Positions 1-32,969 of a stretch of 32,969 nt of DNA are shown one piece after another. A model generated the notes under the pieces. It saw only the letters and a list, made by a program, of their open reading frames with translations. It did not search any database and was not told where the DNA came from. Both the position numbers and the translations under genes were made by a program. How positions within the stretch are numbered: position 1 is the stretch's first letter; every line of letters starts with the position of its first letter. This DNA is from Gammaproteobacteria bacterium (GTDB lineage: Bacteria > Pseudomonadota > Gammaproteobacteria > Pseudomonadales > Azotimanducaceae): assembly GCA_026707045.1 (NCBI GenBank), contig JAPOXO010000116.1:1-32969 (forward strand), in the 5' to 3' direction.

Positions 1-1696
1 TTTGTGCACCATCTTTGTTATCGACCCAAACGAGCTGTTCAAGCACCGTGGCACCTAGGTCTCGTTCGAGTTCTCGCCGAATATCGTCAGAAGTCATGCA
101 CAAAATTATTGTGACGTTTTCCGCCAGCGCATTACGAATGTAGCCGCGCAGACTGTCAAGGGCAGAGAGATCGAATCCAGTAACCTTTGAAAAGTCCAAG
201 ATGACACATACGGGATGAGGATCAGATCTCAGACCCTTGTTGAGTTCGGTTGCAAGCGCAAAAGCACTTCCAAAAAAGGCGTAACCGCGCAATTGATACA
301 CCTGAGCCCGCAATCCATACACTCTCAATATGGATCGATCGGGAATGGACCTCGCCTGCGGGCTGTGCTGTTCTCGAATGCTGAAATTGGACTCCACTAG
401 AGGCACCTGACTCAGCCTGTACGCGAAAAACACGAGACTGAGGACAATACCCAAGACAATTCCTTCGAGAAAACCGACCAAGACAATAGTTGTGGCTATT
501 AGGAGCAACATGCAGTAGTCGGGGAATTGAAGACGTTGCCGGCTTCTAAACAACCATTCGCTTACGAGCAGGTAAGCAACGAACAACAAGTAGCCTGATG
601 GGGCGGGAAGCGGTACAAACCGCAACAAATCGATTCCGAAAATCAAGAACAACACCATCACAGCCGCGATCACGAGACTGTTTATGGGAGTATTCGCTTT
701 CAGAGCAATGTTGGGTATGGACAAAGTGGCAACCATGCCGCCGGGTATTCCCCCGCCTAACCCAGACGCTACGTTTGCCATCCCATGAAGTCTAAACTCG
801 GAATTCCAATCAAATTCTCTTCGTGTCGCGATTTCAAGCTGCGCATACCCCACGGCAGTGAGCACGAGTAGGACAAAAAACAGAGTGAGTGCATTCGGAA
901 TCTGTGAAACTACAGACATCCAATTGACGGCTTGTAAATGGGTTAACTCATAAAAAGGCCAGCCTCGGCTTGACCAATCCGTTGCCACGAAAAATCCAGC
1001 AGTTGTTGCATCTTCCATTGAAACTCCCAACAAGTAAAGGCACACATGGAAGACTGCGCAGAACAAAAGGAAAAGGAGCGGCATAGTCCAATATGCACCC
1101 CAGTACTTGTTTGCGATTACAAGAATTACAAACAAGAAGAGGCTGGAAAGAACCTGCGACAGTGAGACGGGATCTTGGAGCGAAGCCCAAAACTCATGGG
1201 TCCAAGAAAATCCGACAAGCTTTAACGCAAACAGAGCTATTAATAGTCCAGCACCTGTTAGTGCGCCTGCAGAAACCGAAAATGGCACAAACCTGAAGAC
1301 ATTTGCAAGTCTGAGACTTCCAATCAAGAAAAAGAGAATTCCACTCAGTGCCGCACACAAGAAAATCACAAATGCAAACGTAATAAAGAGTTCGTAGCCT
1401 GTTAAATCGAGGGATTGGGCTATCGCCACTAACACTACGACCACTGGCAGTGGAGTTGTCGCTAAGGGTGACTCGAACTTGCTAAAAAAAGCAAGGATCA
1501 CACAAAGCAATGCGGTGCCGAAGAACCAGATCTCCGTGCCACTCCGAATATACGGTTCCAGTCCGCCAGAAAAGACGATGCTGGTTACGCCAAACAGAGA
1601 GATTCCGATGCCCAAGCTCCGGACAAATCCTACCGACAATCCAGCTGTCAAATCCTCTTTCTTGAACCTAGACCATATCGAATTAGCTTCTTGCAC
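1..1696 (-). CDS. SulP/SLC26-family anion transporter with STAS domain (C-terminus off the left edge)
   Basis: The complement strand stays open for 565 codons from the window edge to a GTG at 1696-1694, which has an AGGGG ribosome site four bases upstream. An in-frame stop lies a little further upstream, and no ATG or TTG lies between, so GTG is the best start. The first two thirds are a series of hydrophobic segments. The protein opens with a charged stretch then KEDLTAGLSVGF, the usual SulP entry to TM1, followed by an IVFSGGLEPYI segment and FRFVPFSVSAG, all typical of the SulP core. The end is a STAS domain (YQLRGYAFFGSA, then VCVILDFSKVTGFDLSA). The family moves sulfate, bicarbonate or other anions across the inner membrane; the substrate cannot be told here. 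The core resembles the bacterial/fungal subgroup with an FSG motif after TM1 more than classical sulfate permeases. It is divergent from the PKS gene, and no functional link is evident. Confidence 0.88.
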   Translation of the reverse strand, partial: MQEANSIWSRFKKEDLTAGLSVGFVRSLGIGISLFGVTSIVFSGGLEPYIRSGTEIWFFGTALLCVILAFFSKFESPLATTPLPVVVVLVAIAQSLDLTGYELFITFAFVIFLCAALSGILFFLIGSLRLANVFRFVPFSVSAGALTGAGLLIALFALKLVGFSWTHEFWASLQDPVSLSQVLSSLFLFVILVIANKYWGAYWTMPLLFLLFCAVFHVCLYLLGVSMEDATTAGFFVATDWSSRGWPFYELTHLQAVNWMSVVSQIPNALTLFFVLLVLTAVGYAQLEIATRREFDWNSEFRLHGMANVASGLGGGIPGGMVATLSIPNIALKANTPINSLVIAAVMVLFLIFGIDLLRFVPLPAPSGYLLFVAYLLVSEWLFRSRQRLQFPDYCMLLLIATTIVLVGFLEGIVLGIVLSLVFFAYRLSQVPLVESNFSIREQHSPQARSIPDRSILRVYGLRAQVYQLRGYAFFGSAFALATELNKGLRSDPHPVCVILDFSKVTGFDLSALDSLRGYIRNALAENVTIILCMTSDDIRRELERDLGATVLEQLVWVDNKDGAQ

Positions 1697-1829
1697 GGTA
1701 CCCCTACCTAAGTCGCAATTTCCCTCGGAAATGACCGAACGAAGAATTTTTAGATTAATTCATATCATACGGATAACACGAGGTTCACGAGACTAACCAT
1801 CGTGCCGAAATTCATCACGCACTTGACAT

Positions 1830-1834
1830 AGAGG
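1830..1834 (+). promoter_or_regulatory. Ribosome binding site that selects the TTG start of the PKS
   Basis: AGAGG at 1830-1834 stands seven bases before TTG at 1842. No in-frame ATG lies close by, and the KS domain signature (VAIVGMACRFPG) begins about nine residues after this TTG, as expected for the start of a ketosynthase. The site therefore decides the start codon. The 145-bp gap (1697-1841) must also hold the promoters of both divergent genes, but no convincing -35/-10 pair was found. Confidence 0.6.
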
Positions 1835-1841
1835 ACTAAAT

Positions 1842-4800
1842 TTGCCTTTAAAAGAACTTCCAAGAGTCGCCATCGTCGGCATGGCGTGTAGGTTTCCAGG
1901 CTGCCCCGATCTTCCATCCTTTTGGGAAAATCTTGTTGACGGAGTGAGTTGCACCAGCGAATGCCCGCCCGGTACCAATGAAGGTCGGGTTGGCGAGCTC
2001 TATCCAGATACGACAAAGATACCCAGTGCCTGTCGCTTCGGAGCGTTTCTAACAGACATCGATCAGTTTGATGCCGAGTTTTTCCGAATTTCTCCGTCCG
2101 AGGCGGAATTCTTGGATCCCCAACAAAGAATGATGCTCGAGACAAGCTGGCAGGCATTAGAAAATGCCAACATCGATCCAGAAAGCCTAAGGGCGAGCTC
2201 TGCATCGGTCTACGCCGGTATGAGCAACAACGATTATCGCTACTTAATACTTGGCGGTGCTGACACGTCCAAGCCGGCGGCTAGCCTCTACACGATTACA
2301 GGAACTTCACTCAACACGGCAATCGGCCGAGTTTCTTTTGCCATGGGATTTGAAGGTCCTGCGATGACGATCGATACTGCGTGTTCATCCTCGTTGGTCG
2401 CTATGCATGAAGCGGTGGGTGCACTGCAAACCGGTGAAAGTGACATCGCTCTTGCAGGCGGGGTGCAATTGATCCTCTCCGGCAAATTGACTGAAATTCG
2501 AGCAAATGCCGGCATGCTCTCGCCAGATGGCACGTGCAAGACGTTTGACGAAGCAGCAGATGGCTATGTCCGTGGAGAAGGGTGTGGAATTGTCGTGTTG
2601 AAACGACTTGAAGATGCCGAAAGAGACGGCGACCACATCTGGGCCTGTGTTGCGGCCACTGCCATTAACCAAGACGGATCTAGTGATGGACTGACAGTTC
2701 CTCGTGAACTTTCTCAGAGGTCTGTCATTGCCGCAGCAATTGACCAAGCCCAGATTCGACCTTCAGACGTCGATTACCTAGAGGCTCACGGTACCGGTAC
2801 TCCCGTCGGAGACCCCATAGAAATAAACGCAGCGGCTGAAGTCTACGGCCAGGGAAGAAACAAGCGGCAGCCCCTCCTTATTGGATCTGTGAAAACCAAT
2901 ATGGGGCACCTTGAACCTGCCGCTGGAGTTGCTGGTGTTATTAAAGTCGCATTGGCCATCAGATTCGGATTGATCCCGAAGCACCTAAACTTCAAGAATC
3001 CGAGCTCAGCGATCAACTGGGACGATTTGCCGATTCAGGTGGCCGACAAATCGACGCCTTGGCCACAGAAAGATGTTGCAGAACGTTTCGGAGGCATCAA
3101 CTCGTTCGGATTTTCGGGTACGAACGCCCATGTGATCCTACAAGGCTATGGAGAGTTTCTACCTGAAATCTCACCTAAAGAAGCATTTCAATTTGTTAAT
3201 GGGCTGCCTACAAAGGTCAGTTGCAAAGACTCAGTCCAAACGGCTCAGACTGGCGATTCCAATGAGATAGGCGTTCATAGAAAGCGAATTCTGCCGGTTT
3301 CTGGAAAATCCCACAACGCTTTGTTAGACATGTCCAAAGCTTATTTGGATTGGATACATGCAAGATCGGACAGAGAACAAGACGCAGAAGCAATAACCAA
3401 TTGCCAATTGGATGACTTGGCGTGGACAGCTAGCATCGGAAGAAGCCACTTCAATCATCGAAAAGCAGTTGTATTTGATTGTTCGCAGTCGCTTGTAGAT
3501 CAACTCGAGCAACTGACTTCGTTGGAAACGGTCGCTCCCTGTGGAAAACCTAGGAGTGTCGGATTCGTATACACGGGTCAAGGCAGTCAGTGGGTAGGAA
3601 TGGGAGAAGCACTTTACGAGACGGAACCTGTTTTCAAGTCCACAATCGATCGATGTGAAGCAATCATCCAATCGGAGCGCAATGCTTCTTTGATTGATGC
3701 CATGTTTGGCAATACTGCAGATGCCGAGCAATTGCTAGAAGATCCTAGTTGGGTACAACCGGCAATCTATACGCTGGAATGCGCACTCACTGACTTGTGG
3801 GCAAGCATCGGAGTGCAACCAATCGTTGTTGTGGGACACAGTCTTGGGGAAATTGCAGCTGCAAGAACTGCCGGTGTCTTCAGCCTTGAAGACGGGTGCC
3901 GCTTTGCGTCCGCTCGAGGACGTTTGATGAGTCAACTGCCAGGGCCCGGCCTCATGGCGGCGGTTTTTCTTCCTGAACCAGAACTCAGATCCGTAGTGGA
4001 TGCGCACAACGAAACCAACAAGGAAGTTGACATCAATATCGCCGCTCTGAACGGAACACACCAAGTCCTGAGTGGGTATCAACACCAGTTGGAGCCGCTC
4101 CTTGAACAATTGGAACAGGAAGACGTTCGCGTACGACGACTGAAGAAGAGTCCCGCATATCACAGTTCTTTGGTTGAACCCATTCTTGATGCGTTGGAGG
4201 AGGTGATCTCCAATCTTAAAGTCTCGCCTCCCCGTCTTCCCATTGTCAGTAATGTGACAGGAGAATTAGTACCTTCCGAAATGCTTCTCGACGGAAGCTA
4301 TTGGCGGCGCCACGCCAGACAAACAATCAAGTTCCGAAATGGAATAGAAACTATTGCCTCAATTGGGGTCGATGCCGTTCTAGAGGTTGGACCGGACTCA
4401 GTGTTGGGGCCGATGGCTCAGATGTCGTGGCCTGAATCGTCGGAGTCTCCAGCAATGGTTTTGTCGAGTCTTCAAATGCCCAGAGAGTCGCGACCGGAAC
4501 GACCGTTGGATGGTGGATTCATCGAATGTGTTGCACAAGCCTACGAACACGGTCTAGACATACGTTTTGAGGGACTCTTTGGAGGAGAAACCAGAAGAAA
4601 GATCAATATTCCTGGGTATGCATTTCAGCGACGAAGACATTGGGTTGAAGCCAGCAGAAGAAAGCAAGGTACTGACGATCACGAACTGTTAGGTGCTCGA
4701 CTCGAAACCCCCCGTGGAGAAGTGTTGTACGAAACTAAGCTGTTCACAACCGATCCAAATTGGTTGAACGAACACCGGGTCTTTGGGCAGGTCATTGTTC

Positions 4801-7800
4801 CTGGAGCGTTTTTCGGTTCGATGTCAATCGCTTCGAGTAGCCCAGTAGGACGAGTCGCAGTGAATGATCTGCAATTGCACAATCCGATGGTTTTCTCTGA
4901 TTCAGAAGGGGAGGAAGAGCAGGAATCTCGTCGAGTCCAACTCATTCGCGAGAAACCAAATGACAATGGCGTCTTTCCATTTGAAATATTTAGCAAGAGC
5001 TCAACAGACAACAATTGGGTACTCCACGCAACAGGTACTGTCACACCTGATTCAAGTCATACAGAATTTGAAGGCCCGCTAAATCTTGCATCGTTACAAG
5101 AGCAACTCGCTGCTAGAAACCTCAAAGAGTATTACGATGAAAAGTCGGCAACAAATATCCAACTCGGATCTCCGTTTCGCAATCTGAAAACATTACATAC
5201 CCGATCAGGGGAGGCACTTGCGGAAATAGCGATCCGTGATGAAGACGCATTGCCTGGCGCAGAGCTGCAACCTTTGTTACTCGATGCGTTTTTCCAGGTT
5301 CTATCCGCCGCAAGAGAGTCTTCTGGAATTGGGGAAGGCACGACCTATATTCCATTCGGATGGGAACAACTCACGTTAAATCTGCCGGTTCCTGAGACAA
5401 TGATTTGCCATGCACGCCTGCATGTAGAAGACTCTAAAAATGGCGAAACGACGGAACCACAAATACCGGAAACTGTAAGTGGAGATTTGTGGATTGGCAC
5501 ACGTACGGGTCGGCAGCTTGGACTGCTTCAAGGATTAGTTCTTAAACGAACCACTCGTTCGTCATTGCTCTCTGCTGTAGAGAACCCGATTGACCTTATC
5601 TACGACATTGTTTGGCGAGAAACTAGGCATCCAAATTCCATTAGGACTGAACATCCACTAGCTGAACTCTCTGACTTGGGATCTAGCGTAAACCCATTCT
5701 TCGACTACTTGAAAGCTCAAGGAGTTACACCAGACGAACGAGTGGAACTGCTCAATGATCTTGAACTCTTTGCGCAGTCCTGGGTTTCGTCAATGCTGGA
5801 TGCGGCTGGCTTGAGAACACAGGAAAATGCTGTCCTAGATATACCCAGCTTCATGTCCGCTTTGAACGTGCAAGATGCTCATGAGCAATTGTTCAATCGA
5901 ATGCTTGAAATCTTGGTTCGAGCAAAGGTACTCGATCGATCACCTACGGGTGAGTTTTCCGTGGCATTGAAAGTTGACGAACCTCTCCCTAGCCATATCG
6001 GTAATCCTGAACAAATGTTCAAAGAGCTTCAAGACAAACATCCGCACGGAATGTATGAACTCTCGATGCTCAATCGTTTTGGATCAAACATGATCAATCT
6101 CCTTCAGGGAGAGATGGACCCGCTGGCGCTTCTTTTTGACGAAGACTCGGAAGATGCTACCGACTTCTACCGTACAGCACCAGTATCGGCCGCAGGAAAT
6201 CGATTGCTGGGAAATGTCATTGCTCGGCTCGTCCAAGAAATACCGGACGACCGCCCACTTCGCGTCATAGAGGTTGGAGCAGGTACAGGTGCGACAACTG
6301 AAATTGTTTTCGAGGAACTTGGTGAGAAAAACCTCGAATACATGTACACCGACATTTCCGCTGGATTCTTCTATGCCGCAGAACAACGATTCGCCGAAAA
6401 CGCTATAGGCATTGAATACCTTGCTCTGGATATCGAAAACGATCCAATCGCTCAAGGATTCTCTCAGGGTTACTACGACATTGTCATCGCTGCCAACGTC
6501 CTGCACGCAACACGAGACTTGCAGGCCACTTTAAGCAATTGTCGCGAGCTCCTAGCACCAGGAGGATTTTTGCTGGCTCTCGAGTCTTTGAAAGGAAGAT
6601 CATGGCAAGACCTAACCTTCGGTTTTCTTGATGGATGGTGGAGATATAGCGACTCTTACCGCGTCAATCATGCTCTGGCTAGTCCTGAGATTTGGCGTGC
6701 TGCATTAAAGGATGCCGGATATGAGGATTCAATCGTTTTCGGCGGCGAGACATTGTCAGATGACACCGGTCCTCTCGGTTCGGGAACGGTCGTGGCGCAG
6801 GCACCCAAGAGTCCAATGCTTCGCCCAGGTACTTGGATCATTGAACCCGACTCCGGCGATGTTGGATCAAGAATCAAACAAACTCTTGAGTCTTTGGGGC
6901 AGGAAGTTGTAGTCACAAGCTACGAGAGTCCCTCAGAGCAAGTCTCCGTACAAAGTTCCCCGGGCACAATTGGACACAACGAGCTCCTCGCGACACTAGA
7001 TTCTCTCTCATCGCCGCTTCGAGGCGTGATTCACCTTGCCGCCTTAGACGGCCACGATATCAATGCGTCAGTGGAAGAACTTGCTCTGGACATTAAAAGC
7101 GGTACTGGCAGTGCGCTCAGTCTTGTAAAAGTCCTAATGGAGTCAGGAATTAATCCCACTAGTGGACTCTGGTTCGTGACCCGCGGGGCTCAGGTGCTAG
7201 AAACGGAGCAATCGGGGATACTCTCAGGATCCACGCTTTGGGGGTTTGGAAAAGTTGTTGGACTCGAAACTCCATATCTGAATCCGAAGGTGGTGGATCT
7301 CGATCCAATAGAGGACGACATTGATGAACTAATGAACGACCTGCTATCCCCCACCGAAGAAAACCACATTGCCTATCGAAGAAGTACTCGATATGCGGCT
7401 CGTCTCGTTTCAGCAGTGGAAGGTCCTAGCCAATTTGAGCTACCTGAAGACCCCAATTGGATAGTCGCGGCAGGAGACGAAGGATCACTTTTGGATATTG
7501 GCACAACACCTCAAACACCAATTGATCTTGAGCCTAGGCAAGTTCAAATTCAAGTTGAGGCAGCTGGAATCAACTTCTCAGATGTGCTAGTTGCTCTCGG
7601 AGCACAAGTACCCAATGCTTCTCTGGGATTGGAATTCTCTGGCTATGTCGTCGACCTCGGTTCAGATGTGGACGAGTTTTCAGTGGGCCAACGCGTCGTC
7701 GGAATGGGATTTGGGACGTTTGGACCAAAGATCACAACACATGCGGATTTGGTTGCGTTATGTCCCGATCAACTGACGTTTTCAGAACTCGCCACCATTC

Positions 7801-10800
7801 CTATCGCATTTGCGACTGCAGCAATTGGATTTGAACTTGCTAATCTCAAAAAAGGGGAACGTGTGTTAGTGCACTCTGCGGCCGGAGGAGTCGGACTTGC
7901 AGCAATTCAATTGGTACAAGCCAGAGGTGCAGAGGTTTTCGCCACGGCTAGCAAACACAAGCAATCGTATCTCCGATCCATTGGTATCACAAACGTATTC
8001 GATAGTAGAACTACGGATTTCTCTAAAGAAATTCTCGATGCCACAGATGGTCAAGGTGTCGAAGTAGTCTTGAATAGCTTGACCAGCGAAGGATTTATCG
8101 ACGCAACCCTCGAGTGCTTGGGACAAGGAGGCCGTTTTGTTGAGATTGGGCGGCTAAACATATTCACTGACGAACAAATGTCTTCTGTTCGACCGGATGT
8201 CGACTACCACATAGTTTCGCTTGACGAACTGAAGCGGGACGAACCAGAACGTGTGGGTCGTTCATTTAGGCCATTGGTCGCGGAATTTGGCACCGGAGCT
8301 CTTCGCCCGATCCGGCACTCTAATTGGCCGATTGTAGAAGCAGCGGAAGCTCTGCAATACATGGGTTCCGCTCGTCATATTGGAAAGCTAGTACTGACCA
8401 TGCCGCCCTTGGCTAGAGGAAATCTTAGAAGCGATCGAACTTTCCTAATCACAGGCGGGATGGGTGGAATTGGCTGCGCGGTTGCGGAATGGCTTGCCGA
8501 TCAAGGGGCGAAAAACATTGTGGTCAATGGCCGTCGCGAGCCTGACACCGAGGCCGAGAAGACGATCCAAGATCTACGCGCTCAAGGTATCAACGTCGTG
8601 GCGAAAATTGCCGACATCACAAACGCGTCGATGGTTGATGCAATGTTTGAAGAGATCGACAAGTCCTTACCTCCCCTTGGAGGCGTAATTCATAGTGTTG
8701 GTGTACTCTCCGATGGATCGCTTTTAAACCAAACTTGGGAGAGATTCGAGGAGGTGCTTTGGCCAAAGATCTTGGGATCCTGGCACCTGCATGAACTGAC
8801 CAAACATCGAGACTTGGATCTGTTCGTGCTGTTTTCAAGTGCAGTGAGCGTGCTTGGAAACGCGGGACAAGCCAACCACGCCGCAGCCAACGCGTTTCTC
8901 GACCAGCTGGCCGCGCATCGACGAGCACTTGGTCTTGCTGGTCAATCCATAGCCTGGGGAGCTTGGTCCGATATTGGCGAAGCGGCCGAACAAAGAGCAA
9001 GAATCGCAACGCAATTGGAATCTTCCGGTACGCAATGGATTTCTCCCGAATTGGGCATTAGGACTCTCGAGTACTTGATTAGGCAGGATCGTAGAAACTC
9101 GGCCGCAATGTCGGTTGACTGGGCAGCCTTGGAAGACCATCTTCCAAATCGCCCTCCACTGCTGCAGGAATTGCTGTCTGTCGATGCGGAAAGTAGCAGC
9201 GCCGACTCAGACGCGTTGAATCTCGACATTGACGCACTTCTTGAATGCGAACCTCAAGAACGAGAGAGCCTGCTCGTCTCCTATGTGCAGAAACAGCTTC
9301 AATCCATATTGCGACTTCAATCGCTTCCATCGCCCAGCGTCGGATTTTTCGATCTTGGAATGGATTCCTTGATGGCAGTTGAATTGCGCAACCGATTGAA
9401 TCGTACTTTCGAAGGAGGATTGACAGTATCGCAAACGGCAGTATTCGACCACCCCGATGTCGAGTCCCTTGCAAAACACCTCGCAGACGAATTCGACAGC
9501 GATTCTTCTGACGCAAAGAGTCTCGAGCAATCATCGAGAAAAATCTCTTCAGCCGAAAGTGCCTCGATTGCAGTCATAGGAATCGCTTGCAGACTTCCTG
9601 ACGCTAACGACTATTCAACCTTTTGGAGCAATCTAGCAAATGGAGTCGATTCCCTTGCAGCAGAGAGAAACTCCAACACCATAGCAGATGGGATAGTCGG
9701 AGCAGGCTCGGCAGGCAAATTAGAGAATGTACGATGTGGATTTATAGACGGAATTGAGGAGTTTGATGCGCCATTCTTCAGAATAAGACCGATCGAAGCA
9801 CGGTCAATGGACCCCCGACAACGAATGCTATTGGAGACCTGTTGGGAAGCAATTGAAGATGCGGGAATCGATCCTTCAGGGTTGCGAGGTTCGCGCGTAG
9901 GCATCTACATCGGAATGGGTGCCAGCGAATATCGCGATGTCGTTAATGCGAACGGCGTTCAGGACAATTACATCGGCACTTCCTCCGCAATGACGACCGG
10001 CAGGATTTCCTACATTCTCGGATTGACTGGTCCTGCCGTTTCCTTTGATCTTGCCTGTGCGTCGTCGCTCGTGTCGATTCACGAAGGCATTAAGGCGTTG
10101 CAGAATGGTGAGGTGGATTTGGCCTTAGTAGGTGGGGCCAATGCACTTCTCTCCATGCCGATGATGCGATTCCATAGAGAACTCGGATTGCTCTCTCCCA
10201 CTGGAAAATGCATTCCATTCGATCAAAATGGTGACGGCTACGTCCGAGGCGAAGGATGTGGAGTCTTGCTTCTTAAACGGCTTGAAGAAGCACAAAGCGA
10301 TGGCGATCCAGTTTGGTCCACTTTGCTTGGTTCTGCCGTCAACCAGAACGGACCAAGCGCAGGACTCACCGTTCCCAATGGATCTGCTCAAGAGCAAGTC
10401 ATGCGTGATGCATTGGCACGTGCAGGAGTTCCAGCCGCCTCCATAGATTACTTGGAGGCGCATGCCAATGGATTGCCGTTGAGCGACCCCATCGAACTTC
10501 GGGCAGCTTCCTCCGTGTACACATCAGGATCCGAAAGGGGCGATCCTTTGATACTTGGATCAGTCAAAAGCAACGTGGGACATCTGGAGTGGGCTGCTGG
10601 TTCGATCGGTGTAATCAAAGTGATCCTCTCGATGAGAAACGGAAAGATTCCGCCTCAGTTACACCTAGATCATCTCAACGAGCAAGTCGACTGGACAGAC
10701 CTCAAATTGGATCCTGTGCGGACAGTCATGGACTGGCCCACCAAGAACGAATCAAGAATCGGCGCTGTGAGTGCTTTTGGGATGTCAGGAACGAACGCTC

Positions 10801-12053
10801 ACGTACTCGTTGAATCAAACATGGCTGCATCGGACAATGATGCGGCGATTTCGTACGGGCAAGCGAAGCAGGTGGAGATTGATGAAATCAACACGGAGAT
10901 TTCTCAAGAACTTACCGAGGTAGATCTTCAGGAAGTGCGACGAACGTATCGGCTGTTGCCATTGTCAGGCAAGAGCTTCGCAAGCACTGCGGAACTAGCA
11001 GGCAAGTACATCACTTGGTTGAAGACTTGTGCCCCACAGAATGGGAGCGAAGAAACCATTTCCGAATTCCTTGCCGATGTTGCTTGGACCGCTAGCGTAG
11101 GCAGAAGCCATTTTGGTTCCCGACGTGGCGTAGTGTTTTCAGACTTGGACTCTCTGCTCGAAGAACTTGAGAAATTAGTCGAGAATCCTCCCTCAGAAGA
11201 AAACGGTGAGGTGGAGCAAGGCTCTAATGTTGGATTCATCTTCGGAGGTGGTATTGAGAACTCTTTCAATATTTTAAGACGACTCTCCGAACAAGATCCC
11301 GTTGTCAAAGCCACTCTCGACAGATGCAACCGAATTTCTCGAGAGATTCACAATATTGATTTGCTTGAATCGTTACTTCTGAAGGACGCAGGCGAAGATT
11401 TAGACACAACTTCATGCAGCATCTCAACTTTTGTTCTTCAGGTGGCTTTGTTCGAGATTTGGAGTTGCCTGGAAATTCGCCCAACTCTCATCGCAAGCGA
11501 AGGAATTGGCTTGTTCTCGGCACTTTGTTGCGTCGGTTCTTTGGAATTTGCAGACGGTCTAGATGCCGTTCGAAACTTTGCCACTCACGATGGCAAATTG
11601 CCAAGAGATAAAGTGCCCGCCAAGGTTCGCGCACCAGCGGTACCAATATTCGATTTTCAAACAAACTCTCTCACTTCTACGAGTACTGAAATCGAGCTGC
11701 TACTCACGGGTCTGAATCCAGTGAACTTTGGTACCTTGAAGTTCGATGGGTTGAAAGAAGTGGGTGCGGACAATCTTGTAGAAATTGGTTCTTGCGTCAA
11801 AACACTGGACGATTTCGATCCAGACAGTCAAGAATCCGATTCAAGACCTAGAGTAATTGCTCGCAATGCAGCAGGTGGCGGTTCACAGTCTGTGAATCTC
11901 GCATCGGACCAAACACTGATGTACACAATTAAAGATGCCTATGAAGCACAACTAAATCTACAGCTTCGTGGACTCTTTGTGGGAGAGACTAGGAGAAGAC
12001 TAACTTTGCCGACCTATGCCTTTCAACGAAGAAAGTACTGGTTTAACGATTGA
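1842..12053 (+). CDS. Type I polyketide synthase, KS-AT-DH-MT-psiKR-ER-KR-ACP-KS-(degenerate AT)
   Basis: A cytosolic 3,403-residue megasynthase. KS1 (about 8-435) has C181 in DTACSSS, H316 in EAHGTGT and H356 in NMGHLE. AT1 (574-870) has S667 in GHSLGE and H774 in PAYHSS, nearer the malonyl-type HAFH motif than methylmalonyl YASH. DH (945-1240) has H978 and D1148. A C-methyltransferase (core 1400-1630) shows EVGAGTG at 1477. A structural psiKR (1655-1870), an ER (1885-2185, HSAAGGVG) and a KR (2196-2385, TGGMGGIG, S2333, N2350, but His2346 in place of the catalytic Tyr) follow. ACP has S2509 in GMDSL. KS2 (2575-2990) keeps C2739, H2874 and H2914. The final AT-like part (3130-3403) lacks the active Ser and about 90 residues. 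There is no thioesterase. The first module has the layout of fungal highly reducing PKS and of bacterial synthases proposed to make methyl-branched fatty acids; the product is unknown. The start is TTG with AGAGG upstream. Confidence 0.95.
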   Translation: MPLKELPRVAIVGMACRFPGCPDLPSFWENLVDGVSCTSECPPGTNEGRVGELYPDTTKIPSACRFGAFLTDIDQFDAEFFRISPSEAEFLDPQQRMMLETSWQALENANIDPESLRASSASVYAGMSNNDYRYLILGGADTSKPAASLYTITGTSLNTAIGRVSFAMGFEGPAMTIDTACSSSLVAMHEAVGALQTGESDIALAGGVQLILSGKLTEIRANAGMLSPDGTCKTFDEAADGYVRGEGCGIVVLKRLEDAERDGDHIWACVAATAINQDGSSDGLTVPRELSQRSVIAAAIDQAQIRPSDVDYLEAHGTGTPVGDPIEINAAAEVYGQGRNKRQPLLIGSVKTNMGHLEPAAGVAGVIKVALAIRFGLIPKHLNFKNPSSAINWDDLPIQVADKSTPWPQKDVAERFGGINSFGFSGTNAHVILQGYGEFLPEISPKEAFQFVNGLPTKVSCKDSVQTAQTGDSNEIGVHRKRILPVSGKSHNALLDMSKAYLDWIHARSDREQDAEAITNCQLDDLAWTASIGRSHFNHRKAVVFDCSQSLVDQLEQLTSLETVAPCGKPRSVGFVYTGQGSQWVGMGEALYETEPVFKSTIDRCEAIIQSERNASLIDAMFGNTADAEQLLEDPSWVQPAIYTLECALTDLWASIGVQPIVVVGHSLGEIAAARTAGVFSLEDGCRFASARGRLMSQLPGPGLMAAVFLPEPELRSVVDAHNETNKEVDINIAALNGTHQVLSGYQHQLEPLLEQLEQEDVRVRRLKKSPAYHSSLVEPILDALEEVISNLKVSPPRLPIVSNVTGELVPSEMLLDGSYWRRHARQTIKFRNGIETIASIGVDAVLEVGPDSVLGPMAQMSWPESSESPAMVLSSLQMPRESRPERPLDGGFIECVAQAYEHGLDIRFEGLFGGETRRKINIPGYAFQRRRHWVEASRRKQGTDDHELLGARLETPRGEVLYETKLFTTDPNWLNEHRVFGQVIVPGAFFGSMSIASSSPVGRVAVNDLQLHNPMVFSDSEGEEEQESRRVQLIREKPNDNGVFPFEIFSKSSTDNNWVLHATGTVTPDSSHTEFEGPLNLASLQEQLAARNLKEYYDEKSATNIQLGSPFRNLKTLHTRSGEALAEIAIRDEDALPGAELQPLLLDAFFQVLSAARESSGIGEGTTYIPFGWEQLTLNLPVPETMICHARLHVEDSKNGETTEPQIPETVSGDLWIGTRTGRQLGLLQGLVLKRTTRSSLLSAVENPIDLIYDIVWRETRHPNSIRTEHPLAELSDLGSSVNPFFDYLKAQGVTPDERVELLNDLELFAQSWVSSMLDAAGLRTQENAVLDIPSFMSALNVQDAHEQLFNRMLEILVRAKVLDRSPTGEFSVALKVDEPLPSHIGNPEQMFKELQDKHPHGMYELSMLNRFGSNMINLLQGEMDPLALLFDEDSEDATDFYRTAPVSAAGNRLLGNVIARLVQEIPDDRPLRVIEVGAGTGATTEIVFEELGEKNLEYMYTDISAGFFYAAEQRFAENAIGIEYLALDIENDPIAQGFSQGYYDIVIAANVLHATRDLQATLSNCRELLAPGGFLLALESLKGRSWQDLTFGFLDGWWRYSDSYRVNHALASPEIWRAALKDAGYEDSIVFGGETLSDDTGPLGSGTVVAQAPKSPMLRPGTWIIEPDSGDVGSRIKQTLESLGQEVVVTSYESPSEQVSVQSSPGTIGHNELLATLDSLSSPLRGVIHLAALDGHDINASVEELALDIKSGTGSALSLVKVLMESGINPTSGLWFVTRGAQVLETEQSGILSGSTLWGFGKVVGLETPYLNPKVVDLDPIEDDIDELMNDLLSPTEENHIAYRRSTRYAARLVSAVEGPSQFELPEDPNWIVAAGDEGSLLDIGTTPQTPIDLEPRQVQIQVEAAGINFSDVLVALGAQVPNASLGLEFSGYVVDLGSDVDEFSVGQRVVGMGFGTFGPKITTHADLVALCPDQLTFSELATIPIAFATAAIGFELANLKKGERVLVHSAAGGVGLAAIQLVQARGAEVFATASKHKQSYLRSIGITNVFDSRTTDFSKEILDATDGQGVEVVLNSLTSEGFIDATLECLGQGGRFVEIGRLNIFTDEQMSSVRPDVDYHIVSLDELKRDEPERVGRSFRPLVAEFGTGALRPIRHSNWPIVEAAEALQYMGSARHIGKLVLTMPPLARGNLRSDRTFLITGGMGGIGCAVAEWLADQGAKNIVVNGRREPDTEAEKTIQDLRAQGINVVAKIADITNASMVDAMFEEIDKSLPPLGGVIHSVGVLSDGSLLNQTWERFEEVLWPKILGSWHLHELTKHRDLDLFVLFSSAVSVLGNAGQANHAAANAFLDQLAAHRRALGLAGQSIAWGAWSDIGEAAEQRARIATQLESSGTQWISPELGIRTLEYLIRQDRRNSAAMSVDWAALEDHLPNRPPLLQELLSVDAESSSADSDALNLDIDALLECEPQERESLLVSYVQKQLQSILRLQSLPSPSVGFFDLGMDSLMAVELRNRLNRTFEGGLTVSQTAVFDHPDVESLAKHLADEFDSDSSDAKSLEQSSRKISSAESASIAVIGIACRLPDANDYSTFWSNLANGVDSLAAERNSNTIADGIVGAGSAGKLENVRCGFIDGIEEFDAPFFRIRPIEARSMDPRQRMLLETCWEAIEDAGIDPSGLRGSRVGIYIGMGASEYRDVVNANGVQDNYIGTSSAMTTGRISYILGLTGPAVSFDLACASSLVSIHEGIKALQNGEVDLALVGGANALLSMPMMRFHRELGLLSPTGKCIPFDQNGDGYVRGEGCGVLLLKRLEEAQSDGDPVWSTLLGSAVNQNGPSAGLTVPNGSAQEQVMRDALARAGVPAASIDYLEAHANGLPLSDPIELRAASSVYTSGSERGDPLILGSVKSNVGHLEWAAGSIGVIKVILSMRNGKIPPQLHLDHLNEQVDWTDLKLDPVRTVMDWPTKNESRIGAVSAFGMSGTNAHVLVESNMAASDNDAAISYGQAKQVEIDEINTEISQELTEVDLQEVRRTYRLLPLSGKSFASTAELAGKYITWLKTCAPQNGSEETISEFLADVAWTASVGRSHFGSRRGVVFSDLDSLLEELEKLVENPPSEENGEVEQGSNVGFIFGGGIENSFNILRRLSEQDPVVKATLDRCNRISREIHNIDLLESLLLKDAGEDLDTTSCSISTFVLQVALFEIWSCLEIRPTLIASEGIGLFSALCCVGSLEFADGLDAVRNFATHDGKLPRDKVPAKVRAPAVPIFDFQTNSLTSTSTEIELLLTGLNPVNFGTLKFDGLKEVGADNLVEIGSCVKTLDDFDPDSQESDSRPRVIARNAAGGGSQSVNLASDQTLMYTIKDAYEAQLNLQLRGLFVGETRRRLTLPTYAFQRRKYWFND

Positions 12054-12058
12054 TGTCT

Positions 12059-12988
12059 TTAGGTATTCAAGACTTCCTTGACGAAGTTTCTTACATAGTC
12101 GGCACACTCATGAGGCCTTTCGATCTGAAGGTAATGAGAAGAGTCAGGAATGAAGTCATAGTCCACCGATAGAACATCGGAAAAGTCCACCGTCGGCATG
12201 TAGGAGAATGGTAGAAGCGGGTCAGATCCTATGACCTTGGTCTTGCAAGGAAGCGTTCCTATGTCCACTTCACCAGCAAAGGCTCGGCAAGACTCGATTA
12301 TCTTCACCTGGTAGTCGCGCGGACATCTCAATTCATAACCCGTTCCATCCTTGGATTTTCTGAGGGTTGTCTCAGCTATGAGCTCTCGTGCGCCCGGTAC
12401 CAGACGAGAAAACCCGGGAGACCACGTCAATAGATCAACGAACTGTTCAAGTGACTCGAACGACGTTGCAATTCTTCTTCGTCTCTTAGCTGCCACTTCC
12501 ATTGCTTCATCGTGATCTTCATGGCTTTGGCCTGGCTGGTAAAAAGGTGGATCAAACAACAACATTCCATCGAGATTTGAGCTCTTTCTCGACAAAGAGG
12601 TCGAAATGAACGAAGATGAATGTAGCAAGACGGCCACCATAGCACTCACGGAGTGAAAGACGCCCACGAGTGGCTTTTCCCCATGCACCTCGTTGATGGT
12701 GTGGACAATGCGATCAAAATCGCTGACAAACAAGACAAAGTTGTGATTGGATTCATCGCAAACGTCATTCCAACCATGACTTCTCATATCAAAAATGAAC
12801 AGATCGAAATCTTGCTCCAGCAGTGACCAAAACGGGTAGTAGAGATCAATGGCCAAGGAGTTGCCATGACTCAATAGAAGTCGGACTCCAGCGGGATTTC
12901 CATGTCGTCGCAAGAAAACGCGTGATCCGTCCTCACACACGATCTCGTCCACCGAGATGGGGTCTGGAATTTGCCACAGCTTGTTCAT
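12059..12988 (-). CDS. Alpha/beta-hydrolase, candidate PKS release enzyme
   Basis: A 309-residue single-domain alpha/beta-hydrolase without a signal peptide. HGNS at 41-44 fits the oxyanion-hole turn, FDMRSHG (66-72) is the usual strand after it, and the nucleophile is probably S113 in FHSVSA, a departure from the common GHSMGG elbow. D256 (IGSDPLLP) and H285 (DSSHYLQ) would complete the triad. Its stop lies five bases from the PKS stop on the opposite strand, and it starts 28 bases after the phosphopantetheinyl transferase stop, so the two form an operon convergent to the PKS. The PKS has no thioesterase, so hydrolytic or transesterifying chain release is an attractive role, but this comes from context only. 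The ribosome site is weak (GAGTGA), which may mean coupling to the upstream gene. Confidence 0.85.
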   Translation of the reverse strand: MNKLWQIPDPISVDEIVCEDGSRVFLRRHGNPAGVRLLLSHGNSLAIDLYYPFWSLLEQDFDLFIFDMRSHGWNDVCDESNHNFVLFVSDFDRIVHTINEVHGEKPLVGVFHSVSAMVAVLLHSSSFISTSLSRKSSNLDGMLLFDPPFYQPGQSHEDHDEAMEVAAKRRRRIATSFESLEQFVDLLTWSPGFSRLVPGARELIAETTLRKSKDGTGYELRCPRDYQVKIIESCRAFAGEVDIGTLPCKTKVIGSDPLLPFSYMPTVDFSDVLSVDYDFIPDSSHYLQIERPHECADYVRNFVKEVLNT

Positions 12989-13016
12989 TTTGGTCGATTC
13001 ACTCGCAGACTTGTCG

Positions 13017-13712
13017 CTAGTCTAGAACTTCCTTGGCAATTGCCGCAGCAAAGGAATCATTCTCCAAGTTTACTAGCACCCACTTTTGTCCAGTTTCTAA
13101 AGGGTATACGAACTCGCTCCTACGTCCACCTTTTACCAATTCATCAGGTAGGGAGAATAACGACGTGTCGGCACGAAATCCTTCTCCTGTAGCTTTGATG
13201 ATTGCTTCCTTATGTGTCCAGAGGCGAAAAAACATGCCGCACTTTTGAGCAGCGCAAACACGGTCGAGAGCTCGTTGTTCCCTTGGCGAAAACACTTCGC
13301 GAATGGGTCCGTCCATGTCGTGACGCATTTTCCGATCTTCTACGTCTGCGCCAATTCTGGCTGCACTACTAAATGCTATTAGTCCATTTTCGAAAGAGTG
13401 ACTGACGCTAAAGTCTCCTCTGGTCTGCGCTCCATTCACGAAAGCAATCGGTTTTTCCTGGCGCATAAAGCTAAAGTGCAATGCCTCGTTCGAGCAACCA
13501 TGAATGTTGCACAGGTTTTCTCGGAGTGCGGCTCGGCACATCACGAATCTTCTTCTTGCATCTTCCGAATGAAATTTGCGAAATCGTGCCCTTTCCCCAG
13601 CATCTAGCCATTGGTATGCGTCTGCTTCGTACTTCGCTCGTTTGGACAGATCAATATGTACGACTGACACCTGCTCTACTACAGCAAATTCCCTCCACCA
13701 AGGACTTCTCAT
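13017..13712 (-). CDS. Sfp-type 4'-phosphopantetheinyl transferase
   Basis: At 231 residues this is the usual size for the Sfp/Gsp family, which moves phosphopantetheine from coenzyme A to the serine of carrier proteins. The key motifs are present in order: FSVSH at 101-105, GADVED at 121-126 (D123 and E125 as Mg ligands) and WTHKEAIIK at 165-173 (K168, E169, K173). It lies beside a PKS with one integral ACP and close to a free ACP gene, so it very likely arms both. It is first in a two-gene operon with the hydrolase. The ATG at 13712 has no clear ribosome site; a GTG twelve codons in (V13, before SVVHIDL) is an alternative and would remove a stretch not conserved in the family. Confidence 0.93.
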   Translation of the reverse strand: MRSPWWREFAVVEQVSVVHIDLSKRAKYEADAYQWLDAGERARFRKFHSEDARRRFVMCRAALRENLCNIHGCSNEALHFSFMRQEKPIAFVNGAQTRGDFSVSHSFENGLIAFSSAARIGADVEDRKMRHDMDGPIREVFSPREQRALDRVCAAQKCGMFFRLWTHKEAIIKATGEGFRADTSLFSLPDELVKGGRRSEFVYPLETGQKWVLVNLENDSFAAAIAKEVLD

Positions 13713-14051
13713 ATCAGGCGTTCTTTGCCACTTCTAGATTCAGCACCCTCTTTTAAGATCAAGAGTCTACACAGTTACTCGTCTTCCAATCGAGGCAATG
13801 CCTATCTTCGCTCGATGCTCGAGCGAAGCGCTGGGGACTGGAGATACAAATCCATCTGCATTCGTAGGCAGGTTTGAGCATTTCCAATCCGATACAAATC
13901 GAACTTCAGCATCCATTCGTTGCTCGTAAGGTTGGCTGATCCAAAATCGAATGTGGATTCCCATTTATTGCTTCAATTTGCTCTTCAATTGCTGTACTAT
14001 TCCCCCGAACGACGGACGTTACTCTGTCACTAATTAGAAAAAGGAAAATTC
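13713..14051. other. Divergent intergenic region between the phosphopantetheinyl transferase and the free ACP
   Basis: This 339-bp stretch separates two divergent genes of the PKS locus and should carry both promoters. It holds a perfect 9-bp inverted repeat (listed separately) and AT-rich sequence near 13965-14000. A 65-codon open frame on the minus strand (13964-13767) would lie just upstream of the transferase, but its ribosome site is poor and its sequence matches nothing recognised, so it is not called a gene. No reliable -35/-10 pair could be picked. Confidence 0.5.
13806..13828. repeat. Perfect inverted repeat (9-bp arms, 5-base loop)
   Basis: CTTCGCTCG (13806-13814) and CGAGCGAAG (13820-13828) are exact reverse complements around ATGCT. 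There is no T-run on either side, so it does not look like an intrinsic terminator. It lies about 95 bp upstream of the transferase start and 225 bp upstream of the ACP start, a reasonable place for an operator of a regulator not encoded in the window. Confidence 0.5.
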
Positions 14052-14273
14052 ATGTCGTCGACAAAAGACCGTGTGGGGACTCTAGCCCGCAAATTCTTGG
14101 ATGAAAACGCAGAACCTGACTTCGCGAAGTCATTCGATGAAGCTGAAGTATCGTCATTGGATGCGATGGCGTTCCTTAAAGCTATAACGAGTGAATTCAA
14201 TGTCGAAATCTCACCTGAGAAACTCTCAGAAATGTCCAATCTTCAGGATATCGTCGACTTTTTGGACGGCTAA
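14052..14273 (+). CDS. Free-standing acyl carrier protein
   Basis: A 73-residue acidic protein with the ACP fold pattern: a first helix (RVGTLARKFLDEN), a loop, the modification site EVSSLDAMAFL, then VEISPEKLSEMSNLQDIVDFL for helices III and IV. The phosphopantetheine serine would be S35; the usual DSL is SSL here, so the Asp before the Ser is missing although an Asp follows at 37. AGGA lies seven bases before the ATG (AAAAAGGAAAATTC). It is transcribed alone, divergent from the transferase, and two hairpins follow it. The PKS ends with a KS and AT remnant but no second ACP, so this protein may be the missing partner in trans. It could also be a starter carrier or serve an unrelated pathway. 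Confidence 0.85.
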   Translation: MSSTKDRVGTLARKFLDENAEPDFAKSFDEAEVSSLDAMAFLKAITSEFNVEISPEKLSEMSNLQDIVDFLDG

Positions 14274-14288
14274 TAGCTTCACAACTAT

Positions 14289-14318
14289 GAGACTGACACA
14301 CTGTTAATTGTCAGTCTC
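14289..14318 (+). terminator. Hairpin downstream of the ACP gene
   Basis: GAGACTGACA (14289-14298) pairs perfectly with TGTCAGTCTC (14309-14318) around a ten-base loop, 16 bases after the ACP stop. The sequence after it (GACAATTTGCG) has only a short T stretch, so it is a weak intrinsic terminator or an mRNA-stabilising stem. Confidence 0.5.
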
Positions 14319-14336
14319 GACAATTTGCGAAGTAAC

Positions 14337-14374
14337 GAAGCGGATGTGCGAACAAAGCGTCGCACATCCGCTTC
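14337..14374. terminator. Perfect 15-bp hairpin, possible bidirectional terminator
   Basis: Arms 14337-14351 (GAAGCGGATGTGCGA) and 14360-14374 are exact reverse complements over 15 bp with an eight-base loop (ACAAAGCG). This is the strongest hairpin noticed in the window. It lacks a long T-tract; the right arm ends in CTTC. It probably ends transcription after the ACP, shielding the next gene, but a regulatory or repeat-element role is possible. Confidence 0.55.
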
Positions 14375-14673
14375 TGCGTCCACTGGTGTGTATTCATAGC
14401 TTTCTTTTCTTCTAAGACCAACACCAATCCTCAGTCAATCTGACCAATTCTCCATAATTCTGGACACCAACCACGGATTAGATCTACGACTAATCGTTCT
14501 CACCACAAAACGGGTGTGCTCAAAGAGTCTCGGTGTTTCGCCTGAGAACCACTTCATAAATTTCTAGATACCGATCAAAAGTGAAATCATGGGCGCGAAA
14601 AAGTTGAAGTTTGCCCATGCAATTCCGAACGGTGTCCTAGAATTAGTCCGGTTGGCAAAGGACACTCGGAAAC

Positions 14674-16479
14674 ATGAGAATTCTCTCAACATGGTTGACA
14701 CTGTTCACTCTCGCATGCGCGTCGAATGTCCTAGCAGGACCTGAAGACATTTACAAAGAGAGGTGTGCAGCGTGTCACGATGAGCCGGCGGACGCGAAGA
14801 CCCCGCATCGGAGCGCAATCGGCGGAATGGGCAAGTCGCGTATTCAGTATTCGCTTACTTCGGGAAGTATGGCAATCCACACATCGGGATTGACTCCCGA
14901 CATGATTGCAGATATTGCATCTCATCTTGACACTACCCATGAACAGTCCATCGATGCGTCTCAAGAGTGTCCCGATCGTCCTATTTCTACGGACGTGGTT
15001 GTTTCGCACTGGGGCGTGGATCTTCAAAACACTCGGTACCAGCCCAATAGCTCAATTGACAGTTCCAACATCTCCAATTTAAAGCTCAAGTATGCGTTTG
15101 GAATTCCAGACTCCTGGGAAGTCCGATCTTGGCCGGCCCTATCCGCGGATACGATTTTTCTTCCGTCTACCAATGGGACGCTTTATGCCATCGATCGAGA
15201 CATAGGCTGTATCAAGTGGACATACAAGTCAGATCGACCTCTCCGAACATCCGCTCATCTAATAAACACCGAACAAGGTCTCCAAGTTGCCGTCGGAGAT
15301 TTCGGCGCGAGAACTCATCTTGTAGACGCAACGACCGGTGAACCCATTTGGGTCCAACACGTAGGAGATTCTCCATTGAATATGAACACCGGGGCACCGG
15401 TGTTTTTTGATGACGACTGGTACATACCAGTATCTGCATTTGAAATTGCGGCGGCCATGAATCCACGACACGAGTGCTGCAAGTCACACGGCATCGTAAA
15501 GCGATTGAACGCGTCTACAGGAGAAGTGGCTTGGTCCACGCCAATGACTCCTCCCGCATTGCCAACCAGAAAAAATGACAGTGGCACGCAAATGTATGGC
15601 CCATCTGGAGCTCCTGTTTGGACGACACCAGCTATTGACGACAAACGAGGCGTGCTTTACATCGGAACGGGAGAAAACACATCCAGACCAGCAACGTACA
15701 AGTCGGATGCAATTGTTGCCTTGAGCCTCGTAACCGGTGAAGTGGCTTCATTTTTCCAAGGTTACAAAGACGACGCGTTCAATATGGCTTGCGGATCTCG
15801 GAATCCACAGAATTGTCCCGAAGATCAAGGACCAGACTTTGATTTCGGAGCGTCTCCAATCTTGGTTACTACCGAATCGGGACGCGACCTCGTCTTGGCG
15901 GGCCAAAAGTCAGGAGACGTGTGGGCACTTGATCCTGACAACGATTTGGAACTGGTCTGGCAAAACAAACTTTCAAACGGTAGTGCGCTAGGCGGGATTC
16001 ATTGGGGTATGACGGTGGTGCAAAACACACTGTTCGTGCCCATCGCTGACCCCGAGTTCATGACTCGCGATCCCAAACCCGGCGTTTATGCAATTGACAT
16101 CGACTCTGGCGAGACTGTTTGGGAGCATAAGGTAGAACGAGAGTGCGAGATTGATTTCGGAGCAATGCGAAATCGAGCCATTCGATGGCCAGAGTGTCCG
16201 TGGCATTATGGATTTTCTGCAGCAGCTAGTTCAACAAACGACTTGGTCTTCGCTGGTTCGCTCAATGGTGAAGTGAGTGCATTCAATGCCGAAGACGGCC
16301 GTGTAGTGTGGAGTTACAACACAAAGAAAGAGTTCGAATCGGTCAACGGTATTGAGTCGCATGGAGGCGCTATTGACAATCCGGGTATTGTCATAGCCGG
16401 CGATCAACTGATTGTGTTGTCTGGCTATGGCATGTTTGGGCAAATGCCTGGTAATGTCATGTTGGTTTTCGAACTTTAG
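14674..16479 (+). CDS. Periplasmic quinohemoprotein dehydrogenase, polyvinyl-alcohol dehydrogenase-like
   Basis: A 601-residue exported protein. A signal peptide ends near NVLA|GPED (about residue 21), a cytochrome c domain with CAACH at 31-35 follows, then a PQQ beta-propeller of about 480 residues. The propeller blades show the family repeat of the type GTLYAIDRDIG..W, repeated as GVYAIDIDSGETVW and GEVSAFNAEDGRVVW. A vicinal cysteine pair (C268-C269 in HECCKSHG) matches the Cys-Cys seen in PQQ dehydrogenases. The order of cytochrome first and propeller second is that of polyvinyl-alcohol dehydrogenase (cytochrome), which oxidises secondary alcohols and passes electrons to the respiratory chain. 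The real substrate is unknown and polyvinyl alcohol need not be it. The ATG has GGA close upstream. An ankyrin gene begins 19 bases after the stop. Confidence 0.85.
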   Translation: MRILSTWLTLFTLACASNVLAGPEDIYKERCAACHDEPADAKTPHRSAIGGMGKSRIQYSLTSGSMAIHTSGLTPDMIADIASHLDTTHEQSIDASQECPDRPISTDVVVSHWGVDLQNTRYQPNSSIDSSNISNLKLKYAFGIPDSWEVRSWPALSADTIFLPSTNGTLYAIDRDIGCIKWTYKSDRPLRTSAHLINTEQGLQVAVGDFGARTHLVDATTGEPIWVQHVGDSPLNMNTGAPVFFDDDWYIPVSAFEIAAAMNPRHECCKSHGIVKRLNASTGEVAWSTPMTPPALPTRKNDSGTQMYGPSGAPVWTTPAIDDKRGVLYIGTGENTSRPATYKSDAIVALSLVTGEVASFFQGYKDDAFNMACGSRNPQNCPEDQGPDFDFGASPILVTTESGRDLVLAGQKSGDVWALDPDNDLELVWQNKLSNGSALGGIHWGMTVVQNTLFVPIADPEFMTRDPKPGVYAIDIDSGETVWEHKVERECEIDFGAMRNRAIRWPECPWHYGFSAAASSTNDLVFAGSLNGEVSAFNAEDGRVVWSYNTKKEFESVNGIESHGGAIDNPGIVIAGDQLIVLSGYGMFGQMPGNVMLVFEL

Positions 16480-16498
16480 CTCATTTCTCTGCATCTCA

Positions 16499-17407
16499 AT
16501 GGACTATCGAGGTCTTGGTCGGCGCGCTGCGCGAAGTGCTCTTGTAGACGCTGTGCTTGCGCAAGATGAACGGCTTGTCGTTCGCATAGTTGCCGAAAGA
16601 CCCGATATTGTGGACGCACGCAACTCGCATGGCCACACAGCTTTAAGTGAAGCTGTAAAAATTGGGAATTTGGCGTTAGTCCAGCAACTTGTTGATGCAG
16701 GTGCTGATCCCAAGCAGTACAACCACGGTGGATCTTCCCTCATTGATGCGGCCGCACATTGCGGAAGTTCAGAAATTGCGGAATTCCTGAGAGAACGGGG
16801 ATGTGTAGTTACTCCCTTTCACGAAGCAGCGCTTGGATATTGCGAAGCAATTGGCCAGCGCATCAAGGATCAGCCTTCCGTTGTCAATCAAAAGTCTCCT
16901 CGAAGCGCTTCGTTGCTTCACCATGCCGCACACGGCAACCATCTAAGTGTTTGCGAATTGCTCGTTTCTTCTGGAGCAAGTGTTGAGGCGTTCGACCATC
17001 ATGGACATACGCCGCTTTGTTACGCCGTGGAAAGAAACTCAGTAGATTGTGCTCGAGTCTTGATTAGAGAAGGAGCAAATATCGATCAACCAGCCGGCTA
17101 TTTTGGTGGAACAGTATTGCACCGAGCCATCATGCTCCGACTTGTTGACATGTCGATTCTCCTTCTGGAAAGCGGCTCTGATCCAAACCTTCAAGACTTC
17201 TCTGGAAAGTCGGCGTTGCACACTTCGGTGGCAAGCGGAAAAATCGATGTTGTGAGAGCCGTGTTGCAGTCTCAAATCGACACCAATCTACGGACGAAGA
17301 AAACAAAGCTCCAGAAGGGAAACGAAACTGCGTTGGATTACGCCCGAAGGCTCAACAAGAAGCGAATCATAAACTTGCTAGAAGAGCGGCTCTCCACCAC
17401 TCCATAA
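16499..17407 (+). CDS. Ankyrin-repeat protein
   Basis: A 302-residue protein made almost wholly of ankyrin repeats, about seven, with signatures such as GHTALSEAVKIGN, ASLLHHAAHGNH, GHTPLCYAVERN, GTVLHRAIM and GKSALHTSVASGK. No signal peptide or membrane segment is seen, so it is probably a cytosolic binding protein. The frame is open upstream to 16412 inside the dehydrogenase gene, but the ATG at 16499 fits the repeat fold and leaves 19 bases after the previous stop. It has no good ribosome site, so translation may be coupled to the dehydrogenase. The partner is unknown. Ankyrin proteins next to periplasmic redox enzymes occur elsewhere (for example near catalases), but usually with signal peptides, unlike here. 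Confidence 0.85.
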   Translation: MDYRGLGRRAARSALVDAVLAQDERLVVRIVAERPDIVDARNSHGHTALSEAVKIGNLALVQQLVDAGADPKQYNHGGSSLIDAAAHCGSSEIAEFLRERGCVVTPFHEAALGYCEAIGQRIKDQPSVVNQKSPRSASLLHHAAHGNHLSVCELLVSSGASVEAFDHHGHTPLCYAVERNSVDCARVLIREGANIDQPAGYFGGTVLHRAIMLRLVDMSILLLESGSDPNLQDFSGKSALHTSVASGKIDVVRAVLQSQIDTNLRTKKTKLQKGNETALDYARRLNKKRIINLLEERLSTTP

Positions 17408-17447
17408 AGCAGAATTAGAAGACAGTCGTTGCGACAAGGACCTAGCC

Positions 17448-18572
17448 ATGTCTATTCCCCGACCTTACCAAATAAAAGTTCCCGAAGCAGCACTTAGCGA
17501 CCTTAAGACACGACTCGCGAGAACTAGGTGGCCGGACAGGGAGTTAGTCTCCGATTGGACCCAAGGAATCCCCCTTAACTACGTTCAGGAGGTATGTGTT
17601 TATTGGCAACACACCTATGATTGGCGGAGAACTGAAGAGAGATTGAATTCCTTTGACAACTTCTTGATAACGATAGACGGGGTCGACATTCACTACATCC
17701 TCAAGAAGTCTCCGTCCATCAATACTCGGCCCCTCTTGATCACTCATGGGTGGCCTGGCTCAATCGTCGAGTTTCTGAGTCTGATTGATCTTCTCGCACT
17801 CCCCCAAGAGGACGGAGATGAAGCGTTTGATGTTGTAGTTCCGTCCCTACCGGGATTTGGGTTCTCTGGCAAACCCAAAGACGTCGGATGGGGTGTGGAC
17901 AAAATTGCAGGTGTTTGGGTTGAGTTAATGAACAGTATTGGTTACAGCAAGTTCTTGGTTCAGGGTGGAGACTGGGGCGCTGCGGTCAGCAGTTCAATAG
18001 CAGCGAATCATTCTGAAAACTGTTTAGGCATACATACCAACATGCCAACTGTCGGACCGCAAAGAGAAACACTAGACAATCTAACGGAACAAGAAGAAGA
18101 AGCACTGCGAGGCTCACGGTTTTATCAAGAATGGGACTCTGGCTACTCTAAGCAACAAAGCACACGCCCACAGACATTGGGGTACGGCCTTGTTGACTCA
18201 CCAGCAGCTCAGGCCGCTTGGATCCTAGAAAAGTTTTATCAATGGACTGACTGCGATGGTCACCCCGAAAACGCTATCAGCCGCGACGAGTTGCTTGACA
18301 ACGTAATGATGTACTGGCTCTCAGGTTCCGGCGCATCCTCTGCGCGAATTTATTGGGAGAGCTTCGGTCGAGGAACGCGCAGCGACATCCTCGTTCCATC
18401 AGGTTGCAGCATTTTCCCGAAAGAAATTTTTAAGGCTTCTCGCAGGTGGGTTGAGGCTGTCTACAAGGATCTCAGATACTACAACGTATTGGAACGAGGC
18501 GGCCACTTTGCTGCATTCGAAGATCCAAAACAATTCGCACTCGAACTGAGATCCTGCTTCAGCAAGATTTAG
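17448..18572 (+). CDS. Epoxide hydrolase, microsomal type (EHN domain plus alpha/beta-hydrolase)
   Basis: A 374-residue protein. The N-terminal 100 residues match the epoxide hydrolase N-terminal (EHN) domain: PYQIKVPEAALSDLKTRLARTRWP, then WRRTEERLNSFDNF. The hydrolase core has the oxyanion motif HGWPG at 100-104, the nucleophile D175 in GGDWG and the base H353 in GGHFAAFEDP. The family opens epoxides to diols through an aspartyl ester; related members act on juvenile-hormone-like or terpenoid epoxides, so the substrate is open. AAGGA lies seven bases before the ATG. It is 40 bases after the ankyrin gene and may be in the same transcript. The serine hydrolase gene converges on it 21 bases away. 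Confidence 0.92.
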   Translation: MSIPRPYQIKVPEAALSDLKTRLARTRWPDRELVSDWTQGIPLNYVQEVCVYWQHTYDWRRTEERLNSFDNFLITIDGVDIHYILKKSPSINTRPLLITHGWPGSIVEFLSLIDLLALPQEDGDEAFDVVVPSLPGFGFSGKPKDVGWGVDKIAGVWVELMNSIGYSKFLVQGGDWGAAVSSSIAANHSENCLGIHTNMPTVGPQRETLDNLTEQEEEALRGSRFYQEWDSGYSKQQSTRPQTLGYGLVDSPAAQAAWILEKFYQWTDCDGHPENAISRDELLDNVMMYWLSGSGASSARIYWESFGRGTRSDILVPSGCSIFPKEIFKASRRWVEAVYKDLRYYNVLERGGHFAAFEDPKQFALELRSCFSKI

Positions 18573-18593
18573 CTGCGTTTCGATGCAGACTCG

Positions 18594-19778
18594 CTATACG
18601 TTTACCATTGCCTGATAGACCAGCCGCTTGAATTCATGGCTGTACGGGTGCCAAAACCCCGGCATTCTCTGTGTGAAAACCAGCGCAGCCAGATTTCCTC
18701 TAGGGGACATCCAGGAATGGGTCCCTGCCAGACCACCCCAATGAAATTCGTCAACAGCTTCAAAGGGTTCTCCCTCCGCTGGTTGCTGCTTCAATGCAAA
18801 TCCGAGTCCAAATACGGTGTTCGGCATTATCCAATTTGGCAACTGAAGATTTACTCCTTCTGGGAATTGATTAGTACGCATCATATTCAGCGTACTCTCA
18901 GAAACGATTCGCTTACCTTCGAATTTGCCGCCTCCCATGAGCATTTGGACGAACCTCGTATAGTCAGTGATAGTCCCGACAAGCCCTCCTCCGCCCGATT
19001 CCAATGGGCGAGGCCTCGTATAGTCGCCAAATAAGTCCGGTGACTTCGAGAGTCCCGGTTTCAATGGATCTTCGGGATCGGCGGCGGCATACAACGAGCA
19101 AAAACGATTGTGCTTCGACTCGGGCACGTAGAAAGCTGTATCGTGCATTCCGAGAGGCTCAAAGATTCTCTTCGCTATGTATTCACCGAAGGACTCACCA
19201 GACCAAACTTCGATGAGTCTGCCCAGCACATCAGACGCAACGCTGTATTGAAATCGGTCTCCGGGTTGATAGGCTAGAGGAATTTCGCTAAGCGTATCGA
19301 CCATAGAAGACAACGTGCTCGCTGGATGCAACACGCCACGTTCGGTGTAGAGTGCGTCCACGGGAGACTCAAGAAACAATCCGTAGGAGAATCCAGCTGT
19401 ATGGCACATCAATTGACGAACGGTGGGAGCTCGCTCTAGCGGTTCCGTTTCCGTAACTTGAGATGTGCCCTTTTTAAGAACGCGAAGGTTGGCGAGTCGA
19501 GGTAGAAACGAGGCGATTTCGTCATCCAGTTGAAACTTTCCTTCCTCCCACAAAGTCATTGCGGCGATTGCAGTGATCGGCTTTGTATTGGAGAACAATC
19601 GAAAGATGGAGTTCATTGCTAAAGGAATTTCTTGCTCTCGATCCTGAAAGCCACAGGTGTACTCATCGACAATCTCTTGACCGGACAAGATCACGCACGA
19701 TGCCATGGCGATTAAGTCATTGTCCATCCACCGCTCAAGCGACGCGTGAACTTCGTCGAAACAAAACCTGCTGTTCAT
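18594..19778 (-). CDS. Beta-lactamase-family serine hydrolase (esterase/EstB-like)
   Basis: A 394-residue protein of the class C beta-lactamase/esterase fold (Beta-lactamase superfamily, PF00144). It shows SNTK at 63-66 (SxxK, nucleophile S63), YSV at 178-180 in the place of YxN, and HWGG near 346-349 in the place of the KTG triad. GEPSF-like helices and the long RLPNL region are as in EstB carboxylesterases. No signal peptide is seen, so a cytosolic esterase is more likely than a cell-wall enzyme. ATG at 19778 is chosen because GAGG stands eight bases before it; an in-frame GTG at 19787 would add three residues but overlaps that site. It lies 35 bases after the acyl-CoA dehydrogenase gene on the same strand, so the two are probably one operon. 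Confidence 0.9.
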   Translation of the reverse strand: MNSRFCFDEVHASLERWMDNDLIAMASCVILSGQEIVDEYTCGFQDREQEIPLAMNSIFRLFSNTKPITAIAAMTLWEEGKFQLDDEIASFLPRLANLRVLKKGTSQVTETEPLERAPTVRQLMCHTAGFSYGLFLESPVDALYTERGVLHPASTLSSMVDTLSEIPLAYQPGDRFQYSVASDVLGRLIEVWSGESFGEYIAKRIFEPLGMHDTAFYVPESKHNRFCSLYAAADPEDPLKPGLSKSPDLFGDYTRPRPLESGGGGLVGTITDYTRFVQMLMGGGKFEGKRIVSESTLNMMRTNQFPEGVNLQLPNWIMPNTVFGLGFALKQQPAEGEPFEAVDEFHWGGLAGTHSWMSPRGNLAALVFTQRMPGFWHPYSHEFKRLVYQAMVNV

Positions 19779-19813
19779 GTCTTCCACCTCAATAACCGAG
19801 TTTGACCAAGTGT

Positions 19814-21091
19814 TTAGCCCGAACGTCCGTACTCCGCATCGTACTTGCGCAATTCGGCACGTCCTACAACAAGGTGGTGAACCTCATCTGGACCATCGGC
19901 AATTCGAAGCGTTCGTTGTCCGGTGTACATACGCGCCAATGGAGTCCATTGTGATACTCCTGTCGCTCCGTGGAGTTGAATCGCTTGATCGATGATTTGA
20001 CAAACACGCTCGGGAATGACCGCCTTGATCATGTGAACCCATACTCGAGCTTCTCGGTTACCCAACACATCCATAGCTTTGGCGGCTTTGAGAACCAAGA
20101 GTCGCATCATTTCGATTTCAATCCGAGCTCGAGAAACCAACTCGAGATTTTTGCCCAAGTTCACGAGCGGACGCCCAAACGCTTCTCTCGACATTCCTCT
20201 ACGGACCATCAAGTCTAATGCCCGTTCTGCTTGTCCGATGGACCTCATGCAATGGTGGATGCGTCCCGGGCCTAGGCGGCCTTGAGAAATCTCAAAGCCC
20301 CGACCTTCACCGAGAATCATGTTTTCTTTCGGCACACGAACATCTTCAAGCATGATGTGCATATGACCATGCGGGGCATCGTCATGACCGAACACAGTCA
20401 TTGGCTCGATGATGTTTACACCCGGCGTATCCAATGGAACCAATATCTGAGACTGCTGCTGGTGAGGAGCTGCATCTGGACTTGTCTTGACCATGCAGAT
20501 CATGATCTTGCAGCGTTTGTCGCCTGCGCCAGAGATGTAAAACTTTTCGCCGTTGATTACCCATTCGTCTCCCTCCAGCACAGCACGGGTACCAATCTGC
20601 TTTGCATCGGAAGATGCCAGGTTAGGTTCGGTCATGCCATAAGCGGACCTAATTTCTCCGTTCAATAGAGGTTTGAGCCATCTCTCCTTCTGCTCTGGCG
20701 ACCCATACCGTTCAAGCACCTCCATGTTTCCAGTATCAGGTGCGCTGCAGTTCAAGCACTCCGACGCGATTGGATTCTTGCCCAATTCGGTTGCAATATA
20801 GGCGTAGTCGAGATTCTTGAGCCCTTCGCCGGTGTCCGCATCTGGGAGGAAGAAATTCCAGAGACCATTTGACTTTGCCTTTGTCTTTAGGTCATTGAGA
20901 ATGCCCTCTTGTCGTGGAGACAAGCTCCAACGGTCTCCATGTTCAGCCGCAGCCTCTTCAAATTCAGGCGTTCGGGGCTGAATATCGGCATCGATAAAGC
21001 TCTTAACGGCAGCCAACAGCGGTTCTGCCTCCGCACTCATCGTCAGATTGTTAAGGTCGGCTTCAATGTCCGGTGAAATTGCTTCGGCCAT
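19814..21091 (-). CDS. Acyl-CoA dehydrogenase (ACAD10/11-like)
   Basis: A 425-residue FAD enzyme of the acyl-CoA dehydrogenase family, cytosolic, oxidising an acyl-CoA to the 2-enoyl-CoA and passing electrons to electron transfer flavoprotein. The motifs YGMTEPNLASSDA (FAD/substrate loop), INGEKFYISGAGD, GRLGPGRIHHCMR and REAFGRPL are in order. The probable base is E403 in DGPDEVHH, near the C-terminus, as in the ACAD10/11 and long-chain-type branch; in medium-chain enzymes it lies elsewhere. AGGA stands about eight bases before ATG 21091. The serine hydrolase follows on the same strand. An esterase with an acyl-CoA dehydrogenase suggests a lipid breakdown pair, but the chain type is unknown. 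Confidence 0.93.
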   Translation of the reverse strand: MAEAISPDIEADLNNLTMSAEAEPLLAAVKSFIDADIQPRTPEFEEAAAEHGDRWSLSPRQEGILNDLKTKAKSNGLWNFFLPDADTGEGLKNLDYAYIATELGKNPIASECLNCSAPDTGNMEVLERYGSPEQKERWLKPLLNGEIRSAYGMTEPNLASSDAKQIGTRAVLEGDEWVINGEKFYISGAGDKRCKIMICMVKTSPDAAPHQQQSQILVPLDTPGVNIIEPMTVFGHDDAPHGHMHIMLEDVRVPKENMILGEGRGFEISQGRLGPGRIHHCMRSIGQAERALDLMVRRGMSREAFGRPLVNLGKNLELVSRARIEIEMMRLLVLKAAKAMDVLGNREARVWVHMIKAVIPERVCQIIDQAIQLHGATGVSQWTPLARMYTGQRTLRIADGPDEVHHLVVGRAELRKYDAEYGRSG

Positions 21092-21207
21092 GGGTAAATT
21101 CCTAGTCCAACAGTAGTGACGGCAGATTTTAGACGTAGAGCAAAACCAAGGTCGAACCAGTTCAAAGGTGTATAGTGTGCAGTCTTCTGTGAAAGTGTTC
21201 CATTTAC

Positions 21208-22476
21208 GTGAGCCAAATACCCAAGTCTCGTGAGATAGAGGTAATTCATGACTCTTTTGATGTGTCGATGAATCTGCCTGGGAGCAAGTCCATCATCTTG
21301 CGTCAGTTGCTGATTTCAGCACTTTGCCGACAATCCACCACCCTACTAGGATCTACTCCAAGCGATGATGTGGAAACAATGATCGGTTGTCTTCGAAGGC
21401 TCAACGTCAAAGTCGAACTAAGCGAAGACGTGTGCACGGTGGACCCTTCGGAACTGGATTGGCGTTCGGATGTGGAGCTTGATGCACGTCAAAGTGGTCT
21501 TTCGCTGCGTCTTCTGCTTGCGTTTTCAGCATTAAGAACTGGTAGAACTCGTTTTGTGGGTGACATTTCGCTCAAGTCGCGGCCTCAACTGGAATTGATT
21601 GGTGCTCTACGAAATCTTGGCTGCCACGTTGACAGCCAGAACAACACGTTGCCGATTTCCGTACGTGGAAACTCATCAGGAGGAACAGTTGATTTAAACA
21701 CCAGTGTGTCAAGTCAATATCTCTCTTCACTTCTCATTTCGGGACCGCGATTTGAGAATGGCCTCAGGATCAAATTGGCCGGGAATCAAGTCAGTTCTTC
21801 GTATATCGACATCACCATCGATGAAATGCGCAAACGTGGTCACTCACCAGAACGTACCAATGACGGATATTGGGTGCCTCCGGGTGACTTCACTGGATCG
21901 AGAATAACCATTGAGGGTGACGCTTCCGCTGCATCGTATTTTGCGGCGCTCGCAACGCTACACGCATCTCGTATTAGGTTTCTAAATTTGGGATCCACCT
22001 CACATCAAGGCGACTACCGTTTCTTCGATCTGTGTTCGAAGATCGGCGCAAAACTTAGTTCCACCGCAACTGCGACCACCATCGAAGGAAATGGATCTTT
22101 AGCGGGCGTGGACACCGTTGACATGGTCGAAATGCCTGATGCAGCTCTGACAATGATGGCTCTCGCTCCCTACCTGCCAACTCCCACGACAATCACAGGA
22201 TTGTCCAGCTTGCCCTTTAAGGAATGTGATCGAATCGCTTGCCCTACCAACGAACTGCGAAAGACAGGCGCAAAAGTAAGAGCAGGATCGGATCAAGTCT
22301 GTATAGATCCTTACCAACCAAGAGCATCAAATATTGAGACCTATCAGGATCACCGAATGGCTATGGCGTTCACAGTGCTTGCAAGCAAAACTCCAAATTG
22401 CAGCATCATTGCTCCTGATTGTGTCAACAAGACCTACCCAAAATTCTGGAGCGACTTTGACGCTCTATATGCATAG
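21208..22476 (+). CDS. aroA: EPSP synthase (3-phosphoshikimate 1-carboxyvinyltransferase), divergent
   Basis: A 422-residue member of the EPSP synthase family, which joins shikimate-3-phosphate and phosphoenolpyruvate in the pre-chorismate pathway. Recognisable sites are LPGSKS at 23-28 (K27), SSQYLSSLLISGP, GDASAASYF, MPDAALTMMAL, KECDR, YQDHRMAMAF and CVNKTYP. It departs from the usual motifs at two important places: the Asn of PGSKSxxNR is Leu31, and the GNAGTAMRP loop reads RQSGLSLRL (94-102), keeping the Gly and Arg but changing the Thr and Pro. The start is GTG with no strong ribosome site; a TATAGT at 21171 may be its -10. It stands alone, divergent from the acyl-CoA dehydrogenase and not with cmk or rpsA. 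It may be the only shikimate enzyme of the genome or a paralogue with an altered role. Confidence 0.85.
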   Translation: MSQIPKSREIEVIHDSFDVSMNLPGSKSIILRQLLISALCRQSTTLLGSTPSDDVETMIGCLRRLNVKVELSEDVCTVDPSELDWRSDVELDARQSGLSLRLLLAFSALRTGRTRFVGDISLKSRPQLELIGALRNLGCHVDSQNNTLPISVRGNSSGGTVDLNTSVSSQYLSSLLISGPRFENGLRIKLAGNQVSSSYIDITIDEMRKRGHSPERTNDGYWVPPGDFTGSRITIEGDASAASYFAALATLHASRIRFLNLGSTSHQGDYRFFDLCSKIGAKLSSTATATTIEGNGSLAGVDTVDMVEMPDAALTMMALAPYLPTPTTITGLSSLPFKECDRIACPTNELRKTGAKVRAGSDQVCIDPYQPRASNIETYQDHRMAMAFTVLASKTPNCSIIAPDCVNKTYPKFWSDFDALYA

Positions 22477-22558
22477 AGGCGTTCTGTAGCCATTGATCAG
22501 ATCTGCTCAATTGCAGACATAATGAAATCCTCTGCCTCGCCAGAATAGATGCGTGGGA

Positions 22559-23128
22559 CTACAGAGGGATTTGCTTAGGAGTCTCTACTTCGATGGAAGC
22601 GGATTTGACATCTTCGCGCTCCTCGACCCTCTTTGAAAAGTCTAGCGGGTGGATTTCTTTAGGCAAATTGACGATTGCAAAGTCCAAGTCAGGAAATGCT
22701 TTACCGCCTTTAGCGTCCGTTTCTTCTACAAGATCGTTCAACTTCTCGTAGTCTTCCATGACTATGCGAACGGAGTGAGTTAGTCGTTCGAACCGCTTCT
22801 TTTCTTCGTTGTAAATAAAACGACCAAATTCGTCCGTCTCCGAGACCCATTGAACTCGTTCAACGGTTCCGGTGGTAGCCTTGAGCTTGATGTTTTCCTC
22901 ATGAAGTTCGACCGTGATTTGCGAGTTACCGACTCGAAAGGACCCCGCAACTGCGTCGCCAAATTCCGGCATCGTAAAAGCCAGTGCACCATCTGCAATT
23001 TCAACGGATTGAAACGGCTCTACGCGTTCTTCATCGCCCTTTAAATTGAAACCCAAGAGACAGAAAGCAACTAAAGATGCTATCGAACAATTTCGTGCGA
23101 TGCATAGGTTAGGGCTGAGAGAAGTCAT
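22559..23128 (-). CDS. Exported protein of unknown function
   Basis: A 189-residue protein that is not recognised. It begins with a short basic, then hydrophobic stretch (CIARNCSIASLVAFCLLGF) that looks like a signal peptide, followed by a charged, beta-rich region without cysteine and a C-terminus rich in Glu, Lys and Val. The mature part alternates hydrophobic and polar residues (GSFRVGNSQITVELHEENI) as in small periplasmic beta domains. The ATG at 23128 is chosen because it puts the signal peptide near the start; a TTG at 23140 behind AGAGAAAA is an alternative. It follows the carboxylase gene on the same strand after 75 bases and may be transcribed with it, and it converges on aroA. Confidence 0.6.
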   Translation of the reverse strand: MTSLSPNLCIARNCSIASLVAFCLLGFNLKGDEERVEPFQSVEIADGALAFTMPEFGDAVAGSFRVGNSQITVELHEENIKLKATTGTVERVQWVSETDEFGRFIYNEEKKRFERLTHSVRIVMEDYEKLNDLVEETDAKGGKAFPDLDFAIVNLPKEIHPLDFSKRVEEREDVKSASIEVETPKQIPL

Positions 23129-23203
23129 GACTAAAACCAATTTTCTCTAAGGTTTGACCGTGTAGAACGCGATTGTTTCAGAAACTCGCGGTACACCTCT
23201 AGT

Positions 23204-26200
23204 TTAAGGTCGAAATTGGATCGATCGCGGGCCGAGTTGATCAGGCAACGCTATGTACCGATACGCATCTTCAATCCATTCACACACGAGTCTCCGAGTG
23301 TCCCTTGGATCAATGAGTTCCTCAATCTGGAATCTCGATAAAGGACCCACGGGTCCACGCGCAGTTTCAATTCGGTCCATGAGTTCTTGACGCAAGGCTT
23401 CTGGATTATCGCTTGCTGCTAACTGACGTTTGTACGCAGCTTCGATGCCACCTTCGGGCGGTATTCCTCCCACATCCGCCGCCGGCCACGCAACACGCAT
23501 GGAAGGGCGAGAACGTGGAGTTGCGTAGTTGTTGCCTGCAACACCAAAGCTACGGCGCAGCAAGACCGTGAAAATCGGTATTTTTGTCTGAGCGAAGGCA
23601 ATCATCCATTCGCCACCTTTACGAATGGTCCCGGTCTGTTCGTGCTCAAGACCTACAGCAAATCCAGGATTGTCGACAAGATTCAACAACGGCAAGTGGA
23701 ACACATCGCAAAGATCAAGATGGCGGGTTAGTTTTTCGCATCCTGCAGATGTCAATGCACCTCCGTTGGCATGTTGACTGTCACTGGCAATGACTCCCAT
23801 GGGATGCCCACAAAATCTCACAAATCCCGTTACTTGGTCCGTTCCCCAAAGCGATCCAATCTCGAAAAAAGAATCATGATCTGCAAGCAGGTTGATAACT
23901 CTTCGAATGTCGAAGGTGCTCGTGCGTTTACGAGGAATGATCGACAACAAATCATCCTCACGTCGATCAGGTTTATCCGTAGTAGTGTTGCGAATTGGAG
24001 GTAGTTCGTAGACGGAAGACGGAAGATAGGAGAGGAAATCTCTTGTGAGTTGCGCGGCTTCTTCCTCCGTCTCAGCGAGGTTGTCAACAGATCCGTTGCA
24101 ACAATGAATATGCCAACCACCAAGGTCTTCCTTCGTAATGTCGTAACCCATTGCATGACTTACAACAGGAGGTCCTGCGACGAACAGCTGGGCGATATCA
24201 CGAACCATCACGGAAAAATGACCCAATACTGCCTTCGCAGCTCCAATTCCAACTACGCTTCCCAACAACATGTTGACCACCGGAACGGTATGCAATTGCT
24301 CTGCAAACATGTTGCTGCCCAAATGTCCAGGCAAGTATGAACCTCCGCCGCCGGCAACACGTGGTCGACCTGCTTTGATTGCTCCGGTGCTTTCTTTAGC
24401 CTTGCTTTCCCCCTCTTTCTTTTGAGCAGGCACCATCGCCGCAACACTTCCACCTCCGGACGAACCGTCCAGCAATCGAATGCTTGGGACGCGCATTTCT
24501 AGTGAAAGCCGATCAAGGTATCCACTCTTCGCGCCAATCGCACCATCGGCATGTCCGCCACGCGATGTGAAGTCATCTGCGCAAACAATGCACTTACGTC
24601 CCTGAATTGTTCCCCAGCCTCCTACGTGATTTGCAGGAGTGAATGCTGAAACCTTTCCTTCTTCGTCGTACGAGGCAAAACCCGCCGCGCTCCCGATTTC
24701 CCGGAATGAATCATCGTCTAACAATAGCTCAATGCGTTCTGTGCATGTGAGCTTTCCTCTATCCCTTTGACGTACAACTCCGGGATCTTCCGAACTAGGC
24801 GAGAATCGTGCTTCAGCAAATCCCCGCATCGCTGCTATGTCTCCCAAGAGTGGTAGCCACGATCGAGTGGCATCGAGTGGACCCTTCTTGCTGGTTTGTT
24901 CATCAGATGAAGGAGCAATCGATGCCACAATTTGATTTGCGTCCACCGAGTCACCCTTTGTCAGTTCTTGAACTGCTACGACTATTCCTGACGACGGAGC
25001 TGTAACCTCAGATTCCATTTTCATTGCGGAGACAACAAGCATGGGATCGCCAGCGACCACCATATCTCCTTTCTTTATTTTCATTTCGACAATGGACCCT
25101 GACATCGGTGTTCTCACCGGAACATCGCTTGGATCGACACTCAGGTCTTGCCCCGTTGATTCTCCGAGATGAACACGTGAGGAAAACTGTCCCCTTGGAG
25201 ACCCGTTCGAATGACGCTGATACAGTTCCGCTACAGAGCTCTTGGTCCGAGTGTCCGACTCAAGCAATTCTGGATGTGCATCGAGAAAAGTGGTCCTAGC
25301 ACCACCATTTTGGAGCTCTTCTTGTCCCAATATGGACTTGAGCTGCTCGATGTTTGTTGAAACGCCGTCAACATAAAACTCGTCAAGACTTCGGCGCACC
25401 TTATCGATGGCGTTTCGGACAGCCCCTTGGGGAGATCCAGTGCAAATGACCTTGGCAAAAAGCGGATCGAAATACGGCTCTATTTGACAGCCTACGTGAC
25501 CGCAACTATCTACCCGTATCCCTGCACCTGATGGCTCCTTGTACGCATTGAACTGACCTGAACTCTTCGCAACTACTCGTGCCTGCACCGCAAATCTTTT
25601 CGGTATTGGTACATCGTCTTGTTTGCGTAATCCAAGTTCCTCAAGCATGTAGCCACTAGCAACTTGAAACTGCATTTCAACCAAATCAAACCCTGTAACT
25701 TGCTCGGTCACGGTATGTTCAACCTGAATGCGAGGATTGCACTCGATGAAAAAGTACTTTTCCGTCTCTGGTACAACCAGAAACTCGAAAGTTCCGGCAT
25801 TGAGGTATTTTCCAGCTTTAGCCAAAGACACAGCATCAGTTAGAAGGCTGGTTCTCAAATGTTGAGAGAGATTGGGGGCCGGAGCTATTTCCACTACTTT
25901 CTGGTTACGAAGTTGCACCGAACAATCTCTTTCCCAAAAGTGGAACGTTTGTCCAAGTCTGTCCGCTACAACTTGCACTTCAATGTGCCTCGGGCGATTC
26001 AGGTACTTCTCAATGAAGAGACTTGCGTTACCAAATGCACTTTGTGCTTCGTTGCGACAACGGTCATAAGCTTCCGTCATTTGCGTGTCGGAATCTACGA
26101 CGCGCATACCTTTGCCACCTCCTCCACCGGCGGCTTTGAGCATGACTGGATAGCCAATCTCGTTCGAGCAAACAATTGCTTCATCGATAGTGTCAACCGG

Positions 26201-26629
26201 TGCGACACTTCCTGGAATGGTAGGAATGCCCAGAGTGTTTGCTAGATTTCGCGCAGCAATTTTGTCTCCAAACAACTGAAGTGCATCGCTACTAGGACCT
26301 ACAAAGAGAATGCCTTGCGCTTCACATTTGCTGGCTAATTCAAAGCTCTCCGACAAGAATCCGTAGCCTGGATGAACACTGTCGCATTCCGCGTCCATGG
26401 CGGCGCGAATGATTTCATTAGTATCAAGATATGGTTCAATTGTCTGATTGCCCGAGCCAATTTGTACAGCACTCGTAGTAAACCGTGTGTGCAATGCATT
26501 TCTATCGACAGACGAGAATAGCCCAATCGATTCAATGTCAAGCGATGTGGCGGATTTTGCTATGCGAATTGCAATCTCGCCTCTATTGGCAACTAGCACA
26601 CGTCTGAGTTTTTGTAGTTTCGTTGACAT
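23204..26629 (-). CDS. Single-chain biotin-dependent acyl-CoA carboxylase (BC-BCCP-CT), long-chain type
   Basis: A 1,141-residue protein joining all parts of an acyl-CoA carboxylase. The biotin carboxylase is at 1-450 (VLVANRGEIAIRI, the ATP loop GGGGGKGMR, FIECNPRIQVEHTVTE); the biotin carrier domain is at about 490-575 with biotinyl K537 in AMKME; and the carboxyltransferase is from about 600 to the end (GKLTCTERIELLLD, DGSSGGGS, VDNPGFAVG). The size and order match the long-chain acyl-CoA carboxylase (LCC) described from Mycobacterium avium subsp. paratuberculosis, which carboxylates CoA esters from short to very long. It makes malonyl-CoA or 2-alkylmalonyl-CoA, so it could feed the PKS 11 kb away, but the chain preference cannot be read. 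ATG 26629 is used; GTG at 26632 directly precedes it, and neither has a clear ribosome site. Confidence 0.95.
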   Translation of the reverse strand: MSTKLQKLRRVLVANRGEIAIRIAKSATSLDIESIGLFSSVDRNALHTRFTTSAVQIGSGNQTIEPYLDTNEIIRAAMDAECDSVHPGYGFLSESFELASKCEAQGILFVGPSSDALQLFGDKIAARNLANTLGIPTIPGSVAPVDTIDEAIVCSNEIGYPVMLKAAGGGGGKGMRVVDSDTQMTEAYDRCRNEAQSAFGNASLFIEKYLNRPRHIEVQVVADRLGQTFHFWERDCSVQLRNQKVVEIAPAPNLSQHLRTSLLTDAVSLAKAGKYLNAGTFEFLVVPETEKYFFIECNPRIQVEHTVTEQVTGFDLVEMQFQVASGYMLEELGLRKQDDVPIPKRFAVQARVVAKSSGQFNAYKEPSGAGIRVDSCGHVGCQIEPYFDPLFAKVICTGSPQGAVRNAIDKVRRSLDEFYVDGVSTNIEQLKSILGQEELQNGGARTTFLDAHPELLESDTRTKSSVAELYQRHSNGSPRGQFSSRVHLGESTGQDLSVDPSDVPVRTPMSGSIVEMKIKKGDMVVAGDPMLVVSAMKMESEVTAPSSGIVVAVQELTKGDSVDANQIVASIAPSSDEQTSKKGPLDATRSWLPLLGDIAAMRGFAEARFSPSSEDPGVVRQRDRGKLTCTERIELLLDDDSFREIGSAAGFASYDEEGKVSAFTPANHVGGWGTIQGRKCIVCADDFTSRGGHADGAIGAKSGYLDRLSLEMRVPSIRLLDGSSGGGSVAAMVPAQKKEGESKAKESTGAIKAGRPRVAGGGGSYLPGHLGSNMFAEQLHTVPVVNMLLGSVVGIGAAKAVLGHFSVMVRDIAQLFVAGPPVVSHAMGYDITKEDLGGWHIHCCNGSVDNLAETEEEAAQLTRDFLSYLPSSVYELPPIRNTTTDKPDRREDDLLSIIPRKRTSTFDIRRVINLLADHDSFFEIGSLWGTDQVTGFVRFCGHPMGVIASDSQHANGGALTSAGCEKLTRHLDLCDVFHLPLLNLVDNPGFAVGLEHEQTGTIRKGGEWMIAFAQTKIPIFTVLLRRSFGVAGNNYATPRSRPSMRVAWPAADVGGIPPEGGIEAAYKRQLAASDNPEALRQELMDRIETARGPVGPLSRFQIEELIDPRDTRRLVCEWIEDAYRYIALPDQLGPRSIQFRP

Positions 26630-26763
26630 CACTGACTATCGGAATCGGGTTAGGAAAAAACGCATCTCTATTGGACGCATAGATCTTCAATTGAGTCGGA
26701 ACTCATGACATCTAACAGCCTAAATCCAAGCATGAATGGTGCGGCTACTCGAGAAAACAATTC

Positions 26764-27117
26764 CTAGGGACACGGTGATAGTCCGTTGTAATAGGCCGCC
26801 AAATCCGCAATATGCTGATCGCTCAAATTTTCGACAAAAGTCTGCATGGTAACTTCGGTTCGAATTCCGTCACGGAATTCTGTTATCGACTTCACCAAGT
26901 ATCCTTCCTGCTGTCCTGCCAAGTTAGGCCACATAGTGTTCTCAGAAATACCTTTTTCTCCGTGACAAGTAGTACACGAAGCTGCTTTGCTTTCTCCCGC
27001 TTTGGAATCGCCTTTGAGTTTAGTTTCCTGTGCTATTGAACTTCCAAATTCAATCGTAGCAAACGCCATCAACACTACTAGAGACATCGTGGAAACTAGC
27101 CTAACCTTTTTTCTCAT
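26764..27117 (-). CDS. Small periplasmic class I cytochrome c
   Basis: A 117-residue protein with a signal peptide (MRKKVRLVSTMSLVVLMAFA, cleavage near residue 30), one heme site CTTCH at 48-52 and a likely axial Met91 in VTMQTF, then DQHIADLAAYYNGL, the usual C-terminal helix of the c4/c553 type. It probably carries electrons between the cytochrome bc complex and an oxidase or dehydrogenase. GGAGGT stands five bases before the ATG, the best ribosome site in the window. It follows nfuA on the same strand after 228 bases, with its own regulatory region, and the carboxylase gene starts 134 bases downstream. It could accept electrons from the quinohemoprotein encoded 10 kb away, which is only a guess. 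Confidence 0.92.
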   Translation of the reverse strand: MRKKVRLVSTMSLVVLMAFATIEFGSSIAQETKLKGDSKAGESKAASCTTCHGEKGISENTMWPNLAGQQEGYLVKSITEFRDGIRTEVTMQTFVENLSDQHIADLAAYYNGLSPCP

Positions 27118-27155
27118 GAATTACCTCCAATTTGTCAAGACGTTCCATTGAATAA

Positions 27156-27173
27156 ATTTGTTAGCTAGCAAAT
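27156..27173. repeat. Near-perfect palindrome upstream of the cytochrome c gene
   Basis: ATTTGTTAGCTAGCAAAT pairs in eight of nine positions with its own reverse complement. It lies 39 bases before the cytochrome start codon, where it would overlap the promoter or leader. A dimeric repressor site is possible; no regulator can be named. Confidence 0.35.
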
Positions 27174-27227
27174 CGGATCTGACCCTATTGGAGTCTCCTC
27201 TATGGCCAGATTGATCAGGCGATTTCA

Positions 27228-27241
27228 TTGATTATGATCAT
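27228..27241. promoter_or_regulatory. Possible FNR/Anr-type binding site
   Basis: TTGATTATGATCAT matches the FNR/Anr consensus TTGAT-N4-ATCAA in nine of ten positions. It is about 111 bases upstream of the cytochrome c start, a fitting distance for an activator of a respiratory gene in low oxygen. A 10-base partial match can occur by chance, and no FNR protein is encoded in the window. Confidence 0.35.
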
Positions 27242-27345
27242 GACTCGACATCTAGTGGTGTAGTCGTGTGTTCGGACGATGTCGCGCTAGGTGACTCTGA
27301 GTTTTCAAGGTGTGGAAGGCCGCAGGAAGCCCTCGCAAAGCCTAC

Positions 27346-27930
27346 CTAATAGTAAGCGTTGTCCGTGAATGTGTGATCCGTAGCGTCCTTGATTCCTTTC
27401 AAATCCGGTACTTGAGAGAGTAGAGTGGACTCCACTCCTTGCTTCAGTGTGATATCTACGGCTGCGCATCCTTGGCAACCACCTCCGAACTGAAGAACTG
27501 CCGTGTCGCCATCGATGACATCTACCAACATCACCATACCGCCGTGTGCTGCAAGACCTGGGTTGATCTCGTTGTAAAGGACATAGTTGATACGTTCCTC
27601 AATTGAAGCATCTGGGCCTACTTTGGGAACGCGCGCATTTGGAGCTCTGACAGTTATTTGTCCGCCCATCTTGTCTTCGCGGAAGTCGACCACCGCCTCC
27701 TCTAAGAATGGAAGGCTTTTCTCGTCGTACCAGACTGTGAACTTATCGTATTGAAACGGCTGGTCGCCGTCTCGGTGTTCTCCCGGGCGACAATAGGCAA
27801 GACATGTCTCGGCGTTAGGGGTACCTGGCTCGGCAACAAAGATGCGGATGCCGCAACCGTCCTCCTCCTTGGCCAACAACTGAACTAAGTAGTCCTGCGC
27901 CGCCGCTGAAATGTCTACTAGCTGCTCCAT
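27346..27930 (-). CDS. nfuA: Iron-sulfur cluster carrier protein NfuA
   Basis: A 194-residue protein with both NfuA domains. The N-terminal half is a degenerate A-type carrier domain (GCGIRIFVAEPGTPNAETCLAY) and the C-terminal half is the Nfu domain with the cluster ligands C152 and C155 in GGGCQGCAAVDITLK. As a homodimer it binds a 4Fe-4S cluster at the interface and delivers it to target enzymes, mainly under oxidative stress or low iron. The length and domain order are those of gammaproteobacterial NfuA. It is divergent from metH, whose gene starts 151 bases away. The start ATG has no ribosome site but sits just after an extended -10 element, so the mRNA may be leaderless. Confidence 0.95.
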   Translation of the reverse strand: MEQLVDISAAAQDYLVQLLAKEEDGCGIRIFVAEPGTPNAETCLAYCRPGEHRDGDQPFQYDKFTVWYDEKSLPFLEEAVVDFREDKMGGQITVRAPNARVPKVGPDASIEERINYVLYNEINPGLAAHGGMVMLVDVIDGDTAVLQFGGGCQGCAAVDITLKQGVESTLLSQVPDLKGIKDATDHTFTDNAYY

Positions 27931-27938
27931 AACTAAGT

Positions 27939-27947
27939 ACTATAGCA
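27939..27947 (-). promoter_or_regulatory. Extended -10 promoter element of nfuA
   Basis: On the minus strand TGCTATAGT fits the extended -10 pattern TGnTATAAT with one mismatch. It ends eight bases before the nfuA ATG, so transcription would start at or within a base or two of the start codon. No good -35 is seen, which is usual for extended -10 promoters. It could be a chance match; another promoter further upstream would give a normal leader. Confidence 0.35.
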
Positions 27948-28012
27948 AATCTATGATGGATTCCCTTGAAAGAGCGGAACTCATTACATGAACGGAGATG
28001 GGGACGATTGAC

Positions 28013-28028
28013 GCAACTTTCAAGTTGC
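28013..28028. repeat. Short perfect inverted repeat upstream of metH
   Basis: GCAACTT and AAGTTGC pair exactly around a two-base centre (TC). It lies about 53 bases before the metH ATG and within the nfuA-metH divergent gap, so it is a candidate operator. It does not resemble the MetJ box (AGACGTCT). No methionine riboswitch or cobalamin riboswitch signature was seen in the 151-bp gap. Confidence 0.35.
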
Positions 28029-28081
28029 AAAAACTCCAAATCCAATACCATTTCGCACCTTGATCGCAGAATTCATTGCCC

Positions 28082-31000
28082 ATGTCGTCGCCTTTAGAAT
28101 CCGCACTTCGAGAACGTATCTTGTTGCTCGATGGAGCGACTGGCACCATGCAGCAACGCTTTGGCCTATCAGAGAGCGACTTTCGAGGAAAGCGATTTGC
28201 GGATCATGAATTTGATCTCAAGGGAAACGGCGATGCACTCTCGCTTAGCAATCCGGATGTAGTCGAAGATATTCACCTGCAATACCTGGATGCGGGTGCA
28301 GACATCATCGAAACGAATACGTTCTCAGCGACTCGAATATCCCAGATGGATTTCGGGCTAGAAGATTTCGTATTCGAACTAAATTTAGAGTCGGCTCGGA
28401 TTGCTCGACACGCTGCGGATGATCGATCTACCAACGACAAGCCGCGTTTCGTAGCTGGTGTATTGGGTCCCACGACCCGTTCGGCAAGTATCTCACCCGA
28501 TGTAAACGACCCAGCTGCCCGTAACGTGCGATTTACAGATCTTGTAAAGGCTTACGAAGAAGCCACTCTCGCCTTGATTGAGGGAGGCTGCGATTTCCTG
28601 ATGATTGAAACAGTTTTCGACACTTTAAATGCTAAAGCAGCCATATACGCGATTAATTCGGCATTCGGAAAGAATCGACGAAAGCTACCTGTTATGGTTT
28701 CAGGGACAATCACCGATGCGAGCGGACGGACGTTGTCTGGACAAACGTGCAGCGCTTTTTGGAATTCCGTAAATCATGCTCAACCAATAATCGCAGGGTT
28801 GAACTGCGCTCTCGGGGCTGAAGCGCTGCGTCCGTACGTAGAAGAAATGTCTCAGATTGCTTCTACGTTCGTTAGTGTTCATCCTAATGCTGGCCTTCCC
28901 AACGAGCTCGGAGAATACGACGAGTCTCCTGAGAGTATGTCTGATGTTCTCGGTGAAATGGTGAATGCTGGATTCTTGAATGTCGTTGGCGGGTGTTGTG
29001 GCACAACACCAGAGCATATCGAAAGCTTTGGTGACCGAATTCAAGGACGAAAACCGCGAAATTTCGCCCAACGCGAACCAGTGTTGACTCTCTCCGGTTT
29101 GGAACCTTTAAGAATTGATGACGAATCTCTGTTTGTCAATGTCGGTGAACGAACCAATGTGACTGGGTCCGCGAGGTTTAGACGCTTGATCCAGGAAAAA
29201 GACTTCAATGCTGCTCTCGAAGTTGCACGGGATCAGGTGGCAAACGGGGCACAAATCATTGACATAAACATGGATGAAGGACTTCTGGATAGCGAAGCGG
29301 TTATGCAGACATTTCTTGACATGCTTGCAGGTGAACCAGATATTGCGCGTGTTCCAGTAATGATCGACTCGAGCGATTGGAAAGTCATTGAAGCTGGATT
29401 GAAGTGCGTACAAGGCAAGTGCATCGTCAATTCCATTTCCCTAAAGGATGGTGAAGAACAATTCCTCAGTCGTGCGGCCACATGCAAAGAGTATGGAGCG
29501 GCGGTCATTGTTATGGCATTCGACGAACATGGCCAAGCTGATTCCTTGAAACGCCGGATTGAGATTATGCAGCGAGCCTACGACTTGCTGGTAGGTCATG
29601 TGGGTTTCGATCCTTGGGAAGTGATTTTCGATCCAAATGTATTCGCGCTCGCGACTGGTCTTGAAGAACACCGCAACTACGGGTTGGACTTTATTGAAGC
29701 ATGCGATTGGGTCAGAGAAAACCTGCCCGGCTGCCACACATCGGGCGGAATCAGCAATGTCTCATTTTCGTTCCGGGGCAACGATCGAGTCAGAGAAGCA
29801 ATCCACTCAGTGTTCTTGTTTCACGCAATACGAGCAGGACTGACCATGGGTATCGTCAATCCAGGCCAGTTGACAGTGTACGAGGACATTCCTACGGATC
29901 TCAGACAGGCCATCGAAGCTGTCGTCTTGAATCAAGGAGAAGATGCAGGAGACAAACTGCTTGAAATAGCTCAAGTCTATAGTGGACAGGGCACGGCTCA
30001 CACCGAGGAATCACTTGAGTGGCGAGATACCGACGCGGCAAAGCGACTAAGCCATGCTCTTGTTCACGGTATTACGAAATACATCATCGACGATACCGAA
30101 GAGGCAAGACAAGTTTACGACCGAGCCATCGAAGTTATCGAAGGTCCATTGATGGATGGTATGGACACTGTCGGTGAACTGTTTGGGTCTGGAAAAATGT
30201 TTCTGCCACAGGTAGTTAAGAGTGCACGGGTCATGAAGCAAGCTGTTGGCTACCTCGTTCCCTTCATTGAATCTGAGAAGTCAGAGTCCGGCGAATTACA
30301 GAACAAGGGAACCATTGTCATGGCGACCGTCAAAGGAGATGTTCATGACATCGGAAAGAACATTGTTGGCGTTGTATTGCAGTGCAACAACTACCGAGTG
30401 ATCGACCTTGGGGTAATGGTTCCCGCCGATAAAATCTTGGAGACAGCACTCGTAGAAAACGCCGATATCATCGGACTCTCTGGGCTGATAACCCCCTCGC
30501 TTGGTGAAATGGTACATGTAGCTAGTGAAATGGAACGACGGGGATTCTCTATACCTCTATTGATTGGAGGCGCAACCACTTCGAAAGCGCATACCGCTCT
30601 CAAGATCGAACCTGCATATTCTGGACCCACGGTCTACGTCCCAGATGCCTCCAGGAGCGTCGGCGTGACTGCTTCACTACTTTCGAGCAAGGACAAGCCT
30701 CAGTTCGTGTCCGATACTCGAAAGGAGTATCAAGAAATTAGGATTCGTCGGGAGCAAGCTCCACAACGGGCATTCCGGACGCTGGAAGAGGCTCGTCGCA
30801 ATGCCTTTGCATTCGACTGGAATTCGTACCGACCACCACGACCCAAAGTAATGGGAATAACAAAGATTGAACTGTCTTCCATTTCAGACCTTGAGCCCTA
30901 CATCGATTGGACTCCGTTTTTTCAATCCTGGTCGCTGGTTGGAAAATACCCGAATATCCTAGATGACTCCGTCGTGGGGGCTTCAGCCCGAGACCTTTAT

Positions 31001-31720
31001 TCCGATGCTCAAAAATACCTTGAAGAACTGACTCGCACAGAGTCCGTTTCTCTTAGTGGAGTAATCGGATTTTGGCCTGCCAATCGCAGCGGAGACGACG
31101 TCGTACTGTGGATCGATTCTGATCGTGAGCAAGCAAAAGTATCGCTCTTTCACCTACGTCAACAACACAGTGACGAACAACCAAATCTGTGTCTCAGTGA
31201 CTTCGTAGCACCGCCAGGAAACGAGGACTTCCTTGGTGGGTTCGTTGTATCTGCTTCACCCAATCTCAAATTCGACTCGAATAACGACGATTACGAACAA
31301 ATCATGATTAAAGCTCTGCTCGACAGGTTAGTAGAGGCTTTTGCCGAATATTTGCACGAGCGTGTCAGAACGCACTATTGGGGTTATACACCTGAGGAGA
31401 GCTTTGACAGTAAGGAATTGATCGAAGAAAGATATCGTGGAATTCGCCCAGCTCCTGGTTATCCTGCATGTCCGGATCATCAAGAGAAGTTAACTTTGTT
31501 TTCGCTATTGGATGCTACAAAAGCTACAGGTGCGTCTCTTACCGAGAACTTCGCTATGTTGCCAGCTGCAACGATTGCTGGTTGGTACTTTTCCCATCCT
31601 CAATCCAAGTACTTCCCAGTACGACGAATTCAGAACGATCAGCTCAATGACTATGCCAATCGCCGCGGTATCTCTGCTGATGAGGCATTAAAATGGCTGA
31701 GCTTTTCAGCCCCTGATTAG
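28082..31720 (+). CDS. metH: Cobalamin-dependent methionine synthase
   Basis: A full-length, 1,212-residue MetH that methylates homocysteine from 5-methyltetrahydrofolate through methylcobalamin in the cytosol. The four parts are in order: homocysteine domain with zinc ligands C242, C305 and C306 ([15 protein letters not shown]); folate-binding domain ([18 protein letters not shown]); cobalamin domain with axial H755 in [12 protein letters not shown]; and the S-adenosylmethionine-dependent reactivation domain ([23 protein letters not shown]). Nothing is missing. ATG 28082 is chosen; an in-frame TTG at 28076 is possible and neither has a good ribosome site. It implies that the cell makes or takes up B12. 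It supplies methionine for SAM, which the PKS methyltransferase would use, but that is a housekeeping link rather than evidence of a shared pathway. Confidence 0.97.
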
Positions 31721-31777
31721 TACCAAACACGGGGCTGATCACTTCATTCCCATTGATTGCGAGAGGTGAATGCTCCC

Positions 31778-32969
31778 ATGCACAGGTTGCTCCGTCGAGG
31801 CAAATCGATTGAATCTTTGATTCAAGAGGCCGAGGATTTGCGCAATGAAGCAGGAGACGCCTCATTGTCCGCGGATTCTGCAAAGGATCAGTTAGCCGTC
31901 TCCTATGGTTTTTTCTCTTGGCGACAAATGGAAGTGTATGTGGTCCAACAAAGTCAGCAGTCCGATGCATTCTTATTCCTGGCTTGTCTCACTTACTCTC
32001 CGTCGGATCACACAAGTCTCAGAAGAAGTGCGCGCTCAAAGCTGGAAGACGATCCGTCTTTGGCCAATAGGGATGTTTACCATGCCGCAACGGTGGGAAA
32101 TGTTGGTGCTGTAGAGAAATTTCTAAACAACGATCCAGGTCTTTTGTATCGACGAGGCGGATTTTTTGATTGGGAACCCCTGCTCTACGCCTGCTACTCC
32201 CGTCTAAATCTCTCCGATCATTCCACATTCGACGTAGCCAAATTGCTTTTGGATAGGGGAGCAGATGCGAATGCTCACTACATGTGGGGTGGGCAATATC
32301 GCTTCACAGCTTTGACAGGCGCATTTGGTGAAGGCGAGATGGGACCATCAAATCAGCAGGAACACGAAGACTGCGTCGAGCTTGCAAATCTTCTTCTTAG
32401 CGGTGGCGCCGACCCTAACGACGGACAGGCCTTGTACAACCGAATGTTTGAACCCGGTCAGTGGTGGATTGAAATGCTGCTCGAACACGGATTGAATCAT
32501 AAACACACGGTGAATTGGTTAGAAGAAGATGGAGACCGTCTGGTTCCTAGCCAGGAACGAATACTTGACTACCAATTGCGCTGGGCGGTTGAAAAAGGCC
32601 ATATTGATCGGGCTCGACTATTGATTCGAGCGGGAGCCGACGCAACTGCGAAAAACCGGTTTGGCGATTCGTACTCCACGATAGCCTTTAAGCGTGGCGA
32701 TTTGGATTTCAGTGAGGAACTGGCTTCGCTTGGATCGCAAAAGCAGGAGCTTCCTGAAGTCGAGAGATTTATCGCGGTTTGTATGAGCGGCAATATATGG
32801 GAAGCAAAAGCTCTTCTCGAGCAAAATCCAGACTTAGTCAGTCAAGCCGAGACGGACTACGCCGATACTGTTGGCAAGGCCTCTGGCGAGGGCAATCTTA
32901 AGGGTTTAAAAGTATTTCACGAGCTTGGCTTCAATCTCAACAAAATGCAGGGTCAAACACCTTTACACC
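31778..32969 (+). CDS. Ankyrin-repeat protein (C-terminus off the right edge)
   Basis: At least 397 codons, open through the window end. The first 60 residues, with LSADSAKDQLAVSYGFFSWRQMEVYV at their core, resemble the short N-terminal region found in many bacterial ankyrin proteins, where a phrase like AQLVIAREYGFPSWPKL precedes the repeats. Several ankyrin units follow (NRDVYHAATVGNVGAVEKFL, DWEPLLYACYSRL, FDVAKLLLDRGADANA, RWAVEKGHIDRARLLIRAGADATA). There is no signal peptide. AGAGGTGA lies about ten bases before the ATG at 31778; GTG 31766 is an in-frame alternative. It follows metH after 57 bases on the same strand. It is not a copy of the ankyrin gene at 16.5 kb: the N-terminus and repeat lengths differ. 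Confidence 0.85.
   Translation, partial: MHRLLRRGKSIESLIQEAEDLRNEAGDASLSADSAKDQLAVSYGFFSWRQMEVYVVQQSQQSDAFLFLACLTYSPSDHTSLRRSARSKLEDDPSLANRDVYHAATVGNVGAVEKFLNNDPGLLYRRGGFFDWEPLLYACYSRLNLSDHSTFDVAKLLLDRGADANAHYMWGGQYRFTALTGAFGEGEMGPSNQQEHEDCVELANLLLSGGADPNDGQALYNRMFEPGQWWIEMLLEHGLNHKHTVNWLEEDGDRLVPSQERILDYQLRWAVEKGHIDRARLLIRAGADATAKNRFGDSYSTIAFKRGDLDFSEELASLGSQKQELPEVERFIAVCMSGNIWEAKALLEQNPDLVSQAETDYADTVGKASGEGNLKGLKVFHELGFNLNKMQGQTPLH

Follow-up and report, generated by a model that had tools for sequence, protein, structure and literature searches.

The sup cluster probably has genes A to E, and the mycobacterial mycocerosic acid synthase (MAS) is a single fully reducing module that takes methylmalonyl-CoA. 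Sup (sponge symbiont ubiquitous) enzymes, as they are presented in the accessible parts of the source, are small mono-modular type I polyketide synthases (PKSs) whose proposed products are mid-chain-branched fatty acids (PMC4245539). SUP-like families are known from Proteobacteria and three other phyla, according to an excerpt of a further study (PMC9426513). One permease bears the name SupE, and a permease like it was found beside an anti-anti-sigma (STAS-type) ORF on a sponge fosmid (PMC3908369, available in part). The same source describes SwfA, likewise a mono-modular PKS/FAS of a sponge symbiont, with the order KS-AT-DH-ER-KR-ACP; it occurs with SwfB, and also with SwfC in two of three clusters, and the available text lists no MT or second KS for it (PMC3908369). 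In the portions of the literature at hand, no explanation was found of how mono-modular synthases of the sponge type release their product or hand it on. CalA3, from calcimycin, is an ACP-less chain-release module with a dead AT, in which the KS Cys, two His and a Lys are needed for amide formation; as far as the accessible text goes, it keeps inactive DH and KR domains and releases its chain onto 3-HAA (PMC10006239). TAS1 also ends with a terminal KS, and this KS releases the product; in the excerpt available, it acts on an NRPS-derived substrate with a Cys-His-Asn triad and by Dieckmann cyclisation (PMC4640141).

The DNA analysed here, called the window, is a whole stretch of 32,969 nucleotides from a gammaproteobacterial genome that is 95% complete and consists of 143 contigs. 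It carries a single uninterrupted ORF (1842-12053, plus strand) for a type I synthase of 3,403 residues. The start codon is TTG, with AGAGG at 1830-1834 ahead of it. Pfam found ketoacyl-synt and Ketoacyl-synt_C twice each in the synthase and AT, DH, MT, ER, KR and ACP once each, and the domain order is KS1-AT1-DH-MT-psiKR-ER-KR-ACP1-KS2-AT2 remnant. We infer the psiKR from the MAS structure 5bp4, which holds psiKR-ER-KR and aligns to synthase residues 1724-2448. The features of the locus are as follows.

2..1696, minus strand: SulP/STAS permease, divergent from the synthase and running past the window edge (Pfam Sulfate_transp and STAS)
1863..3146, plus strand: KS1, residues 8-435, with Cys181, His316 and His356 (Pfam)
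3564..4427, plus strand: AT1, residues 575-862; Ser667 and His774 present in 25/25 proteins (Pfam, alignment)
4680..5561, plus strand: DH, residues 947-1240; His978 and Asp1148 present in 25/25 proteins (Pfam, alignment)
6264..6725, plus strand: C-methyltransferase (MT), residues about 1475-1628, with an EVGAGTG motif (Pfam)
7524..8402, plus strand: ER, residues 1895-2187 (Pfam: about 1895-2185)
8439..8972, plus strand: KR, residues 2200-2377 (Pfam)
9282..9482, plus strand: ACP1, residues 2481-2547, with Ser2509 (Pfam)
9546..10826, plus strand: KS2, internal duplicate of KS1, residues 2569-2995, with Cys2739, His2874, Lys2909 and His2914
11217..11831, plus strand: AT2 remnant, with Gly at the nucleophile column and the catalytic-His stretch absent
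11832..12050, plus strand: conserved post-AT tail, ending in YAFQRRKYWFND
12059..12988, minus strand: alpha/beta-hydrolase of 309 residues (Pfam)
13017..13712, minus strand: Sfp/HetI-like phosphopantetheinyl transferase (Pfam)
14052..14273, plus strand: discrete acyl carrier protein of 73 residues, AcpP-like, with the Ser in SSLD

An earlier note, made from the letters of the window, had described a complete reducing, C-methylating module followed by a second KS and a remnant AT. The Pfam search of the translation confirmed the module, and Pfam together with the alignment confirmed the second KS and the AT remnant behind the ACP. The chain does stop directly after the post-AT linker (...YAFQRRKYWFND*), and no release domain lies behind KS2 within it, both as the note had stated.

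The synthase was sought with a KS2-AT2 profile in genomes sampled at the family, order, class and phylum levels within its own phylum. At E <= 1e-150, it was found in 24 of the 206 genomes of the window's GTDB family, in 4 of 37 genera, and in 12 of the 18 genomes of the window's genus. Matches above 1,000 bits were confined to the same family in the order sample (3/244 genomes) and in the phylum sample (1/398). The class sample of 369 genomes added one carrier (G976) from a second order, in which the synthase occurs in 4 of 20 genomes. The earlier note had proposed looking for the same domain order in other proteins and had allowed that the second KS-AT might be a sequencing or assembly artefact. 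Since the same order recurs in 24/206 family genomes and in 4/20 of the second order, that is, in 28 genomes across two orders, an assembly artefact is ruled out. The long proteins that were aligned numbered 25, of which the family contributed 21 and the second order four; two broken ORFs (L116 and L152) and the contig fragments of G792 stood outside it. Three genomes (G006, G708 and G805; loci L063, L116 and L152) have the synthase broken up into two, three or four ORFs, which may be pseudogenes or sequencing errors. Two related Gammaproteobacteria genomes, SB0661_bin_9 and COS2_bin_1, are presumably sponge MAGs.

As is expected of a type I mono-modular reducing PKS, the first module is complete and has intact active sites, with one exception in the KR. 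The active-site residues of KS1, AT1, DH and ACP1 are intact in the alignment. The column of the usual catalytic Tyr of the KR is His (NHAAAN) in all 25 proteins, and is Tyr in the KRs of MAS and AmphB. The dN/dS of the KR was low, at 0.02-0.12 across 16 close pairs (NG86). Among solved structures, the one nearest to the first module was MAS with 918 bits, and the fungal LovB scored 550 bits. A closest kinship with the fungal highly reducing PKSs to which the earlier note had likened the module was not borne out in this comparison, which takes in solved structures only. What sets the window synthase apart from MAS is its C-methyltransferase together with the terminal remnant of a duplicated KS-AT. 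A chain of 3,403 residues with a second KS is no plain fit to Sup enzymes, described as small and mono-modular in the accessible text (PMC4245539).

Where does the second KS come from? A KS phylogeny, which the earlier note had suggested as a check, placed KS1 and KS2 in one clade. In a quick tree of 96 rows, this clade stood apart from 69 other KS rows with an SH-aLRT of 100, and in a careful tree of 65 rows it stood apart from 35 other rows with a support of 100/100; the comparison set was made up of KSs fetched for the analysis, and closer outside kin may exist. The KS2-only clade received 100/99 and the KS1-only clade 86/66 in the careful tree (44 in the quick tree). KS1 and KS2 of the same protein share 44-62% identity (11 proteins). 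KS2 thus arose by duplication of KS1 within the synthase. A foreign second module is ruled out by the sister position of KS1 and KS2 in both trees.

KS2 has kept its catalytic residues. The Cys, the Lys and the second His are present in all 25 proteins and the first His in 24; in the KS2 of L147, the first His is replaced by Asn, as in non-condensing KSs. Across the 16 close pairs, all with an overall dS below 0.8, the NG86 dN/dS was 0.03-0.14 for KS2, 0.06-0.14 for AT1 and 0.10-0.39 for AT2. KS1 gave 0.01-0.10 in the 15 pairs for which it could be computed, and KS2 was higher in all 15. The pairs are not independent, since five near-copies (L111-L115) account for ten of the 16. KS2 is under purifying selection and is less constrained than KS1, and its dN/dS rules out a dead remnant. 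In the careful tree, the KS2 branch of the window synthase is 0.41 long versus 0.16 for KS1. Several motifs that are otherwise conserved have shifted across the KS2 clade of the family: DPQQR became DPRQR in 17 of 22 copies, another residue stands in place of the final T of HGTGT in 17 as well, and NQDG became NQNG in all 22. A structure model of KS2-AT2 (12 rows) reached a mean pLDDT of 73 and a pTM of 0.78 and matches KS-AT didomains.

The fate of AT2 was different. Pfam returned no second AT stretch on the synthase, and in a genome search the AT2 region covered only positions 18-113 of the AT profile, with 24.6 bits against a cut-off of 32.7. The distance from the nucleophile to the EIGP landmark is 51-110 residues in AT2 versus 180-181 in AT1 in all 24 readable copies (94 versus 181 in the window), the copy of L148 being cut at a contig end. 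No His-Ser motif lies between the AT2 landmarks in any of the 24. The Ser column is non-Ser in 21 of the 24, and Ser is present in L117, L202 and L203. The AT2 of L202 and L203, two proteins of the second order, begins with a part that matches their own AT1 fully or almost fully; this suggests a recent gene conversion, and the His stretch is still absent. Because this stretch is gone even there, the defect common to the AT2 copies is the deletion. Four AT2 copies are better preserved, and each of them matches an AT1 of its own family best (in L066, for example, 207 versus 113 bits). The AT2 of the window, too eroded for such an assignment, scores 45 bits to the AT1 of its own family and 49 to another AT. 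The locus shows that a KS-AT unit was duplicated within one gene and was kept after the AT had been lost.

The earlier note had found no second ACP. This holds for the polypeptide but not for the locus, where a discrete ACP gene, overlooked in the note, lies ~2 kb downstream. The solved structures nearest to this discrete ACP are AcpP proteins. Three carriers turned up in the window's genome with PF00550, namely ACP1, an AcpP-like one beside FabF, and the discrete ACP. Within the family, strong matches to the discrete ACP (E <= 1e-19 with a profile of 12 ACPs) occur in 22 of 24 synthase-bearing genomes and in none of 182 synthase-free ones (Fisher p 1.2e-27, a test that ignores kinship). In the second order, the discrete ACP is present in all four synthase-bearing genomes (95-103 bits) and in none of the 16 others (best 39.5 bits). 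In other words, a close homologue accompanies the synthase in 26 of 28 genomes of both orders and is absent from all 198 synthase-free genomes; 12 of the 26 positive genomes went into the ACP profile and 14 are independent of it. The best match in a synthase-free family genome was 46.6 bits (G030, beside a FabF-like gene) versus at least 116 bits in 21 of the 22 positives. The discrete ACP of G708 is frameshifted and gives two pieces, and it too may be a pseudogene or reflect a sequencing error. In the two negative carriers, G792 and G803, the synthase lies on contigs of 5,053 and 4,640 bases and of 10,014 bases. The stretches taken around the PKS include the discrete ACP in 17 genomes of the family and three of the second order; it is on the same contig ~8 kb off in G707, and on another contig in G704, G006, G712, G799 and G1171. 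In G007, there are two tandem discrete-ACP copies (L062, 15785-16765) with the altered motifs SSIVVVEF and PSIVVVEF.

The other neighbours were counted in the stretches around the PKS, many of which end at contig ends, with hydrolase, phosphopantetheinyl transferase and permease profiles that were each built from four loci. Of the 24 family genomes, 22 have the alpha/beta-hydrolase, as do all four of the second order; in the two exceptions (L063 and L148), the synthase sits at the end of a contig. The hydrolase residues Ser113, Asp256 and His285 are invariant in all eight aligned proteins, and we assign them as a putative catalytic triad. A phosphopantetheinyl transferase homologue was found in 16 of 24 family genomes and in none of the four of the second order. 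A SulP-type permease adjoins the synthase in the window and in half of the family genomes (12/24), and in none of the four of the second order. Because the transferase and the permease are missing from the second order, the core common to both orders consists of the synthase, the hydrolase and the discrete ACP. The SulP/STAS permease may correspond to SupE (PMC3908369, in part), and a Sup-type assignment of the synthase is plausible only by its context. Among the matches listed from the sponge PKS literature, which leave the founding sup descriptions out of reach, neither a terminal KS-AT remnant nor a discrete ACP was described. If the sup genes include a discrete ACP and SupA ends in KS-AT, less of what is described here is new.

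How might KS2 act? The earlier note had guessed that transfer, a last condensation or release happens on a partner protein. This guess gains substance from the discrete ACP and the serine hydrolase that travel with the gene; a last condensation or transfer by such a partner is only something that we infer. On the best reading, which we hold with about even confidence, KS2 and the discrete ACP form a split final module with the KS in the chain and the carrier in trans. Module 1 would act iteratively, with AT1 as its loader and SAM as the source of the methyl groups, and would build a methyl-branched acyl chain on ACP1. The finished chain would then move from ACP1 to the Cys of KS2, which is well placed to receive it because ACP1 precedes KS2 in the same chain. 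KS2 would hand the chain on, most likely through a single decarboxylative condensation for which the discrete ACP, loaded by AT1 or FabD, would supply the malonyl; AT1 and a FabD-like enzyme were the only intact ATs found in the window's genome. Finally, the hydrolase would release the chain, or downstream lipid enzymes would make use of it. The AT2 remnant and the tail would have a scaffold role only, and the loss of AT2 activity would be expected because the extender already rides on the discrete ACP. A search across the window's genome found no other type I PKS module for KS2 to feed, and the discrete ACP is the sole carrier found to track the synthase; the split final step is favoured for these reasons. 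Several observations count against it. A distance correlation over 18 genomes gave no preference for KS2: the partial r with the discrete ACP was 0.13 for KS2, 0.42 for AT1 and 0.40 for ACP1. Furthermore, KS2 is less constrained than KS1 and has the longer branch, the clade-wide motif changes and the lost His of L147. A related and rather doubtful possibility is that KS2 is an exit station from type I to type II synthesis, which would shift the C-methylated chain to the discrete ACP, where fatty acid synthase or lipid acyltransferases would continue. If true, the methyl branches would come to lie mid-chain, and this would provide a mechanism for the mid-chain-branched lipids of sponge symbionts. 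The conserved pair of a duplicated KS with a broken AT and a tracking discrete ACP is a concrete candidate for the release or hand-on step and for an origin of branched lipids.

CalA3 is a close mechanistic precedent, and release by KS2 itself is therefore the main rival, although an unlikely one. The chain would be bound to the KS2 Cys and handed over to water or to a small amine or alcohol, the role of the dead AT would be structural, and the discrete ACP would be engaged elsewhere. The window synthase has an active-looking KS, a dead AT and no ACP after the KS, and KS2-AT2 shares with CalA3, as the accessible text describes it, the combination of an ACP-less unit, a dead AT and a KS with Cys, two His and Lys (PMC10006239). 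The terminal KS of TAS1 likewise releases its product (PMC4640141, in part), and the KS2 of L147, one His short, fits such a role. However, KS2 of the window differs from CalA3 in being an internal duplicate with a co-inherited discrete ACP, and release by KS2 would leave this ACP unexplained in 26 of 28 synthase genomes. No amine-supplying gene was recognised among the four traced neighbours, and a release hydrolase is already at the locus.

The discrete ACP could instead serve in starter-unit loading. It would then bring a starter acyl unit to KS1, and KS2-AT2 would be mainly a scaffold that forms dimers or gates chain length. The ACP is AcpP-like and could therefore draw on fatty acid synthesis, the distance correlation favours AT1 and ACP1 over KS2, and the constraint on KS2 is below that on KS1. 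However, nearly all KS2 copies have the Cys, His, Lys and His, which a scaffold would not require, and the dN/dS of KS2 (0.03-0.14) is in the range of AT1 (0.06-0.14); we consider this explanation distinctly improbable. It is still harder to believe that KS2 condenses with malonyl on ACP1, so that one carrier would serve two KSs that differ in chain-length preference. ACP1 does adjoin KS2 in the chain and the intact AT1 could reload it, but a co-inherited discrete ACP would have no place in such a scheme. Hardly credible, finally, is the view of KS2-AT2 as the decaying relic of a second module that was lost. The erosion of AT2 and the splitting of the gene into several ORFs in L063, L116 and L152 would suit it, and it is largely refuted by the low dN/dS of KS2 (0.03-0.14) and by catalytic residues that were kept across two orders.

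Further genes were noted in the window and its genome. A single-chain acyl-CoA carboxylase of 1,142 residues (23204-26632, minus strand) combines biotin carboxylase, biotinyl and carboxyltransferase domains, and an acyl-CoA dehydrogenase lies at 19814-21091. Elsewhere in the same genome, a stand-alone ketosynthase of 622 residues (L004, 682-2550, minus strand) has the Cys, HGTGT and GH motifs, and we take it to resemble the FabY type. Two ankyrin-repeat ORFs of the window (16412-17407 and 31757-32968, plus strand) are possibly related to symbiosis.
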